From Variovorax gracilis (lineage in GTDB: Bacteria; Pseudomonadota; Gammaproteobacteria; Burkholderiales; Burkholderiaceae_C), in the NCBI RefSeq assembly GCF_030317115.1, contig NZ_JASZYF010000011.1, forward strand, positions 1 to 64,000: a stretch of DNA of 64,000 nucleotides, in the 5' to 3' direction. Position numbers and translations under genes: made by a program. Below the pieces are notes generated by a model that saw nothing but the letters and a program-made list of their open reading frames with translations, made no database searches and was not told where the DNA came from. Numbering within the stretch: the stretch's first letter is position 1; the number at the start of each line of letters is the position of its first letter. Below are positions 1 through 64,000 of the stretch, one piece after another.

Positions 1-176
1 GACTTCGTGAAGGGGGTCTTCCAGCTCACGAACTCGCGGGCCAGCCGCGCCCAGTAGGCGCCAGGATCGGCCTCGGCCTCGGCCACCAGCGCCTGATAGG
101 CCGCCATGCCGTTGACGTGGGCGCCCTGCACTTCGGCTTCGGGCACAGGGCGGGTGATGGCTTCGACGTTGCTCAT
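1..176 (-). CDS. Acetyl/propionyl-CoA synthetase-like AMP-forming ligase, N-terminus only
   Basis: Only the first 58 codons lie in the window; the rest is beyond position 1. The start is the ATG at 176. The visible peptide begins MSNVEAITRPVPEAE and contains YWARLAREFVSW followed by KTPF. This matches the YW-x3-A-x2-F/L-x-W-x-K-P-F signature of the N-terminal domain of acetyl-CoA and propionyl-CoA synthetases. These enzymes activate short carboxylates with ATP in the cytosol. The gene follows mdcH on the same strand with a 45-bp gap, so it may be the last gene of the malonate operon, activating the acetate that malonate decarboxylase releases. That role is inferred from position. The exact substrate cannot be judged from the fragment. 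Confidence 0.7.
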   Translation of the reverse strand, partial: MSNVEAITRPVPEAEVQGAHVNGMAAYQALVAEAEADPGAYWARLAREFVSWKTPFTK

Positions 177-221
177 GGTCTGGGTCCTTGGTTTCGGTTC
201 AAGAAAGGGTGATGGGGAAAT

Positions 222-1130
222 TCAGTCGTCCGAATGCGTTCGCAGCCAGCTTGCGATGGCGGTGGCGCTCCGGAAGTCGTCACAGGCGCGTGCCGGGATG
301 GCCGGGTAGCGCTGGTTCCACATGCGCGTGAGCGCCTGGCCGGGTCCGATTTCAAGTACGCAACGCACCTGGCGCGCGGCGATGTTCTCCATGCACTCGT
401 CCCAGCGCACCGTCTGCGCGATCTGGGCCGCGAGTGCGGCCCGGGCGGCGCCGGCATCGCGAACGCGGTCGCCTGCGTTGCTGAACAGCGGGATGCGAGG
501 CGACTGAAAGGGCAGGTCGGCGAGCGCTTGCGCGAAGCGTTCGGCAGCCTCGCGCATCCATGGCGTGTGGGATGCGACGTTGACCTTCAGGCGAGTGCAT
601 TGCCCGCCCTCCCCTTCGGCGATCCGTTGCGCCTGCTCCAGCGCCTCCGTCGGGCCGCCCAGCACCACGCTCTCGATGCCGTTTCGGATGGCGACAGCCA
701 GGCCGGTGTCGGCGCGCAATTGCGCCAGCGCGGATTCGGCGAGGCCGTTGATGGCGAGCAGGCCGCCTGGCATCTGCGCAGCGCTCTTGTCCATGGCAGC
801 GGCGCGCGGTGGCGCCAGCGCTGTCGCGGTCGCGGTGTCGAAAACGCCTGCCGTGCTGAACGCCGCGAGTTCGCCGACGCTGTAGCCGGCCACCGCAGCA
901 GGCGGCGGAACCATCGGCGCGAGCTGGCCCCATGCCGCCAGCGCGAGCCCCGTCAGCAACGTCTGTGCATTGGCGTTGTTGGCCGCCCAGGCCGGGTCTT
1001 CGAGGCTGCGCCGCCAATCGTGCACGCCGAGCCGTTCGCGCATCCCGGCCACGTGCTCGTCCTCGGCCAGCCAGGGCAACATGGCAGCGTGCTGGGTGCC
1101 CTGGCCGGAAAAGATCAATGCGAAGCTCAT
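222..1130 (-). CDS. mdcH: Malonate decarboxylase epsilon subunit (malonyl-CoA:ACP transacylase)
   Basis: This 302-residue protein is a malonyl/acyltransferase. It shows the N-terminal GQGTQ motif (residues 9-13), the nucleophile elbow GYSVGE with Ser84, and a later conserved His in NVASHTPW. In the biotin-independent malonate decarboxylase system, MdcH loads the first malonyl or acetyl group on the unusual CoA-like prosthetic group of the carrier protein MdcC. The start ATG at 1130 overlaps the mdcB stop in an ATGA arrangement, which implies translational coupling. It is the last mdc gene of the operon. Fatty-acid FabD is the main alternative, but the surrounding mdcB, G, E, D, C and A genes make MdcH clear. 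Confidence 0.93.
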   Translation of the reverse strand: MSFALIFSGQGTQHAAMLPWLAEDEHVAGMRERLGVHDWRRSLEDPAWAANNANAQTLLTGLALAAWGQLAPMVPPPAAVAGYSVGELAAFSTAGVFDTATATALAPPRAAAMDKSAAQMPGGLLAINGLAESALAQLRADTGLAVAIRNGIESVVLGGPTEALEQAQRIAEGEGGQCTRLKVNVASHTPWMREAAERFAQALADLPFQSPRIPLFSNAGDRVRDAGAARAALAAQIAQTVRWDECMENIAARQVRCVLEIGPGQALTRMWNQRYPAIPARACDDFRSATAIASWLRTHSDD

Positions 1131-1990
1131 GGAAGTGCACAGATGCGCGTCACACAGCAGGCCGCAGCGAGCGTGTCCGCCGCGCCGCCAGGCGACAGTC
1201 GCCGGGCAACGAAGTCATCGGCCATCGCCCGGGCCCGTGCGATGGCGCCCACACTCGCAGCGCCGCCGTCGTCGATGAACCGCCGTGCCGCGGCCTGCGC
1301 GTGGCGCAATCCGGCCAGTCCGCCGCGATGCACCAGATTGCTGTCGTCGAGGACGGCCATCACGTGGAACAAGGTGTCGAGCCGCGCGAGCTGCGGCGAC
1401 AGGCCCTTTGCAAGCCCCCTCGCCAAGACCGGCACGGCGACCTCGAACAGCACCGGAAAACCCGATGCCGCTTCTTCCGACGCGCCGCGCAAGCCGAGCC
1501 GCCGCGTGGCGATCCCGCCGGGCAGTGTCGGCGCCCGCAGGCTGCGTGCAGTCAACGCAGCGCCCCAATGCGTGCGCAATGCGTCGCGCAGTTGCGCCGG
1601 TTGCAACGTGCCATCGCCTTCGCGCACCACGGCGCCGGCAGCCGCACACAGCAGGCCGAGCATGAAGATCGCGCCGCGATGGGTGTTGACGCCCCGGGTC
1701 GCGGCCAGCATGCGCGCCTCGGCGGCGATGCCGCAGCGCTCCAGTTCGCCGAACTCCACGCCCGCATGGCCCGCCTCCGCAATGCGCACGAAGTAGCTGC
1801 GCAGCGCGAACAGGCTTCGCATGAAGGTGTGTGCGTCCATGTCGTCGTGACTGCCGTTGTCGGCCGGAGTCACGAGGCCGGGCTTGGGTGCCAGCGCCAA
1901 TTCGTCGTGCAACGCAAGCGTCGCGGCGCGGCCGATCGCCGCCGGCGTGAGCGGCGCTTCAAGCCCGACTGGGAAGATGGCCGCGTTCAT
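1127..1990 (-). CDS. mdcB: Triphosphoribosyl-dephospho-CoA synthase
   Basis: This 287-residue protein belongs to the CitG/MdcB family. It makes 2'-(5''-triphosphoribosyl)-3'-dephospho-CoA from ATP and dephospho-CoA, the precursor of the prosthetic group of the malonate decarboxylase carrier protein. The family features I can see are an early LALHDELALAPKPGLV segment and THRGAIFMLGLL in the middle, which includes the conserved HRGAIF stretch of CitG proteins. The start ATG at 1990 overlaps the mdcG stop by ATGA, and its own stop overlaps mdcH. It works directly with MdcG, encoded just upstream. No defects were seen. Confidence 0.93.
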   Translation of the reverse strand: MNAAIFPVGLEAPLTPAAIGRAATLALHDELALAPKPGLVTPADNGSHDDMDAHTFMRSLFALRSYFVRIAEAGHAGVEFGELERCGIAAEARMLAATRGVNTHRGAIFMLGLLCAAAGAVVREGDGTLQPAQLRDALRTHWGAALTARSLRAPTLPGGIATRRLGLRGASEEAASGFPVLFEVAVPVLARGLAKGLSPQLARLDTLFHVMAVLDDSNLVHRGGLAGLRHAQAAARRFIDDGGAASVGAIARARAMADDFVARRLSPGGAADTLAAACCVTRICALP

Positions 1991-2661
1991 GCTGCAAGCG
2001 CCGCGACGTCATGCCACAACATCGCGCCGGTCAGCCGCTTGACCATCACGGCGCGCGTGCGAGCGGCGCGCCATCCAGACCACTCGCGCCACGCGACTGC
2101 GCTGCCGTCGGGGAACATGAGCTCCCCGTCCAGGCGGGGCTGCTCCACCGCATGGCCGCGCAGTCGATGCGCGACCTCATCCGCATGTGCGGCGTCTTCC
2201 ACCTGTACCCATACATCCAGGTCGGAACCCGGCCGAACGTGATCGAGTCCGCTGAGCACTTGCCAGCCGTAGCTGCCGTACACACGCGCACTTGCGCCGC
2301 AAGCCGCAAGTCCGGCCTGCAGTTCGCAAGCGGCGGCTCGCGCGGGCTCCGGCAGCAACGGCAGCACCTCGCCCAGTCCAGGGAACTCGGCAAAGCCCAG
2401 CAGAGAACAACGCGGGACGTGCACCGCAATGCGGCGCCGCTCCCAGCGAGTCGGCGCGGGCAAGCCAAGGGCGATGAGGTCGCCGGCACCGGGCGATTGC
2501 CGCGTCACGACCAGCGGCAATGCGTGGGCCGCCCAGTGCGCCAGGCAGTCGCGCGCTGGCGCATCCCAAGGCCGCGCCAGGACGGTGGCCCAGCTTTCGC
2601 GGGTGAGGCGGACGAGCCGATGCCTGCGCAGCGCTTCCACGGTGCCGGACCTTGCTGTCAT
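1987..2661 (-). CDS. mdcG: Phosphoribosyl-dephospho-CoA transferase (holo-ACP synthase of malonate decarboxylase)
   Basis: MdcG transfers the phosphoribosyl-dephospho-CoA group made by MdcB onto a serine of the carrier protein MdcC. The protein of 224 residues begins MTARSGTVEALRRHRLV and carries the family motifs PLVVTRQS, VYGSYGWQVLSGLDHV and SDLDVWVQ. The last resembles the GSD-x-DxD metal-binding pattern of nucleotidyltransferases. I chose the ATG at 2661 because it overlaps the mdcE stop in ATGA. A longer open frame upstream lies entirely inside mdcE in another frame and lacks family similarity. Confidence 0.92.
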   Translation of the reverse strand: MTARSGTVEALRRHRLVRLTRESWATVLARPWDAPARDCLAHWAAHALPLVVTRQSPGAGDLIALGLPAPTRWERRRIAVHVPRCSLLGFAEFPGLGEVLPLLPEPARAAACELQAGLAACGASARVYGSYGWQVLSGLDHVRPGSDLDVWVQVEDAAHADEVAHRLRGHAVEQPRLDGELMFPDGSAVAWREWSGWRAARTRAVMVKRLTGAMLWHDVAALAA

Positions 2662-3359
2662 GCCGCCGCCAGCACGCGCTGCACCACGGATGCGGCGAGC
2701 TTGCGCCCGCCACGCTGCGCACCGTCCCTCGCGCGCGTGTCCTCGACGGGGGTGTTCGCCAGTGCATCGCGCAGCGCGGCGGCCAGGTCGCCCTCCCACA
2801 ATTCGCGAACGCCGCCCATCGCCACGTAGTTGCCCACTCCCGGCGCAAACACGGGATTCGATTGCGACAAGGCCGTGAGAACTTCCTCCGACAGCTTGGT
2901 CACCCGCGCCATCGCCGGAATGCGCATCACGCGGATCTCGGCTTCGGGCAAGGCGTAGCAGCCGTCGGCGATCAGCCCCGAGGTGATGAAGCCACCCGAC
3001 AAGGCCTGGTCGTACACCAGCCCGATCACCGGATGGCCGCGCCGCCGTGCCAGGTCGATCGACATGCCCAGGTGCGCCATCGCGCGATTGATGCCCAGGG
3101 TTTCGTCACGCCGGCGCAACTGCTGGCCCTGCGTGTCGATCAGCAGCAGGATGGGCCGGCCCGGATGCTGCGCGATCGTGTCGAGGATCACGCGGGCCTG
3201 CGCCAGCGCCAGTGCGACGCCGATCGGTGCGTGATGGGTGGTGCCGACGACGGTGAGGGGCCGGCCTTCGAACATCACGTCGCCTTGCAGGAAATCGCCT
3301 GCTGCGCGCATGCCGTGATAGGACCCGAAGAGCCGCGTGACGAGTTGGTTCCAGTTCAT
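2658..3359 (-). CDS. mdcE: Malonate decarboxylase gamma subunit
   Basis: MdcE pairs with MdcD to form the decarboxylase that converts malonyl-S-ACP to acetyl-S-ACP. It is a carboxyltransferase-like crotonase-fold protein. The visible features are TVVGTTHHAPIGVALALAQA, ILLLIDTQGQ, and VYDQALSGGFITSGL, which are typical of acetyl-CoA carboxylase-like subunits. I set the start at the ATG at 3359 (MNWNQLV) because AAGG lies nine bases upstream. In-frame ATGs at 3365 and 3377 are possible, and the one at 3377 overlaps the mdcD stop by ATGA. The product is 233 residues from 3359 and 239 from 3377. Confidence 0.92.
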   Translation of the reverse strand: MNWNQLVTRLFGSYHGMRAAGDFLQGDVMFEGRPLTVVGTTHHAPIGVALALAQARVILDTIAQHPGRPILLLIDTQGQQLRRRDETLGINRAMAHLGMSIDLARRRGHPVIGLVYDQALSGGFITSGLIADGCYALPEAEIRVMRIPAMARVTKLSEEVLTALSQSNPVFAPGVGNYVAMGGVRELWEGDLAAALRDALANTPVEDTRARDGAQRGGRKLAASVVQRVLAAA

Positions 3360-3373
3360 GTTCATTCGCCTTG

Positions 3374-4252
3374 TCATGCCGTGCGCAATGCGCGCACCGC
3401 GTCCACATCCAGCTCGGGCACGCGCTCGGCCTTCTTGATGCCGAGTTCGCGCCACAGCCACGTCGCCGCATCGGCGCCGTCCGTCTCCAGCGGAAGCAGG
3501 TGGAGGCGCGTCTCGAGCAGCGCGTGCTCGGCCTCCAGCGTTTCGAGGGTCACCGGCCGCGACTGCCGGATCGCGGCGATCGCGGCCGCGCGAAACGCCT
3601 GCACGTCGTCGTCGACGAGCGCGTCGCAATCCCCGGTCAGCCAGCGGTGCTTGCCGCCGCTGGTGCGCCACACCAGGGCCCGATCACGGGAGTCGTATTC
3701 CTCCACGCCATGCGAGGCCTCGATGACTTCCGGCCCCGACATCGCGAGCCGCCCGACATCGCTCATCACGATGAAGTCGGCGCAGCGCGCAACGATGCCC
3801 ATGCCGCCGAAGCAGCCGTTCGCGCCACCGATGAGCACCACCACCGGGATGCCGGCGGCGCGCACGTCGAGCACGGCGCGCATCACTTCCGACACGGCGA
3901 TCAATCCGGCGTTGGCTTCGTGCAGGCGCACGCCGCCGGACTCCGCCAGCAGCACCACGGCCTCGGGCTTGTCGCGCAAGGCGCGCTGGAGCAGGCCGAC
4001 CAGCTTGGCGCCATGCACCTCGCCGACGCCGCCGCCCATGAAGGCGCCTTCCTGCGCGGCGACGAACACCTCGTGCCCGTCGAGCTTCGCCCGGCCGATG
4101 GCCACGCCGTCGTCGAAGGCCGAGGGCACGCCCAACTGCGCCAGGTGCGGGCTCGTCAGCCGCTCGGCGGGCGGAATCCATTCATGAAAGCTGCCCGCGT
4201 CGAGCAGCAGGGCAAGGCGCTCGCGCGCGGAGCATTCGGCGAAGCTGATCAT
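3374..4252 (-). CDS. mdcD: Malonate decarboxylase beta subunit
   Basis: This 292-residue protein is the second catalytic subunit of malonate decarboxylase. It shows crotonase-fold carboxyltransferase features such as AAQEGAFMGGGVGEVHGAKL, LLAESGGVRLHEAN and GGANGCFGGMGIVA, whose glycine-rich loops build the oxyanion hole around the malonyl thioester. It starts at the ATG at 4252, overlapping the mdcC stop by ATGA, and ends in an overlap with the upstream alternative start of mdcE. It sits between the carrier protein and the gamma subunit, the usual order in the mdcACDEGBH type of operon. Length and motifs are normal. Confidence 0.94.
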   Translation of the reverse strand: MISFAECSARERLALLLDAGSFHEWIPPAERLTSPHLAQLGVPSAFDDGVAIGRAKLDGHEVFVAAQEGAFMGGGVGEVHGAKLVGLLQRALRDKPEAVVLLAESGGVRLHEANAGLIAVSEVMRAVLDVRAAGIPVVVLIGGANGCFGGMGIVARCADFIVMSDVGRLAMSGPEVIEASHGVEEYDSRDRALVWRTSGGKHRWLTGDCDALVDDDVQAFRAAAIAAIRQSRPVTLETLEAEHALLETRLHLLPLETDGADAATWLWRELGIKKAERVPELDVDAVRALRTA

Positions 4253-4593
4253 GCGGAGGCTCCTTCGGGCTGTTGGGGCAGTTCGGCCACGGCCTGGTCC
4301 AGGCGCAGGCTCACCACGGCGGGCGTGGCGCCCATGTCGTTGATCGAGACGCGCACGCCGCCGATCGGATGGCGCGCGAAGAAGTCGTCCGCCACCGCCT
4401 GCCAGATCGGCCCGAAGCCGCGCGCGGAGGTCTCGACGCGCACCGCGCAGTCATCGTCGGCGGTGGCTTCGAGCATCACTTCGAGATTGCCCGAGCCCAC
4501 CACGCCTACGAGCACCGGTGCGAAGGTGCCGAGACGCCGGCCACCTGAAAACGAGAAGTCCAGGGTTTCGATCCCCACGGGAATGTCGCTCAT
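4249..4593 (-). CDS. mdcC: Malonate decarboxylase acyl carrier protein (delta subunit)
   Basis: This 114-residue carrier protein bears the phosphoribosyl-dephospho-CoA group to which malonyl and acetyl are attached. The protein begins MSDIPVGIETLDFSF and contains VVGSGNLEVM, where the Ser of GSG is the expected attachment site by analogy with Klebsiella MdcC. The start ATG at 4593 lies 15 bases after the mdcA stop and is preceded by GAGG in AAGAGGCAAAC. The stop overlaps mdcD. It is not related to fatty-acid ACP, which lacks the GSGNLE motif. Confidence 0.93.
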   Translation of the reverse strand: MSDIPVGIETLDFSFSGGRRLGTFAPVLVGVVGSGNLEVMLEATADDDCAVRVETSARGFGPIWQAVADDFFARHPIGGVRVSINDMGATPAVVSLRLDQAVAELPQQPEGASA

Positions 4594-4607
4594 GTTGGTT
4601 TGCCTCT

Positions 4608-6290
4608 TTACCAGTTGCGGAAGCGCTTGGGCGGCTGGTAGAGCCCGCCGGATGCGCGCACGAGGTCGCGCATGCTGCGCGCGGCGAGCAGGTTGCGCGT
4701 GGCGTCGCGCGGGTCGATGCCGAGGTCCTGCGGCCGGCGGATCACGCCGCGGTCGCGCAGGTTCTCCACCGCGCGCTTGTCGCGCCCGAGCCCGACGGCC
4801 GTGTAGCCGGCCACGCCGCGGATCGCCTGCTCGCGCTCGGCGTCGCTGCGGCACAGCAGCAAGTTGGCGATGCCCTCCTCGGTGAGGATGTGCGTCACGT
4901 CGTCGCCGTAGATCATGATCGGCGGCAGCTCCATGCCCGCCTGCTCCTGCAGCGTCCACGCATCGAGCCTGTCGACGAAGGCCGGCTGCATGTGCTCGCG
5001 GAAGGTCTCGACCATCTGCACCACCAGCTTCTGTCCTCGCGGCGTGCCGGCTGCGCCGCTGCGTCCGGCGCGTGCCTCGCGGCCGGCCTTGAGCCAAGCG
5101 GGACTGGAGTGGCGCCGGCCCCGCGCGTCGGCCCCCATGTTGGGCGCCCCGCCGAAGCCGGCGATGCGGCCCAGCGTCGCGGTGGAGCTGTTGCCGTCGA
5201 GGTCCATCTGCAAGGTCGATCCGATGAACAGGTCGCAGGCATAGTGGCCTGCGGCCTGGCAGAAGGCCCGGTTGCTGCGCAGGCTGCCATCGGGGCCGGT
5301 GAAGAACACGTCGGAGCGTGCACGGATGTAATCCTCCATGCCCAGCTCGGAGCCGAAGGAGTGCACCGACTCGACCCAACCCGCCTCGATGGCCGGGATC
5401 AGCGCCGGGTGCGGATTCAGTGCCCAGTGCTTCGCGATCTTGCCCTTGAGGCCCAGCGATTCGCCGTAGGTCGGCAGCAGCAGCTCGATGGCCGCCGTGT
5501 CGAAGCCGATGCCGTGGTTCAGGCGCTGCACGCCGTACTCGCCGTAGATGCCCTTGATCGCCATCATGGCCATCAGCACCTGGATCTCGCTGATCTGCGC
5601 AGGGTCGCGCGTGAACAGTGGCTCGATGAAGTTCGGGCGCGGCGCCTTCACCACGTAGCTGACCCAGTCGGCCGGGATGTCGATGCGCGGCAGCGTGGTC
5701 GTGCTGCCGTCGACCAGCTCGTTGACCTGCGCGATGACGATGCCGCCCGAGAACGCCGTCGCCTCCACGATGGCCGGCGTGTCCTCGGTGTTGGGGCCGG
5801 TGTAGAGGTTGCCCTCCGCATCCGCCGCCTGCGCCGCCACCAGCGCCACCTTGGGCGTGAGATCGACGAAATAGCGTGCGAACAGTTCGAGGTAGGTGTG
5901 GATCGCACCGATCTCGATGCGCCCTGCCGACACCAGCTTGGCCAGGCGCGCGCCCTGCGGCCCCGAGAAGCTGAAGTCGAGACGCGAGGCGATGCCGTTC
6001 TCGAAGATGTCCAGGTGCTCGGGCAGCGCCAGCACCGACTGCACCATGTGCAGGCCATGCACGCGCTGCGGGTCGAGCCCCACCAGTGCCTTTGCCAGGA
6101 AGTCGGCCTGCTTCTGGTTGTTGCCTTCGAGGCAGACGCGGTCGCCGGGCTCGAGCACGGCTTCGAGCAAGGTGGCAATGGCCTCGGTGGCCACCACCTT
6201 GCCCGCGCGCTTCGCGCCGAGCGCTTGCGACACCCTTGCCAGCCGCGCCGAGCGGTTGGCGGTCTTGGAGTTCCAGTTCATGCGGTCCAT
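4608..6290 (-). CDS. mdcA: Malonate decarboxylase alpha subunit (acetyl-S-ACP:malonate ACP transferase)
   Basis: MdcA swaps acetyl for malonyl on the MdcC carrier protein and is a coenzyme A transferase-like enzyme. The protein of 560 residues begins MDRMNWNSKTANRSARL and includes VCLEGNNQKQADFL near the N-terminus, then VNELVDGSTTTLPRIDIPAD and SFGSELGMEDYI in the middle and IMIYGDDVTHILTEEGIANL near the C-terminus. A basic, low-complexity insert (around ADARGRRHSSPAW) lies about two thirds along and is a known feature of the family. The start at 6290 is supported by GAGGA eight bases upstream. It lies 11 bp after the madM stop. Confidence 0.95.
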   Translation of the reverse strand: MDRMNWNSKTANRSARLARVSQALGAKRAGKVVATEAIATLLEAVLEPGDRVCLEGNNQKQADFLAKALVGLDPQRVHGLHMVQSVLALPEHLDIFENGIASRLDFSFSGPQGARLAKLVSAGRIEIGAIHTYLELFARYFVDLTPKVALVAAQAADAEGNLYTGPNTEDTPAIVEATAFSGGIVIAQVNELVDGSTTTLPRIDIPADWVSYVVKAPRPNFIEPLFTRDPAQISEIQVLMAMMAIKGIYGEYGVQRLNHGIGFDTAAIELLLPTYGESLGLKGKIAKHWALNPHPALIPAIEAGWVESVHSFGSELGMEDYIRARSDVFFTGPDGSLRSNRAFCQAAGHYACDLFIGSTLQMDLDGNSSTATLGRIAGFGGAPNMGADARGRRHSSPAWLKAGREARAGRSGAAGTPRGQKLVVQMVETFREHMQPAFVDRLDAWTLQEQAGMELPPIMIYGDDVTHILTEEGIANLLLCRSDAEREQAIRGVAGYTAVGLGRDKRAVENLRDRGVIRRPQDLGIDPRDATRNLLAARSMRDLVRASGGLYQPPKRFRNW

Positions 6291-6301
6291 GGTTCGTGTC
6301 C

Positions 6302-7066
6302 TCAATGCACCATGGCCTTGACGGCAAAGAACAGCAGCGACGGCCCGAGCAGGCAACCGAGGCCGGTATGGAAAGTCGCGACCAGTGCGCCGTAGGGCAC
6401 CAGCTTGCGATCGGTGGCGGCGAGGCCCGCGGACACGCCGCTCACCGTGCCGGCCAGGCCGCCGAACACCATCGCCGAGCGCGGCGTCTTCAGGGCCAGG
6501 AACTTCGCCGCGATCGGCGTGCCGACCATCACGATGATGGCCTTCACCAGCCCGGTGGCGATGCTCAGCGCCATCACGTCGGGGCTGGCACCGATGGCCG
6601 CGCCCGTGACGGGGCCGACGATGTAGGTCACCGCACCGGCGCCGATGGTCGTCATGCTCACCGCATCGGAGTAGCCGAAGCTCCAGGCCATGGCAGCGCC
6701 GACGATGAAGGGCAGCACCGTGCCCAGCACCAGCGCAACGACGCCGATCAACCCCGCCTTGCGTGCCTCGGTCGCCTGCACCTCGAAGGCGGTGGCGACG
6801 ATCGCAAAGTCGCGCAGCATCGCGCCGCCCATCAGGCCGATGCCGCCGAACAGCGACATGTCGGCCAGGCCCTTGTGGCCGCCGGTCTGCGTGCCGCCCC
6901 AGTAGGCCAGCCCCAGGCCGATGACGATGGCAATCGCCGATCCATGGACGCGGCCGAAAGTCAGCCGGCGCGAGATCTGCCCCGAGACAAGGACGATGAA
7001 GCCGACGATGGCGAAGGCAGTGACGAGGCCGTTGTAGGCGGCGGCTTTTTCAAGGATTTCGAGCAT
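6302..7066 (-). CDS. madM: Malonate transporter subunit MadM
   Basis: MadM is the larger of two inner-membrane proteins that take up malonate, probably with sodium. The 254-residue product begins MLEILEKAAAYNGLV and is almost entirely hydrophobic, with roughly eight membrane segments and conserved glycine-rich stretches such as YWGGTQTGGHKGLADMSLFGG and VFGGLAGTVSGVSAGL. The start ATG at 7066 follows the madL stop by five bases. Use of MadLM instead of the single MdcF transporter is the arrangement seen in Malonomonas-type and many betaproteobacterial clusters. Confidence 0.93.
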   Translation of the reverse strand: MLEILEKAAAYNGLVTAFAIVGFIVLVSGQISRRLTFGRVHGSAIAIVIGLGLAYWGGTQTGGHKGLADMSLFGGIGLMGGAMLRDFAIVATAFEVQATEARKAGLIGVVALVLGTVLPFIVGAAMAWSFGYSDAVSMTTIGAGAVTYIVGPVTGAAIGASPDVMALSIATGLVKAIIVMVGTPIAAKFLALKTPRSAMVFGGLAGTVSGVSAGLAATDRKLVPYGALVATFHTGLGCLLGPSLLFFAVKAMVH

Positions 7067-7071
7067 GGTGT

Positions 7072-7488
7072 TCACTCCGCTTCGGCGAGCAAGGGGTTGT
7101 CGTGCAGCATCGGTGCGGGCGCCGGCTCGTGCTCCGGGCGCTCGGTGCGGTTGATCACCGAGATGACCACGGCGCAGACGGCGACGGCTCCGATCGCCGA
7201 GAGCAGAGCGACGGGGCCGCCGCGAAGGGCCGATACCATGTCCTGCTGTGCGGCCATGGCGACGACGACCGGGATGTACATCGCGCCCCAGTACTCGACG
7301 CCGAGTTCGGTGAGCTTGGGCAGCATGTTCTTCTTCTGCATGTAGATGCGGGCGAAGATCAGCAGCAGCATCGCGATGCCGACGCCGCCGACGTTGGTCT
7401 TGACGCCCAGTGCCTGCCCGAGCAGGTCGCCGATGAAGATGCCGAGCAGATGGCAGATGGCCAGCAGCGCGGTGCCGTAGATGATCAT
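7072..7488 (-). CDS. madL: Malonate transporter subunit MadL
   Basis: MadL is the small partner of MadM in malonate uptake. The 138-residue protein starts MIIYGTALLAICHLLG and has about four hydrophobic segments, with the family stretch GVKTNVGGVGIAMLLLIF. The N-terminal Ile-Tyr-Gly-Thr start is typical of the family. It is the first gene of the operon, so the operon promoter should lie in the 183-bp gap between it and the LysR gene. The ATG at 7488 is preceded by GGAGACC, a good ribosome-binding site. Confidence 0.93.
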   Translation of the reverse strand: MIIYGTALLAICHLLGIFIGDLLGQALGVKTNVGGVGIAMLLLIFARIYMQKKNMLPKLTELGVEYWGAMYIPVVVAMAAQQDMVSALRGGPVALLSAIGAVAVCAVVISVINRTERPEHEPAPAPMLHDNPLLAEAE

Positions 7489-7562
7489 GGGTGGGTCTCC
7501 TGGGTTCGTGCCGGGCGACTGCGCGGCTCGGAGGAACGAACGACGCCGTTCCCTGGAGACGA

Positions 7563-7591
7563 AAGGTATCGGGGGCTCCCGATGCGATCAA
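7563..7591 (-). promoter_or_regulatory. Candidate sigma70 promoter of the malonate operon
   Basis: On the minus strand, TTGATC (7591-7586) and TACCTT (7568-7563) are separated by 17 bp, 75 bp upstream of the madL start. The fit to TTGACA and TATAAT is moderate. It is the best pair I could find in this gap. Inference only. Confidence 0.35.
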
Positions 7592-7632
7592 TTAACCACC
7601 CGCGCGCCAAAACGCGCGGAGTGAAATGATCG

Positions 7633-7644
7633 AGGGTTAACCCT
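7633..7644. promoter_or_regulatory. Perfect 12-bp palindrome AGGGTTAACCCT, candidate operator
   Basis: The sequence AGGGTTAACCCT is self-complementary and lies 40 bp upstream of the candidate madL -35 element. A second TTAACC sits at 7592-7597, 45 bp away, next to that -35. LysR-type activators often contact two half-sites arranged like this. The binding protein is not known; the adjacent mdcR-like product is the natural candidate. Confidence 0.4.
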
Positions 7645-7671
7645 GAACGACCGAAACGGGCCCGCGAGCGG

Positions 7672-8586
7672 TCAAGCCAGCTCTGCGCGCGCCATCCGGC
7701 ACACCGCCAGCAGTGCCAGAAGGTTCGGGTCGCGCTCGCGCGTGCGCAGGAAGCTGACGCCGATCTTCTGGCGCATGAGATAGCGCTTCTGCAGCGGAAT
7801 CAACTGCACGCGCTGCGGCATCACGCCGCGCACGCGGCCCGGAAGCAGCGTGTACCCGATGCCGCCGCTCACGAGGTTCATCAGCGAGAAGATGTCGCCG
7901 GTTTCCATGACCACGTTGGGCGTGAAGCCGGCGATGCGAAACGAGTCCTGGAAGCCGGTGTAGGTCACGAAGCCTTCGCCCAGGCTCACGAAGCGTTCGT
8001 TGGCGCAGGCGCCCAGGTCGACCTCCTGCATCTCGCCGTACGGCGAGCCCGTCGGTGCGGCAAAGAAGATGTCGTCCTCGAACAGCAATTCCGATTCGAC
8101 ATCGGCCGCGCCTTCGGGCCGGCCGAGCAGCGCCGCGTCGATCACGCCGTCGCGCAGCCGCTGGAGCAGGTCGGCATTGGAGCCGAGCACCAGTTCCACG
8201 TGCAGCTCTGGCTTGCGCACCTTCATTCCCATGACGATCGTCGGCACGGTGTGGCTGGTCAGCGAATAGAGCGATCCGATGCGGATGCGGTCCGCCGAAT
8301 AGCCGGCCACTTCGCGCGTCGCGCGGATGCCGTCGGACATGGTGCGCAGGACCTCGCGCGCCGTTTCGGCCAGCGTGCGTGCGGCGTCGGTGGGATGTAG
8401 GTTGCGTCCCTCGTGGCGGAACAGCGCGCATCGCATGCCGTTCTCCAGCGAGTGCAGCGCGCGGTGCACGCTCACCGTGCTGATGTCGAGCCGCTCCGCG
8501 GCCCGCGCGAGATTGCCGGTCTCCATGAAGGCCAGGAGGATCTCGAGCTTGCGAAAGGTGATGTCCTCGTCGATGCGGATGAGCAT
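7672..8586 (-). CDS. mdcR: LysR-family regulator of malonate utilisation (MdcR-like)
   Basis: This 304-residue LysR protein has an N-terminal winged helix-turn-helix (about residues 24-48, GNLARAAERLDISTVSVHRA) and a periplasmic-binding-like effector domain beginning near IRIGSLYSL. It is the likely activator of the malonate operon that starts 183 bp downstream on the same strand, and malonate or malonyl-CoA is the likely effector. These roles rest on position and on known MdcR and MatR examples. The start ATG at 8586 (MLIRIDEDITF) gives a complete HTH. The symbol is by position and could be wrong. Confidence 0.8.
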   Translation of the reverse strand: MLIRIDEDITFRKLEILLAFMETGNLARAAERLDISTVSVHRALHSLENGMRCALFRHEGRNLHPTDAARTLAETAREVLRTMSDGIRATREVAGYSADRIRIGSLYSLTSHTVPTIVMGMKVRKPELHVELVLGSNADLLQRLRDGVIDAALLGRPEGAADVESELLFEDDIFFAAPTGSPYGEMQEVDLGACANERFVSLGEGFVTYTGFQDSFRIAGFTPNVVMETGDIFSLMNLVSGGIGYTLLPGRVRGVMPQRVQLIPLQKRYLMRQKIGVSFLRTRERDPNLLALLAVCRMARAELA

Positions 8587-8828
8587 GGCGGATCGTCGCT
8601 GAAGCGTTCATCGTAGTGCCAATTTCCGGCGAAGCGGCTATGGCGTCCCATGCTGCCCTCTGCGCGCGGCGCCGGCACGTCCTCGGCCGAGGAGCGCCAG
8701 AAGGGTGCTGGCATTGCACTTATTTACACATCCAACGGCGCAGCCGCTGCGTACAAGGCTCGGGTACTCATAGAAGCACCCGGTGGCTCACGCCATCTCC
8801 AGCCAGACAACCTGTTGAGGTGATGCCC

Positions 8829-10313
8829 ATGAGACTCTCGAACCCATCCATGCAGTTCGGCGTGCTTGCCACCTGTGCAATCGCCGCCGCCGGCGCACTG
8901 GCATCCAGTCACCGCGAGGCCCCTTCGATCACGGGGATGCCGAAGGTCGATGCCACCGACTTCTACATGTTCCGCAGCTACGAGGCCGGCCGCGAGGGCT
9001 TCGTGACGCTGATCGCCAACTACCAGCCCGACCAGAGCCCGTACGGCGGGCCGAATTACTTCACGATGGATCCGAATGCGCTCTACGAGATCCATCTCGA
9101 CACCGACGGCGATGCGGTGGAGAACATCACCTTCCGCTTCAAGTTCACCCACACGCTGCGCGACATCCAACTGCCCATTGCCGACAAGAAGGTGTCCATT
9201 CCACTGGTGCAGGCCGGCGCCATCTCGGCGCCGAACCAGCCGACCAGCAACCTGCGCGAGACCTACACGCTGGACATCGTGCGCGGCGATCGCCGCACGG
9301 GCCGGGTCGAGCCGGTCTCGATGGCCGGCGGCGGCATGGTGTTCGACAAGCCCACGGACAACATCGGCGACAAGACGTTCGGCGGCCCGACCGGCTATGC
9401 GAGCTATGCGAACCAGCACCTCCATGCGGTCAACATCCCCGGCTGCAGCACGCCCGGCCGCGTGTTCGTCGGCCAGCGCAAGGACCCGTTCACCGTCGCG
9501 CTGGGCCAGGTGTTCGACCTGATCAATCTCAATCCGCTCGGCTCGACGAGCGCCAACCCGGACGCGCTCGCCGGCAGGAACGTGACCACGATGGCGCTGG
9601 AGGTTCCGATCTCCTGCGTCACCACAGCGGCCAGCCCCATCGTCGGCGGATGGACCACCGCCAGCGTGCGCCAAGGCCGGCTCATCGCCAGCCCGCCGAA
9701 GAGCGGCCATGGCACGACGGCGCTGAACGGCGGGCCGTGGGCACAGGTCTCGCGACTGGGCATGCCGCTGGTCAACGAGGTCGTGATCGGTCTGAAGGAC
9801 AAGGACAGGTTCAACAGCTCCAAGCCGAAGGACGATGGCCAGTTCGCCGACTACGTCACCAATCCGACCCTGCCGGCCCTGATTCAGATCCTGTTCCCGA
9901 GTGCCGCGGCGCCAACCAACTTCCCGCGCAGCGACCTGGTCGCTGCCTTCCTCACCGGCGTGGAGGGCGTCAACAAGCCTGCCAACGTCAAGCCGTCGGA
10001 AATGCTGCGGCTCAACACCTCCGTGATGCCGACGCCCAAGGCCCGGCAGAGCAATCTGGGTGTGCTGGCTGGTGACACCGCGGGCTTCCCCAATGGCCGG
10101 CGGCCCGGCGACGACGTGGTGGACGCCGAGCTGCGCGTGGCGATGGGTGCGCTGTGCGTGGCGACCGGTGCGCTCGACACCTTGAAGGTCGGCTGCAAGC
10201 CGGGCGACGCGCCCGCGGGCGCTGCGGCGTTGACCGATGGCGCGCTGCAGAGCCCGGCGCAGTTCCCGGATGCGTTCCCCTACCTGAACACGCCCCTTCC
10301 GGGCTCGCAGTAA
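8829..10313 (+). CDS. DUF4331 family secreted protein
   Basis: The 494-residue product has a clear signal peptide (MRLSNPSMQFGVLATCAIAA, cleavage likely after ALA at residues 24-26), followed at once by the DUF4331 hallmark SHREAP (27-32) and DATDFYMF. The family is common in Proteobacteria and has no established biochemical function. The protein is exported and soluble, with no C-terminal anchor. I chose ATG 8829 over ATG 8823 because GAGG is eight bases upstream of 8829 but only two from 8823. It begins a tight operon with a lipoprotein, a TPR protein and a HupE/UreJ-like membrane protein, so a role in an envelope or metal-related system is plausible but unproven. Confidence 0.88.
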   Translation: MRLSNPSMQFGVLATCAIAAAGALASSHREAPSITGMPKVDATDFYMFRSYEAGREGFVTLIANYQPDQSPYGGPNYFTMDPNALYEIHLDTDGDAVENITFRFKFTHTLRDIQLPIADKKVSIPLVQAGAISAPNQPTSNLRETYTLDIVRGDRRTGRVEPVSMAGGGMVFDKPTDNIGDKTFGGPTGYASYANQHLHAVNIPGCSTPGRVFVGQRKDPFTVALGQVFDLINLNPLGSTSANPDALAGRNVTTMALEVPISCVTTAASPIVGGWTTASVRQGRLIASPPKSGHGTTALNGGPWAQVSRLGMPLVNEVVIGLKDKDRFNSSKPKDDGQFADYVTNPTLPALIQILFPSAAAPTNFPRSDLVAAFLTGVEGVNKPANVKPSEMLRLNTSVMPTPKARQSNLGVLAGDTAGFPNGRRPGDDVVDAELRVAMGALCVATGALDTLKVGCKPGDAPAGAAALTDGALQSPAQFPDAFPYLNTPLPGSQ

Positions 10314-10323
10314 GGAGCACGAC

Positions 10324-10587
10324 ATGAAGCGCATGATCATTCGAGTCGGCCTTCCGCTGGTTGCGGCGCTCGTCGTCGTCGCCTGCGGTGGTGGTGGTGG
10401 AGGCGGCGGCTACTTTCCGCCCATCGGCGGCGGCACGACGCCCACCGACACCGACACCCTCGATGCGTTCCTCGCCTATGTGAAGTCGCTCGTCGCGACC
10501 GCGCTGGACACGGCGGAGCCTGCCGACGTGACGGCTTTCGATCCGTCGACGACCACGGAGACCCGGGAACCCTTCGCGACGCAGTGA
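10324..10587 (+). CDS. Small glycine-rich lipoprotein
   Basis: This 87-residue protein has a lipoprotein signal: MKRMIIRVGLPLVAALVVVAC with lipobox VVAC and Cys21, then a run of eight glycines. The rest is short, acidic and rich in Thr and Asp (TPTDTDTLDAFLAY). It carries no domain I recognise. It starts 11 bp after the DUF4331 stop with GGAGCACGAC upstream of its ATG, and its stop overlaps the next gene (TGATG). Short lipoproteins of this kind accompany DUF4331 genes in related genomes as far as I recall, but I cannot verify that here. It probably anchors or partners an exported protein. Confidence 0.75.
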   Translation: MKRMIIRVGLPLVAALVVVACGGGGGGGGYFPPIGGGTTPTDTDTLDAFLAYVKSLVATALDTAEPADVTAFDPSTTTETREPFATQ

Positions 10588-11786
10588 TGCGCACGCTACT
10601 AGGCCCGAGGGCTGGCCTTGCGCGATGCGGCCTGCTGGCTGCACTGCTGTGCGCAGCCGGCGCGCCGCTCGGCGCCGCACCGCGCGTGCCGGCCAGCGAC
10701 GACACGATCGTCGAGACGCTGCCCGCCATCGCCGGCTGGTCGCGCGAGGAGCGCCGACTGCGGCAGGCGCTTGCACAACGTCCGCGCGATGAAGCCACTG
10801 CGCTTGCTGCCGCCCAGGCCTACCTGGAATTGGCGCGAACGCAGGGGGATGCGCGCTACGCCGGATACGCCCTGGGTGCGCTCCGGGCCTGGGACGCGAC
10901 AGCGGCTGCGCAGACACCGCCCGCCTTGCTGGTGATGCGGGCGACGATCGCGCAATTCCTGCATGACTTCGACGGGGCCGAAGCCACCTTGAAATCGGCG
11001 CTGGCCCGGCAGCCCGGCAACGCGCAGGCCTGGATCACGCTGGCAACCATTCAACGCGTGCGGGGTCGCTATGCCGAGTCGGACACCGCATGCCGCGCGC
11101 TGGGCCGCGTCGGCCCCACGCTCTACGGCCTGGCCTGCCTGGCCGAGAACGCCGGGCTGCGCGGAGACCATGAGTCGGCACGCGAAACCCTGCGAGGCCT
11201 GCTCGCCGATCCTTCCCTGCGGGGCGCGCAGCAGGCGGGCACGCGCCAATGGCTGCTCACGAGCCTGGCTGAAATCGAGGAACTCGCGGGTCGCCCCGGC
11301 GCGGCCGAAGCCTTCTACAGACAGGCGCTGCAGGCCGAACGCTCGGGCTACCTCCTGCTTGCCTACAGCGACTTCCTGTTGCGCGAGAAACGACCCGCCG
11401 AGGTCGCTGCGCTGCTCGCGAAGGAGCCTCGCAGCGATGCTGTGCTGCTGCGGCTGGCGATCGCCGCGCGCCGGACAGACAGCGTGGGCAGCGCCCGCCA
11501 GGATCTCGACGAGTTGCAGGCCCGCTTCGACGCGGCGGCTCAGCGGCCGCGCAATGCCGAAGCGCATGCACGCGAAGGTGCCTTGTTCGCGCTCGACGTC
11601 GAGGGTGACGCCCGGCGGGCGCTCGACTTCGCCCGCGCCAACGTCCGCCTGCAGCGCGAGCCGATCGACCTGCTGCTGCTCGCACGCGCCGCCGCCGCGG
11701 CCGGTGACGAGGAAGCGCGCAGCGAACTCAAGGCACTGATGCAACGCACGGGGTTGCGCGATGCGCGGATCGACGCCGTCCTTTGA
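10587..11786 (+). CDS. TPR-repeat exported protein
   Basis: The 399-residue product starts with a signal-like segment (GLLAALLCAAGAPLGAAP) and then holds helical tetratricopeptide-like repeats, for example DEATALAAAQAYLELARTQG and GNAQAWITLATIQRVRGRYA. TPR proteins act as assembly scaffolds. Its start overlaps the lipoprotein stop in TGATG, and it ends one base before the candidate start of the HupE-like gene, so the four genes look co-translated. A GTG at 10584 in the same frame is an alternative start. No enzymatic domain is seen. Confidence 0.8.
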   Translation: MRTLLGPRAGLARCGLLAALLCAAGAPLGAAPRVPASDDTIVETLPAIAGWSREERRLRQALAQRPRDEATALAAAQAYLELARTQGDARYAGYALGALRAWDATAAAQTPPALLVMRATIAQFLHDFDGAEATLKSALARQPGNAQAWITLATIQRVRGRYAESDTACRALGRVGPTLYGLACLAENAGLRGDHESARETLRGLLADPSLRGAQQAGTRQWLLTSLAEIEELAGRPGAAEAFYRQALQAERSGYLLLAYSDFLLREKRPAEVAALLAKEPRSDAVLLRLAIAARRTDSVGSARQDLDELQARFDAAAQRPRNAEAHAREGALFALDVEGDARRALDFARANVRLQREPIDLLLLARAAAAAGDEEARSELKALMQRTGLRDARIDAVL

Positions 11787-11787
11787 C

Positions 11788-12948
11788 ATGACGCCCGTGT
11801 CCACGCGGTGGATGCGCGGGATGGGCGCGTGCGTGATGGTCTTGCTGTTCGCACTGCTCGCGACCGGACCGCGCGCGGCACATGCGCACAAGGCCAGCGA
11901 CGCCTACCTGCAGATGCGCATTGCCGGCGATGCGGTGGACCTGCGCTGGGACATCGCGTTGCGCGACCTCGATGTGGCGCTGGATCTCGACCGTAACGGC
12001 GACCGCCGACTGAGCTGGGGCGAGGTCAACGGCCGCATGGACGAGATCCGCGCCTATGCGCTCGCGCGCCTGCGGCTGCAGCATGGGCGCTGCGTCTTGG
12101 CGCAGGCCGCGCCGCCGGCGGTGGACGATCGCGTCGACGGTGCCTACCTCGTCTTCCGGTTCCAGGCCCGATGCGATGTCGCGACGTTGCTGTCGATCGA
12201 CTACCAGTTGTTCCGCGAGATCGACCCCACCCACCGCGGGCTGCTGCGCGTCACGGCGCATGCCGGCAGCGATCCGCTGGTGCGCTCGCTCGACCCGTCC
12301 GGCGGCCCGGTCGCGATTGCAGCGGATGCGGCTCCGCCCAACGCGAGCCTGTTTCGCGATGGCGTCCATCACATCCTGATCGGCTACGACCACATCCTGT
12401 TCCTGATCTGCCTGCTGCTGCCCGCGGTGCTGCGCCGCCGGCCCGGCGGCTGGGAACCTGTGGTGACGTGGCGCGAGGCGGTGTTGCCGATGCTCGGCAT
12501 CGTCACGATGTTCACCATCGCGCACTCCATCACGCTGGCGCTGGCTGCGCTGAACATCGTGAACATCTCGCCGCGCGTGATCGAGCCGGCCATCGCGATC
12601 ACGATCGTCCTCGCCGCGGCCGACAACATCTACCCGCTGCTGCGCGGCCGGCGCAAGCTGTTCAGCTTCCTGTTCGGCCTCATCCATGGCTTCGGATTCG
12701 CCGGCGCGCTGGCCGAGATGGAGCTTCCGACGCGGGGCTTCGTCGTGGCGCTGCTGCAATTCAATCTCGGCGTCGAGGCGGGCCAGCTCGTCGTCGTGTT
12801 CGCGGCGCTCGGCGCCTTGCTGGCGATGCGCCACTGGCGTCGCTACGAGCCGGTGCTGTTGCACGGCGGATCGACCGCTGCGGTGCTGATCGCGGGGATC
12901 TGGTTCATGGAGCGGGTCTTCGACCTCAAGGTGCTGCCGTTTTCCTAG
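11788..12948 (+). CDS. HupE/UreJ-type membrane protein with EF-hand-like loop
   Basis: The 386-residue product has a signal segment ending AAHAHKASDAYL, an extracytoplasmic N-terminal domain of about 180 residues, and then six or seven membrane helices. The first helix carries HHILIGYDH, matching the H-x5-DH metal motif of the HupE/UreJ family, which is linked to nickel or cobalt uptake. In the N-terminal domain, residues 68-79 from this start read DRNGDRRLSWGE, with Asp, Asn, Asp, Ser and Glu at EF-hand positions 1, 3, 5, 9 and 12. It is the last gene of the DUF4331 operon. I used ATG 11788, two bases after the previous stop; 11761 and 11812 are alternatives. The ion and direction of transport are unknown. 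Confidence 0.8.
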   Translation: MTPVSTRWMRGMGACVMVLLFALLATGPRAAHAHKASDAYLQMRIAGDAVDLRWDIALRDLDVALDLDRNGDRRLSWGEVNGRMDEIRAYALARLRLQHGRCVLAQAAPPAVDDRVDGAYLVFRFQARCDVATLLSIDYQLFREIDPTHRGLLRVTAHAGSDPLVRSLDPSGGPVAIAADAAPPNASLFRDGVHHILIGYDHILFLICLLLPAVLRRRPGGWEPVVTWREAVLPMLGIVTMFTIAHSITLALAALNIVNISPRVIEPAIAITIVLAAADNIYPLLRGRRKLFSFLFGLIHGFGFAGALAEMELPTRGFVVALLQFNLGVEAGQLVVVFAALGALLAMRHWRRYEPVLLHGGSTAAVLIAGIWFMERVFDLKVLPFS

Positions 12949-13061
12949 ACCTTGACGACGGGACGGATCAGCGTCCACGGACGAGGCCGCGTCGTCCGGT
13001 CGCAACGACGCCGCCGGGAGCGCGTGCACACTGACGGAGGCCCGACCACAATCGGGCACGA

Positions 13062-13802
13062 ATGGCGGTCTCCGGTTTGCTCTCCTACTTCTTCGTCCTG
13101 GTCGTCGGCCTGTTCGCCGGATGCGTCAGCGGCATCATCGGAACGGGCTCATCCCTGTTGCTCCTTCCGATCCTCGTGTTCCAGTTCGGGCCCAAGCATG
13201 CGGTGCCCATCATGGCGGTCGCTGCGGTGATGGGAAACCTGGCACGCGTTGCGGCCTGGCGGAGCGAGGTGGACTGGAAGGCCGTGGCAGCCTACGCCGT
13301 TCCCGGGGCGCCGGCTGCCGCTCTGGGCGCGAGCACGATGCTGGCGCTCCCGTCCTCGGTGGTGGAAGCCATGCTCGGGCTTTTCTTCCTGGCGATGATT
13401 CCGCTCAGGCGCTTGCAGGCGAGACTGGCGTGGCGCCCGAACCTCTGGCACCTGGCCTTCGCAGGCGCGTTGATCGGATTTCTCACCGGACTGGTCCTGT
13501 CGACCGGGCCGCTCAGCGTGCCGGTGTTCACCGCCTACGGCCTGGCCTCCGGCGCCTTCATTGCCACCGAGGCGGCCAGCTCGCTGGTCTTGTACGTCAG
13601 CAAGGTGGCGACGTTCAGGCAACTCGGTGCCGCGCCGCTGGAAATCCTGCTCCAGGGCGGCATCGTCGGCGCTTCGCTCATGGTGGGGACGTACGGCGGC
13701 AAAGCCGTGCTCCAGCGCCTGAAAGTCGGCGCGTTCAACCGGATGCTGGATGCGGTGATGCTGGTTTCCGGATTTGCACTGCTGTGGAGAGCAGTTCAAT
13801 GA
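13062..13802 (+). CDS. TSUP (TauE/SafE) family membrane permease
   Basis: The 246-residue protein has seven or eight hydrophobic segments and the two internally repeated glycine-rich loops of the TSUP family, GIIGTGSSLLLLPILV near the N-terminus and LSTGPLSVPVF in the middle. TSUP permeases export or import organosulfur compounds, sulfite or small carboxylates across the inner membrane; the substrate here is unknown. The start is the ATG at 13062, with only a weak ribosome-binding site. It is separated from the HupE-like gene by 113 bp and is convergent with the next gene. Confidence 0.82.
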   Translation: MAVSGLLSYFFVLVVGLFAGCVSGIIGTGSSLLLLPILVFQFGPKHAVPIMAVAAVMGNLARVAAWRSEVDWKAVAAYAVPGAPAAALGASTMLALPSSVVEAMLGLFFLAMIPLRRLQARLAWRPNLWHLAFAGALIGFLTGLVLSTGPLSVPVFTAYGLASGAFIATEAASSLVLYVSKVATFRQLGAAPLEILLQGGIVGASLMVGTYGGKAVLQRLKVGAFNRMLDAVMLVSGFALLWRAVQ

Positions 13803-13838
13803 ACCCCGGCATTTCGCGCAACCGAGGCGCTGTCGCCG

Positions 13839-14072
13839 CTACAGCACCTTGAGCCGAAGAAGGCCGTCATCGGTCTGGAACGTGTCGTCGCTGGTCTTGA
13901 CGACGCTCTTTCCTGTTTCGAGGCGGTATTCGCTGGCGACTTCGCGCGGCGCGATCGCTTCTTCATCGGGGCTCGCTTCGAGGGATTCGGCGTAGCGCAC
14001 CACGACGTGCCGCTTGCCGACCTGATCGGTGACCTCGATGCGCTCCGTAGGGGCTTTTCTCCTGTGAGGCAT
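13839..14072 (-). CDS. Small conserved-looking protein of unknown function
   Basis: The 77-residue product begins MPHRRKAPTERIEVTDQVG and is charged and soluble, with a pattern of short beta strands (KRHVVVRYAES, SEYRLETGKSVVKTSDDTF). I do not recognise a family. The ATG at 14072 has an excellent ribosome-binding site (GGAAGGAAG), which decides the start against a longer reading frame that would begin at 14162. It is on the opposite strand to the TSUP gene, 36 bp from its stop. It may be expressed alone. Confidence 0.6.
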   Translation of the reverse strand: MPHRRKAPTERIEVTDQVGKRHVVVRYAESLEASPDEEAIAPREVASEYRLETGKSVVKTSDDTFQTDDGLLRLKVL

Positions 14073-14136
14073 TTGCTTCCTTCCCAAGGTTGAGCAACTC
14101 TTACTCTGCCCCAGATCCATGACTGCACGCTGACGT

Positions 14137-14556
14137 TCAGCGAACCTGCTGTCGACGCCCACGCACCCGCGCCCATAGCGCCCGCAGCCGCCGGGCGCGG
14201 TCCTCGAACAGATACGAGCCGGCCAGCGCGAAGATGCCGGAGACGATGCCCGTCACGATGGCCTCCAGCCGGGGAAAGCCGTAGTGCCCCGGATGCGAGA
14301 AGGTGTCGCCGATCATCGTCAGGAGGCCGACGAGCAGCGCGTTGCCATGGCGATTCGCGAAGAGCTTCGTGGCCGGCGTGAAGGTCAGGAGCAGCGCGAG
14401 CAGGCCGGTGAACAGGCCGGTCTGCAATGCGAGCATCCAATGGGGAATGCTCAGGAGGTTCCCGAGGCTCCCGGGCATGCAGGTCATGCACGCGCTGGTG
14501 GGCTGCCAGAAGCGCTGGATGAACAGCTTGAAGCGATGCTTCCATGGATTGGGCAT
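14137..14556 (-). CDS. Small inner-membrane protein of unknown function
   Basis: The 139-residue product begins MPNPWKHRFKLFIQRFW, contains a CMTC pair near residue 25, and has three hydrophobic segments (MLALQTGLFTGLLALLLTF, ALLVGLLTMIGDTF, AIVTGIVSGIFALAGSYLF) and a very basic C-terminus. It is likely an inner-membrane protein; I do not recognise a named family. The ATG at 14556 has GAGGGG eight bases upstream; a GTG at 14559 also fits. It ends 64 bp before the 77-residue gene start on the same strand and may share its transcript. Confidence 0.6.
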   Translation of the reverse strand: MPNPWKHRFKLFIQRFWQPTSACMTCMPGSLGNLLSIPHWMLALQTGLFTGLLALLLTFTPATKLFANRHGNALLVGLLTMIGDTFSHPGHYGFPRLEAIVTGIVSGIFALAGSYLFEDRARRLRALWARVRGRRQQVR

Positions 14557-14669
14557 CACGCGATCCCCTCAATGCACCGGTTGCCATCCTCTCACATTGA
14601 TCGCGATGCGGCGAGCCGGTGCAGTTGCCGCCACGGCGAAAGCGCCGGCCTCAACCGAGGCAGCGGGGG

Positions 14670-15572
14670 CTAGGGCACGAGACCTGCCAGGCTCTTCCGC
14701 AGGAACTCCGCGAACGCATAGGCAATCACCGGAAGCTGCCTCCCCCGCAGGCTCGCCAGCACCAGTTCGCCTCTGGGAAAGCCGCGATCCTCGATGTCGC
14801 GCGCCACGATGTGTCCGTCGTCGAGCGCGGCGCCGATGGCCATCTGGAAAGAGATCGACCGGCGGTCTTCCAGGCAGCCGCGCAGGAACTCGAAGCTGTT
14901 GCTTTCCACCATGCCGTCCAGCTTCGTCGAGCTGCGCGCGAGAAAGCGCTCCAGCAACTGGCGCCCTCCGGTGTCGCGGTTGGGCAGCACCACCGGGTAC
15001 TCGGCGCAGTCGCGCAGGCGCAGTGACGAAGCGCTGCCAGCCGCGAGCGGATGCCTGGCATGCAGGATCGCCATGAGCTTCTGCTCGACCACGATCGCGC
15101 GCTGGATGTCGGCCTCCGGCGCCAGGTTGAACACCAGTGCCAGGTCGGTCTCGAAGCTGCGCAGCGCACGTGCAGCCTGCACGTGGTCGCCGATGTGGAT
15201 GTCGAAGGCGACCAGCGGATGCGTCTTCCGGAATTCGCCGATCACCCCCGGCAGGAACCGCGGCGCCAGCGCCTGGCTCGCCACCAGCCGCACGCTTCCG
15301 CGGCGCAGGCCCTGCAGCTCCTCGATCTCCGAGCGCACGCGCTCCAGGTCGGCGGCGCGGCCGCGGATGTAGCGCACGAACAGCTCGCCGGCCGCCGTCA
15401 GGCGCATGCCGCGCGGCAGCCGCTCGAAGACCGGCGTGCCGAGTTCGTCCTCGATGTCCTGGATGCGGCGGTTCACCGCGGACGGCGCGACGTGCAGCCG
15501 CTCGGCGGCCTGGCGTATCGAGCCCACGCGGGCCACTTCGTCGACGTAGCGCAGAAGACGCAGATGGTTCAT
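14670..15572 (-). CDS. LysR-family regulator of the N-heterocycle cluster
   Basis: This is a 300-residue LysR protein with an N-terminal HTH (residues 17-40, GSIRQAAERLHVAPSAVNRR) and an effector domain beginning near GSVRLVASQAL. It is divergent from the ten-gene catabolic cluster at 15691, with a 118-bp gap that contains a perfect inverted repeat resembling a T-N11-A operator. That is the classic arrangement of a LysR gene and its regulated operon. The effector is probably the ring compound or a ureide intermediate. I chose ATG 15572 (MNHLRLLRYV); ATG 15581 is nine bases further out. Confidence 0.85.
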   Translation of the reverse strand: MNHLRLLRYVDEVARVGSIRQAAERLHVAPSAVNRRIQDIEDELGTPVFERLPRGMRLTAAGELFVRYIRGRAADLERVRSEIEELQGLRRGSVRLVASQALAPRFLPGVIGEFRKTHPLVAFDIHIGDHVQAARALRSFETDLALVFNLAPEADIQRAIVVEQKLMAILHARHPLAAGSASSLRLRDCAEYPVVLPNRDTGGRQLLERFLARSSTKLDGMVESNSFEFLRGCLEDRRSISFQMAIGAALDDGHIVARDIEDRGFPRGELVLASLRGRQLPVIAYAFAEFLRKSLAGLVP

Positions 15573-15606
15573 GCGGCGCATCTTGCAACGATCGTGCCTC
15601 GAATGA

Positions 15607-15627
15607 GCGTTGCCGTTTCGGCAACGC
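15607..15627. promoter_or_regulatory. LysR-type operator: 9-bp inverted repeat with T-N11-A
   Basis: GCGTTGCCG, TTT, CGGCAACGC is a perfect 9-bp inverted repeat with a 3-bp spacer. Its core TTGCCGTTTCGGCAA contains the T-N11-A pattern that LysR proteins bind. It lies in the gap between the LysR gene (start 15572) and the cysteine hydrolase gene (start 15691), in a position to control both directions. Confidence 0.65.
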
Positions 15628-15690
15628 AGCAAGCGCGATAAAGCGTCGGAGCAGAGCACTGTCGGGCACGTCGCGTGCATGACATCGGGC

Positions 15691-16563
15691 ATGAAAGCCC
15701 CATCGCGTCCCCCACGCCCCAGCTTGGCGCCCACGCCGCCCCCTTCGAGGGCATCGTTCGGCCCGGCCGCACACAACGCCTGGCAGCTGCAGGACGGAAA
15801 CCGCGTGAGCTTCGTTCGCAAGGCACGCAAGCCGCGGCCTCTGCTCATCGCCGATGCCGCACCGCAGGCCGTCGAGATCGACCTGGCGTGCACCGCCCTG
15901 CTCGTCGTCGACATGCAGAACGACTTCTGTCATCCCGAAGGCTGGTTCGCGCAGAAAGGCCTGGGCACCAAGGCCGCGCGCAAGCCGATCCCGATGCTGC
16001 AGGCGCTGTTGCCGGCCTGGCGCGACGCAGGCGGCGCGGTGGTGTGGCTCAACTGGGGCATCCGCGCCGACAAGCGCAACCTCGGCCCCACGGTCCAGTT
16101 CAAGGGCAAGCGCACGGCCGATGGCGTGGGCTATGCCGAGCACTCGCCGCTCGACCATGGCCCCTCGCTGGTGCAAGGCTCGTGGGGCGCGCAGGTCATC
16201 GACGAGCTTGAGGTCGCGCCTTCCGACATCAGCGTGCACAAGCACCGCCTCAGCGGCTTCTGGGACAACGAGCTCGACACGCTGCTGCGCCAGCAGGGCA
16301 TCACCACGCTGCTCTTCACCGGCATCAACACCGACCGCTGCGTGTTCTCGACGCTGCAGGACGCCAACTTCCTCGGCTACGACTGCGTGCTGCTGCAGGA
16401 CGCCTGCAGCACGCCATCGCCGGCCTACGTGACCAAGGGCGTCATCTACATCGTGCAGTTGCTGCACGGCTTCGTCGCGAGTGCCGCGTCGTTGGTGCGC
16501 GCCCTTCCACCCGCTTCTTCCGCCTCGTCTTCCATCTCTTCTTCCAGACCCAAGGAGTCCTGA
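15691..16563 (+). CDS. Isochorismatase-fold cysteine hydrolase (RutB/ureide hydrolase-like)
   Basis: The 290-residue product is a cysteine hydrolase of the isochorismatase superfamily. The catalytic triad appears as Asp74 in LLVVDMQNDF, Lys184 in VHKHRLSGF and Cys217 in GINTDRC. Spacings of 110 and 33 residues match those of RutB, the ureidoacrylate amidohydrolase of pyrimidine breakdown. Related enzymes hydrolyse biuret, triuret and carbamates. As the first gene of a ring-opening cluster it likely hydrolyses a ureide or carbamoyl intermediate, releasing carbamate or ammonia. The first 60 residues are a Pro/Ala-rich extension, and the C-terminus ends in a Ser-rich tail (SSASSSISSSRP), so the start is uncertain; ATG 15679 is also possible. 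Confidence 0.83.
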   Translation: MKAPSRPPRPSLAPTPPPSRASFGPAAHNAWQLQDGNRVSFVRKARKPRPLLIADAAPQAVEIDLACTALLVVDMQNDFCHPEGWFAQKGLGTKAARKPIPMLQALLPAWRDAGGAVVWLNWGIRADKRNLGPTVQFKGKRTADGVGYAEHSPLDHGPSLVQGSWGAQVIDELEVAPSDISVHKHRLSGFWDNELDTLLRQQGITTLLFTGINTDRCVFSTLQDANFLGYDCVLLQDACSTPSPAYVTKGVIYIVQLLHGFVASAASLVRALPPASSASSSISSSRPKES

Positions 16564-16565
16564 CC

Positions 16566-17603
16566 ATGAAATTCCCTTTCCCGCACGCCCTGCTGTCCGC
16601 CTGCGGCCTCGCGCTGGCGCTGACCGCTGTGCCCGCCGCCGCGCAGGTGCCGATCAAGGTGGTGCTCAACTGGAAATACGAAGGCCCGCAGTCGTGGTTC
16701 TTCCTGGCGCAGGACAAGGGCTACTTCAAGGAAGAAGGGCTCGACGTCACGATCGATCAGGGAGAAGGCTCGGCCGCGTCGATCCCGAAGGTGGCCGCCG
16801 GCGCCTACCAGGCCGGCTTCGGCGACATCAATGCGCTGGTCGACCTCGCGTCCCGGCGTCCGGCCGATGCGCCGGTCGGCGTCTACATGCTCTACAACAC
16901 GCCGCCGTTCACGCTCGTGGTGAAGAGCGACAGCCCGATCAGGACGCCGAAGGATCTCGAAGGCAAGACGGTCGGCGGCCCGGCCAACGACGGCGCGCTG
17001 AAGCTGTTCCCGGCCTTCGCCAAGATCGCCAGGATCGACGCCGCCAAGGTGAACATCACCAACATGGCGCCCAACCTGCGCGAGCAGATGCTCTCGCGCG
17101 GCCAGATCGACGCCGGCTTCGGCTACGTGACCACGGTCAGCTTCAGCGCCAAGGGCATGGGGCTCGACCCGGCGAAGGATCTGCGCTTCATCCGCTACGG
17201 CGACTACGGCATGGACCTCTATTCCAACACGGTGTTCTTCTCGAAGAGCTTCGTGAAGGAGAACCCGAAGGCCGTGGCCGGCTTCGTGAAGGCGCTCAAC
17301 CGCGCGGTGAAGGAAGTCATCGCGAACCCGGATGCCGGCGTCGACTACGCGATCAAGCGCGAGCCCCTGCTCAAGCGTGAGGTCGAGAAGGAAAAGCTGC
17401 TCGCCACGCTGAAGAACGACATGAGCCACCCCGAGATCGCGCGCATCGGCCTGGGCGACGTCGACGACGCGCGCCTGCGCAAGGACATCGCGATCGTCGT
17501 CGAAGCCAACGCGCTGCCGCGCACGCCCGAGCCGGGCGAGATCTTCGACCGCAGCTTCCTGCCGGCACGCGCCGATCGTCCTTCCAACACCACCACGAAC
17601 TGA
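16566..17603 (+). CDS. ABC transporter substrate-binding protein, NMT1/THI5-like (first copy)
   Basis: The 345-residue product has a signal peptide (MKFPFPHALLSACGLALALT, ending AAAQ) and an NMT1/THI5-like periplasmic binding fold: VVLNWKYEGPQSWFFLAQDKG, YFKEEGLDVTI, GDINAL and VVKSDSPIRTPKDLEGKTVG. This family binds pyrimidines, sulfonates, hydantoins and related compounds in the periplasm for ABC uptake. It shares clear sequence similarity with the second binding protein at 22747. It starts two bases after the cysteine hydrolase stop, with AAGGAG upstream. The ligand is probably the ring compound degraded by the cluster. Confidence 0.88.
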   Translation: MKFPFPHALLSACGLALALTAVPAAAQVPIKVVLNWKYEGPQSWFFLAQDKGYFKEEGLDVTIDQGEGSAASIPKVAAGAYQAGFGDINALVDLASRRPADAPVGVYMLYNTPPFTLVVKSDSPIRTPKDLEGKTVGGPANDGALKLFPAFAKIARIDAAKVNITNMAPNLREQMLSRGQIDAGFGYVTTVSFSAKGMGLDPAKDLRFIRYGDYGMDLYSNTVFFSKSFVKENPKAVAGFVKALNRAVKEVIANPDAGVDYAIKREPLLKREVEKEKLLATLKNDMSHPEIARIGLGDVDDARLRKDIAIVVEANALPRTPEPGEIFDRSFLPARADRPSNTTTN

Positions 17604-17624
17604 ACCCGCACAGGAGACCTGCAC

Positions 17625-18416
17625 ATGGACTTGCAACTGAAAGACAAGGTGACCCTCATCACCGGCCCCGCCAAGGGCATGGGCGCCGCCGTGACGCTGG
17701 CCTTCGCGCGCGAAGGCGCCAGGCTGGTGCTGGCCGGCCGCGACACCGCCGCCATCGAACCCGTGGCCGCCGAGGCGCGTGCGCTCGGCGTGCAGGCCAT
17801 CGTGGTGCCCTGCGACCTGACCGTGGCCGCGCAGACCGAGGCGCTGGCCGCGCATGCGCTCGAAGCCTTCGGCCATGTGGACGTGCTGGTCAACGTGGCC
17901 GGCGGCTCGGGCCCGATCGGCAAGACCGGCTGGGAAACCACCACCGAGGAATTCAACGAGATCGTGCAGCTCAATATGACCGGCTGCTTCAACACCATCC
18001 ACGCCATCCTGCCGTCGATGATCGCGCGCCGCAGCGGCAAGATCGTCAACGTCGGCGGCACCTTCGGCCTCCGCGGGCGCGCCGGCCGGCTCGCGTATTC
18101 GGCTTCCAAGTGGGGCCTGCGCGGCATCACCAAGAGCTTCGCGCTCGAAGCCGGCCCCTACAACATCAACGTCAACAACGTCGCGCCCGGCATGGTGGAC
18201 GGCCCTCGCTTTCGCGAGAAGGTGTGCGCGAACATGGCCGAGAAGATGGGCATCACGCTCGAAGAAGCCATGACGCGCCATGCCGCCGACTACGCACTCA
18301 AGCGCGTCTCCACCGATGCCGACATCGCCAACGCCTGCCTGTTCATGGCGAGCGAGGTGTCGCGCCAGATCACCGGCGTCGACCTGCCCGTCGACGGCGG
18401 CTGGGCCGCACTCTGA
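17625..18416 (+). CDS. Short-chain dehydrogenase/reductase lacking the usual catalytic Ser
   Basis: The 263-residue protein is a classical SDR: nucleotide-binding TGPAKGMG (residues 13-20), NVAG (90-93) and active-site YSASK (Tyr158, Lys162). The residue 13 before the Tyr, normally the catalytic Ser, is Gly145 here, in VNVGGTFG; Thr146 follows. This might be a real change of chemistry or a substituted Thr. It could oxidise or reduce a ring or side-chain group of the cluster's substrate. ATG 17625 has AGGAG eight bases upstream, and the gene lies 21 bp after the binding protein gene. Confidence 0.85.
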   Translation: MDLQLKDKVTLITGPAKGMGAAVTLAFAREGARLVLAGRDTAAIEPVAAEARALGVQAIVVPCDLTVAAQTEALAAHALEAFGHVDVLVNVAGGSGPIGKTGWETTTEEFNEIVQLNMTGCFNTIHAILPSMIARRSGKIVNVGGTFGLRGRAGRLAYSASKWGLRGITKSFALEAGPYNINVNNVAPGMVDGPRFREKVCANMAEKMGITLEEAMTRHAADYALKRVSTDADIANACLFMASEVSRQITGVDLPVDGGWAAL

Positions 18417-18433
18417 ACGCGCGAGGACATCCC

Positions 18434-19894
18434 ATGACCAGAGAAGTCGACCTCGTCATCCGTGGCGCCCGCGTGGTGTCGCCGGACCAGATCATCGAAG
18501 CCTCGGTGGCCATCGCCGGCGAGCACATCGTCGCCGTCGGCCACGACGACACCATGCCGCCCGCGCACGCCGAGATGCGCGCCGACGGCCTCTACCTGCT
18601 GCCCGGCGCCATCGACAGCCACGTCCACTTCCGCGACCCCGGCTATCCGAACAAGGAGACCTGGAAGACCGGGTCCGCCGCTGCCGCGATGGGCGGCGTG
18701 ACCACGGTCTTCGAGATGCCCAACACCAACCCGCCGACCGGCACGGTGGAGGCCCTCCGGATCAAGCTGAAGGCGGCCGAATCGTCGTACTGCGACTTCG
18801 GCATCCACGGCCTGCTGGGCGACGAGAGCATCGACCAGCTCGAAGCGCTGCTCGATGCCGGCGTGACGAGCTTCAAGGCGTTCGTCGGCAACACCTTCGG
18901 CAACCTGCCGGCGCCGACCGACGGCGCGCTGCTCGAAGGCTTCGAGATCCTCGCGCCGCTGGGCATCCGCACGGTGGTGCATGCGGAAAACTCGTCGATC
19001 CTCTTCCGCCGCCAGAAGCACCTGCAGAACGCCGGGCGCATCGACTCGATGGCGCACCTGGCGGCGCGGCCGGCGGTGGCCGAGATCGAGGCGATCAACC
19101 GTGTGCTGACGCTCGCCGAGTGGACCGGCGCGCGCGTGCACATCGCGCACCACAGCGCAGCGGATTCGCTCTACCTGCTGCGCGAGTTCAAGCGGCGCGG
19201 CGTCGACGTGACTGCAGAGACCTGCCCGCAATACCTGCTGCTCAACACCGACCACATGCTGAAGCTCGGCGGCGTGATGCGCGTGAACCCGCCGATCCGC
19301 GAAGCCCGTCACAACCAGCCGCTGTGGGATGCGCTGATGGACGGCACGCTGGACATGATCGCAACCGATCACGCGCCGCACACGCCCGAGGAGAAGACGC
19401 GCGAGAGCATCTGGGAATGCGACTGCGGCTTTCCGGGCGTGGAAACGCAGATGCCGCTGATGCTGACCGAGGTGAATCGCGGCCGGGCTTCGTTGATGGA
19501 CTACGTGCGGTGGAGTTCGGTGGCGCCGGCCCGGGCCTGGGGGCTGTATGGCACCAAGGGCGTGATCGCACCCGGTGCGCATGCCGACATCGCCTTCGTC
19601 GACATGGCGCGCGCCGGCACGCTGTCGCAGAACAAGCTGCAGAGCATCAGCAAGATCTCGCCGTGGAACGGGCGGGCCGTGCAAGGCTATCCGCTGCACA
19701 CGCTGCTGCGCGGGCGCTTCGTGATGCGCGACGGCAAGCTCGTCGCCAATGCGGCGGGCTGGGGCCGTTCCGTCAAGGGCATCCAGAAGATGCCGACCCC
19801 GAAGCCGCGCAACATGGAGCACTACAGCAGCGCCATCGTCGACGCGCCCGCGGGCATCCCGGCGAACGCCGTGCCGCTGGTGGACGCCCTGTGA
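18434..19894 (+). CDS. Dihydroorotase/hydantoinase-type cyclic amidohydrolase
   Basis: The 486-residue protein is a binuclear-metal amidohydrolase. I see SHVHFRDPGY with His63 and His65, Lys148 in SFKAFVG as the likely carboxylated Lys, His183 in VVHAEN, His239 in HIAHHS and Asp312 in TDHAPH. This full set indicates an active enzyme that opens a cyclic amide, as in dihydroorotase, allantoinase, hydantoinase and dihydropyrimidinase. It is longer than dihydroorotase of the pyr pathway because of a C-terminal extension. The start ATG 18434 has GAGGA upstream. Its stop overlaps the GTG start of the next gene. The substrate cannot be read from the sequence. Confidence 0.85.
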   Translation: MTREVDLVIRGARVVSPDQIIEASVAIAGEHIVAVGHDDTMPPAHAEMRADGLYLLPGAIDSHVHFRDPGYPNKETWKTGSAAAAMGGVTTVFEMPNTNPPTGTVEALRIKLKAAESSYCDFGIHGLLGDESIDQLEALLDAGVTSFKAFVGNTFGNLPAPTDGALLEGFEILAPLGIRTVVHAENSSILFRRQKHLQNAGRIDSMAHLAARPAVAEIEAINRVLTLAEWTGARVHIAHHSAADSLYLLREFKRRGVDVTAETCPQYLLLNTDHMLKLGGVMRVNPPIREARHNQPLWDALMDGTLDMIATDHAPHTPEEKTRESIWECDCGFPGVETQMPLMLTEVNRGRASLMDYVRWSSVAPARAWGLYGTKGVIAPGAHADIAFVDMARAGTLSQNKLQSISKISPWNGRAVQGYPLHTLLRGRFVMRDGKLVANAAGWGRSVKGIQKMPTPKPRNMEHYSSAIVDAPAGIPANAVPLVDAL

Positions 19895-21009
19895 GCGCCC
19901 CACAGAAAGTCGACGTGTTCCGCGTGCCCTGTGAAGGGCCGGCCGACCTGTCGGGCGTGCAGGCGCTGGTCGATGCGAAGCACCTCGACCCCCGGCAGAT
20001 CGTCGCCGTGATGGGAAAGACTGAAGGCAACGGCTGCGTCAACGACCACACGCGCGATTTCGCGGCCACGGCCTGGTGCCACTTCCTGGCGCCTCACCTC
20101 GACTGCACGGCCGCGCAGGTGCATGAGCGCGTGGCGCTCGTGATGTCCGGCGGCACCGAAGGCGTGTTGTCGCCGCACTTCACGGTGTTCGCGCGCGGCC
20201 CCGCCCATGCGGCGGAAGTGACGGACGAGAAGCGCCTCGTGGTCGGCATCGCGCACACGCGCGACTTCGCCGCGGAGGAACTCGGGCGCATGGCGCAGGT
20301 CGAGGCCACTGCGGAGGCAGTGAAAGCCGCGATGCGCGACGCCGGCATCGACGACGCGGCGGACGTGCACTTCGTGCAGGTCAAGTGCCCGTTGCTCACG
20401 TCGGCCAAGATCCGCGCGGCGCAGGAGCGCGGCGCGGCCACCGTCACGCGCGACACCTACGAGTCGATGGGCTGGTCGCGCGGGGCCTCGGCGCTCGGCG
20501 TCGGCCTCGCACTGGGCGAGTTCGAGGCCGTCGACGACGCCGCGATCCTGCATGACGGCGCACGGTTCTCGGCACGGGCCTCGGCCTCGGCCGGCATCGA
20601 GCTGGACGGCAACGTGGTCATCGTGCTCGGCGAGGCGGCCGGGAGTGCCTCCCGCTTCCGCATCGCGCACACGGTGATGCAGGACGCGATCGACGGCAAC
20701 AGCGTGCGCCGCATGCTGCGCGAGCGCTTCGGGCTCGACCCGGAGGACGATGCGGACGTCATCGCGTCGCGGCTGGTCAACCTGCTGGCCAAGGCCGAGG
20801 CGAGCCCCGGCGGACTCGTGCGCGAGGCACGCCACACCATGCTCAACGACTCCGACATCAACTCCACGCGCCACGCGCGTGCGGCGGTCGGCGGCGTGCT
20901 GGCTTCGGTGGTCGGGTCCACGGCGCTCTACGTGTCGGGCGGTGCCGAGCACCAGGGGCCGCCCGGCGGCGGGCCGGTCGCCGCCATCTTCGCCATTCCA
21001 TCCCTCTGA
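19891..21009 (+). CDS. Ring-opening amidohydrolase, barbiturase/cyanuric acid hydrolase family
   Basis: The 372-residue product has the three-repeat architecture of the AtzD/TrzD/barbiturase family. Signature features are VDVFRVPC, VAVMGKTEGNGCVND and LVMSGGTEGVLSPH. Three Lys-Ser pairs fit the known dyads: Lys43 with Ser87, Lys165 with Ser231, Lys301 with Ser349 in VSGGAEHQGPPGGGPVA. These enzymes hydrolyse cyanurate to carboxybiuret or barbiturate to ureidomalonate. The start is GTG at 19891, overlapping the preceding stop in GTGA, so the two hydrolases are translationally coupled. The family is small and found in few genera. Which ring this enzyme opens is not determined. Confidence 0.9.
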   Translation: MSAPQKVDVFRVPCEGPADLSGVQALVDAKHLDPRQIVAVMGKTEGNGCVNDHTRDFAATAWCHFLAPHLDCTAAQVHERVALVMSGGTEGVLSPHFTVFARGPAHAAEVTDEKRLVVGIAHTRDFAAEELGRMAQVEATAEAVKAAMRDAGIDDAADVHFVQVKCPLLTSAKIRAAQERGAATVTRDTYESMGWSRGASALGVGLALGEFEAVDDAAILHDGARFSARASASAGIELDGNVVIVLGEAAGSASRFRIAHTVMQDAIDGNSVRRMLRERFGLDPEDDADVIASRLVNLLAKAEASPGGLVREARHTMLNDSDINSTRHARAAVGGVLASVVGSTALYVSGGAEHQGPPGGGPVAAIFAIPSL

Positions 21010-21017
21010 AAGCTGCC

Positions 21018-21914
21018 ATGAGCAATGCCTACATCCAACTCTCCGACGTGATGCTGCGCTACGGCGGCGGCACCATCGCACTGGACCACACGACGCTCGG
21101 CATCGACGAGGGCGACTTCGTGGCGCTCGTCGGCCCGAGCGGCTGCGGCAAGTCGACCATCCTGAAACTCGTGGCCGGCCTCCTGCGGCCCAGCGCGGGC
21201 GCCGTGATCGCGGGCGGCCGCGAGGTCGGCGCGGCCGGCACGCAGCCCGGTGGCGGCACGCATGCGTCGCAGGCGCCGCGGCTGCGCATCGGCCTCGCGT
21301 TCCAGAACCCGACCATGCTGCCGTGGCTCACGATCCGCGACAACGTGATGATTCCGCTCAAGATCGTCGAGCCCTTCCGCCAGCACTTCGGCAAGAAGAA
21401 GCATGGCGAGTACAAGGACCGCGTCGAGGCATTGCTCGCGCAGGTCGGCCTCAAGGGCTTCGGCGACAAGCGGCCCTGGCAACTGTCGGGCGGCATGCTG
21501 CAGCGCGCGTCGCTGTGCCGCGCGCTGGTGCACGACCCCGAACTCCTGCTGCTCGACGAGCCCTTTGGCGCGCTCGACCAGTTCACGCGCGAGGAGCTGT
21601 GGGACATCATGCAGAAGCTGTGGATGGACCGGCGCCCCACGGTGCTGCTGGTGACGCACGACCTGCGCGAGTCCGCCTATCTCGCCAACCGCATCTGCGT
21701 GATGAGCTCGCGGCCCGGCCGCATCCTGGAGACGCGCGAGGTCGGCTTCGCCCGGCCGCGCACGCTGGAGAGCAGCTACGCGCCCGAGTTCGCCACGCTG
21801 GTGCAGCAACTGCGCATGCGCATCGCCGACGCACGGCGCGATGGCGATGCGACGCCACCCGCTGCGGCCGCGACCACGACGGCGACCGCCACGCTGGAAG
21901 AGGTGACGGCATGA
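21018..21914 (+). CDS. ABC transporter ATP-binding protein
   Basis: The 298-residue ATPase shows Walker A GPSGCGKST (residues 39-47), the signature LSGGM and Walker B LLLLDEPFGALD, followed by a VTHDL switch His. It belongs to the nitrate/sulfonate/taurine/hydantoin type (SsuB, TauB-like). An insert rich in Gly and Pro (AAGTQPGGGTHAS) precedes the Q-loop. The C-terminus has a repetitive Ala/Thr tail. It follows the ring-opening hydrolase by 8 bp and overlaps the permease by ATGA. It should power uptake of the ligand held by the two binding proteins. Confidence 0.93.
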   Translation: MSNAYIQLSDVMLRYGGGTIALDHTTLGIDEGDFVALVGPSGCGKSTILKLVAGLLRPSAGAVIAGGREVGAAGTQPGGGTHASQAPRLRIGLAFQNPTMLPWLTIRDNVMIPLKIVEPFRQHFGKKKHGEYKDRVEALLAQVGLKGFGDKRPWQLSGGMLQRASLCRALVHDPELLLLDEPFGALDQFTREELWDIMQKLWMDRRPTVLLVTHDLRESAYLANRICVMSSRPGRILETREVGFARPRTLESSYAPEFATLVQQLRMRIADARRDGDATPPAAAATTTATATLEEVTA

Positions 21915-22690
21915 ACCTCTCCCCTCGAACCCGCCGGCGCCTGCTGTCCGCCGGCGCGCTCATCGGCTTCTTCGTGCTGTGGGAGCTGGTCTGCCTGGCC
22001 TTCGGCGTGTCCGACCTGATCCTGCCGCGGCCGAGCCAGATCGCGAGCGTGCTCATCGAGAAGATGTCGCTGCTGTGGCCGCACGCGGTGCAGACGCTCT
22101 ACACCACCTTCGCCGGCTTCGTGCTCGGCGTGCTGGCGGGCATCGTCATCGGCGTCGTCATCGGCTCGTCCCGGCTTGCCTACGACGTGACCTATCCGCT
22201 GCTGGTCGGCTTCTCCAGCATCCCCAAGGTGGCGGTGGTGCCGCTCTTCGTGGTGTGGTTCGGCGCCGGCACGGTTCCGGCGATCCTGACCTCGATGGTG
22301 ATCAGCATCTTCCCGGTGGTGGTCAACGTCGCGACCGGGCTCGCCAGCACCGAACCCGAGCTGGAGGACGTGCTGCGCGTGCTCGGCGCGCGCAAGCGCG
22401 ACATCCTCTGGAACGTCGGCCTGCCGCGCACGCTGCCCTACCTGTTCGCGTCGCTCAAGATCGCGATCACGCTGTCCTTCGTCGGCACCGTGCTGGCCGA
22501 GACCGTGGCGTCGAACAAGGGCATCGGCACCGTGATGATGATCGCCAGCGGCAACTTCGACGTGCCGATGGTGTTCGCGGGACTCTTCCTGCTGGCCGCA
22601 ATGGGCGTGGCGCTCTATGCCGTGTCCTCGCTGGTCGAACAGCGCATGACCGGCTGGGCGCAGCGCAAGACCGACATGGCGATGGCATGA
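21911..22690 (+). CDS. ABC transporter permease
   Basis: The 259-residue inner-membrane protein begins MNLSPRTRRRLLSAGALI and has six hydrophobic segments. The BPD_transp_1 coupling loop is visible as EPELEDVLRVLGARKRDIL. It is the only permease in the cluster, so it must act as a homodimer and be shared by both binding proteins. The start overlaps the ATPase stop in ATGA. The relatives are SsuC, TauC and hydantoin or pyrimidine permeases. Confidence 0.93.
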   Translation: MNLSPRTRRRLLSAGALIGFFVLWELVCLAFGVSDLILPRPSQIASVLIEKMSLLWPHAVQTLYTTFAGFVLGVLAGIVIGVVIGSSRLAYDVTYPLLVGFSSIPKVAVVPLFVVWFGAGTVPAILTSMVISIFPVVVNVATGLASTEPELEDVLRVLGARKRDILWNVGLPRTLPYLFASLKIAITLSFVGTVLAETVASNKGIGTVMMIASGNFDVPMVFAGLFLLAAMGVALYAVSSLVEQRMTGWAQRKTDMAMA

Positions 22691-22746
22691 GCACGCCGCG
22701 GCCTCTTCTCTCTTCATTTCCCTCTTCATCCCACCCTGGAGCCTCC

Positions 22747-23799
22747 ATGCACCATCGACTCTCGCGCCGGTCCGCGGCCATCGCCTTCGCCGCACTGGCT
22801 TCGCTCGCCGCATGGCTGCCGGCAGGCCCGGCCGTTGCGCAGCCCGTCACGCCCATCAAGTTCGTGCTCGACTGGAAGCTGCAGGGCATCCACGCCTGGT
22901 ACTACCTGGCCGAGGACAAGGGCTACTTCGCGCAGGAGAAGCTGGCCGTCACCATCGACCAGGGCGACGGCTCGGCCGCTGCCGTGACCAAGGTGATGGC
23001 CGGTGCCTACCAGGCCGGTTTCGGCGACGTCAACGCGATCATCCAGAACGCCGTCGCCAAGCCGGGCACGGCGCCGGTGATGGTCTACATGATCTACAAC
23101 CGCGCGCCCTTCGCGCTCATCGTGAAGTCGACCAGCCCGATCAGGACGCTGAAGGACCTCGAAGGCAAGACGCTCGGCACCGTGGCCGGCGGCGCGGCCT
23201 CGCGGATGTTCCCGGTGATCGCGGGCAAGGGCGGCGTCGATGCGGGCAAGGTCAAGTGGACCAACGTGGCGCCGAACCTGCAGGAGCAGATGATGCTGAA
23301 GGACCACGTCGACGGCTCCGCGGTGTTCTCGGTCACCAGCTACATGAACCTGGTGGCGCAGGGCATCGACCCCGACAAGGACATCCGCTGGTTCCACTAC
23401 GGCGACCTCGGCGTCGAGCTGTACGGCAATGGCGTGCTGGTGTCGCAGAAGCTCATCAAGGACAACCCGCAGGCCGTCGCGGGGCTGGTGCGTGCCATCC
23501 ACAAGGGCCTGCGCGATACCATCGCCAACCCCGACGCCGCCATCGCCGCCCTCATGAAGCGCGAGCCGCTGCTGAACAAGGACCTGGAGAAGCGCCGACT
23601 CATGTATACGCTGAAGACCGTGATGCTCACACCCGAAGCCGCCGCCATCGGCCTGGGCGACGTGAGCGATGCGCGCTTCGCGCGCTCACTCATCCAGGTG
23701 CAGGAGGCATTCGAGCTGCCCCGCGTGCCGACCGCAGCCGAGGTCTTCGACCGCCGCTTCCTGCCGCCGCTGGCCGAACGCAAGGTGACGGCTCCATGA
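22747..23799 (+). CDS. ABC transporter substrate-binding protein, NMT1/THI5-like (second copy)
   Basis: The 350-residue product has a signal peptide (MHHRLSRRSAAIAFAALASL, ending AVAQ) and the same fold as the protein at 16566: FVLDWKLQGIHAWYYLAEDKG, YFAQEKLAVTIDQGDGS, AYQAGFGDVNAI and SPIRTLKDLEGKTLG. The two are clear paralogs. The start ATG 22747 has GGAG five bases upstream; an ATG at 22687 overlapping the permease stop gives a longer leader but lacks a good signal. Its stop overlaps the next amidohydrolase. The two copies may bind related ligands through one permease. Confidence 0.88.
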   Translation: MHHRLSRRSAAIAFAALASLAAWLPAGPAVAQPVTPIKFVLDWKLQGIHAWYYLAEDKGYFAQEKLAVTIDQGDGSAAAVTKVMAGAYQAGFGDVNAIIQNAVAKPGTAPVMVYMIYNRAPFALIVKSTSPIRTLKDLEGKTLGTVAGGAASRMFPVIAGKGGVDAGKVKWTNVAPNLQEQMMLKDHVDGSAVFSVTSYMNLVAQGIDPDKDIRWFHYGDLGVELYGNGVLVSQKLIKDNPQAVAGLVRAIHKGLRDTIANPDAAIAALMKREPLLNKDLEKRRLMYTLKTVMLTPEAAAIGLGDVSDARFARSLIQVQEAFELPRVPTAAEVFDRRFLPPLAERKVTAP

Positions 23800-25304
23800 C
23801 GACGCCCGCGGCGGACGCCACCTTTCTCGACTGCGCCTGGCTGCTGGCCGACCCGGGCGAGGAGGCTGCGCGCCGCGATGTGCGTATCGGCCTGTCGGAG
23901 GGGCGCGTGGCTTCCATCGAGGCACAGCCGGGCGCGGGCAGTGGCCGTCGCAGGCTGGCGCTGCCGGCGCTCGCCAACGCGCACGACCATGCGCGCACTT
24001 TTCGCAGCGCCACGCTGGGTGCATTCAACCAGCCGCTGGAAAGCTGGCTGCCCTTTCTCGGCGTGGTGCCGGGCATGGACCCCTACCTCTGCGCCGCGAC
24101 ATCCTTCGCGCGCTCGGTGCGCAACGGCGTCGCGCACCTGATGGTTCACTACACCCGCGTGCAGGGCGGCATGCCCTACTTGGACGAGGCGCGCGCCGTG
24201 GCACGTGCCGCGCGAGATGTCGGCGTGCGCATCGGCTTCGCCGTGGCGATGCGCGACCGCAACGGCATCGCCTACTGCGACGACGCCGCGGTGCTGACCG
24301 CGTTGCGCCCCGGCATCCGGGACGCTGTCGCGAAGCGGCTCGCCGTGCAGCCGGTCGCGCCCGCGCAGCAGCTCGCGCTGGTCGACGAGGTCGCCGCGAT
24401 GGTGCAGGAAGACGGCTGCAGCGACCACGTCACCGTGCAGTACGGCCCCACGGCCGTGCAGTGGTGCAGCACGCCGCTGCTCGAAGCCATCGCGCGGGCT
24501 TCGGCCGACACCGGCCGGCCGGTGCACATGCACTTGCTGGAGACCCAGTACCAGCGCCAATGGGCCGACCGGGTGCATCCGGACGGCATCGTGAAATTCC
24601 TCGACAGCATCGGACTGCTCAGCCGGCGGCTCACGCTCGCGCATTGCGCCTGGGCGCGGCCGGATGAGCTGGCGCTGATTGCCGAACGCGGCGCGACCAT
24701 CGCAGTCAACACGAGTTCGAACCTGGGCCTGAAGTCCGGCATCGCTCCCCTGCCCGAGATGCTCCGGCAAGGCTGCCGCGTAGCCATGGGACTTGACGGC
24801 ATGGCCTTCGACGAGGACGACGACGCGCTGCGCGAGGCGCGCCTGGCCTACGCGCTGCACCGTGGATGGGGCTTCGACACCACGATGACACCCGGGCAGC
24901 TCTGGGGCTTCGCGTCGCGACACGGCCCACGCAGCGTGTCGGGCTCCGCCGCGGCGTCGAGCGGCCGCATCGCGCCCGGCGCACCGGCCGACATGGTGCT
25001 GCTGGACTGGGACGCGCTCGATGACGACGCCCTCTTCGCCGACACGGACCCGCTCGACCTGCTGCTGGCGCGCGGCAACGGCACGCACATCGCGGACGTG
25101 ATCGTCGGCGGCCGCACCGTGGTCGAGGCGGGCCGCGTGACCGGCATCGACGAGGCCGCGCTGCGCACCGAGTTGCTCGCACGCATGCGCGCCGCCCTGG
25201 CCGCCGACGCTGCGCACGGCGGCTGGCGCACCACCGTGAACGCGCTCGCGCAGGACCTTGCCCCCTTTTATCGCGACGGCCGCATGGGCGGCTGTTGCGG
25301 CTGA
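23796..25304 (+). CDS. Amidohydrolase-superfamily deaminase/chlorohydrolase-like enzyme
   Basis: The 502-residue protein has an N-terminal HxH metal motif NAHDHAR (His63, His65), then VHMHLLET, LAHCAWARPDEL and GLDGMAFDED, the pattern of mononuclear-metal aminohydrolases such as AtzB, TrzN, guanine and cytosine deaminases. These enzymes remove an amino, chloro or alkylthio group from a ring. It could act at the start of the pathway, converting an amino-substituted ring into the hydroxy form that the ring-opening enzyme accepts. That is inference. The ATG at 23796 overlaps the previous stop. No truncation is seen; the C-terminus ends in MGGCCG. Confidence 0.83.
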   Translation: MTTPAADATFLDCAWLLADPGEEAARRDVRIGLSEGRVASIEAQPGAGSGRRRLALPALANAHDHARTFRSATLGAFNQPLESWLPFLGVVPGMDPYLCAATSFARSVRNGVAHLMVHYTRVQGGMPYLDEARAVARAARDVGVRIGFAVAMRDRNGIAYCDDAAVLTALRPGIRDAVAKRLAVQPVAPAQQLALVDEVAAMVQEDGCSDHVTVQYGPTAVQWCSTPLLEAIARASADTGRPVHMHLLETQYQRQWADRVHPDGIVKFLDSIGLLSRRLTLAHCAWARPDELALIAERGATIAVNTSSNLGLKSGIAPLPEMLRQGCRVAMGLDGMAFDEDDDALREARLAYALHRGWGFDTTMTPGQLWGFASRHGPRSVSGSAAASSGRIAPGAPADMVLLDWDALDDDALFADTDPLDLLLARGNGTHIADVIVGGRTVVEAGRVTGIDEAALRTELLARMRAALAADAAHGGWRTTVNALAQDLAPFYRDGRMGGCCG

Positions 25305-25324
25305 CCCCCAGGAAACACCGAGAC

Positions 25325-25735
25325 ATGACCCGCATCAAGATCACCGCCGGCGGCTTCGACTTCGTCGCCGTCACGCATCCCGACGCACCGCTCACCGTGG
25401 CGGCGTTCTCCAAGCTGCTGCCCTATAGGCAACGGCTCATCCACGTGCGCTGGAGCGGCGAAGGCTGCTGGGTGCCGCTGGGCGAGTTCCAGCTCGGCGT
25501 CGGCTTCGAGAACCACACCAGCCACCCGTCGGTGGGCGACATCCTGTTCTACCCAGGCGGCTACAGCGAGACCGAGATCATCCTGGCCTACGGCGCCTGC
25601 AGCTTCGCGAGCAAGATGGGCCAGCTCGCCGGCAACCACTTCCTGACGATCGTGGAAGGCAAGGAGAACCTGCGCGCACTCGGGAACAAGGTGCTGTGGG
25701 AAGGCGCGCAGGACGTGGTGTTCGAGCTGGCCTGA
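25325..25735 (+). CDS. DUF3830 (cyclophilin-like fold) protein
   Basis: The 136-residue protein begins MTRIKITAGGFDFVAV and has the DUF3830 features VRWSGEGCWVPLG, ENHTSHPSVGDILFYPG and GNHFLTIVEG. The family has a cyclophilin-like barrel known from structural genomics and no proven function. It is often next to hydantoin, pyrimidine or ureide genes, from memory. Here it is the last gene of the operon, 20 bp after the deaminase-like gene. A signal peptide is absent, so it is cytosolic. It may bind or isomerise a pathway intermediate. Confidence 0.82.
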   Translation: MTRIKITAGGFDFVAVTHPDAPLTVAAFSKLLPYRQRLIHVRWSGEGCWVPLGEFQLGVGFENHTSHPSVGDILFYPGGYSETEIILAYGACSFASKMGQLAGNHFLTIVEGKENLRALGNKVLWEGAQDVVFELA

Positions 25736-25753
25736 GTCGGCTCGGACCCGAAG

Positions 25754-26050
25754 CTACCGGTTCAAGAAGGCGTCGGTGACGACCAGGGAGGCCTTGAGGC
25801 GGCGGTCGTATTCCGCATGGACCATCTTCAGCAAGGCTTGCACCTCCTTGGGACTGACCCCGGAGTCGCGGCCGCCCGCCGCTCGCCATGAATCGACAAG
25901 GCCGCGAAGGCATACGGTGGCCTCGTGCATCTCTTTCAATGCATTGATATGGCCGACGATTTCGGCGGTGATCGAGGCGGAATAGCCGGGGTCGCTCTCA
26001 GCAAGGCGAAAGTCCGGGGGGCGCGCGAGCGCGCAGGTAGGGTGTGCCAT
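25754..26050 (-). CDS. Small helical protein (possible DUF1484)
   Basis: The 98-residue product begins MAHPTCALARPPDFRLAE and is helical, with LVDSWRAAGGRDSGVSPKEVQALL in two parts separated by a short loop. It resembles DUF1484 proteins of Burkholderiales in size and in the SW-x-AAG element, but I am not certain of the family. The ATG at 26050 has GGAGG six bases upstream, which decides the start. It is convergent with the DUF3830 gene, 18 bp from its stop, and is preceded by a region with two terminator-like hairpins. Confidence 0.6.
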   Translation of the reverse strand: MAHPTCALARPPDFRLAESDPGYSASITAEIVGHINALKEMHEATVCLRGLVDSWRAAGGRDSGVSPKEVQALLKMVHAEYDRRLKASLVVTDAFLNR

Positions 26051-26202
26051 CAATGGCCTCCAAAGGGTGCGGTTTGCTACAACCGCCGCCCTCGCTGTCA
26101 AACGATGGCGGCAGCTCGAACGGGTTGACAGACCGGGCACCCCTTGCGAGAACCGGCAGGGCGTGAGCCCTCCCGTCCGAGCCGCCAAAAAGCAGGCGCG
26201 AA

Positions 26203-26243
26203 CGAAAAAGCCGCAGGTCCTGCGGAGGTCACTGCGGCTTTCG
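26203..26243 (-). terminator. Rho-independent terminator
   Basis: On the minus strand a hairpin with stem GCCGCAG and CTGCGGC is followed by TTTTT. On the plus strand the same stem is followed by TTT, so it may act in both directions. It would end transcripts from the DsbA-family gene. Confidence 0.55.
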
Positions 26244-26271
26244 TCGCAGGGGTGCTTGTCAGGCTGTCAAA

Positions 26272-26302
26272 CCCGATCACGCCGGATGGGGGCGTGATCG
26301 GG
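26272..26302 (-). terminator. Perfect 12-bp stem-loop, terminator-like
   Basis: CCCGATCACGCC and GGCGTGATCGGG form a perfect 12-bp stem with a 7-base loop. On the minus strand it is followed by TTTGA. Lying 29 bp from the other hairpin, it may form a tandem terminator for the DsbA-family gene. Confidence 0.45.
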
Positions 26303-26618
26303 AAAGTATAGCTACGAGGGCTGGCCGATGCGAGTTGCCGGAGGGCAGTTGCTTGCGTTGAACGTCTGGAAAGTGGCGCAAGGAACGGATCGCAATTTTG
26401 TTGGAGAGTCTCAAATGGCCGGTGCGGACTGAATGCGACTGTTCAAGTTTTCAAACTGAGCAGCGGCAGCGCCCTAAAGCTGACTTTGGGATGCTTGCCC
26501 GGTGTACGACTGCTGAACCTTGGAACTTGACTTCCGACGGTCCAACGCTGGACTGCAGATCTACCGAATAGCCATTTCGGTGGCACTGCTTGAAAGGCCG
26601 CCGCGCAGACATGTCCGT

Positions 26619-27308
26619 CTACGCGTCAAGCGCCTGCAAGATGGCGTTCAGCATCGTCTCGGAGGGCATTGCGCCCGAGAATGCCAACGACTCGTCGACC
26701 ACAAAGAATGGCACTCCATGAAGAGGATAGCGGGCGCCCTCCGGGTTCGTTCTGTCGGCGCGGAATCCATCGCCCCCAGGGCTGCTGCAGACGTCTCGCT
26801 TTAGTCCGCATTCCAGAGCAAGACGTTCAAGCACGGAGCAATTGCCGATGTCCTTGCCCTCGAGGAAGTAGGCCGTGAAGATGCGATCGACTAGCTTCGC
26901 CTGCTGAGTCTTGTGGGTGCGCTCTATCAACGCGTGAGCCTTGGCCGTGTTCGGTAGGACCTGGATTCGATCAAAGGCAAACTGGACTCCCGCAGCGTTG
27001 CCGACCTGCTGCACTTGGGCGCGACGCCTGATGACGGCTTCGGAACTGCCCAGACGTGCCACATAGAAGGCTTGATAAGGCACGCCGCCTTCTGGGGTGT
27101 CGGGAAGCAAGGCATGCGACCGCCAGAGGACATCGAGACGCACGTCGTGCCGCAGTTCGGCAAGTTTCCGCGCAGCGGCGTCCAAATGCCGCTTGCCGAT
27201 GAGGCACCACGGGCAGACGAAATCGAAGAAGAGCTCGATTGTCAGAGTTCGAATCGCACCCACTCCTTCCGCGCTCTTCGGTACAGCCATCGATGCAGGC
27301 AATTTCAT
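26619..27308 (-). CDS. DsbA-family thioredoxin-fold protein (FrnE-like)
   Basis: The product is a cytosolic DsbA-family protein. FFDFVCPWCLIGKRHL carries the CPWC redox motif near the N-terminus, and GVPFFVVDE carries the cis-Pro loop close to the C-terminus. The FrnE type includes polyketide-linked and stress-related oxidoreductases. The length of 229 residues is typical. No signal peptide is present. ATGs at 27323 and 27290 are alternatives; I chose 27308 because GGGAA lies upstream. It is isolated, in a low-GC stretch, and transcribed toward the two hairpins. Function in this organism is not evident. Confidence 0.8.
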   Translation of the reverse strand: MKLPASMAVPKSAEGVGAIRTLTIELFFDFVCPWCLIGKRHLDAAARKLAELRHDVRLDVLWRSHALLPDTPEGGVPYQAFYVARLGSSEAVIRRRAQVQQVGNAAGVQFAFDRIQVLPNTAKAHALIERTHKTQQAKLVDRIFTAYFLEGKDIGNCSVLERLALECGLKRDVCSSPGGDGFRADRTNPEGARYPLHGVPFFVVDESLAFSGAMPSETMLNAILQALDA

Positions 27309-27563
27309 GAACCAAGTTCCCATGAGTCAGCGGCCGTCGTATGACCCGGCCAATCCAGCGATCACGCCGCCGCTGCAAATCTACCGCCCGATCGCAGGTG
27401 CCGCCCCCCCCGTCAAGGAGGGGGCGCCCGGGTGTTCATCGCGCCAAAATTCAGTGCCATCGTGAGCGTCGATCGCCAATCCCGGACAAGCAGTGCACGC
27501 TCGCGAGCACTTTCTGCTTTTGATTTCAGCTATGCGCAAGCCTTCTCCTACCGCTACCAAGCC

Positions 27564-27803
27564 ATGAGCATTCCACCGCGTGAATGGTGGGTATTCGTGC
27601 ACGCTCGCGATGTTGGATACATCGGGACCGTGAAGGAATCCACCGAGGAACTCGCTCGTCTTGCGGCACTGTCGAAGTACTCCAAGAGGGGTGAGCGCGC
27701 CAGGCTGTCCAAGGGCCGACAAATGCGGCGCCCTGAGCTCATGCACATCTATGAAGATGATGACTTTGATGTGAGGCCCGAACGAACGCGCCCGCCCGCT
27801 TAG
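27564..27803 (+). CDS. Small hypothetical protein
   Basis: The 79-residue product begins MSIPPREWWVFVHARDVGYIG and continues TVKESTEELARLAALSKYSK, ending IYEDDDFDVRPERTRPPA. The pattern of strand, GTV turn and helix with AALSKY looks like a small conserved protein of unknown role. No family is named with confidence. The ribosome-binding site is weak, and a longer frame starting at 27432 is possible. It lies alone between the DsbA-family gene and an empty stretch. Confidence 0.45.
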   Translation: MSIPPREWWVFVHARDVGYIGTVKESTEELARLAALSKYSKRGERARLSKGRQMRRPELMHIYEDDDFDVRPERTRPPA

Positions 27804-28480
27804 CCTCTGTCTTCGCCACGCTGGCCTGATACGGCAAATGGCGGACGAAGGACAACCACTACTGGGTCAGCATCGAATGGCGTCATATGTTTGACGGCCC
27901 GCTTGGTACCGAGAACTTGGTGTCGTGCGATCTATCCAATCGACGGCTCCTACTATCTCGCCCCCGTCCGAACGGGGTCGGCCCAGTCGGTGAGGGGGCA
28001 GAGCTCGCTCCATGTCTGAATTGCCTTGGGACCGGTCGTTGATAACGGGATTTCCTTGGCAACAGGCTGACCGGAATCGGCATCACAGCGTGAGTTCAAC
28101 CAGCGGCAGGGAAGGACAGCAGCCGCTGCAAACGCCGGCCGATTGGCGAGGACGACAGGCAGGGTAGGGCCCTTTCCGGCTGTACGCATTTCACTAAAGC
28201 GGACCTTGGTTACCTGACTATTTGAAGGTAGGGCAGGCCCATTGTTGGCGCTGCGCTGCAACGCTTCCCAGAGAGCTTGCTGAGGAACTGATAGTCGAAA
28301 TAGGAATGCGGCCTCCCAAGAGCATGCCAGGCCGCAGCTGTGGCGATGAGGCTCGTGAACGCTGACATCAACGCCCACTCAACCGTTCTTCTCAGCTTCT
28401 TCGAACTGTTGGGTGAAGGGCGGGCTGATTGCCGAATGCCCGCTAGTGGCATTCAGATATCGGCTGCCTATTCCTTGCCA
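27804..28480. other. Gene-poor stretch with one 39-bp repeat copy
   Basis: This 677-bp stretch has several short open frames but none with a ribosome-binding site, family likeness or normal codon use. It contains one copy of the 39-bp repeat at 28134-28172. It may be decayed DNA. Confidence 0.5.
28134..28172 (+). repeat. 39-bp dispersed repeat, copy A
   Basis: This copy begins GCCGGCCGATTGGCGAGGAC and ends GGTAGGGCCC. It differs from copy B (32863-32901) at a single base, and the bases just upstream (TGCAAAC) are also shared. It contains GCC-GATT-GGC and a GGGCCC palindrome. Confidence 0.75.
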
Positions 28481-28711
28481 TCATGGGAAGGTCCAGTCCA
28501 ACCCGAGCATCCTGCCAAGGCCGAAGGTGAGGAGCCAGAGGCCCAGGAGCAATAGCACGAAGACTGCGGCCACCTTGCCGCCCGCGCGTGGCACCGCGCT
28601 CTGCTTCCCCTTCTTCCCTCGCTCATAGTGCCACTTGATGGCGAAGAACATGCCCGTGCCGAACACGAGAACCTTGAACGTAACGAAGACTATAGGGACC
28701 CAATCGATCAT
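28481..28711 (-). CDS. Small two-helix membrane protein
   Basis: The 76-residue product begins MIDWVPIVFVTFKVLVFG and has two hydrophobic helices (VTFKVLVFGTGMFFAI and VAAVFVLLLLGLWLLTFGL) separated by a basic loop HYERGKKGKQ. It looks like a small inner-membrane protein found in several Burkholderiales, but I do not know a function. The ATG at 28711 was chosen; a GTG at 28723 adds four residues. The Lys/Arg-rich loop predicts both ends outside and the loop in the cytosol. Confidence 0.55.
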   Translation of the reverse strand: MIDWVPIVFVTFKVLVFGTGMFFAIKWHYERGKKGKQSAVPRAGGKVAAVFVLLLLGLWLLTFGLGRMLGLDWTFP

Positions 28712-28959
28712 TTTGTTTGACACTATGGTTCAAGGCATCGGGTGCCTGGTCCTGGCCGACCTGAGCCTTAGGTCGCTGCGAGGCGAAGGGCAGCATACGC
28801 TGCACAACGGTTGAGTCTTCGACTCAGGCTTTTGAGCCAGGCCTGATTCGCATGTCCCATGCAGACCCCGATCTGTAGGGGGAAAGCACCATGCGTACCG
28901 CGTGCCTTCCGATGCTAAACCGCTGGCTTCGGCATCTGCCGGTACTTCGAAGGATAAGC

Positions 28960-30978
28960 ATGCACTTCCCCCTGCATAACCGTGTCCTCACTGGCTCTCT
29001 TCTATTGCTGCTGCTCCTGGGCGGCTGCGGTGGAGGTGGTGACAGCGCAGGGGGTTTACCTGCCGCAGTTGCCCAGAGCACGAAGCCCGCGACAGCGGCG
29101 TCGCAGTCGGATCCTTCATGCACCGCGATCACTGCGAGCGGTTCCGTCGTCGTCGGCTCAGGCCTTCCTGGTGACCCGGCGGCCCCGGAACTCGCGTCGG
29201 GCTACCGCACCGGCATGCAGGCTGTTTCTGCCAAGAGCTTCATGGTGGTGGCGGCCAACCCACTCGCCAGCAAGGCCGGCTGCGACGTGCTCAAGTCCGG
29301 CGGCACCGCGGCCGATGCCGCAGTCGCGGTGCAGGCTGTGCTCGGTCTGGTCGAGCCGCAGTCCAGTGGCCTCGGGGGCGGTGCCTTCTTGCTGCACTAT
29401 GACGCCCGGACCCAGGTGGTGCAGACCTACGACGGGCGCGAAACGGCACCGGCTGCTGCTACCGAGAACCACCTCCGCTGGATCGATGACGTGGCCGACC
29501 GCACCACGCCACGCCCGAGCGCGCGCGCGAGCGGCCGGTCCATCGGCACCCCCGGCGCGGTCCGCATGCTCGAGCTGGTGCACCAGGAGCACGGACGCAA
29601 GCCCTGGAAGAACCTGTTCGATGCCGGCATCGACCTCGCGGACAACGGCTTCAAGATCCCGGGGCGAATGGCAGATGCCATCGCCGGGGCGCGAACCAAC
29701 CTGATTAGAGATGCCGAAGCGGCAGCGACCTACCTGAATCCGGACGGCTCCGCCAAGGCACTGGGGACGGTGCTGACGATTCCCGCCTATGCGCAGACGC
29801 TGAGGGCGCTCGCGCAGGGTGGCGCAGACGCGCTCTACACCGGCCCGATCGCCCAGGACATCGTGGCCAAGATCAACATCGCCACCAGCGCCGACGGCAG
29901 CACGCCGATCACGCCGGGCAAGACCACGCTGGCCGACCTGGCGAACTACCGGGCCAAGAAGCGCGATGCGGTCTGCACCACCTACCGTTCGTATTGGGTC
30001 TGCGGCATGGGGCCGCCGTCTTCAGGTGGCATCGCGGTAGCACAATCGCTGGGCATCCTGGAGAACTTCGACCTGAGCCAATACCGGCCCACCAACGTGG
30101 ACAACGACGGTGGTCGGCCGCAGACGATGGCCGTGCACCTCGTCTCCGAAGCCCAGCGCCTGGCCTATGCGGACCGCGACAAGTACGTCGCCGACACCGA
30201 CTACCAGCCGCTGCCTGGCAATGGCGTGCCCACCATGGTCGACAGGGACTACCTGCGCGGCCGCGCCGGCCTCATCAACCTTGCCACCAGCATGCACACG
30301 GCGCAGCCGGGTAACCTTGGCCCGATCCCGGCCGGCATCATGCCGCCCTCGCCCGAGAACGGCACCACGCACATGACGATCGTGGACCGGGACGGCAACG
30401 TCGTGTCGATGACCACCACGGTCGAGTCGGGCTTCGGCTCGTATCACATGGCGCGCGGCTTCATGCTCAACAACCAGCTGACCGACTTTTCCGCCGCGCC
30501 GACCGACGCCAGCGGACTGCCGATTGCCAACCGTGTTCAATCAGGCAAGCGCCCGCGCAGCTCGATGGCGCCCACGCTCGTGTTCCGCAAGGCGGCGGAC
30601 GGCTCCCGCGGCGATTTCGTGATGGCTACAGGCTCGCCCGGCGGCTCCGCGATCATCCAGTACGTGACAAAGACCTTGGTAAGCGCGCTGGACTGGAACT
30701 TCGATGCGCAGCAGGCGAGCGCGATGGTGAACTTCGGCGCCTCCAACAGCCCGACCACCTCCATCGGCGGCGAGCATCCGAAAATCGATGCCACCAACAA
30801 CGGCGCCAACGATCCATTGGTGACGGAACTGCGCGCGATGGGGCATACCGTGAACGTCGGTGCGCAGTCCAGCGGCGTCGCCACGATCATCCGGCTCCAG
30901 GATAAGAAAGGCACTTTGCAGGGCGGCGCCGACCCACGTCGTGAAGGCTTGGTCCTGGGGGACACGTTCACGCCTTAG
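28960..30978 (+). CDS. ggt: Gamma-glutamyltransferase, lipoprotein
   Basis: The 672-residue product is a complete gamma-glutamyltransferase with a lipoprotein signal, MHFPLHNRVLTGSLLLLLLL followed by GGC. Key features are SGLGGGAFLLHYD and the processing site NGTTHMTIVDRDG, where Thr469 should become the N-terminal nucleophile of the small subunit of about 204 residues. GGT hydrolyses glutathione and gamma-glutamyl amides, here anchored to the outer or inner membrane outside the cytosol. The start ATG 28960 has AAGGA five bases upstream; an upstream in-frame ATG at 28891 is less likely. It is alone, between gene-poor stretches. Membrane anchoring of GGT is uncommon. Confidence 0.88.
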   Translation: MHFPLHNRVLTGSLLLLLLLGGCGGGGDSAGGLPAAVAQSTKPATAASQSDPSCTAITASGSVVVGSGLPGDPAAPELASGYRTGMQAVSAKSFMVVAANPLASKAGCDVLKSGGTAADAAVAVQAVLGLVEPQSSGLGGGAFLLHYDARTQVVQTYDGRETAPAAATENHLRWIDDVADRTTPRPSARASGRSIGTPGAVRMLELVHQEHGRKPWKNLFDAGIDLADNGFKIPGRMADAIAGARTNLIRDAEAAATYLNPDGSAKALGTVLTIPAYAQTLRALAQGGADALYTGPIAQDIVAKINIATSADGSTPITPGKTTLADLANYRAKKRDAVCTTYRSYWVCGMGPPSSGGIAVAQSLGILENFDLSQYRPTNVDNDGGRPQTMAVHLVSEAQRLAYADRDKYVADTDYQPLPGNGVPTMVDRDYLRGRAGLINLATSMHTAQPGNLGPIPAGIMPPSPENGTTHMTIVDRDGNVVSMTTTVESGFGSYHMARGFMLNNQLTDFSAAPTDASGLPIANRVQSGKRPRSSMAPTLVFRKAADGSRGDFVMATGSPGGSAIIQYVTKTLVSALDWNFDAQQASAMVNFGASNSPTTSIGGEHPKIDATNNGANDPLVTELRAMGHTVNVGAQSSGVATIIRLQDKKGTLQGGADPRREGLVLGDTFTP

Positions 30979-31331
30979 ACCGGTCTGCCGGGGGTGGTCA
31001 ATCGGAGGGCCGTTGGGACTCTGCCGAAATCGAGTCCGCTTAGCGTAAGCAGGCAAGCGGTCACGCGACGGAGCGGCCAATGTCGGCCGGGTAGCCACTG
31101 ACCGGAGCGGCCAGTGACGCTCGTCGGGAAGATTTGGCCGACTCGATCGAAGTCGGTGACCAAGCTTGGTTGCGGGAAGGCAAGCAGCCAAATTTGGCTT
31201 TCGCGAAGCGGCCGTTCAACATGAAATGAACGCCCCCGCGCTGCGCTGGCCCCGATACGGCGAGCGGCGACGCTAGGCGCGGAAAGGGGAAGCGCGACTT
31301 TGCTGGCTCAGACCGCCGGGTCGTCAGGCGG
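30979..31331. other. Intergenic stretch with a 13-bp direct repeat
   Basis: This 353-bp gap has no convincing gene. GGAGCGGCCAATG (31070-31082) and GGAGCGGCCAGTG (31104-31116) are near-identical direct repeats 34 bp apart, set in a stretch with several GGCC and CGGCC blocks (to about 31220). Such blocks resemble the degenerate intergenic repeats of Comamonadaceae. Confidence 0.4.
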
Positions 31332-32669
31332 CTACAGAGCTTTCACCACGGGCGGCGGGTTCCATCTGCCCGTGAGGGCCTCCGACTTTGGCCCATAGAG
31401 TCGCATGGTCAAGTTGAACCCTCCCTGGGGCGCGGGCAGCCAATTGGCGTCCTTATCTCTGCCGGGACTTTCTTTCTGAAAGTACAAGTCGAGTGACCCA
31501 TCCGCGTTGGTTTCGAAGGGCATCCAGCTGCTCAACGCGAACCGGTCGAGCACATTTGCCACCTGGAATCCATCGTCATCGTAGAGCGTGATGGACCAGA
31601 AGACGTTCACGGGCGGCATTGAGCTTTTATCGAAGTGAATCGTGTATCTGTTTGCGCCGGTCAGCGGCGCGCCGGTGTCGTCGGCGAGGTTCAGCGGATA
31701 GATGGCGTCTTCAGCCAGGTTAGCGCCAAGGCCAACCTGAGAAACGATTGCGCGCTTAAGGTAGTAGTTGCCGTACACACCCATGGTATCGGTGTTCATG
31801 GACCACCCGTTCGCGACTCGCGCAAGCGTCGGAAACTTCCACTTCATGATTTGTTGGGCGTCTTCAGGCGCACTCGCAAGTGCCTTCTGCACAGCGGGAG
31901 CGAGCTTGTCGAAGTCAAAGCTCTTGCCGGGCTCGATGCCGATGCGCTTCATCCGCGCGACGATTGGCTGGTCGGTGATGTGGGGCGGATGCAGCTTGAG
32001 TAGCTCGGCCGCATAGGTGAAGAAGCGGGTGGCTGGCATCGTGTCGGCCTGCGTCTTCGGTGGCGTCTCCATGTCCACCGCTGGGTCGATTTTCGTGGCC
32101 ATCGGAACCGTTGGCTTGCCCCAACCGGAGAGCGACGAGACGGTGTATCCCGCCTGAATCTTGTTCACCGCATCGTAGTCCGCAGGTCCATCCGTCCTGG
32201 TGCGACCGATAATCCAGACATACGAGGTCGGTGCCGGGAGGTGCGAAACTCCCTCTGGAATCTTGCCAACCCAGCCCGGCGGGGTGACGAGAAAATTGCC
32301 AACGCCGGTTCCAGTCGTCCGCGAGCCGGGCGACGCGAATACGTCGGTCCACATGTCCAGCATCGGAAGAAGGTAGTACCGCCCCTGCGTGTCTGGCGAG
32401 GAGACAATCTGCGCTTCCTTTGTGAGGTCCAGCCATGCGACGGAATAGAGCGTATCGAAGTTGACCCGCACGACAACTTTCACATCTGCAGGCGGATAGG
32501 CGGGTATGTTGATGAACATGTTCATCGGGCCCCGGCCGAATTTCTTTCCGGCTTCGATATTCGTGGATTGCAGCCGCGTGATATCCATGCTCACGAGCGG
32601 ATAGAAGTAGATGTACGCATCGACTGCAATCTCGTGGGCTTCCTGTTCGGAAATCGTGTCAGTAGTCAT
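31332..32669 (-). CDS. DUF1254/DUF1214 domain protein
   Basis: The 445-residue product begins MTTDTISEQEAHEIAVDAYI and has the DUF1254 N-terminal part (IYFYPLVSMDITR, RVNFDTLYSVAWLDL, YYLLPMLDMWTDVFASPGSR) and the DUF1214 C-terminal part (FWSITLYDDDGF, QKESPGRDKDANWLPAP). There is no signal peptide, so it is cytosolic. The family is widely found and functionally unknown. The ATG at 32669 has only a weak ribosome-binding site. It is isolated in the accessory patch between the GGT and the BTAD regulator genes, and the 39-bp repeat copy B lies 194 bp upstream of its start. Confidence 0.85.
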   Translation of the reverse strand: MTTDTISEQEAHEIAVDAYIYFYPLVSMDITRLQSTNIEAGKKFGRGPMNMFINIPAYPPADVKVVVRVNFDTLYSVAWLDLTKEAQIVSSPDTQGRYYLLPMLDMWTDVFASPGSRTTGTGVGNFLVTPPGWVGKIPEGVSHLPAPTSYVWIIGRTRTDGPADYDAVNKIQAGYTVSSLSGWGKPTVPMATKIDPAVDMETPPKTQADTMPATRFFTYAAELLKLHPPHITDQPIVARMKRIGIEPGKSFDFDKLAPAVQKALASAPEDAQQIMKWKFPTLARVANGWSMNTDTMGVYGNYYLKRAIVSQVGLGANLAEDAIYPLNLADDTGAPLTGANRYTIHFDKSSMPPVNVFWSITLYDDDGFQVANVLDRFALSSWMPFETNADGSLDLYFQKESPGRDKDANWLPAPQGGFNLTMRLYGPKSEALTGRWNPPPVVKAL

Positions 32670-33029
32670 GGCAATGTGCTCGCTTTCTGCATGACGCTGT
32701 TGTGAGTCAATCGAGCGAGTCAGCGGTGCTCGCGTCAAGACCGCGGAATCGCCCTGAGCCGAAGCCTCAGGCCCATGGTAGCCATGGACGGGCCTTGTTG
32801 GAATCAGGTCAAGGGCAACTTGCTTGCCCAAGACGTAAGGTGTCGAAACCGCCTGCAAACCCGCCGGCCGATTGGCGAGGACGACCGGCAGGGTAGGGCC
32901 CGCTGCTGTCTGTCGGCGAAGTTCGCCCATTGACGGATGTGTAGACAAGAGCGGCTGTTGGCGCTCGAGCGAGCGCGGCCGCGGCGATGTCGACGCCGAG
33001 GTCTGCCTCGATGGGACGGTCTCTTTTTT
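32670..33029. other. Intergenic stretch with repeat copy B
   Basis: This 360-bp gap carries no convincing gene. It holds the second 39-bp repeat copy (32863-32901), and T-rich bases (TCTCTTTTTTTCAG) around 33020 that could help terminate minus-strand transcription from the BTAD gene. Confidence 0.45.
32863..32901 (+). repeat. 39-bp dispersed repeat, copy B
   Basis: Same orientation and one mismatch relative to copy A at 28134-28172; the copies are 4.7 kb apart and flank the small membrane protein, GGT and DUF1254 genes. A TGCAAAC precedes both. No transposase gene is nearby. Confidence 0.75.
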
Positions 33030-35036
33030 TCAGTGCGATGCCACAAGGAGTGCCGCCTTGCGCAGCAACAGCTCGGCTTGGGCGTCGAGCTTGAACGCCC
33101 GCAGGAAGTCATCGATGCCGTAGGCCGCATGCGTGCGGTGGATCGCCGCCGCGAGCGCCCTGGCCTCTGGCATGCGGCCCGCCAATGCCAGGCAGAACAT
33201 CGCGATCGCACGGATGTGCACGTGCGCGTTCGGGCGCGCCGCGGCCTTGACGGCCCAGTCGGCCGCCTCCTCGTGGCGGCCCAGGCGCACCAGTGCCAGC
33301 GCGCGCGAGGCCAGCATGGCGAAGAGCAACGGGTCCAACGGACTCAGCGCACGCGCGTGGTCCGACTCGCCGATGGCGGCGTGCGGATCGCCGGACTGCG
33401 CGTGCACGAAGGCCAGCGTGTAGTGGCCCAGCGCGAAATTCGGGCTCAGCTCGATCGCGGTCTGCAGCTCGCCGAGCGCCTCGCCTTGCCGGTCTTTCAG
33501 CCACATCGCGCGCCCGAGCGCCCAGTGCGAAGCGGGATCGAGTTCGTCGGCCATGACGCCTTCGGCCGCGGCGCGGTAGGCCTGCTCGATGGCCGGGCCA
33601 CGCTCGCGCCAGTCAAGGAAGGCGTCCTGGAAATGCGTGAAGGACAGGCCGGCGTGCGGCCGCGCGAAGGTCGGGTCCAGTCGCACCGCGGCCTGGAAGA
33701 AGTGCCGCGCCTGTTCGTTGTCCTCGCGATTGAATCGCACCATGTGCCAGAGGCCGCGATGGTGCGCCTCCCAGGCATCGAGCGAGCTGGGGTTCTTGAG
33801 GATGGCCCGGTTGCGCTCCGCCATTTCGATCTGGCTGGCAATGGCGGTGACGATGCGATTGCCGATCTCGTCAAGCACCGCGAAGGTGTCGTCGAGCCTG
33901 CTTTCGAACTCCTGTGCCCAGACGACTTGGGCGCTGCGCGTGGCCGTGAGCTGCACGGTGACGCCCAAGCGCGAGCCGGGACCGCGCCGCAGCCAGCCGC
34001 TGGCGACGTAGTCTGCGTCCAGCCGGCGGCCGGCGTCCTCGGAGCCCACGCGCCGATCGGCCAGCGCGAACATCGTGCCCTCGGCAATCACGAACATGCT
34101 GCGCAGCTTGGAGAGCCGCGTGATGATGTCGTGCGTCATGCCATCGCCAAGGCCGCCGCGCAGCGTGGCGCCCGGCGCCTGGTCCACGAACGGCGTGATT
34201 GCGAGCGATGCGCGGCGGGCCACTGCCGGGGCTTCCTGCGGCGCCGCGTCCGGGTTGGCCGCAGCGGCGACGGAAGGCGCTGGGGATCCGACTGCGTAGC
34301 GCGCCTTCGCAGCCTGCCAGGCTCGCCCGATCGGTATCCAGTCCAGCCCCTCGGCTTCGTACTGGCGCGCCGTTTCGGCCAGGTGCTCCTCGCCCTCGCG
34401 CAGACGCCCGCGCCAAGCGAGCGCCTCCAGCAGGTGCTCGTGGGCATGGCGGTCGAACGGCGCGATGGCGAGCCACCGTTCCAGGGCCGCCGTCGCGGTG
34501 TCGCTGGCGAGCGGCAGCGCGCGGATCCAGTGCTCCAGCACCGCCGCATGGGCCGCGCGGAAGTGCCGGCGCTGGGCGACCAGCCAGCCGGTGAAAACCG
34601 GTGAATGCGGGAGGTCGAGACCCTCCAGAAAATCGCGCGCACCGAACAGGGCCGACAGCGCCTGCAGCCGGTCGGCCGGAAGCGCCGCGACACCCTGCTG
34701 CAATGCTTCGGTCACCTGCAGTGCATCGACGCCGCAGTCTGCCAGGTCGAGTGACACGCCGTCGCCGTTCGTCACCACGCGCGTCCGGCCGGGCTCGTCC
34801 AGCACGGCGCGCAGCTTGCTCAGGCACCACCTCAGCTCCCCGCGCGGATCGCCGGGCACATCCCACAGCAGTTCGCACAGGTGGCTGCGCGACGTGTCGC
34901 GCCTCGCCAGCGCCAGGTATGCCAGCAGCGCGCGCACCTTGCGCGAGGCAGGAAGGGCGAGCGGTGCGCCGGCGCGATGCACCGCCAGGGGGCCGAGCAG
35001 TTGCAGCGTCAGCACTGGAATGCGGTCCGTTTGCAT
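33030..35036 (-). CDS. BTAD/SARP-type transcriptional regulator with TPR domain
   Basis: The 668-residue protein has an N-terminal DNA-binding winged helix of the OmpR type (LTLQLLGPLAVHRAG and LPASRKVRALLAYL), the bacterial activator domain after it (WLVAQRRHFRAAH, FDRHAHEHLLEALA), a central domain with SLAITPFVDQ that is CadC/adenylate-cyclase associated, and a C-terminal TPR region with ASHWALGRAMW and SPNFALGHYTLAFVHA. Such proteins activate divergent or adjacent genes. It is divergent from the methyltransferase gene at 35198 with a 161-bp gap. I chose the ATG at 35036 (MQTDRIPVL); a longer frame begins at 35096. The signal it senses is unknown. Confidence 0.85.
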   Translation of the reverse strand: MQTDRIPVLTLQLLGPLAVHRAGAPLALPASRKVRALLAYLALARRDTSRSHLCELLWDVPGDPRGELRWCLSKLRAVLDEPGRTRVVTNGDGVSLDLADCGVDALQVTEALQQGVAALPADRLQALSALFGARDFLEGLDLPHSPVFTGWLVAQRRHFRAAHAAVLEHWIRALPLASDTATAALERWLAIAPFDRHAHEHLLEALAWRGRLREGEEHLAETARQYEAEGLDWIPIGRAWQAAKARYAVGSPAPSVAAAANPDAAPQEAPAVARRASLAITPFVDQAPGATLRGGLGDGMTHDIITRLSKLRSMFVIAEGTMFALADRRVGSEDAGRRLDADYVASGWLRRGPGSRLGVTVQLTATRSAQVVWAQEFESRLDDTFAVLDEIGNRIVTAIASQIEMAERNRAILKNPSSLDAWEAHHRGLWHMVRFNREDNEQARHFFQAAVRLDPTFARPHAGLSFTHFQDAFLDWRERGPAIEQAYRAAAEGVMADELDPASHWALGRAMWLKDRQGEALGELQTAIELSPNFALGHYTLAFVHAQSGDPHAAIGESDHARALSPLDPLLFAMLASRALALVRLGRHEEAADWAVKAAARPNAHVHIRAIAMFCLALAGRMPEARALAAAIHRTHAAYGIDDFLRAFKLDAQAELLLRKAALLVASH

Positions 35037-35197
35037 CTGCGTTGGTCGCTCCACCTGAATTTCCACGCCGGTTACCACGCCGGCTTCCACGCCCACGTTT
35101 CAAAGTCGATCGCGACGGCTGGACCACGCCAGCGCAACGGCCGTCACGCTGGCCCCGCCGGGCAGCACCCTTCAACCCTGAACCCTGGAGCCACGCC

Positions 35198-36049
35198 ATG
35201 AGCACATCGTCCGCCGCCATCGCCACCCCGGAGTCCGCCGCCGCACCCGACTTCGCCGCGATCAAGACCCGCCAGAAGGCCACCTGGGCCTCGGGCGACT
35301 ATGCCGTGGTCGGCACCACCTTGCAAATCGTCGGCGAGACTCTGTGCGAGGCCGTCGACCTGCAGGCCGGCACGCGGGTACTCGACGTGGCCGCCGGCAA
35401 CGGCAACGCCACGCTGGCCGCCGCGCGCCGCTGGTGCGAGGTGACCTCGACCGACTACGTCCCGGCCCTGCTGGAGCGCGGACGGGAGCGCGCCGCAGCC
35501 GAGCGGCTGCACGGCATCCACTTCCGGGAGGCCGACGCCGAGGCACTGCCTTTCGACGACGCGAGCTTTGATGCCGTGCTTTCGACATTCGGCTGCATGT
35601 TCGCGCCAAACCCGCCGCGCGTGGCCTCGGAGCTGCTGCGCGTGTGCCGCAGCGGCGGCCGAATCGGTATGGCCAACTGGACGCCGACCGGCTTCATCGG
35701 GCAGGTGTTCAAGACCATCGGCAAGCATGTGCCGCCGCCGGCCGGCGTGACCTCGCCCGCGTTGTGGGGAAGCCGCAGCCACGTCGTCGACTGGTTCGGA
35801 GCGGCCGCAGCGCAGGTGGAAACGCAATCGCGCGAGTTCAACTTCCGCTACCGCTCGCCAGAGCACATGCTGGAAGTGTTCCGCAGCTACTACGGGCCGA
35901 TCCTCAAGGCTTTCGGTGCGCTGGATGCGCCGCGGCAGGATGCATTGGCGGAAGACCTCGTGGCGCTGATGAAGCAGTTCTCCCGCAAGGGCGGCCAGAC
36001 GCTGGTGATCCCCAGCGAGTACCTCGAGGTCGTGATCACGCGCGCCTGA
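35198..36049 (+). CDS. SAM-dependent class I methyltransferase
   Basis: The 283-residue protein has motif I VLDVAAGNGN (residues 61-70), acidic loop TSTDYVPALLERG, FREADAEALPF and SFDAVLSTFG, the fold of ubiquinone/menaquinone or small-molecule C-methyltransferases. The substrate is not evident. The start ATG at 35198 has GGAG seven bases upstream. It is divergent from the BTAD regulator and is followed by a hairpin with an 11-bp stem. The pair looks like a regulator and its target, a common way to control a detoxification or secondary step. Confidence 0.85.
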   Translation: MSTSSAAIATPESAAAPDFAAIKTRQKATWASGDYAVVGTTLQIVGETLCEAVDLQAGTRVLDVAAGNGNATLAAARRWCEVTSTDYVPALLERGRERAAAERLHGIHFREADAEALPFDDASFDAVLSTFGCMFAPNPPRVASELLRVCRSGGRIGMANWTPTGFIGQVFKTIGKHVPPPAGVTSPALWGSRSHVVDWFGAAAAQVETQSREFNFRYRSPEHMLEVFRSYYGPILKAFGALDAPRQDALAEDLVALMKQFSRKGGQTLVIPSEYLEVVITRA

Positions 36050-36053
36050 GGCG

Positions 36054-36087
36054 GCGCAAGCGCTTCGGCTCGCAGGAGCGCTTGCGC
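36054..36087 (+). terminator. 11-bp stem-loop after the methyltransferase
   Basis: GCGCAAGCGCT and AGCGCTTGCGC form a perfect 11-bp stem with a 12-base loop, four bases after the methyltransferase stop. No T-run follows, so it could be a Rho-dependent or 3'-end stabilising element. Confidence 0.4.
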
Positions 36088-36332
36088 TGATGTGGCAGCG
36101 CACCCGCTCCCTGATCCATCCAGATCGGTGCCGGCAGACCGGTTGCAGACGGTGGCGCTACGGATAAAACTGGCCGTGGCGCGCCACGTGTCAGCGAACA
36201 TCCGCGACGCCTTTTACAAGTTGCTTGTTCGGCTTGAAGAAGTTTGCCGGTCGTGGTCCCGCCCAGAAAATCCGGTATCAGGGGATTCGCGGCCATTGCG
36301 GCCCAGCCATTGACACGGCCTTGGTTCGCCTT

Positions 36333-37043
36333 CTAAACCCCCTCCCCCACCCCCCGCAACCCCTCCAAATCCACCACCGTAATCCCCCCATACTCAATCC
36401 TCAACAACCCCTTCTCCCTCAACCGATTCAACGCCGCATTGCACCGCTGCCGCGACAGCCCCGACAGGTTCGCGATCTCCTCCTGCGAGGTCTCCAGGTG
36501 CGTCTGCCCCAGTGGATGCAGCCACGGATGAAAGAGCCCCGCCAGCGCCCGTGCCACCTGGCTGTCGGTGTCCAGCAGCCGTTGCGCCGCGTAGTTGCCC
36601 ATGAACCAGTGCAGCCGCTCGTTGATCTGCACGAGGAGGAAGTGGTTGAAGCTCATCTGCGTGCGGTGCAGCCACTCGAAGGTGTCGATCGGCAGCACCG
36701 CGACGCGGCTGTCGCGCAGCGCGATGATGTCGGCGGTGCGCGGCACGGCGCGCAGCAGCGTGCCTTCGCCGAACCAGCTGCCGACGGAGAGGCCGCCGAA
36801 GGTGACGGAGCGGCCGTCGTCCGAGGTCAGCGACCATTTGAGCAAGCCCTCCAGCGTGCCGTACCAGTGCAGCGGGGTCTCGCCGCGGCGGCACAGCGCG
36901 GCGCCGGCGGCGACGTGTTGCTCGCGCATCTCGTCCAGCACGCGGGCCTGCGCCTCGGGGTCCAGTTGGGGGAACCAGCCGGACAGCTCCAGCAGCGTGG
37001 GGATCGAAAGGGACAGGGGCTTTTTCTGGTTGTCTTGATGCAT
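36333..37043 (-). CDS. Crp/Fnr-family regulator without Fe-S cysteines
   Basis: The 236-residue protein has a cyclic-nucleotide-binding-like domain (LCRRGETPLHWYGTLEGLLK, GSWFGEGTLLRA) and a C-terminal winged helix (TSQEEIANLSGLSRQRCNAALNRL, in two parts). It lacks the N-terminal Cys cluster of Fnr, so it is not an oxygen sensor of the Fe-S type. Its effector is unknown. It is divergent from the BKACE operon at 37148 with a 104-bp gap and is likely its regulator. The start ATG at 37043 is not in doubt. The C-terminal residues GLRGVGEGV are unusually Gly-rich. Confidence 0.85.
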   Translation of the reverse strand: MHQDNQKKPLSLSIPTLLELSGWFPQLDPEAQARVLDEMREQHVAAGAALCRRGETPLHWYGTLEGLLKWSLTSDDGRSVTFGGLSVGSWFGEGTLLRAVPRTADIIALRDSRVAVLPIDTFEWLHRTQMSFNHFLLVQINERLHWFMGNYAAQRLLDTDSQVARALAGLFHPWLHPLGQTHLETSQEEIANLSGLSRQRCNAALNRLREKGLLRIEYGGITVVDLEGLRGVGEGV

Positions 37044-37147
37044 GGACGGTCCGGCGCCTCGTAAACCCTGATCTCAAATGTCGTCGCGATGACTGCCTCG
37101 GCGGCGGCAGCCAAAAATAATAGCGCGCTGTTCACAGGAGAAACCTC

Positions 37148-38092
37148 ATGTCGAAGCGCAAGGTGATCGTGACCATCGCCCCCACGGGCGGGATGGCGCA
37201 CAAATCGCAGAACCCCCATCTCCCCACGCAGCCCGCCGAGATCGCCGAGGACGTGGTGCGCTGCTGGAACGCCGGGGCCAGCGTGGCCGCGATCCACGCG
37301 CGCCGGCCCGACGATGGCGCGACGTGCAATGCCGACGTGTACCGCGACATCAACACGCGCATCCGCGCGGCCGGTTGCGACATCGTGATCAACAACTCCA
37401 CGGGCGGCGGCGTGCACGGCGACATGGTGAAGCCGCTGCCGGGCAACCGCTGGGAGATCGCGTGGGACGAGCGCATCAAGGGCATGGATGCGGGCGCCGA
37501 GATGTGCACGCTGGACGCGACGACGCTCAATCTCTCCTTCGAGGGTCGCGACATCCTGATGGACACGCCGCTCGGCAAGGGCCGCGAGCTGGCCGCGGGC
37601 ATGAAGGCGCGCGGCATCAAGCCCGAGTGGGAGGTGTTCAGCCCCACGCACATCCTGCAGGACACGACGACGCTGATCCACGAAGGGCTGGACGAGGAGC
37701 CCTACTTCATCAACCTGGTGATGAACGTGCATCGCAACTTCCAGAACGCGATGCCCTTCTCGCCACGCCATCTGCAGATGATGGTGGACACGCTGCCCAA
37801 GGGCGCGATCTTCTGCGTGAGCGGCATCGGGCCTTCGCAGCTGGAGGCGAACATCAGCGCGCTGCTGCTCGGCGGCCATGCGCGCGTAGGGCTGGAGGAC
37901 AACCTCTACTACCGCCACGGCGAGCTGGCGACCAACCTGCAGTTGACCGAACGCATCGTGCGGGTGATTCGCGAGATGGACATGGAGCCGGCCACGCCTG
38001 CGGAAGCGCGCGAGATGATGGGGCTGCCGCGGCGTGGCTTGCCGCTGCCGGAGTTCGCTCCTGCGGCTGCCGAATCGCGGCGAGGGCTGTGA
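37148..38092 (+). CDS. Beta-keto acid cleavage enzyme (BKACE, DUF849) with altered metal motif
   Basis: The 314-residue protein belongs to the BKACE/DUF849 family, which uses acetyl-CoA to cleave a beta-keto acid. It begins [15 protein letters not shown] and shows [12 protein letters not shown]. In well-studied members the same position reads VHxHVRDP, with two zinc His. Here only His50 is kept; the other His is Ala48 and the Asp is Arg53. The strands VINNSTGGG and [11 protein letters not shown] are intact. This is either a distinct subfamily or a changed metal site. ATG 37148 has AGGAG nearby. The next gene overlaps the stop by TGATG, so the products probably act in one path. Confidence 0.85.
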
Positions 38093-39045
38093 TGGGCGCG
38101 GGGGCAGGTCCGGTGGTGAAGCGGGTGGCGGTGGTTGCCACCGGCGTGATCGGTGCGAGCTGGGCGGCGTACTTCCTTGCGCGGGGCCTGGATGTGGATG
38201 CGACCGATCCCTCGCCCGGCGCCGAGGCGCGGCTGCGTGCGGCCGTGGCGCAGCATTGGCCGACGATGGAGCGCTTCGGACTGGCCGAAGGGGCATCGGT
38301 GGAGCGGCTGCGTTTTCATGAGCGGCTCGAAGACGCGGTGGCCGGGGCCGACTTCGTGCAAGAGAACGGGCCGGAGCGCATCGACATCAAGATCGACCTG
38401 TTCCGGCGCATGGATGCCGCGGCGTCGCCGCGCACGCTGCTCGCCTCCAGTTCGTCGGGGCTGGCGATCACGGGTGTGCAGTCCGAATGCCGGCATCCGG
38501 AGCGCGTGGTGCTCGGGCATCCCTTCAATCCGCCGCACCTGATTCCGCTGGTGGAAGTGGTGGGCGGGGAGCACACGTCGGCCGACACGATCGAGCGCAC
38601 GATGGCTTTCTACAGCGCGATCGGCAAGCGGCCGATCCACGTGAAGCGCGAGGTCAAGGGCCACATCGCGAACCGGCTGCAGGCGGCGCTGTGGCGCGAG
38701 GCTTTCCATCTGGTGGACCAGGGAGTGGCGTCCGTAGCGGATATCGACACGGCCATCGCGCACGGGCCGGGCTTGCGCTGGGCGGTGATGGGGCCGTTCA
38801 TGAACCTGCATCTCTCGGGCGGCGCGGGCGGCATCGCGCATCTGCTCGATCACCTGGGCGGGCCGATCGAGGACTGGTGGCACGACCTCGGTGCGCCGGC
38901 GATGACGGCCGGACTCAAGCAGCAGGTGGCGGAGGGTGTGGCGGAAGAACTCGGCACGCGGCGCACGAGCGATCTCGAAGCAACTCGCGACACCCTGCTG
39001 TTGAACCTGATTCGCGCCAAGGCCGCGAGCGGCACACTCGATTGA
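38092..39045 (+). CDS. 3-hydroxyacyl-CoA dehydrogenase family protein (carnitine dehydrogenase-like)
   Basis: The 317-residue protein is a HAD-family NAD(P) dehydrogenase similar to L-carnitine dehydrogenase. VAVVATGVIGASW holds the Rossmann motif, with Ala16 in place of the first Gly of GxGxxG. VQENGPERIDIKIDL, ASSSSGLAIT and LGHPFNPPHLIPLVEVV are the family's substrate motifs. It overlaps the BKACE gene by TGATG. Beside BKACE it could oxidise a 3-hydroxy acid to the keto acid that BKACE cleaves, as in carnitine degradation. The substrate is not known. The Ala substitution may affect cofactor choice. Confidence 0.85.
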   Translation: MGAGAGPVVKRVAVVATGVIGASWAAYFLARGLDVDATDPSPGAEARLRAAVAQHWPTMERFGLAEGASVERLRFHERLEDAVAGADFVQENGPERIDIKIDLFRRMDAAASPRTLLASSSSGLAITGVQSECRHPERVVLGHPFNPPHLIPLVEVVGGEHTSADTIERTMAFYSAIGKRPIHVKREVKGHIANRLQAALWREAFHLVDQGVASVADIDTAIAHGPGLRWAVMGPFMNLHLSGGAGGIAHLLDHLGGPIEDWWHDLGAPAMTAGLKQQVAEGVAEELGTRRTSDLEATRDTLLLNLIRAKAASGTLD

Positions 39046-39101
39046 CAAAAGGGCGGCTGCCCTCGCACCCCGCGCGGCAGACCGACTCAGGAGACAAGAC
39101 C

Positions 39102-40910
39102 ATGACGACTCCCGGCTTCTTCGAAGACGAAAGCCAGCTCGCGCCGCCACGCACGGTACGCATCGATTTCGATGACGGTTCCTTTGCGCTGCGTTCGCCG
39201 GTCGCGCTCAAGCCCTATGCGCGTTGCATCGGCGAATGGCTGGAGCGCTGGTCACGTGAAACACCCGACGCGCTGGCACTCGCGGAGCGCGACGACAGCG
39301 GCGAAGGCTGGCGCAAGCTCGACTACCGCGCATTGCGCCGCGCCGTAGGTGCGGTGGCGCAGAGCCTGCTGGAGATGGGCATCCCGAAGCACCGGCCGGT
39401 GGTGATCCTCTCGGACAACGCGATCGACCATGCCGTGCTGATGCTCGGGACAATGCACATCGGCCGCACGGCGTGTTCGCTCTCCAGCGCCTACTCGCGC
39501 ATGGCGAAGGACCCGACGCGGCTGCACGGCATGCTGCGCACGCTCGATCCGGCGTTGATCTACGCATCGGACGCCAAGGTGTACGGGCCGGCGCTGGCGG
39601 GCTGCGATGTCGATGCGGTGAAGGTGTTCAGCCGCCATGCCGACACGCACCCCGGCGCCCTTCCCTTCGAGCCCTTGATGCAGGCGCAGGAGACGCCGGC
39701 CGTGATGCAGGCCTTCGAGGCGATCATTCCCGACGACCATGCCAAGTACCTGCTGACCTCGGGCTCGACCGGCAAGCCGAAGGTGGTGATCAACACGAAC
39801 CGCATGCTGTGCGCCAACCAGCAGATGATGGCGCAGACCTGGCGCTTCCTCGACGAGGAGAAGCCGGTGCTGGTCGACTGGCTGCCCTGGAGCCACACCT
39901 TCGGCGCGAACCACAACTTCAACATGGTGCTGTGCCATGGCGGCGCGCTCTACATCGACGAGGGCCGGCCGGCGCCGGGGCTGATCGAGAAGACGGTGCG
40001 CAACCTGCGCGAGGTGCGGCCGACGCTGCTGTTCAACGTGCCGCGCGGCTACGACATGCTGCTGCCCTTCCTCGAAGCGGACGACGCCCTGGCGGCGGAG
40101 GTCATGTCGCGCCTGCGGCTGGCCTTCTATGCGGCTGCGGCGCTGGCGCCTTCGACGTGGCAGCGCCTGGAGGCCGTCGCACGGCGTGCGCGCCCTGCGC
40201 GGCCGCTGTGGCTCACGACGTCGTGGGGCGCGACGGAGACCTCGCCGGCCATCACTACTGCGCATTGGCGGCTCGATGGCGCGGGCTGCATCGGCGCGCC
40301 CTTGCCGGGGCTGGAGCTGAAGTTCGTGCCCAACGGCGACAAGCTGGAGATGCGGGTGAAGGGGGTGTCGGTGTTCCCCGGCTACCGCAACGCGCCGCGT
40401 GAAACATCGGAAGCCTTCGACGGCGAGGGCTACTACCGCATCGGCGATGCGGGCTTTCTCGCGGACACGCAGCGGCCGGAGCGCGGCGTGATGTTCCACG
40501 GCCGCGTGGCGGAGGACTTCAAGCTCACGAGCGGGACGTGGGTGTCGGTGGGCACGCTGCGCGTCGACCTCGTGTCGCGGCTCGCGCCGCTGGCACAGGA
40601 CATCGTGATCACCGGGCACGACCGCGACGAGATCGGGATGATGGTGTTTCCGAGTCCACAGGCTGCGTCACGACCACGCGAGGAATGGCAGGCCGCGCTG
40701 CAACGCGTGATGCGGGAGTTGCGCGACGCGGGTGGCGGCTCGTCGCAATGCCCCGTGCGGGCGCTGGTGCTTTCCGCGCCGCCGGACATCGACGCGGGCG
40801 AGATCACCGACAAGGGCTACATCAACCAGCGGGCCGTGCTGGCGCGGCGCGCGACGGAGGTGGAGCGCCTCCACGGCGCGCCTGATCCGGAGGTCGTTCG
40901 GGTCGATTGA
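39102..40910 (+). CDS. AMP-forming acyl-CoA synthetase (feruloyl-CoA synthetase-like)
   Basis: The 602-residue protein is an adenylate-forming ligase with the P-loop LLTSGSTGKPKVV, PWSHTFGANHN and SWGATETSPAI. Its sequence resembles feruloyl-CoA synthetases. It activates a carboxylic acid to the CoA thioester in the cytosol. The start ATG 39102 has AGGAG eight bases upstream, 56 bp after the dehydrogenase stop. It is the third gene of the BKACE operon, which suggests that the substrate or a product acid is activated here. It is not a clear carnitine gene, so the operon may work on another beta-hydroxy acid. Confidence 0.87.
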   Translation: MTTPGFFEDESQLAPPRTVRIDFDDGSFALRSPVALKPYARCIGEWLERWSRETPDALALAERDDSGEGWRKLDYRALRRAVGAVAQSLLEMGIPKHRPVVILSDNAIDHAVLMLGTMHIGRTACSLSSAYSRMAKDPTRLHGMLRTLDPALIYASDAKVYGPALAGCDVDAVKVFSRHADTHPGALPFEPLMQAQETPAVMQAFEAIIPDDHAKYLLTSGSTGKPKVVINTNRMLCANQQMMAQTWRFLDEEKPVLVDWLPWSHTFGANHNFNMVLCHGGALYIDEGRPAPGLIEKTVRNLREVRPTLLFNVPRGYDMLLPFLEADDALAAEVMSRLRLAFYAAAALAPSTWQRLEAVARRARPARPLWLTTSWGATETSPAITTAHWRLDGAGCIGAPLPGLELKFVPNGDKLEMRVKGVSVFPGYRNAPRETSEAFDGEGYYRIGDAGFLADTQRPERGVMFHGRVAEDFKLTSGTWVSVGTLRVDLVSRLAPLAQDIVITGHDRDEIGMMVFPSPQAASRPREEWQAALQRVMRELRDAGGGSSQCPVRALVLSAPPDIDAGEITDKGYINQRAVLARRATEVERLHGAPDPEVVRVD

Positions 40911-40974
40911 GCGGGCTCGGAGCGCGTCGGCCGCTGGCTAGAATCAAAAAGTTCGCCAGCAAAAGGATTTCGAC

Positions 40975-41394
40975 GTGAGAAGGTGGCTCGTGTTGCTTGG
41001 CCTCGTGGGCTGCCAGGCTGAAGCTCAGACCCGTTGGTTCACCGTGACAGGCAATCCGCGCGATGCGTCCGTGGATACGGTCGAGGTCGACCCGGTCGCG
41101 ATCAAGACCAGCGGTGCCGTCAAGACCATGAACGTGCGCGTGAGCCGGGCAACGGAAAGGCTCAACTGGGAGAAGGTGCCGTACCGCTCGTACGAGTCGC
41201 AGGTGGCCTTCGACTGCCGGGCGCGCAAGGCCGAGTATCTGTACGCGGCCTTCTACCCGGTGCCGCTCTGGCAAGGCGAGCCGCACAAGATCACTGACTA
41301 TTCGACGGATCGCCGGCCCATGCGCTTCCTCGACGTCGAGCCCAATCCCACGAATCGCATCATCCGGGCCGCCTGCCGCGTCGCCGGCGGCTAG
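40975..41394 (+). CDS. Small lipoprotein (adhesin E-like)
   Basis: The 139-residue product begins with GTG at 40975, supported by AAGGA seven bases upstream. MRRWLVLLGLVGC ends in lipobox LVGC, so it is likely lipidated at Cys13. The remaining strands (WFTVTGNPRDASVDTVEVD, YESQVAFDCRARKAEYLYAA) resemble the surface-adhesin-E-like domain found in many small envelope proteins. Two Cys (in FDCRARK and AACR) could form a disulfide. It is likely periplasmic or surface-exposed. It lies alone between the ligase and the HAD gene. Confidence 0.7.
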   Translation: MRRWLVLLGLVGCQAEAQTRWFTVTGNPRDASVDTVEVDPVAIKTSGAVKTMNVRVSRATERLNWEKVPYRSYESQVAFDCRARKAEYLYAAFYPVPLWQGEPHKITDYSTDRRPMRFLDVEPNPTNRIIRAACRVAGG

Positions 41395-41425
41395 GGCCGA
41401 CACAGGCGACACGCCGGACGGGCCC

Positions 41426-42046
41426 ATGAACGCATCGATCTCCCTGGTGCTGTTCGACCTGGACGGCGTGCTCTGCCACTACGACCGCTCCGCGCGGGTC
41501 GAGCATCTGGCGGCCTCGACGCACCGGAGCGCCGAGGCGGTGCGCCATGCCATCTGGGGCACCGGGCTGGAGTCGCGGGCCGATGCGGGCCTGATCGGCG
41601 ATGACGATTACCTCGACGAACTGGGCCGGCTCCTCGGAAGCCCCGTGACGCTCGATGCCTGGCTGGACGCACGGCGAGCGGCCATGACGCTGGATGCGGG
41701 GGTGCTCCGGATGGCACAGGACGTCTCCTCCCATTGCAGGATCGCGATCTTCACCAATAACTGCCGCCTGCTCGCCCTGCACATGGACAGGCTGTGCCCC
41801 GAAGTGGCCGCGCTGTTCGGCGACACGATCCACACCACCGCCGCATTCGGTGCGACGAAGCCGGCCCCCCAGGCTTATCTGCGCTGCGTCGAGGCATTGG
41901 GCGTGTCGCCCGGCGAGACCTTCTTCATCGACGATGTCGAAAGCAATGTGGCGGGTGCGCTGCGGGCCGGGCTGCAGGCGTACGAGTTCACCGATGCGGC
42001 CGCGCTGGCTCTGGAGTTGAAAGCTCGCGATCTGCGGGTGACGTGA
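41426..42046 (+). CDS. HAD-superfamily phosphatase
   Basis: The 206-residue protein is a haloacid dehalogenase-type hydrolase. FDLDGVL gives the nucleophile Asp11 and Asp13, IFTNNCR is motif II, ATKPAPQAYLR has the motif III Lys, and FFIDDVESNVAGA is motif IV. All catalytic residues are present. The cap domain is small and helical. It may act on a sugar phosphate, phosphoglycolate-like compound or nucleotide; I cannot say which. It is followed by a 71-bp gap and the autotransporter gene, probably unrelated. Confidence 0.85.
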   Translation: MNASISLVLFDLDGVLCHYDRSARVEHLAASTHRSAEAVRHAIWGTGLESRADAGLIGDDDYLDELGRLLGSPVTLDAWLDARRAAMTLDAGVLRMAQDVSSHCRIAIFTNNCRLLALHMDRLCPEVAALFGDTIHTTAAFGATKPAPQAYLRCVEALGVSPGETFFIDDVESNVAGALRAGLQAYEFTDAAALALELKARDLRVT

Positions 42047-42117
42047 ATTCGCCACGCTGACGGTGACCTCGTCGAAGGCCGTCGCTAGGATGACCGGTCG
42101 ACCAGAAAGGCATGCCC

Positions 42118-45081
42118 ATGCTTCAGCCGGTAGACGCATTCCCTCGGAGAGCGGTCGCGATAGCCGCTGCCATGCTTGCCTGTTCTCCAGGATCGACGTT
42201 CGCGGATGTCATCGTGAGCGGAAACATCACGAGCACCGTTCAGCTCGACAGCCAGAACAATCCGGGCGGCAGCCAATTGGTCAACGTGGTGCCGAACACC
42301 ACGGTGACCGTGAACAGCGGGCAGGCCCTGTTCGGACAGAACCGCGCCTGGCAAGTCACCAACTTCGGGGGCCTGACCAGTCTCGACGCCAACACCTATG
42401 CCGTGTATCTGCAGGCCGGTACGCGGCTGACGAATCAGGCCGCGGGCACGGTGAGCGGCGTCGGCGGCGGGCTGACCATCGTCAACTCGCAAGGCACGCT
42501 GGACAACTTCGGATCGATCAGCGCCTCGGTGGGCCCCGGTGTGCAGTTCCGGGCGGGAGGGACGGTGACCAACCAGGGGGGTGGCGTGATCGCCGGCGGT
42601 ACTTATGGCGTCTACCTCCTCAACGCGAACGACGCTGCGACCAACAGCGGCACGATCACGGCCAGCAATGGCGCGGGCGTGCGGCTGGAAGGCGGCAACC
42701 TCAACTTCCAGAACGCCGCAGGCGCACGGGTGAGCGGCACGGCCTACGGCGTCCAGTTCGTCAATGGCTCGCAGACGATGAGCAATGCCGGCACGGTTCA
42801 AGCGACCAGCGGCATCGGCGTGGACTTCAGCGCCGGCGGTCAGCTCGTCAACGCGGCGGGCGCATCGATCAGCGGGGCGACGTACGGCGTCCACACGCGA
42901 AACGGCTCTGCCGACATCACGACGGCCGGCACGATCGGCGGGAGCACTGCGTCCGTCTGGTTCGAAACGGGCAATGGCAAGCTGACGATGCAGACGGGCG
43001 CCTTGCTCAATGGGCCGGCGCTCGGTGGCGGCACGAGTCGCGTGATCTTCCAGGGCTCAGGAACGGCACGCAACGACTTCCTGAACTTCGGGGCCCTCGA
43101 CATGACGGGGGACCGCTGGACGCTGCTCGGGCGGACCGAGGCCAAGGTCAGCACGGTCAGCAGCGGACTGCTTGCCATCGGAGCGCCAGGCACCTCCGGG
43201 GCGGTGCTCAGTGCGGAAACCATCACGGTCGGTCCGCTGGCTTCGCTTGCGGCCTACGACAGCAGGCTGGTGGGTACGCTCACCAACAACGGGTACGTCT
43301 ACGTCGGAAGGGGCTTTGCCTATCCGGACGCCACGCTGCCGGCCTTCATGCAGCTCGACGGCTCGATGGTGAACAAGGGCGTGATCGCCATGACGGGTGG
43401 ATTGCAGTTCGGCAATGCGCTGATCGTGTCGGGCAACTTCCAGGGCGGCGCTGGCAGCAAGCTGCTGATGGGTGCGCTGCTCGATGAGGAACTTCAGGGC
43501 CCGATCTCGGCGCAGATCACCGATCGGCTCCTCGTCCGCGGGAATGCGAGCGGCGCCACGCTGGTCAATTTCGCGACGCTGCTCGATCCTTCTCCCGCCA
43601 CCCGCCAGGCCCTGATCGATGCGGCCAGTCGCGTATCGGGAAGCCGCGTCACGCGGAACGTCTTCGGCGGGGAAAGCGTGGACGACGTCTTGCCGGACAC
43701 CGGCATCTCCATCATCCAGGTGGCCGGAAGCTCGGCACCGGCCACTTTTCTTCTGGAGCATGGGTATGTGACGGGCGGGACGCCCTATCAGTACAGGCTC
43801 TATCCCTTCGGGCCGGGCTCGCAGAACGGCCCGGCAGCGCCATCGCAGAGTCTGGTCGGGAATCCCACTGGCTACTGGGACTACCGGCTCACGCGCCCGA
43901 TCGGGAGCAGCATCCCGGAGCCGCCGCCCCCTCCACCTCCGCCGCCACCACCACCACCACCACCGGGCCCGCCTCCGCCGGTCCCGTCGCCCGAACCGCC
44001 TCCGCCATCGCCTCCGCCGGCCCCCGCACCTGAGCCGCCGCCGCTGCCGCCACCTCCGAGCCCGGACATCGACAAGCCCGAATTCATCTCGGACTCCGAG
44101 CGCCCGCTCGTTGCGCCACAGGTGGCTTCCTACCTGACGATGCCCGGTGCCATGCTCAATGCCGGACTTCAGGACCTGGACAGCCTGCATCGAAGGCTGG
44201 GCGAGGTCCGGGATTCGGAGCGAATGGGGGGCCGTGAGCCGTTCGAGGGCTTTGCCCGCGTCTATGGCTCTTCATTCGACTACCGGACCAACCTCAGCTT
44301 CGGCAACTACGGCTTCGATGCCAACCAGGACTACACCGCCTTCCAGGTGGGCGGCAGCGCGCTGCTGCGAAGAGACGATGCAGGCGTGTGGCGAGTGGGA
44401 GGCGCGCTGAGCCTCGGCAGGTCGAAGCTGTCCCCCGACGCGCCGCTCGACGGCCCGAGTCAGACGAACACCGATACGCGGACCCTGTCCGCCCTCGCGA
44501 CCTACCTGGATCGCCAGGGCTGGTACGCGGACTTCATCGTGTCCGCGGGCGATCTCAAGGCCAAGACGTCATCGGCAGCCTATTTCGGCGGCGACGTCGC
44601 CAACTTCGACGGGAATACCTATGCGGCCTCGACCGAGGTGGGCTATCCGCTGCCCATCGCGTCCACGGGCTTCGAGATCGAGCCCCAACTCCAATACGTC
44701 TGGCAGCAGGTCCGGTTCGACGACTTCAGGGATGCCGACGGCATCAACACCCGGCTGGGAAACCAGAGCCAGAGCGTCTGGCGCATCGGCGCCCGGCTGA
44801 CGCGACCGATGGAGACGGGTTCGGGCACGCGCCTGACGCCCTATCTCAAGCTGAACTATCTCTATGGTGCGAGCGACCCCGGGAGCGTCGTGATCGGGGC
44901 GACCAACTTCCAACTGGGCAAGTTCGGAAGCGGCTGGCAGGTGGGCGGCGGCGTCAGCGGAATGGTGAACAAGCGCCTCTCCGTCTACGCGGACGTCGCC
45001 TGGCAGCAGAACACCGGCACGGCCGGCTGGAAGAACTGGCTGTTCAGCGGGGGGCTTCGCTACGCGTTCGGAGGGCCTTGA
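42118..45081 (+). CDS. Type Va autotransporter with repeat passenger and proline-rich linker
   Basis: The 987-residue product has an N-terminal signal sequence (AVAIAAAMLACSPGSTFAD), a passenger of beta-helix-like repeats of about 40 residues with recurring YGV, GG and SG-x-GV elements (for example TYGVYLL, AYGVQFVN, TYGVHTR), a proline-rich linker at residues 602-652 (runs of Pro), and a C-terminal beta-barrel of about 260 residues ending GGLRYAFGGP. The barrel would secrete the passenger through the outer membrane. ATG 42118 has AAAGG seven bases upstream, better than ATG 42112. No protease or adhesin catalytic motif is seen. Confidence 0.87.
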   Translation: MLQPVDAFPRRAVAIAAAMLACSPGSTFADVIVSGNITSTVQLDSQNNPGGSQLVNVVPNTTVTVNSGQALFGQNRAWQVTNFGGLTSLDANTYAVYLQAGTRLTNQAAGTVSGVGGGLTIVNSQGTLDNFGSISASVGPGVQFRAGGTVTNQGGGVIAGGTYGVYLLNANDAATNSGTITASNGAGVRLEGGNLNFQNAAGARVSGTAYGVQFVNGSQTMSNAGTVQATSGIGVDFSAGGQLVNAAGASISGATYGVHTRNGSADITTAGTIGGSTASVWFETGNGKLTMQTGALLNGPALGGGTSRVIFQGSGTARNDFLNFGALDMTGDRWTLLGRTEAKVSTVSSGLLAIGAPGTSGAVLSAETITVGPLASLAAYDSRLVGTLTNNGYVYVGRGFAYPDATLPAFMQLDGSMVNKGVIAMTGGLQFGNALIVSGNFQGGAGSKLLMGALLDEELQGPISAQITDRLLVRGNASGATLVNFATLLDPSPATRQALIDAASRVSGSRVTRNVFGGESVDDVLPDTGISIIQVAGSSAPATFLLEHGYVTGGTPYQYRLYPFGPGSQNGPAAPSQSLVGNPTGYWDYRLTRPIGSSIPEPPPPPPPPPPPPPPPGPPPPVPSPEPPPPSPPPAPAPEPPPLPPPPSPDIDKPEFISDSERPLVAPQVASYLTMPGAMLNAGLQDLDSLHRRLGEVRDSERMGGREPFEGFARVYGSSFDYRTNLSFGNYGFDANQDYTAFQVGGSALLRRDDAGVWRVGGALSLGRSKLSPDAPLDGPSQTNTDTRTLSALATYLDRQGWYADFIVSAGDLKAKTSSAAYFGGDVANFDGNTYAASTEVGYPLPIASTGFEIEPQLQYVWQQVRFDDFRDADGINTRLGNQSQSVWRIGARLTRPMETGSGTRLTPYLKLNYLYGASDPGSVVIGATNFQLGKFGSGWQVGGGVSGMVNKRLSVYADVAWQQNTGTAGWKNWLFSGGLRYAFGGP

Positions 45082-45095
45082 AGGCGGTGGGCGCC

Positions 45096-45638
45096 CTAGC
45101 GTGCTGACGCGCCGCCGGGCGGGAAGCCGGCGAACAGCCTGTCGAGCGCCGACTGCACCGCGGCGTTCACCCGCGAGGGATCGTCGGGCAGCACCCCGCT
45201 GGCGCTGCCGCGCCAGATCGCACGCTTGGTGCGTGCGTCGAACATGTCGACCACCAGCGTGCCCTTTTCATAGTTGTCGACCGACATGGTCGCGTAGCCC
45301 GGCCAGCCGCTGCCGATGCCCAGCCAGTTGAGATCGTGGCCGATGCCGCTGTAGAAGTTGTTGAAGGTCTGGCCCTGCACGCGGGTGACGTGCGCCGCGA
45401 CGTGCACGTCGCCTTCGGCCACGCGCTTCCATCCCGCGGCCTGCAGCCGGGCGTCGATGCCTGCGACGACGCTCTGGGGCATCACGGCATCGCTGCCGCT
45501 GTCGGAAGTGATCCAGTTGTAGCTGCGGAAGCTGCCGAACTGGGCCTTGGGGTCGAAGTCGGTCTTGACGGTCGCTGTGCTCGCACAGGCCGCCAGCAGC
45601 GTGGCGGCAAGGACGACGGCAAGGATTCTTCCAATCAT
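45096..45638 (-). CDS. DUF4136 lipoprotein
   Basis: The 180-residue protein begins MIGRILAVVLAATLLAAC with lipobox LAAC at Cys18, so it is lipidated and in the envelope. FDPKAQFGSFRSYNWI and the final ALDRLFAGFPP are typical of DUF4136 proteins, which have no proven function. ATG 45638 has GGAG five bases upstream. A longer frame upstream has no signal peptide. It is convergent with the autotransporter, 14 bp from its stop. Confidence 0.8.
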   Translation of the reverse strand: MIGRILAVVLAATLLAACASTATVKTDFDPKAQFGSFRSYNWITSDSGSDAVMPQSVVAGIDARLQAAGWKRVAEGDVHVAAHVTRVQGQTFNNFYSGIGHDLNWLGIGSGWPGYATMSVDNYEKGTLVVDMFDARTKRAIWRGSASGVLPDDPSRVNAAVQSALDRLFAGFPPGGASAR

Positions 45639-45853
45639 GTTCGCTCCAGTGTTGAGTCCGGTTGCAGGCAGCGGCGGGCTCGCCGCTCGAATCATGTTAC
45701 AGGCCGCTCGAGGGTGGGCTTGCAAACGATGGTCGTGACGCCGGGCCGCCGGATTGCCAAAAGTTACCGCCCCGCGACAAGCGCGGGCCTTCAGGAATCG
45801 AGACAGGGAGCCGAAATGCAATCACTTTCAACCATCGAGCAGCGAGTGATGAA

Positions 45854-46306
45854 ATGTCCAGACTCATCGTCCTGACCCCGCACGGCAGCGTTCGGCAGGT
45901 CAATATCAAGGGGCCGATCACGACGATCGGACGCGACCCGACGTGCGGGGTGCACATCGACAGCCTGGGGGTGAGCCGCCATCACGCGGCCATCCGATGG
46001 ACGGGCGACCGCTTCGTCGTGCGCGACATGGCGAGCCGCAACGGCACCTACGTCAACCAGGCGCGCGTGGTGGAGCGCGCGCTGAAGAACGGCGACGCGA
46101 TCGGCGTGGGGGACTGCCAGTTGCGCTTTCTCTATTCGTCGAACGCGCTGACGGGCGAGGAGGCCTTGCGGCTCGTGACGGTGGCCGACGAGCTCATCAA
46201 CATCGAGGCGCGCGAGCGAAGCGACTGGGCCGCCTTCTTCCGGCAAGGCAGCGTGGCGCGCCATGCCGGGCTCCGCATGCACGGCCTTGCCGAACGGCGG
46301 TCCTGA
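45854..46306 (+). CDS. FHA-domain protein
   Basis: The 150-residue protein carries a forkhead-associated domain in its first hundred residues: TTIGRDPTCGVHID, SLGVSRHHAAI, and ASRNGTYVN, which contains the phosphothreonine-binding residues (Arg, Ser, His and Asn). FHA domains bind phosphorylated partners. The C-terminal 50 residues are helical and charged. No kinase gene lies in the window, so the partner is elsewhere. ATG 45854 is chosen because translation from an upstream start would cross another reading frame. It lies 253 bp from ompW. Confidence 0.8.
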   Translation: MSRLIVLTPHGSVRQVNIKGPITTIGRDPTCGVHIDSLGVSRHHAAIRWTGDRFVVRDMASRNGTYVNQARVVERALKNGDAIGVGDCQLRFLYSSNALTGEEALRLVTVADELINIEARERSDWAAFFRQGSVARHAGLRMHGLAERRS

Positions 46307-46320
46307 TCCGGGCGGCGGGC

Positions 46321-46346
46321 AAAAAAAGAGCCCGCCGAAGCGGGCC
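46321..46346 (-). terminator. Minus-strand intrinsic terminator without an obvious gene upstream
   Basis: On the minus strand, stem GCCCGC-TTCG-GCGGGC is followed by TCTTTTTTT, a textbook terminator. The only annotated genes on this side of it are on the plus strand. On the plus strand CGGCGGGC (46313-46320) pairs alternatively with GCCCGCCG (46330-46337), so two exclusive hairpins are possible. Confidence 0.6.
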
Positions 46347-46559
46347 GAATGATCTCTGGTTAGAAGATCCCTGGAGAACCAGCCTCTATATCGACAGGCC
46401 AGCAAAAAAGTTGAGGGTGCTTCGGGCGAGTAAAGTGAGCACTGGCTTGGTTCCGTTGATCGGCACGCCGGAGCCTGTTACACATGTGACAGGGTGGGGC
46501 AAACTAATTAAACGGCACCGCATCCTAAAGGCTCCCTTCAACCTAGAGATGAGACTTTC

Positions 46560-47285
46560 ATGACGAAGACAAAACTGCTTGCGCTGGCTGCTGTTGCAGC
46601 ATTGGGATCGGGCAGCGCATTGGCACAGAAGGCTGGCGACTGGCAGGTGGGTGCCGGCTGGCTGCATTTTGCACCGCAGGATTCGAGCGAACCGCTGACC
46701 TTCACGGCGCCGCGCGCCGCGATCGTGCCCGGTTCCGGCGCCAACGTCGACAGCTCCGACACGCTGGGCCTCAACGCCCAGTACTTCATCGACAGCCACT
46801 GGGCGGTCGAAGGCGTGATCGGCGTGCCGCCGAAGTTCAGGCTTCAGGGCGCCGGCACGCTGGGCCCGATCGGCGAACTCGGCGAAGCCCGCCAGTGGAG
46901 CCCCACGCTGCTCGCCAAGTACTACTTCCTCGAAGGCGAGGCCAAGCTGCGTCCCTTCGTCGGCCTCGGCGTGACCTATGTCTGGTACAGCGACGTCAAG
47001 CTGACCCCCGGCCTGCAGGGCGCGCTGGCGAGCCGCGTGGGCATTCCCGCCGGCCGGTCGACCACCACGGCAGACCTCGACAGCTCGTTCGCCCCGGTGT
47101 TCAACCTGGGCGCGGCCTACCAGTTCGACCAGCATTGGGGCATGTCCTTCTCGGTGTCGTACATCCCGCTGAAGACCACGGCGAACCTGACCACCACGGT
47201 GGCGGGCGTGCCGGTCGCGACGAGCGAATCGCGCCTCAAGGTCAATCCGATCGTCCCGTACCTGTCGGTGACGTACAAGTTCTAA
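46560..47285 (+). CDS. ompW: OmpW-family outer-membrane protein
   Basis: The 241-residue product has a signal peptide (MTKTKLLALAAVAALGSGS, ending ALAQ) and the OmpW beta-barrel pattern: WQVGAGWLHFAPQ, DTLGLNAQYFIDSHWAVE, LLAKYYFLEGEAKLRPFVG, ending YLSVTYKF with a C-terminal Phe for Bam recognition. OmpW is an eight-stranded channel for small hydrophobic molecules. It has a long leader of about 215 bp with a plausible regulatory dyad near 46474-46493. It is followed by a hairpin with a 9-bp stem. Confidence 0.9.
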   Translation: MTKTKLLALAAVAALGSGSALAQKAGDWQVGAGWLHFAPQDSSEPLTFTAPRAAIVPGSGANVDSSDTLGLNAQYFIDSHWAVEGVIGVPPKFRLQGAGTLGPIGELGEARQWSPTLLAKYYFLEGEAKLRPFVGLGVTYVWYSDVKLTPGLQGALASRVGIPAGRSTTTADLDSSFAPVFNLGAAYQFDQHWGMSFSVSYIPLKTTANLTTTVAGVPVATSESRLKVNPIVPYLSVTYKF

Positions 47286-47300
47286 GCCCCTGAACCCTTG

Positions 47301-47321
47301 CGCGAACCCCACGGGTTCGCG
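47301..47321 (+). terminator. 9-bp stem-loop after ompW
   Basis: CGCGAACCC, loop CAC, GGGTTCGCG is a perfect 9-bp stem 15 bases after the ompW stop. No T-run follows. Confidence 0.45.
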
Positions 47322-47432
47322 TCCGCTCGACATGCGTGGGAAGCGTGCGAGGCGTGGGTCCGCTCAAGTTTGTCGGCGTTCGGCCGATATACCGCGGCGT
47401 TCTCCCTCTTCGCTTCTTCCGGAATCACGATC

Positions 47433-49124
47433 ATGTTTTTGAGCAATCTCTCGATTGGCAGGCGCCTGGCCCTTGTGCTGGGCGCCATCTTGGCCCTGTT
47501 CCTGGCGAGCAGTGTCATTGCGGTGCTGAAGCTGCGGCAGCTCGGCGTCGAAATCGACGGGATGGTCAACGACAGCGTCAAGACCGAGCGGGCGGGCTCC
47601 GACTGGCTGCGCCACACCAACTCAGGCGTGCAACGCGCCGCGGCGATCGCCAAGAGCAGCGACCCGAGCCTGATCGCCTACTTTGCGCCGGCGACCGCGG
47701 CGTCGATCAAGAACACCAACGAGCTGCAGAAGTTCATCGAAGGCCAGATGGTCAGGCCCGAGGAACGCCAGTTGTTCGAGAAGGTCGGCGAGCTGCGCAA
47801 GGAATACCTCGCGGCGCGCGAGGAGGTCAGCAAGCTCAAGCTGGCGGGCGACCTCGATGGCGCGAACCGCGTGTTCACGTCGCGCTTCGAGCCCACCTCG
47901 GTCAACTACCTCGCAGGGGTCCAGCAGATGGTGGACCTGCAGCGCGCGCAGCTCGATGCCGCCGCGCAGCGCGGCCAGGACCTGCGGGCACAGACGAGCA
48001 CGCTGCTGACGGTGTGCACGGTGCTGACGCTGGCCTTGGGCGGCTTGCTGGCGTGGTTTCTCACACGCAGCATCACGCGGCCGCTGCGCAGGGCCGAGAA
48101 GATGGCCAAGGCCATCGCCGGGATGGACCTGACCGGTGCGCCGCAGGCGAGCTATGCCCAGGACGAGACGGGCCATCTGCTTCGCGCGATCGATGCGATG
48201 CGCGCGGCATTGAAGGATTCGCTGCAGCAGGTGCACGGCGTGGTGGTGAACGTGTCGAGCGCCAGCACGCAGATCGCGACGGGCAATCAGGATCTGTCGT
48301 CGCGCACCGAGGAGCAGGCAAGCTCGCTGGAGCAGACGGCGGCGTCGATGGAAGAACTCACCAGCACGGTGAAGCAGAACGCGGACAACGCGCGTCAGGC
48401 CAACCAGTTGGCGGTGTCGGCGTCCGAAGTGGCGGTGAAGGGCGGCAGCGTGGTCAGCCAGGTGGTGGACACCATGGGCTCGATCAATGCGTCGTCGCGC
48501 AAGATCGTGGACATCATCGGTGTGATCGACGGCATCGCCTTCCAGACCAACATCCTGGCGCTGAACGCGGCGGTCGAAGCCGCGCGCGCCGGCGAGCAAG
48601 GCCGTGGCTTTGCCGTGGTTGCCTCCGAAGTCCGCAGCCTGGCCCAGCGCTCGGCCGCCGCAGCCAAGGAGATCAAGACGCTGATCGGCGACTCGGTGGA
48701 AAAGGTCGAGGAAGGCAGCAAGCAGGTGGCCGAAGCGGGCAAGACGATGGAAGAGATCGTCGACAGCGTGAAGCGGGTGACGGACATCATGGGCGAGATC
48801 ACGGCGGCGAGCCAGGAGCAGACCTCGGGAATCGAGCAGATCAACCAAGCCATCACGCAGATGGACCAGGTGACGCAGCAGAACGCCGCGCTGGTGGAAG
48901 AAGCGGCCGCCGCGGCGGCATCGTTGCAAGAGCAGGCGGGCAGCCTGTCGCAAGTGGTGAGCGTCTTCAAGCTCGAAGGCGGTCAAGCCGCGCCGGGCAA
49001 GCAACGGGTCGCCCCCACGCTCGCCGCGGCACCGAAGGCTGCGGCTCCGAAGCCATCGGCGCAACGCAAGCCCGCGCCAGCGCCCGCGGCGGTTCCGGCC
49101 GGCGGGGACTGGGAATCCTTCTGA
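47433..49124 (+). CDS. Methyl-accepting chemotaxis protein
   Basis: The 563-residue protein has a first membrane helix ([20 protein letters not shown]), a periplasmic four-helix-bundle-like ligand domain, a second helix near residues 190-212 ([20 protein letters not shown]), a HAMP region and a classical signalling domain with [20 protein letters not shown] as the conserved hairpin tip. The C-terminus ends DWESF, very like the NWETF pentapeptide that tethers CheR and CheB. A Pro/Ala linker precedes it. The ligand is unknown. The ATG 47433 follows a stretch without a strong ribosome-binding site. Confidence 0.93.
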
Positions 49125-49146
49125 GCCTCGGCTTCCGCCACGCGAT

Positions 49147-49584
49147 CTAGCGAAGCACCAGCACCGGCAGCGTCGAGTGCGTCAGCACATGCTGCGTCTC
49201 GCTGCCGAGCAGGAGGCGCCCGACGCCCTTGCGGCCGTGCGAGGCCATCACGATCAGCTCGCTGTGCTGCTTCTCGGCGGCCACGATGATCGCGTCCGCC
49301 ACCTGGCTGGAATGGCCCACCAGCGCATGGCACTGCACGCCGCTGGCATGGGCGCGCGCGCCGACGGCGTCGACCAGCGCCTGCGCGTTTTCGAGGCGCT
49401 GCCGCTCGACGTCATCGTCGGCGCCGTTGTTCATCGTGCCTTCCATGTAGCTCCTGGGCTTCCGGCGCGCCACGGTGAAGGCGACCAGTTCGGCGCCGTG
49501 CTGCCGTGCCAGGCCGATGGCGCTCTCGACGGCCTTCTCCGAAAGTTCGGAGCCGTCGGTTGCGACGAGGATCTTCTTGAACAT
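49147..49584 (-). CDS. uspA: Universal stress protein (UspA family)
   Basis: The 145-residue protein begins MFKKILVATDGSELSEKAVE and ends with the ATP-binding motif MASHGRKGVGRLLLGSETQ and LTHSTLPVLVLR, typical of UspA. It is a cytosolic stress protein. Its start lies 56 bp downstream of a well-matched FNR box, so it is likely induced at low oxygen. This fits UspA members in other denitrifiers and Ralstonia. ATG 49584 has AGGAG upstream. Confidence 0.9.
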   Translation of the reverse strand: MFKKILVATDGSELSEKAVESAIGLARQHGAELVAFTVARRKPRSYMEGTMNNGADDDVERQRLENAQALVDAVGARAHASGVQCHALVGHSSQVADAIIVAAEKQHSELIVMASHGRKGVGRLLLGSETQHVLTHSTLPVLVLR

Positions 49585-49639
49585 GATGGGCTCTCCTGTG
49601 GGTGGGAACCCAGTGTTGGGCAGATGGGCCCGGAGCGTG

Positions 49640-49653
49640 TTGACCCCGATCAA
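49640..49653 (-). promoter_or_regulatory. FNR box upstream of uspA
   Basis: TTGACCCCGATCAA matches TTGAT-N4-ATCAA with one change. It is centred about 63 bp before the uspA ATG. It would place the start of transcription about 20 bp before the ATG. Confidence 0.7.
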
Positions 49654-49669
49654 CCTTGCGTTACGCGCC

Positions 49670-50392
49670 TCAACGGCACCAGACCTCGATCTGCGCCTGC
49701 ACGTCCATCCACACCGCCTGCAGCGCGACGGCGGCGAGCAGCGCACCGGCCAGCCGAGTGCCCCATTGCTTCGGCACGAGGCCGGCCCCGGAGCACAAGC
49801 GCCGCCACAGGTACGGCGCCAGCAGCAGCGACAGCGCACTGCCCACGGCGAACAGCGCCATGATCCCGGCGCCCGCGAGCACGCCATTGCCCAGCGCAGC
49901 CAGCATCAGCGCCGAATACAGCAGGCCGCAGGGCATCGCGATCCACAGCGCGCCGCTGGCCAGCACGCCGAGAGCGCTGCGGCGGGTCAAGCGCTGCACG
50001 CGCGCTGCAGCCCAGTGGCCGATGCGGCTCGCCCACAGCGGCTGGCGGCCGGTGGCCGCCAGCAGCAGGCCCCAGGCGAACACGAAGACGTGCAGCAGCA
50101 TCCACACGGGACGCAGGGCAGCCACCTGCCCGCTGACGAGCGCGAGGCCCTGGGCCGCGACCGCCGCGACGGCGCCTGCACCGGCGTAGCCCAGCACGCG
50201 CCCGGCGTGGAACCACACAGCCGTGGGCACCGAAGGCCGCGCGGCCTGGAGCGCGGCAGCGCCACCGGCGGGAATGCGCACCACGCGCACGACACGCACC
50301 ACGCTCTCGCACGCCGCGCCGCACATGGCCACGCAGTGCGGCCCACCGACCAGCCCCATCACGAACGCGGTTGCGAGCAGCGCCGCCTGCAT
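49670..50392 (-). CDS. DsbD_2/TauE-type membrane protein of the cbb3 locus
   Basis: The 240-residue protein begins MQAALLATAFVMGLVGGPHC and has about six hydrophobic segments. VGGPHCVAMCGAAC carries the HC-x3-C motif seen in the sulfite-exporter-like proteins next to cbb3 oxidase genes, often thought to move copper or redox equivalents. The role is not proven. The gene starts two bases after the hemN stop (TGA GC ATG) on the same strand and is probably co-transcribed with it. A second hydrophobic block (MPCGLLYSALMLA) holds another Cys. Confidence 0.8.
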   Translation of the reverse strand: MQAALLATAFVMGLVGGPHCVAMCGAACESVVRVVRVVRIPAGGAAALQAARPSVPTAVWFHAGRVLGYAGAGAVAAVAAQGLALVSGQVAALRPVWMLLHVFVFAWGLLLAATGRQPLWASRIGHWAAARVQRLTRRSALGVLASGALWIAMPCGLLYSALMLAALGNGVLAGAGIMALFAVGSALSLLLAPYLWRRLCSGAGLVPKQWGTRLAGALLAAVALQAVWMDVQAQIEVWCR

Positions 50393-50394
50393 GC

Positions 50395-51807
50395 TCAGAC
50401 GATGCGCGAGAAGCGCGTCCTTCGATCGGCCTGCACGTAGCGGTCGAACACCATCGCGATCGCGCGCACGAAGAACCACCCGAGCGGCGTCACTTCGATG
50501 TCGCGGGCGCTGGTGCGAACGAAGCCCTCTGCCGCGAGTGCATCGAGCGCCGCGAGTTCGGCCGCGAAGTACTGCCGGAAGTCGACCAGGTGCGCTGCGC
50601 CGATGGCCTGGAAGTCGACCTGCCCCTGGCACATGATCGCCATGATGACCGCGCGCCGCAGCACGTCGTCGCGTGTCAGCGCCAGGCCGCGCACCACCGG
50701 CAGGCGCCCCTGGTCGAGCGCGTCGTAGTACTCCTCGAGCGTCTTGGCGTTCTGGCTGTAGGTGGCGCCGATGCGGCCGATGGCCGATACGCCGAGCGCC
50801 ACGAGGTCGCAGTCCGGCTGGGTGCTGTAGCCCTGGAAGTTGCGGTGCAGCCGGCCCTGCCGCTTGGCGATCGCCAGCGCGTCGTCCGGCAGCGCGAAGT
50901 GGTCCATGCCGATGTAGACGTAGCCGGCCGCGGTGAACGCCGCGATCGAGCGCGACAGCATCTCGACCTTGGCCGCGGCGTCGGGCAATGATTCGGTCGC
51001 GATGCGGCGCTGCGGCTTGAAGCGTTCGGGCAGGTGCGCATAGCCATAGAGCGCGATGCGGTCGGGCCGCAGCGCGCAGACCTGCTCCAGCGTGCGGTCG
51101 AAGGACGCCGCGCTCTGGCGCGGCAAGCCGTAGATCAGGTCGAGGTTGACCGAGTCGAAGCCGAGGCCGCGCGCAGCCATCATCAGCTCGAACACCTGTT
51201 CCACGTGCTGGATGCGGTGCACCGCCCGCTGCACATTGGCATCGAAATCCTGCACGCCGAAGCTCAGGCGGTTGAAGCCGAGTTCGGCCAGCGTCGCGAG
51301 CCGCTGGCGGTCGACGGTGCGCGGGTCGATCTCGATCGAATGTTCGCCGTCCGGCGCGAGCGTGAAGTTGTCGCGCAGCAGCGCCATGAGTTCGCGCAGC
51401 CCGTCGTCGTCGAGGAAGGTCGGCGTGCCGCCGCCCAGGTGCAGCTGGCGGACCGTGGCACCGCGTCCGAGCCGGCCGACCTGCAGCGAGACCTCGCGCG
51501 CGAGGTAGTGCAGGTACTCGCGGCCCTTGCCCTTGTGGCGGGTCACGATCTTGTTGCAGGCGCAGTAGTAGCAGAGCGATTCGCAGAACGGGATGTGCAC
51601 GTACAGCGAGAGCGCCCGGGTGCCGGCGCCCGCCCCGCCGCGCTGTTCGAGCACCTGCGCATAGGCGTCGGCGGTGAAGGCATCGACGAAGCGGTCGGCC
51701 GTGGGGTAGGAGGTGTAGCGCGGCCCGGGGATGTCGAAGCGCTTCAGCACGGAGGGCGGCGGCAGCGCCACGGTCGGCAGGCTGGATGGAGCGGGGGCGA
51801 GGAGCAT
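50395..51807 (-). CDS. hemN: Oxygen-independent coproporphyrinogen III oxidase
   Basis: The 470-residue radical-SAM enzyme shows PGPRYTSYPTA, CESLCYYCACN for the CxxxCxxC cluster, and HLGGGTPTFL. It makes protoporphyrinogen without oxygen, which suits the haem demand of the cbb3 oxidase at low oxygen. The gene is divergent from fnr and lies 71 bp from the FNR box at 51879-51892, so both may use that site. I chose the ATG at 51807 (MLLAPAPSS) because the frame before it is low-complexity; a GTG at 51852 is also possible. Confidence 0.92.
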   Translation of the reverse strand: MLLAPAPSSLPTVALPPPSVLKRFDIPGPRYTSYPTADRFVDAFTADAYAQVLEQRGGAGAGTRALSLYVHIPFCESLCYYCACNKIVTRHKGKGREYLHYLAREVSLQVGRLGRGATVRQLHLGGGTPTFLDDDGLRELMALLRDNFTLAPDGEHSIEIDPRTVDRQRLATLAELGFNRLSFGVQDFDANVQRAVHRIQHVEQVFELMMAARGLGFDSVNLDLIYGLPRQSAASFDRTLEQVCALRPDRIALYGYAHLPERFKPQRRIATESLPDAAAKVEMLSRSIAAFTAAGYVYIGMDHFALPDDALAIAKRQGRLHRNFQGYSTQPDCDLVALGVSAIGRIGATYSQNAKTLEEYYDALDQGRLPVVRGLALTRDDVLRRAVIMAIMCQGQVDFQAIGAAHLVDFRQYFAAELAALDALAAEGFVRTSARDIEVTPLGWFFVRAIAMVFDRYVQADRRTRFSRIV

Positions 51808-51878
51808 CGCGGGCGGGCGGGAAACGGTGGGAAACTGCGGTGAATGAGGCACTATGGCGCCGACCCGACCCGCAAACC

Positions 51879-51892
51879 TTGATCTGCATCAA
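51879..51892 (+). promoter_or_regulatory. Perfect FNR box in the fnr/hemN gap
   Basis: TTGATCTGCATCAA is a perfect TTGAT-N4-ATCAA site, 52 bp before the fnr ATG and 71 bp from the chosen hemN start. It suggests fnr autoregulation. Confidence 0.8.
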
Positions 51893-51944
51893 GCTTGGCG
51901 TTCGCGCGCCGCCTCACAATGCCCGAACGACCCCGATTGCATCC

Positions 51945-52661
51945 ATGACACCCCAACACATCAAGGTCGCCTGCTCCAATTGCAACCTGCGTGAGCTGTG
52001 CATGCCGGTGGGCCTCAGTCCGGCCGAGCTGCAGCGCATCGACGACATCGTCGCCACGCGGCGCAAGGTCAAGCGGCGCGAGACGCTGTTCCACAACGGC
52101 GAGAACTTCACGTCGCTCTACGCGATCCGCACGGGCGTGTTCAAGACCCGCCTCGCCAGCGAGGACGGGCGGGACCAGGTCACCGGCTTCCAGATGGCGG
52201 GAGAGATCATCGGCCTCGACGGCATCGTGAACGGCCATCACACCTGCGACGCGGTGGCACTGGAAGACTCCGAGGTGTGCACGATGCCCTTCGACCGCAT
52301 CGAGGAGCTGTCGCGCGAAGTCACGGCGCTGCAGCGCCACGTGCACCAGATCATGAGCCGCGAGATCGTGCGCGAGCAAGGCGTGCTGCTGCTGCTCGGC
52401 AGCATGCGGGCCGAGGAACGGCTCGCCGCCTTCCTGCTGAACCTGGTGCAGCGGCTGCACGCGCGCGGCTTCTCGCGCTCCGAGCTGGTGCTGCGCATGA
52501 CGCGCGAGGAGATCGGCAGCTACCTCGGGCTCAAGCTGGAGACGGTGAGCCGTACCTTGTCGAAGTTCGCGGCCGACGGACTGGTCGAGGTGGAGCAGCG
52601 CAAGGTGCGCATCGTCGACCCGGACGCGCTGCACCGCATCGTCAATCCCCCGGGCTGCTGA
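51945..52661 (+). CDS. fnr: Fe-S oxygen-sensing regulator Fnr
   Basis: The 238-residue protein has the N-terminal Cys set CSNCNLRELC (C-x2-C-x5-C) and a fourth Cys in HHTCDAVALE, which bind the oxygen-labile [4Fe-4S] cluster. The C-terminal helix-turn-helix EEIGSYLGLKLETVSRTL contains the E-SR recognition residues for TTGAT sites. It is the likely regulator of the four FNR boxes in this window. It is convergent with ccoH, with a two-base gap between the stops. ATG 51945 is chosen, as a longer frame would lack an Fnr N-terminus. Confidence 0.94.
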   Translation: MTPQHIKVACSNCNLRELCMPVGLSPAELQRIDDIVATRRKVKRRETLFHNGENFTSLYAIRTGVFKTRLASEDGRDQVTGFQMAGEIIGLDGIVNGHHTCDAVALEDSEVCTMPFDRIEELSREVTALQRHVHQIMSREIVREQGVLLLLGSMRAEERLAAFLLNLVQRLHARGFSRSELVLRMTREEIGSYLGLKLETVSRTLSKFAADGLVEVEQRKVRIVDPDALHRIVNPPGC

Positions 52662-52663
52662 AT

Positions 52664-52945
52664 TCATTTTCTCGGCACGGCCACGTCCGCATCCGGCGTG
52701 GCCGCGTGGTTGCGCCCGGCCACCGCCGGCATCAGCTTCTTGTCGACGAGCGTGCGGTTGATCTCCACGCCTTTGCGGTAGTAGTCCTGGTCGACCACCG
52801 GATCGGGCGTGCCGAGCGCCAGCCACAGCGTGACGAAGCTCGCGACGACGACCACGCCGGGCCCTGCGATCACCATCCAGACGAGCGGAAAGCGCCACCA
52901 GGGCGGGCAGGCGCGGGAGCCTTCTTCGTTGCGGGTGTCCGTCAT
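52664..52945 (-). CDS. ccoH: FixH/CcoH-like cbb3 assembly protein, short form
   Basis: The 93-residue product has one membrane segment (LVWMVIAGPGVVVVASFVTL) and then PDPVVDQDYYRKGVEINRTL, the FixH signature. Typical CcoH proteins are longer, and the C-terminal soluble domain is mostly missing here. It follows ccoG on the same strand. I chose ATG 52945 with AAGGA five bases upstream; ATG 52975 overlapping the ccoG stop would add ten residues. It likely helps early assembly of CcoP with CcoN. Confidence 0.8.
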   Translation of the reverse strand: MTDTRNEEGSRACPPWWRFPLVWMVIAGPGVVVVASFVTLWLALGTPDPVVDQDYYRKGVEINRTLVDKKLMPAVAGRNHAATPDADVAVPRK

Positions 52946-52971
52946 GTCGATCCTTCGGGGAGAACGCGGCT

Positions 52972-54396
52972 TCATCGGGGAACCAGGAACACGGCCTTCT
53001 CGGACACCCGGCCCCGGCCGTCCTCCGAGTGGACGTTGAAATACACCTCGTGCGAACCGCTCGCGGCCGCGCCGAAGGGCAGCCGCAGTCGCACCGGCAC
53101 CCAGCGCGATTCCGCGGGCGCGACATCGACCACAGGCTCAGAGGCCACCTGCAGGCCATCGAGGCCGCTGGCCTCGATGCGGTAGTGCTGCGGCGATTCG
53201 GTCGCGTTCATGATCTGCAGGCGGTACACGTTCTCGAGCTGGCCGCCGTCGACGATGCGCGCCATCGCGGCGCGGTCGCGCACCACGTCGACCTTCAACG
53301 GTGTGCGCGTCACGAGACTGGCGAAGAGGCCGATGGACAGCACCGCGAGCAGTGCGCCGTAGACCAGCACGCGGGGTCGCAGCACGCGCAGCAGCACCTG
53401 GCGCGGCGTCCAGTGGCCTGCCATGCCGTTCTGGGTGGCGTAGCGGATCAGTCCTGGCGGCTGCGCCGTCTTCTTCATCACGATGTTGCACGCATCCACG
53501 CACAGGCCGCAGCCGATGCATTCGTGCTGCAGGCCATTGCGGATGTCGATGCCCGTGGGACACACCTGGACGCAGAGCTTGCAGTCGATGCAATGGCCGA
53601 GCGCAGGGGCGCTGTCGGGGCGCCCCTTCGCCGGCACGCCGCGCGGTTCGCCGACGGCCGCGTCATAGCTCACGATCAGGGTGTCGCGGTCGAACATGGC
53701 GCTCTGGAAGCGCGCATAGGGGCACATGTACTTGCACACCTGCTCGCGCATGAAGCCCGCGTTGCCGTAGGTCGCGAAGCCGTAGAACAGCACCCAGAAG
53801 AGCTCCCAGGAGCCCATCGTGCCGTGAAGCATGGAAGCGCCCAGCTCGCGGATCGGCGTGAAGTAGCCCACGAAACTGAAGCCGGTCCACAAGCCGATCG
53901 CAATCCACACCGCGTGCTTCAGGCACTTCCTGATCGCCTTCTCCGCCGAGAAGCCGCCCTGGTCCATGCGCATGCGCGCAATGCGGCTGCCTTCGACCTT
54001 CTGCTCCACCCACATGTAGATCTCGGTGTAGACCGTCTGCGGGCAGGCGTAGCCGCACCACAGCCGGCCCGCGACGGCGGTGAAGAGGAACAGCGACAGC
54101 GCCGAGATCACCAGCAGGCCGGTGAGGTAGATCAGGTCCTGCGGATAGAGCACGAGCCCGAAGATGAAGAAACGCCGGGCGCCCAGGTCGAACAGCACCG
54201 ACTGCCGCTGGCCCCATTCGAGCCAGGGCAGCCCGTAGAACACGAGCTGGGTCACGAACACCATGGCCCAGCGCCAGCGCGCGAAGACGCCGCTGACGCT
54301 GCGCGTGTAGACCTTCTGGTGGGCTGCGTAGAGGCCGACGCCCTTCTCCTCCGCGGCGAGCGGCACGATGGGGATCACCTCGCGCGCGTGGCTCAT
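52972..54396 (-). CDS. ccoG: cbb3 oxidase maturation ferredoxin CcoG
   Basis: The 474-residue protein has several membrane helices in the first half, and two 4Fe-4S ferredoxin motifs HCIDCKLCVQVCPTG and ECIGCGLCVDACN. It is a cupric reductase that supplies Cu for the cbb3 catalytic subunit. It begins MSHAREVIPIVPLA at ATG 54396, 13 bp after the ccoP stop. The C-terminal part is an immunoglobulin-like FixG domain. Length and motifs are normal. Confidence 0.95.
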   Translation of the reverse strand: MSHAREVIPIVPLAAEEKGVGLYAAHQKVYTRSVSGVFARWRWAMVFVTQLVFYGLPWLEWGQRQSVLFDLGARRFFIFGLVLYPQDLIYLTGLLVISALSLFLFTAVAGRLWCGYACPQTVYTEIYMWVEQKVEGSRIARMRMDQGGFSAEKAIRKCLKHAVWIAIGLWTGFSFVGYFTPIRELGASMLHGTMGSWELFWVLFYGFATYGNAGFMREQVCKYMCPYARFQSAMFDRDTLIVSYDAAVGEPRGVPAKGRPDSAPALGHCIDCKLCVQVCPTGIDIRNGLQHECIGCGLCVDACNIVMKKTAQPPGLIRYATQNGMAGHWTPRQVLLRVLRPRVLVYGALLAVLSIGLFASLVTRTPLKVDVVRDRAAMARIVDGGQLENVYRLQIMNATESPQHYRIEASGLDGLQVASEPVVDVAPAESRWVPVRLRLPFGAAASGSHEVYFNVHSEDGRGRVSEKAVFLVPR

Positions 54397-54409
54397 GGCG
54401 CTGCTCCGG

Positions 54410-55330
54410 TCACTGCGCCGCCGCGACATCCGGCTTGTTCGACAGGCCCCAGACATAAGCGGTCAGCACGTGGATCTGCGCTTCGGTGAGGCGCCCCTCC
54501 TGAGCCGGCATCTGGTTGGTCTTTCCGCCGTTGATCATCACGATGATGGCTTCCTGCCCGTAGCCGTGCAGCCAGACCTTGTCGGTCAGGTTCGGCGCGC
54601 CGACCGCGGTGTTGCCCACGCCGCCGATGCCGTGGCAGGCCGCACAGGTGGTGAACTTGCTCTTGCCGAGGCCCGCGCGCACCGAGTCGTGCGGGCTGCC
54701 CGACAGGCTCAGGACGTAGTTCGCGAGGTTCTTCACGTCGTCGGCCGTGCCGACCGCATCGCCCATCGGCGGCATGACGCCTGTGCGGCCATGGGCGATG
54801 GTCTCGCGGATCTTCTCGGGTGTGCCGCCGTGCAGCCAGTCGCGATCGGTGAGGTTGGGGAAGCCCTTGCTGCCGCGTGCGTCGGAGGCGTGGCACTGGG
54901 CGCAGTTGTTGAGGAACAGGCGCTCGCCGATCGCCATGGCGCCGGGGTCCGTCGCGAGGCGCTCGGCCGGCTCGGAGGCGTAGGCGGCATAGACCGGCGC
55001 CAGCTCGGCATTGGCGTGCTGCACTTCCTTCGCGTACTCGCCCGAGGTCGTCCAGGCCAGCGTGCCCTGGTAGCTGCCCAAGCCGGGGAACACGACCAGG
55101 TAGCCGAGGCCGAAGACGATGGTCAGGACGAACAGGCCCATCCACCAGCGCGGCATCGGGTTGTTCATCTCGCGCAGGTCTTCGTCCCAGACGTGGCCGG
55201 TGGTGTCGTCCGCGCTGGCAGGGCCGCGGAAACGCGCGGTGAGCCACAGCAGCAGCCCGCAGGCCAGGATGCTGCCGACCGCGACGATGGTGACGAAGTG
55301 CGACCAGAAGTCGTTGACGAAATCGCTCAC
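54410..55330 (-). CDS. ccoP: cbb3 oxidase subunit III, dihaem cytochrome c
   Basis: The 306-residue protein has a membrane anchor (MGLFVLTIVFGLGYLVVFPG) and two haem c motifs CAQCH and CAACH with downstream Met ligands. It passes electrons from cytochrome bc1 or c to CcoO. The start is GTG at 55330 overlapping the ccoQ stop in GTGA. Both haem motifs are intact. It is part of the ccoNOQP operon. Confidence 0.95.
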   Translation of the reverse strand: MSDFVNDFWSHFVTIVAVGSILACGLLLWLTARFRGPASADDTTGHVWDEDLREMNNPMPRWWMGLFVLTIVFGLGYLVVFPGLGSYQGTLAWTTSGEYAKEVQHANAELAPVYAAYASEPAERLATDPGAMAIGERLFLNNCAQCHASDARGSKGFPNLTDRDWLHGGTPEKIRETIAHGRTGVMPPMGDAVGTADDVKNLANYVLSLSGSPHDSVRAGLGKSKFTTCAACHGIGGVGNTAVGAPNLTDKVWLHGYGQEAIIVMINGGKTNQMPAQEGRLTEAQIHVLTAYVWGLSNKPDVAAAQ

Positions 55331-55473
55331 GACGGGTCCTCCTCGAAGGGCAGTCGCGCCGCCTCCTCGAAAGCCTTGGCGCGGCGGCCGGAGAAGGCCC
55401 AGGCCAGGATGCCGATGAAGGTGGCGAACGACGCGAGCGTGGCGACGATCCGCAGGGTGGTGATGCTGTCCAT
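55327..55473 (-). CDS. ccoQ: cbb3 oxidase small subunit CcoQ
   Basis: The 48-residue protein begins MDSITTLRIVATLASFATF, has one membrane helix and an acidic C-terminus (LPFEEDPS). It stabilises the oxidase complex. The start at 55473 lies 11 bp after the ccoO stop, and its stop overlaps ccoP. Its short length is normal for CcoQ. Confidence 0.9.
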   Translation of the reverse strand: MDSITTLRIVATLASFATFIGILAWAFSGRRAKAFEEAARLPFEEDPS

Positions 55474-55484
55474 CGCTGTCGTCC

Positions 55485-56111
55485 TTACTTGAGTGCGAGG
55501 CCGAGGGATTGCAGGTAGGCCACCATCGCGTCCATCTCGGTCCTGCCCTTGACCTCTACGGCGGCCGCGGCGATCTGCGCGTCGGTGTACGGCACGCCGA
55601 CCCGGCGCAGCGCCGTCATGTGCGGCGCCGATTGGGCCGGGTCCAGCGGCGTCTTCTCGAGCCAGCCGTAGGCAGGCATGTTCGACTCGGGCACCACGTC
55701 GCGCGGGTTGTTCAGGTGGATGCGGTGCCACTCGTCGCTGTACTTGCCGCCCACGCGATGCAGGTCGGGGCCGGTGCGCTTGCTGCCCCACTGGAAGGGG
55801 TGGTCGTAGACGAATTCGCCGGCCACGGAGTAGTGGCCGTAGCGCAGCGTCTCGGCTCGGAAGGGGCGGATCATCTGCGAGTGGCAGTTGTAGCAACCCT
55901 CGCGCACGTAGATGTCGCGGCCGGCGAGTTGCAGCGGCGTGAGCGGCTGCACGCCCTGCACCGCCTCGGTGGTCGACTTCTGGAAGAACAGCGGCACGAT
56001 CTCGACCAGGCCGCCGACCGCGATCACCAGCAGGATCAGCACGATCATCAGCATGTTGTTGGTCTCGATCTTCTGGTGCGAGAAGCCGGACCCGGGGTTG
56101 TTCGAACTCAT
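55485..56111 (-). CDS. ccoO: cbb3 oxidase subunit II, cytochrome c
   Basis: The 208-residue protein has an N-terminal membrane helix ([20 protein letters not shown]), one haem c motif CYNCHSQ, and the FixO pattern [20 protein letters not shown]-like stretch ([21 protein letters not shown]). It carries electrons from CcoP to CcoN. The start ATG 56111 is 10 bp after the ccoN stop. Confidence 0.95.
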
Positions 56112-56121
56112 GGCGTGGTCC

Positions 56122-57561
56122 TCAGGCGTGGGCGATGGCGGTCTGCGGGATCGGCGAGGGCCTGCTGAAGCCGGCGATCACCGTCATCCAGACGTTCCAG
56201 GCCATGACCAGCATGCCGCCCAGGTACAGCACGCCGCCGAGCACGCGCACGACGTAGTAGGGGTAGGTGGCTTTCACGCTTTCGACGAAGGTGTAGGTGA
56301 GCGTTCCGTCGACGTTGACCGCGCGCCACATCAGGCCCTGCATGACGCCGGCGATCCACATCGCGGCGATGTACAGCACGATGCCGATGGTCGACATCCA
56401 GAAGTGCAGCTCGATCGCCTTCACGCTGAACATGTCGGTGCGGCCGTACACGCGCGGGATCAGGTAGTAGAGCGAGCCCATGGAGATGAGTCCGACCCAG
56501 CCGAGGGCACCGGAGTGCACGTGGCCGACGGTCCAGTCGGTGTAGTGCGAGAGCGCGTTGACCGTCTTGATCGACATCATCGGACCCTCGAAGGTCGACA
56601 TGCCGTAGAAGGACAGAGAGACGATGAGGAAGCGCAGGATCGGGTCGGTGCGCAGCTTGTGCCAGGCGCCCGAGAGCGTCATCACGCCGTTGATCATGCC
56701 GCCCCAGCTCGGCGCCAGCAGGATCAGCGAGAAGACCATGCCGATCGATTGCGTCCAGTCGGGCAGAGCGGTGTAGTGCAGGTGGTGCGGGCCGGCCCAC
56801 ATGTAGGTGAAGATCAGCGCCCAGAAGTGCACGATCGAGAGGCGGTACGAGTACACCGGACGGCCCGCCTGCTTGGGCACGTAGTAGTACATCATCCCGA
56901 GGAAGCCGGCCGTGAGGAAGAAGCCGACCGCGTTGTGGCCGTACCACCACTGCACCATCGCATCCTGCACGCCGGCGTAGGCCGAGTAGCTCTTCATCGC
57001 GCCGGCCGGAATGGCCGCGCTGTTGACGATGTGCAGCAGCGCCACCGCGATGATGAAGGCGCCGTAGAACCAGTTCGCCACGTAGATGTGGCGCACCTTG
57101 CGGATGCCGATGGTGCCGAAGAACACGATGGCGTAGGCGACCCACACGAGCGCGATGAGAATGTCGATCGGCCATTCGAGCTCGGCGTATTCCTTGCCGC
57201 TGGTGTAGCCCATCGGCAGGCTGATCGCGGCGGCCACGATGACCGCCTGCCAGCCCCAGAACACGAAGGAGGCCAGCCCCGGCGCGAACAGCCGGACCTG
57301 GCAGGTGCGCTGCACCACGTGCAGGCTGGTGGCCATCAGCGCGCATCCGCCGAAGGCGAAGATCACCGCATTGGTGTGCAGCGGACGCAGCCGGCCGTAG
57401 CTGAGCCACGGGATGCCGAGGTTGAGATCGGGCCAGGCGAGCTGCGAGGCGATGACGACGCCGACCAGCATGCCCACCACGCCCCACACGACGGACATGA
57501 GGGCGAATTGCCGCACGGCGGTGTCGCTGTAGACCGGCGCGGGAGAACTCGAAGCATGCAT
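56122..57561 (-). CDS. ccoN: cbb3-type cytochrome oxidase catalytic subunit I
   Basis: The 479-residue protein has twelve membrane segments and the haem/CuB ligands of the C-family oxidases, for example [27 protein letters not shown] and [10 protein letters not shown]. It reduces oxygen to water and pumps protons at low oxygen. The ATG 57561 has AAGG seven bases upstream. An FNR box (57617-57630) centres 63 bp before the ATG, which explains low-oxygen induction. Confidence 0.96.
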
Positions 57562-57616
57562 CGCAGAGCCTTGTGGTGGGATGGGCCCAGTGTCCCGGCG
57601 CCGTGCGCGCGCCGGT

Positions 57617-57630
57617 TTGATGCAAGTCAA
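57617..57630 (-). promoter_or_regulatory. FNR box upstream of ccoN
   Basis: TTGATGCAAGTCAA is a good FNR box (one change from TTGAT-N4-ATCAA). It overlaps the ccoS stop codon at 57627-57629 and lies 56 bp before the ccoN ATG. Confidence 0.78.
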
Positions 57631-57764
57631 TCGTTGCGCAGAATGCGCTCGCCTTCGCCTTCGACGTTGTCGAATTGCCCACGGTCCACGGCCCACCAGA
57701 GGCCGCCGATGATGAAGAGCACCAGCACGACCGAGAAAGGGATCAGCAGGAACAGGATGTCCAT
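57627..57764 (-). CDS. ccoS: cbb3 oxidase maturation protein CcoS
   Basis: The 45-residue protein begins [20 protein letters not shown], with a single membrane helix, [20 protein letters not shown] as the conserved cytosolic part and a final RND. CcoS is needed to insert cofactors in CcoN. It overlaps ccoI by ATGA and is the last gene of the ccoIS unit. Its stop lies within the FNR box that serves ccoN. Confidence 0.9.
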
Positions 57765-60070
57765 CAGTCGCCCTTGCGCTTGCCTTGCCCGGCCAGCCGC
57801 GCGGCGTTGAGCACCACCAGCAGCGAACTCGCGGCCATGCCCAGCCCCGCGAGCCACGGAGGCAACCACCCGGCGATCGCGAGCGGGACGCAGACTGCGT
57901 TGTAGCCCGCCGCCCAGGCGAGGTTCTGCCGCACCACCCGCAGGGTGCGCTGCGCCTGCGCGACGGCAGACGGAATGAGTTGCAGCGATTCGCCGAGGAC
58001 CACGAAGTCGGCATTCGCCTGCGCGAGCGGCACAGCGCGGCCGAAGGCGAAGGACGCATGCGCGTGCGCGAGCACGGGCCCGTCGTTGAGGCCGTCGCCC
58101 ACCATCGCGACCTTGCGGCCGCCGCCCTGCAGGTCCTTCAGGACGCGCAGCTTGTCCTCGGGCGCGCAATCGCCGACAGCCAGGGTGATGCCGGCCCGCT
58201 GCGCGACCTCCATCACCGCCGCGCCGCGGTCGCCCGACAGCAGCCACACCGTCTGGCCCTCCATGCCCAGCGCGGACACGGCGGCCTCTGCGTCCTCGCG
58301 CAAGTCCTCGGCCAGCACGAAGCTGGCGACCCAGCCCTCGTCGTCGGCCAGATGCACCTGCGCGGCCTGCACCGGCAGCGGCGGGACGCCGCAGAGCGCG
58401 GCAGAGCCCAGCAGCAGTGCGCGCGCAGGGCCGCCGGCGGATCGGCGCGCCGAAGCCGAGAGACCCTCGCCCGCGCGCTCGGAAAGCTGCTGCACGATCC
58501 AGGCGGGCGGCACGCGATGCTGCGCGTTCCAGGCCCGCACCAGCGCGCGGGAAGCAGGATGCAGCGACTGGGCGGCGAGCGCGGCGGCCAGTTCCACGGC
58601 ATCGCCCGGCCGCACGCCGCTGCGGCTGTAGACGCGATCCAGGCGCGGCGTGTCGCGCGTCAGCGTGCCGGTCTTGTCGAAGACCACGGTGTCGACCATG
58701 GCCAGTGCCTCCAGGCCCTGCAGGTTGCGCACCAGCACACCGCTGCGCGCCAGCGTGCCGGCGCTCGCGAGCATTGCGGCCGGTGTGGCGAGAGACAGCG
58801 CGCAGGGGCAGGTGACGATCAGCACCGACACGGCGACCATCAGCGCCCTGCCCGGGTCCACGTGCCACCACCAGGCGCCGGCACCCACGGCCGCGATCAG
58901 CACTGTGAGCAGGAAGGGGCGCGCGGCTCGATCGGCCAGCCGGGCGAGGCGCGGCTTCTGCAGCGAGGCGCTCTCCATCAACGCGACGATCTGGGCGAAG
59001 CGCGTGTCCGCGCCGAGTGCCTCCACGCGCAAGTCGACCATTGCGCCGACGTTCTGGCTGCCGGCAAGCACCCGCGCGCCGCAGGGGCGCGGCACCGGAC
59101 GCGATTCACCGGTGATCAGCGCCTCGTCGGCCGAGGTGTCGCCGGCGATCACGCTCGCGTCGGCCGGAAAGGCCTCGCCGGGCAGGATGCGAAGGATGTC
59201 GCCGACCGCCAACCGCCGCACCGGGACGCGCTCGAAGACGCCATCGCCATTGCGCCGAAGCACGCTGTCCGGCAGGCGGTTCACCAGTGCGTCGAGAGCG
59301 CCGGCGGTGCGGTCGCGCAGCCGTGCCTCGAGCCAGCGACCGGTGAGCAGGAAGAACACGAACATCGTGAGCGAGTCGAAATACTGCTCCCGGCCGAGCA
59401 AACCATCGGGATCGAAAGTGGCCGCCGTGCCGACGATGAAGGTGATCGCGATGCCGAGCGCCACCGGCAGGTCCATGCCGATGGAGCCCAATCGGAGGTC
59501 CCGCAACGCGCTGCGGAAGAAGGGGCCGCAGGAGAAGAGCATCACCGGCAGCGTCAGTACCCACGACGCCCAGCGCAGCAACTGCGCGGCGTCGGGCGTC
59601 ATGTCGCCGGGCCGTGCGATGTAGGCCGGGTAGGCGTACATCATCACCTGCATCATGCACAGGCCCGCGACGAGCCAGCGCCAGAGCGCGAGCCGCGATT
59701 CGCGCTGGCGGCGCGGGCCCGCCTGGATGTCGCCGACCGGCACGAGGCGGTAGCCGGCGTCCTCGGCGGCTGCGAACCAGCGCGATGGCCTGACTGTCGT
59801 TGCGGACCACACCACGCGGGCGCGGCGACTGCCGGCATTGACCTCGGCCGAGACCACGCCCGGCACCCGCATCAGCGCCGCCTCGACAGTGAAGGCGCAG
59901 GCCGCGCAGTGCATGCCATCGACGGCCACCTGCGATTCCCAGCGCTGGGCCGTATCGCCCACGCGCGGCGCCAGGCCGAAGGACGGCCATTCGACAGGAT
60001 CATCGAGCAGCGACCAGGCCGACTGCGGCGCGGCAGGCAACGCGAGGGCCAGAGAGGGCGCAGCTTCCAT
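57764..60070 (-). CDS. ccoI: Copper-transporting P-type ATPase for cbb3 assembly
   Basis: The 768-residue P1B-type ATPase shows an N-terminal metal site GMHCAACAF (Cys55, Cys58), membrane metal motif [10 protein letters not shown], phosphorylation site DKTGTLT and hinge [11 protein letters not shown]. CcoI delivers Cu to the periplasm for CuB insertion in CcoN. The ATG 60070 (MEAAPSLAL) lies 35 bp downstream of an FNR box. It heads the ccoIS unit, which precedes ccoNOQP in transcription order. Confidence 0.94.
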
Positions 60071-60104
60071 GCCTCCGAGGCTAGCGATTGCTCCGGCTCA
60101 GACC

Positions 60105-60118
60105 TTGACGCAGATCAA
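60105..60118 (-). promoter_or_regulatory. FNR box upstream of ccoI
   Basis: TTGACGCAGATCAA on the plus strand is an FNR box with one change from consensus, 35 bp before the ccoI ATG. Confidence 0.7.
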
Positions 60119-60145
60119 GGGCCTGGCCTGCGCATCCGCTTCCCG

Positions 60146-60535
60146 CTAGACCTCGGAAGTCGACTCATCCGCCTGCTGCTCCGCAAACCGCTTCTCCGCA
60201 GCCACCAGATGCGTCGTCAGCACATGAGAGATCACGTTGATACCCAGCCCCGCGAACAACGCAGGCAGCAGGTAGAGCGCCACCCGCACTTCCGACACGA
60301 AGAGCGCGTCGTCCGCCAGTGAGGGCGTGGCGGCCGCGATGTTGGCCAGACGCTGCAGGAAGAAGACGTCCACGCCGGCGATCGCCACCAGCGAGAAGCC
60401 CAGCACCAGCACGGTCTTCCGGGAAATCGCCCGCTTGGCGGTCAGCACGCCATAGATGCCGAAGGGCAGCACGACGGAAATCACCACCATCAACCAGAAA
60501 CTCGTTTCCGTGAAGACCGAATAGCTGACGTGCAT
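60146..60535 (-). CDS. Inner-membrane protein of unknown function
   Basis: The 129-residue product begins MHVSYSVFTETSFWLMVVIS and has three hydrophobic segments (WLMVVISVVLPFGIYGVL, TVLVLGFSLVAIAGVDVFFL, VALYLLPALFAGLGINVIS). The C-terminal part is charged and helical. It resembles small conserved membrane proteins of Burkholderiales. The gene is on the same strand as ccoI, 75 bp upstream of its start; the FNR box lies between them. Confidence 0.65.
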   Translation of the reverse strand: MHVSYSVFTETSFWLMVVISVVLPFGIYGVLTAKRAISRKTVLVLGFSLVAIAGVDVFFLQRLANIAAATPSLADDALFVSEVRVALYLLPALFAGLGINVISHVLTTHLVAAEKRFAEQQADESTSEV

Positions 60536-60610
60536 GGCGGGTCACCTCTGGATGGCTGCATCATCGAAACCGGGGATTGTCTTCGAGGCCAGCCAGACCG
60601 GATCCGGCAC

Positions 60611-61903
60611 TCAGCGAGGCTTCTGCTTCTTCTTCGATTCCTCGTTGCCGAGGAGCTTGTCCAGCTCCTGGCCGATGCGCGCGCCGATCGCGGTGCCGAC
60701 GCCGGGCAGCACCGCGGTGCCGACGGCCGCGCCCGTGAGCGCCGCTCCGGTCAGCGAGAGCTGGGGTGCATCGAGCGTGCCGCCGAGCTTGAGCGGCACG
60801 CCGACCACGCCGTCGACGATATCAACCGCCACTTCGCCATCGAGGCGCCGGTTGATCACGGTGGCGCTGCCGCTGGCTGTCAACGCACCGGAACGCGCCT
60901 TCATGCCGCTGTAGCGCAGGGTCACGCCCTCCTCCGTGGCCTGCGTGTCGAGCGTGCCGGTGAGCGTGTCGAGCTTTGTCTGCCCGCCACGGCCGCTGCC
61001 GGTGCTCACGAGCTTGGCGAGATCGAAGCCCGTGAAGGTCGCCTGCGCGATGCTGAAACGGGTTCGCGTGTGGAGCGTGCGGGCCAGTTCGGTCAGGTTG
61101 TCGCCCTCCGCGCCGACTTCGGACTGCCCCTGGAGCTTGCCCTCGACCGCACTGTGTCGCCCGAAACTGCGCACCAGCGCGCCCACGTCGACATCCTTCG
61201 GCTCCAGCTGCGCCATCAGGCGCAGACGGCCCTTGTCGGCTTGCTGCAGTTCGGCGCTGCCGTTCCACGTGCCGCCGCCGACGTCGATCAGCGTGCGCCA
61301 CCGGTCCCGGTCGCCCTCACGCTCGATGCGCAGGCTCGCGGGCGGTGTCACGCCGGGACGGCTGAGCTGCGCCTCGCGCGGGCGCCAGTGCGGATCGAAG
61401 CGGATGTCCGCGTCGTAGCCCAGTGCGATGTCGCGGCGGTCGATCCACACCACGTCGCGCAGCTTCACGCGTTCGACCGGGATCTCGGCCAGCGTCCACG
61501 CGCCCGCGAGCACGGTGGCGGCATCGTCCACCTCCCAGCGCCCGCGAAAGGCACGCACCGACGTGCGCGGAAGCACCGCGCCTTCGATCTCGACGGAGTC
61601 GATCGCGATCCTGCGATTCCACAACGCCGAGAGATGCGGCCTGATCACGAGGCGGCGCAGTGTGATCGGCTGCGGCTGCGCGGTCGAGAGATCCTCCAGC
61701 ACCACCACGGGCGAAGGCCGCAGCGCCCAGTGCGCCGCTCCCACGCGCAACCCGATGCCGGATGCCTTCTCGAAGCGCGTGCCGACTTCCGCCGCCAGCT
61801 CTTCGTCGCTCGGCAGCTTGGAGTGGATCAGCAACGCGATGCCGGCCAGCAGCAGCGCCGCGGCGGCGAGCGAGCCGGCAATCCATCGTCGAGCGGGGGT
61901 CAT
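60611..61903 (-). CDS. AsmA-like envelope protein
   Basis: The 430-residue product has a single N-terminal membrane helix (WIAGSLAAAALLLAGIALLI) and a long beta-rich region typical of AsmA/TamB-type proteins (VEGKLQGQSEVGAEGD, SGALTASGSATVINRRLDGE). These are thought to form a hydrophobic groove between membranes for lipid movement. The C-terminus is basic (NEESKKKQKPR). It is shorter than classical AsmA. It is divergent from the thioesterase gene at 62010. Confidence 0.78.
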   Translation of the reverse strand: MTPARRWIAGSLAAAALLLAGIALLIHSKLPSDEELAAEVGTRFEKASGIGLRVGAAHWALRPSPVVVLEDLSTAQPQPITLRRLVIRPHLSALWNRRIAIDSVEIEGAVLPRTSVRAFRGRWEVDDAATVLAGAWTLAEIPVERVKLRDVVWIDRRDIALGYDADIRFDPHWRPREAQLSRPGVTPPASLRIEREGDRDRWRTLIDVGGGTWNGSAELQQADKGRLRLMAQLEPKDVDVGALVRSFGRHSAVEGKLQGQSEVGAEGDNLTELARTLHTRTRFSIAQATFTGFDLAKLVSTGSGRGGQTKLDTLTGTLDTQATEEGVTLRYSGMKARSGALTASGSATVINRRLDGEVAVDIVDGVVGVPLKLGGTLDAPQLSLTGAALTGAAVGTAVLPGVGTAIGARIGQELDKLLGNEESKKKQKPR

Positions 61904-62009
61904 GCCGCGAGCTTATGCATCGATCGCATGGACGCACTGTCAGCAATGAGCGCGTCGTTTTCGCTGCCAATCGCTATAGTTTTGGACCGTTTGACCTGGA
62001 GACCCCCTC

Positions 62010-62438
62010 ATGCCCATCTGGCAAAAAGAGATTTCGATCGAAGAACTCACCCGCTCCCACGCGGACACCACCGTGTCCCACCTCGGCATCGAATTTCTCG
62101 AAGTGGGCGACGACTTCATCCGCGCCCGCGTGCCAGTGGACAAACGCACTACGCAACCCTACGGCATCCTCCATGGCGGCGTGTCGGTGGTGCTGGCGGA
62201 AACGCTGGGATCGTGCGGCGCCCACTACTCGGCGCCCGAGGGCCATCGCGCGGTGGGGCTGGACATCAACGCGAACCATCTCAAGTCCGCATCCAGCGGC
62301 TGGGTGACCGGCACCGCGCGCCCCGTGCACCGGGGCCGCACCACGCAGGTGTGGCAGATCGACCTGACGAACGAAGACGGCGAACTGACCTGCGTCTCGC
62401 GCATCACCATGGCCGTGCTGGCGCCGCGCGGCGGCTGA
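62010..62438 (+). CDS. Hotdog-fold acyl-CoA thioesterase (YdiI/MenI-like)
   Basis: The 142-residue protein has the hotdog signature YGILHGGVSVVLAET with His55 and catalytic Glu64. It resembles YdiI and the PaaI type. It may hydrolyse aromatic or medium-chain acyl-CoA in the cytosol, with the natural substrate unknown. ATG 62010 has GGAG eight bases upstream. It sits 54 bp before the NCS2 permease, and both could be transcribed together. Confidence 0.87.
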   Translation: MPIWQKEISIEELTRSHADTTVSHLGIEFLEVGDDFIRARVPVDKRTTQPYGILHGGVSVVLAETLGSCGAHYSAPEGHRAVGLDINANHLKSASSGWVTGTARPVHRGRTTQVWQIDLTNEDGELTCVSRITMAVLAPRGG

Positions 62439-62492
62439 CGGCCCTGCTCCCGAGCCCCTCCAACAAGACAAACAACCGAGGAGAAGAAAACC

Positions 62493-63857
62493 ATGAGCGA
62501 TTCCTACCTTCCCCGCTGGCGCAAGGTCGCCGCGACCGCGGGCACCGTCGTCGCGCCGGATGAGCGCCTGTCCTGGGGGCAGACCACGGCGATGGGCGTG
62601 CAGCACGTGATCGCGATGTTCGGCGCGACGGTGCTGGCGCCGATCCTGATGGGCTTCAATCCCAACATCGCGATCCTGATGAGCGGCATCGGCACACTGC
62701 TCTTCTTCTTCATCACGGGCGGGCGCGTGCCGAGCTACCTCGGATCGAGCTTCGCCTTCATCGGCGTGGTGATCGCGGCGAGCGGCTACGCGGGGTCGGG
62801 GCCGAACGGCAATCTCGGCGTGGCGCTGGGCGGCATCATCGCCTGCGGCCTCGTCTACACGCTGATCGGCGTGCTGGTGCACTTCACGAACGAGCGCCAC
62901 ACCAAGCGCGCGCCAGTGCGCGGGCTCGAAGGCATCGAGGTGGAGGAAGTGGAGCAGGACGTCGCGGTGCACTGGATCGAGCGGCTGATGCCGCCGGTGG
63001 TCACGGGCGCGGTGGTGGCGGTGATCGGGCTCAACCTGGCGAGCGTGCCGATCAAGAACATGGCGCCCACGGGCTTCGACACGTGGATCCAGGCGCTGAC
63101 CTTCCTGTGCGTGGGGCTGATCGCGGTGTATTCGCGCGGGATGATCCAGCGCCTGCTGATCCTCATGGGCCTGATCGTCGCGAGCATCATCTACGCGGTG
63201 CTGACCAACGGCCTCGGGCTGGGCAAGCCGATCGACCTCGGCCCGCTGGCGGCGGCGCCCTGGTTCGGGATGCCGAAGTTCTCGTCGCCGGTGTTCGACG
63301 CCAACGCCATCCTGCTGATCGCGCCCGTGGCGGTCATCCTGGTGGCGGAGAACCTCGGCCACCTGAAGGCGGTCGGCGCCATGACGGGGCGCGACCTCAA
63401 CCCCTACCTGGGCCGCGCCTTCATCGGCGACGGCATCGCGACCATGGTGAGCGGCGGTGTCGGCGGCACCGGCGTGACGACCTATGCCGAGAACATCGGC
63501 GTGATGGCCGCCACGAAGATCTACTCGACGGCGATGTTCGTCGTCGCGGCGCTGATCGCGCTGGTGCTCGGCTTCAGTCCCAAGTTCGGCGCGCTGGTGC
63601 AGGCGATCCCGCTGCCGGTGATGGGCGGCGTGAGCATCGTGGTGTTCGGCCTGATTGCCGTGGCGGGCGCGAAGATCTGGGTCGACAATCGCGTGGATTT
63701 CTCGCAGAACAAGAACCTGATCGTCGCAGCGATCACGCTGATCCTCGGCACGGGCGATTTCACGCTGAAGTTCGGCCAGTTCGCACTGGGCGGCATCGGC
63801 ACCGCGACCTTCGGCGCGATCCTGCTCTACGCGCTGCTGGGACGCTCCCGCAACTGA
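62493..63857 (+). CDS. NCS2-family nucleobase permease (uracil/xanthine type)
   Basis: The 454-residue protein has 12-14 membrane segments and NCS2 features GVQHVIAMFGATV, VAENLGHLKAVGAMTG and GGTGVTTYAENIGV. The family imports uracil, xanthine, uric acid or related bases with protons or sodium. The ATG at 62493 has a strong GAGGAGAAG upstream. A specific base cannot be assigned, but a uracil-type transporter fits the pyrimidine-like operon at 15691. It is followed by a small hairpin. Confidence 0.9.
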   Translation: MSDSYLPRWRKVAATAGTVVAPDERLSWGQTTAMGVQHVIAMFGATVLAPILMGFNPNIAILMSGIGTLLFFFITGGRVPSYLGSSFAFIGVVIAASGYAGSGPNGNLGVALGGIIACGLVYTLIGVLVHFTNERHTKRAPVRGLEGIEVEEVEQDVAVHWIERLMPPVVTGAVVAVIGLNLASVPIKNMAPTGFDTWIQALTFLCVGLIAVYSRGMIQRLLILMGLIVASIIYAVLTNGLGLGKPIDLGPLAAAPWFGMPKFSSPVFDANAILLIAPVAVILVAENLGHLKAVGAMTGRDLNPYLGRAFIGDGIATMVSGGVGGTGVTTYAENIGVMAATKIYSTAMFVVAALIALVLGFSPKFGALVQAIPLPVMGGVSIVVFGLIAVAGAKIWVDNRVDFSQNKNLIVAAITLILGTGDFTLKFGQFALGGIGTATFGAILLYALLGRSRN

Positions 63858-63864
63858 TCGATGA

Positions 63865-63879
63865 GGGGCGTGGCGCCCC
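63865..63879 (+). terminator. Short stem-loop after the NCS2 permease
   Basis: GGGGCG-TGG-CGCCCC, six-base stem, seven bases after the permease stop. No T-run follows. Nothing else was identified in the last 120 bases of the window. Confidence 0.3.
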
Positions 63880-64000
63880 GGAAAGTGCAACGTCGTGCAA
63901 GAGCTGTTGTGCACCGTCATCGATATTCGGGCGTTGAAGGCCATTGGAGCCCAGTGCCCGTTAGACTCCAACGCTTTTCGCACCTACGTTTTCCATGGCC

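Follow-up and report, generated by a model that had tools for sequence, protein, structure and literature searches.

A divergently transcribed LysR-type gene and ten tightly packed genes of the soil bacterium Variovorax gracilis, by which small nitrogen-rich rings are probably deaminated and opened for nitrogen, lie in the window analyzed here, a stretch of 64,000 nucleotides. In the preferred reading, to which we give an even chance of being correct, these genes form an AtzR-family-regulated operon that imports and opens small amino- and oxo-substituted N-heterocycles, passing an ammelide-like ring through cyanurate into biuret metabolism.

The order of the pathway steps is one that we infer. 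One importer would be shared by two paralogous binding proteins, the aminated ring being the most likely ligand of SBP2, and the deaminated ring that of SBP1. The deaminase-type amidohydrolase (DEAM) would strip the exocyclic amine, most likely converting an ammelide-like ring to cyanuric acid, which the AtzD-type enzyme is predicted from its residues to convert to carboxybiuret/biuret. The cysteine hydrolase (CysH), judging from co-occurrence, may act on the opened product, and homologues of BiuH, TrtA, AtzE, AtzH, and AtzF, whose genes are present on another contig, would free the remaining nitrogen. A short-chain dehydrogenase/reductase (SDR) and a dihydroorotase-type amidohydrolase (AHL) may constitute an older second branch, whose candidate substrate, given a conserved residue trio, is a carboxylate-bearing ring. 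The DUF3830 protein would be an accessory protein, perhaps an enzyme. The new part of this system is its core, consisting of the binding proteins, importer, SDR, AHL, and deaminase, which we propose to be older than the AtzD-type addition.

Gene layout, regulator, and operator

All eleven genes are present, ten in one orientation and the LysR gene divergent from them, and Pfam and NCBIfam confirm the family that the preliminary description gave to each (Table 1). The tight packing that it reported is also evident, as neighboring genes of the ten-gene row overlap by 4 bp at four of the nine junctions and are separated by 2, 21, 17, 8, and 20 bp at the other five. Its view of an N-heterocycle operon that looks catabolic and includes a dedicated importer and regulator agrees with the gene content, and the two cyclic-amide ring-openers of different families, the deaminase-type enzyme, and the RutB-like cysteine hydrolase that it listed are present.

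Table 1. Features of the locus; gene coordinates follow the choice of start codons.
Feature	Position	Strand	Basis
LysR-type regulator, AtzR family	14670-15572	-	PF00126/PF03466; 51% identity to AtzR of pADP-1 over 299 columns
Predicted operator, 21-bp dyad GCGTTGCC-N5-GGCAACGC with TGCC-N5-GGCA core	15607-15627	.	within 118-bp LysR-CysH gap
Isochorismatase-like cysteine hydrolase (CysH), RutB/BiuH relative	15691-16563	+	PF00857, 126 bits; Asp-Lys-Cys triad
NMT1/THI5-like binding protein 1 (SBP1)	16566-17603	+	PF09084
Short-chain dehydrogenase/reductase (SDR)	17625-18416	+	PF00106
Dihydroorotase-type cyclic amidohydrolase (AHL)	18434-19894	+	PF01979; metal ligands and R/N/H trio
AtzD-type ring-opening hydrolase, predicted cyanuric acid hydrolase	19891-21009	+	PF09663; R195/T321/R325/G345/G346 signature; tree
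ABC importer ATPase	21018-21914	+	PF00005
ABC importer permease	21911-22690	+	PF00528
NMT1/THI5-like binding protein 2 (SBP2), SBP1 paralogue	22687-23799	+	PF09084
Deaminase/chlorohydrolase-type amidohydrolase (DEAM)	23796-25304	+	PF01979; model matches
DUF3830 protein, cyclophilin-like fold	25325-25735	+	PF12903, 106.9 bits; model matches 3kop

The regulator is AtzR-type both in its sequence kinship to AtzR and in the TGCC-N5-GGCA dyad, a core common to the LysR-CysH gap of the window and the atzR-atzD gap. This core occurs within 300 bp upstream of the LysR gene in 32 of 43 core loci, against a background of 2.6%. A search of the same 300 bp did not recover the exact core in 11 of the 43 core loci, two of nine AtzR-type loci, and seven of ten distant loci. 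AtzR of pADP-1 is a cyanurate-responsive regulator (PMC6834077). In clusters lacking AtzD, the LysR proteins resemble AtzR roughly as closely as that of the window does, and this similarity therefore does not identify the effector.

The two binding proteins are 52% identical over 318 columns. The DUF3830 sequence has no match in the PDB up to an E value of 0.1, and a literature search found no papers on DUF3830.

The AtzD-type enzyme and the biuret branch

The AtzD-type protein is encoded by the single AtzD-family gene of the Variovorax gracilis genome and scores far above the cut-offs of PF09663 (494.9 bits versus 25) and TIGR02714 (491.3 versus 153.1). Its closest solved structure is AtzD, at 415 bits, with barbiturase at 298 bits. 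Arg195, Thr321, Arg325, Gly345, and Gly346 (AtzD numbering) and three Ser-Lys dyads are all present; the positions that distinguish AtzD from barbiturase were taken from PMC3758960. None of the five residues of the barbiturase set (Asn195/His321/Lys325/Val345/Ser-or-Ala346) is found at these positions, which read R/T/R/G/G. The enzyme is predicted to be a cyanuric acid hydrolase, and the barbiturase identity offered in the preliminary description is disfavored because all five specificity positions are of the cyanuric acid hydrolase type. An Embleya homologue (L085), on the other hand, has a barbiturase-like N/H/K/V/A at the same positions. The NCBIfam AtzD model was dropped as a discriminator because this Embleya protein passes it (486 bits), as does an A. 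caldus protein (372 bits), at a cut-off of 360.

The same genome encodes homologues of BiuH (78% over 225 aa), TrtA (63%), AtzE (60%), and AtzH (73%), together with an above-cut-off AtzF. These biuret, triuret, carboxybiuret, and allophanate hydrolase homologues are located on another contig (C2), outside the ten-gene row. Because of the cyanurate-type residues, the AtzR-like LysR protein, and these biuret-branch homologues, the operon touches the s-triazine/biuret network. The earlier statement that the gene set does not match the s-triazine pathway is contradicted by the cyanuric acid hydrolase signature, the AtzR-like regulator with its operator, and the biuret branch in the genome.

Several known systems resemble the operon in part. 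The atzR-atzDGEHF cluster of Pseudomonas sp. ADP plasmid pADP-1 has an AtzD with the same five residues, an AtzR 51% identical to the LysR protein of the window, and TGCC-N5-GGCA in the regulator-operon gap. However, the window row is without AtzE, AtzG, AtzH, and AtzF, adds CysH, SDR, AHL, DEAM, and DUF3830, and uses an NMT1-type importer with two binding proteins instead of a BMP-type importer. The BiuH-AtzD-TrtA region of Rhizobium johnstonii 3841 pRL10 similarly has AtzD adjoining isochorismatase-like cysteine hydrolases, but its transporter and other enzymes differ. The melamine/ammelide route (TrzC-TrzD; AtzC) also combines an amidohydrolase deaminase with AtzD, whereas DEAM falls in another amidohydrolase subgroup and no TrzC-type gene was found in the row.

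The conserved core and alternative pathways

A scan found 105 relatives of the AtzD-type protein; the best 80 loci were taken, and their gene content was read from homology-based maps. SDR and AHL accompany the AtzD-type gene in 45 of these best 80 of 105 loci. Of the 45 loci, 41 keep AtzD and AHL within 198 bp of each other, 40 carry CysH, and 36 carry DUF3830, although absences mean little in five because those loci are shorter than 12 kb. This recurrence is far from chance, and the neighborhood comparison proposed in the preliminary description bears out a conserved gene set.

An even draw of 200 genomes from the family contains AHL orthologues (E <= 1e-150) in five, own genome counted, and all five adjoin an AtzD gene. 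The set is patchy, as G122, the second genome of this genus among the 200, has neither AHL nor AtzD. The Variovorax soil strain J2P1-59 has a set that is 96-100% identical at the protein level. Within the family, the idea that AtzD is a mere guest of the core is not supported, given that AtzD lies beside AHL in every AHL genome; farther out, in distant genomes, it is supported.

Many Burkholderiales genera share the gene order, and the core extends to distant Pseudomonadota, where the SDR proteins are 62-75% identical. Among 17 distant AHL loci, AtzD is absent from the cluster in 14, CysH occurs in exactly the three with AtzD, and SDR lies within the cluster in 16, making SDR-AHL the most constant pair. 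Whole-genome examination of three genomes with AtzD-less clusters found one AtzD-family gene in G831 and none in G782 or G886. Given these two genomes and the 14 AtzD-less clusters, the main job of the core need not be cyanurate. In G886, SDR-AHL-DEAM lies beside an M20-type hydrolase and a HyuA-type gene, both families named by reading the sequences.

AHL has metal ligands common to PyrC and AllB, but its R/N/H trio is only PyrC-like; ligands and trio together are those of E. coli PyrC, unlike AllB or HyuA. AHL differs from PyrC and AllB in lying in a catabolic-type row. It exceeds the cut-off of the AllB model TIGR03178 by less than 2 bits (359.7 versus 357.85), with R and H replacing the S and C of AllB. 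The trio is kept in 52 of 54 AHL rows, the other two being truncated. In dihydroorotase this trio presumably binds the carboxylate, which suggests that AHL acts on a carboxylate-bearing ring. No role on cyanurate is evident for either SDR or AHL.

DEAM scores below every curated NCBIfam deaminase/chlorohydrolase cut-off (best 119.2 bits versus 609), and its model matches include AtzA, TrzN, isocytosine deaminase, and others at ∼20-24% identity. Among the 45 core loci (from the best 80 of 105), the deaminase slot is filled by DEAM in 25 and by a CodA-type enzyme in seven, never by both. The nearest plasmid relative of the CodA-type enzyme (37%) is an amidohydrolase encoded close to AtzD on plasmids of Klebsiella and Aminobacter. 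This amidohydrolase shares 30% identity with AtzC, comparable to the 31% reported for TrzC (PMC4577212), and we infer that the Klebsiella neighbor of AtzD is TrzC. In two loci without SDR and AHL, DEAM directly follows AtzD; L007 also has BiuH and TrtA, and L059 has AtzE and AtzH. Viral contigs yielded four pattern matches for DEAM and no relatives.

A tentative alternative, which we consider possible, is that the primary pathway serves a natural carboxylated cyclic ureide of the hydantoin, dihydropyrimidine, or imidazolone type, and that AtzD joined later to handle a side product resembling cyanurate. DEAM would remove an imino or amino group, SDR would adjust the redox state, ring opening would fall to AHL, and removal of the carbamoyl group to CysH or another amidase. 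The constancy of the SDR-AHL pair, the retention of the AHL trio, and the gene neighbors in G886, a genome without an AtzD-family gene, argue for such a substrate, whereas the adjacency of AtzD and AHL in all five AHL genomes of the family and the occurrence of DEAM with AtzD, in the absence of SDR and AHL, in L007 and L059 argue against it.

CysH is isochorismatase-like by PF00857 and by an invariant Asp-Lys-Cys triad. Its best-scoring named NCBIfam model is RutB, at 133.9 bits, under the cut-off of 377.95; the BiuH model gives 113.5 bits, under a cut-off of 370, with BiuH of strain 3841 scoring 428.7. Identity is 31% to BiuH and 30% to TrtA. The Rut operon likewise has a RutB-like cysteine hydrolase; Pfam and NCBIfam detect no other Rut enzyme among the eleven genes. 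The RutB score and the inclusion of barbiturase in PF09663 would fit a barbiturate or other pyrimidine route, with the AtzD-type enzyme as barbiturase and CysH as a ureidomalonase-like enzyme, but this route is distinctly unlikely in view of the five specificity positions, where the barbiturase-like set is found in Embleya. A recently assembled xenobiotic cluster for synthetic s-triazines, as AtzD, the resemblance of the regulator to AtzR, and a deaminase from the fold group of AtzA and TrzN might indicate, is highly improbable given the conserved gene order and distant spread of the core described above, the <60% identity of all 132 matching plasmid records, and the lack of transposases among the genes of the row.

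Novelty and biological meaning

Among the papers listed, none describes such an operon by title or abstract start. Two surveys of AtzD gene context (Seffernick 2012; Aukema 2020) lie outside this search, so the earlier label "undescribed" agrees with the search but is not proven. Three papers name two of the three compounds oxonate, cyanuric acid, and 5-azauracil; by title or abstract start, none concerns their conversion. Overall, the preliminary description stands as to the catabolic operon, importer, regulator, and conserved set, but not as to the s-triazine mismatch or the barbiturase.

It is conceivable, although unlikely, that the operon represents the natural context of cyanuric acid hydrolase before herbicide use, devoted to salvage of oxidized-purine or aminotriazine rings and including a carboxylated s-triazine branch. 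SDR and AHL might then act on allantoxanate (5-azaorotate, oxonate) or another carboxylated s-triazine, reducing and opening it to a ureidoglycine-type product, a suggestion that draws on the residue trio, while the deaminase-AtzD line would take its decarboxylated, cyanurate-type relatives. If this is the natural setting, the AtzR-AtzD pair of herbicide plasmids would derive from this system. An operon with an importer, regulator, operator, and deaminase, together with an AtzD-less core, offers handles for the natural substrate, namely two binding proteins, one promoter, and one deaminase, and may show the natural role of cyanuric-acid-opening enzymes.

A conserved gene row around an AtzD-type hydrolase

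All eleven genes named in the preliminary description are present with the families it gave them, as judged by sequence and by Pfam and NCBIfam searches. A divergent LysR gene is separated by 118 bp from a ten-gene row: CysH (a RutB/BiuH-related cysteine hydrolase), the binding protein SBP1, SDR, AHL (a dihydroorotase-type amidohydrolase), the AtzD-type ring-opener, ATPase, permease, SBP2 (52% identical to SBP1), DEAM (a deaminase/chlorohydrolase-type amidohydrolase), and DUF3830. The reported tight packing also holds: of the nine junctions, four are overlaps of 4 bp and five are gaps (2, 21, 17, 8, and 20 bp).

The neighborhood search suggested in that description does reveal a conserved set. 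A contig scan with the ring-opener supplied the loci (the best 80 of 105 relatives), and presence was called at identity thresholds defined in the script. AHL occurs in 48/80, SDR in 45/80, and both together in 45/80. Of these 45 core loci, 40 have CysH, 36 DUF3830, and 25 DEAM. In seven, DEAM is replaced by a CodA-type amidohydrolase, and none has both. Thirteen have neither enzyme, some of them on short or cut contigs; two of the 13 (L035 and L038) carry a third amidohydrolase downstream with 30–32% identity to DEAM. SBP2 and the deaminase mostly move as a pair whose position varies: it can follow the permease or DUF3830, precede the LysR gene, or, where the deaminase is CodA-type, sit between CysH and SBP1. 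In 4/45 core loci (L040, L041, L043, and L052), AtzD is not part of the row but sits on the far side of the LysR gene. At another locus, a short frame looks like a CysH remnant (see table). Part of the operon is also present in a metagenome bin titled Bordetella parapertussis (L044); in the AtzD tree it groups with further Burkholderiales bins and may therefore be misnamed.

Ring-opener and regulator

Among solved proteins, the ring-opener is nearest to AtzD from Pseudomonas sp. ADP (415 bits, versus 298 for barbiturase). According to PMC3758960, five positions distinguish AtzD from barbiturase. At each of them the window protein carries the AtzD-type residue in an 87-row alignment, in which the only departures are L085 (Embleya, N/H/K/V/A) and L086 (Acidithiobacillus caldus), L075 being cut short. 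A maximum-likelihood tree places the window in a 66-row clade, next to a six-row clade with AtzD of plasmid pADP-1; these 72 rows have support of 100/98, and several long branches elsewhere are flagged as unsure. Five loci of the window's clade (L022, L030, L031, L039, and L045) have AtzD amid AtzE/AtzF/AtzH and/or BiuH/TrtA genes, so both cluster kinds carry AtzD within one clade.

AtzD-family genes have other settings as well. The neighbors of these genes on two Enterobacterales plasmids suggest carbamoyl-transfer breakdown, by which the opened ring may be degraded with a gain of ATP. The Acidithiobacillus cluster, whose AtzD-family gene belongs to a different signature group, may represent an oxidative route for purines or pyrimidines.

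Coordinates of individual features
Feature	Location	Coordinates	Content
Short frame	L026	3871-4341	between LysR and SBP2; 59-residue CysH match (54%)
AtzD-family cluster	L087, plasmid NZ_CP081318.1	4710-13056	FdrA, DUF1116, carbamate kinase, DUF2877, nucleobase symporter
AtzD-family cluster	L084, plasmid NZ_CP084773.1	2274-12664	FdrA, DUF1116, carbamate kinase, AtzF
AtzD-family cluster	L086, A. caldus megaplasmid	1842-12232	xanthine-dehydrogenase-type subunits, XdhC, ureidoglycolate lyase, AtzE, HpxZ, gamma-glutamyltransferase
DEAM C-terminus	window	25293-25298	Cys-Cys

Over 299 columns, the LysR protein shares 51% identity with AtzR, which PMC6834077 describes as cyanuric acid-responsive. The LysR–CysH gap contains a 21-bp dyad, GCGTTGCC-N5-GGCAACGC; the atzR–atzD gap contains GTGCCGGATCGGCAC, which has a core in common with the window's TTGCCGTTTCGGCAA. 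An exact TGCC-N5-GGCA core occurs in the 300 bp preceding the LysR gene at 32/43 core, 7/9 AtzR-type, and 3/10 distant loci, against a background of 2.6% of 20,000 random 320-bp segments from core loci. LysR proteins of AtzD-less clusters are also 49–51% identical to AtzR, except at L173 (46%) and L145 (40%), and the base of the LysR tree (46 chosen rows, including the window and 24 thinned core loci) is unresolved. By sequence, kinship with the AtzR family is thus common to the window's LysR and the AtzD-less clusters, and cyanuric acid is a candidate effector only. The AtzD/AtzR system itself is known; its gene setting here was not found described in the literature searched, nor was an account of the operon among the matches listed, going by titles and abstract openings.

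Enzymes and a proposed order of steps

AHL has the metal ligands and R/N/H positions of Escherichia coli PyrC in 52 of 54 aligned rows (the other two are cut short), and AllB and HyuA deviate from this pattern. The R/N/H positions are the carboxylate binders of dihydroorotase, and the AHL substrate would have a carboxylate adjacent to a ring nitrogen. CysH contains an Asp-Lys-Cys triad and scores below the NCBIfam cut-offs for both BiuH and RutB. DEAM falls below every listed NCBIfam cut-off; its model (mean pLDDT 81.6) matches AtzA, TrzN, an isocytosine deaminase, and adenosine-deaminase-like structures at ∼20–24% identity. Of the two cysteines at its C-terminus, the first is conserved in all 21 aligned homologues and the second in nearly all. 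For DUF3830, the model (84.6, against 58–77 for the remaining four) matches 3kop, with weaker matches to the Pictet-Spenglerases KslB and McbB.

We propose that an amine would be removed first by the deaminase and the ring opened second by the AtzD-type enzyme. This order is suggested by the occupation of the deaminase slot by dissimilar amidohydrolases and by two loci in which DEAM directly follows AtzD without SDR or AHL: L007, which has BiuH/TrtA, and L059, which has AtzE/AtzH and no CysH. Among plasmid records, the CodA-type enzyme is closest (37%) to an amidohydrolase encoded in the vicinity of AtzD on plasmids of Klebsiella and Aminobacter; on the Klebsiella plasmid, a carbamate kinase gene and an IS3 gene lie between it and AtzD. 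This plasmid enzyme is 30% identical to AtzC, the corresponding value for the ammelide aminohydrolase TrzC being 31% in PMC4577212, and it is probably TrzC-like. CysH may take the next amide cleavage after ring opening, which fits the presence of AtzE/AtzH in the CysH-less L059. The SDR-AHL branch must have another task, because it occurs without AtzD.

Biuret genes and a probable older core

The window's genome has one AtzD-family gene; two genomes of its family (G056 and G177) each have three over the Pfam cut-off. Another contig of the window's genome encodes homologues of AtzF (769 bits, cut-off 511), AtzE (60%), AtzH (73%), a BMP binding protein (63%), BiuH (78% over 225 aa), and TrtA (63% over 217 aa), and the own-genome search found no AtzD beside the AtzE, AtzF, AtzH, BiuH, and TrtA homologues. 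BiuH, TrtA, or both share a 21-kb locus with the operon or part of it at L007, L027, L029, and L049.

AHL searches gave 2/369 class and 4/398 phylum genomes (window's genome counted), 9/219 genomes of the order of G831, and 6/220 of that of G886 (G831 and G886 counted). Seventeen AHL loci outside the window's family, own genome excluded, were examined in stretches of up to ∼20 kb (L147, 6.2 kb only; G369, two stretches). Sixteen of the 17 clusters include SDR, and 11 include DEAM at no less than 43% identity. AtzD is present in three (G369, G993, and G1036) and CysH in the identical three (Fisher p = 0.0015, without correction for kinship); DUF3830 is found in G993, G1036, and G782. Searches of each genome found no AtzD-family gene in G782 or G886, and the one in G831 lies away from its AHL cluster. 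As most distant AHL clusters lack AtzD and CysH, the operon appears to have an older part made up of the binding proteins, SDR, AHL, importer, and deaminase; AtzD and CysH would have joined this part together.
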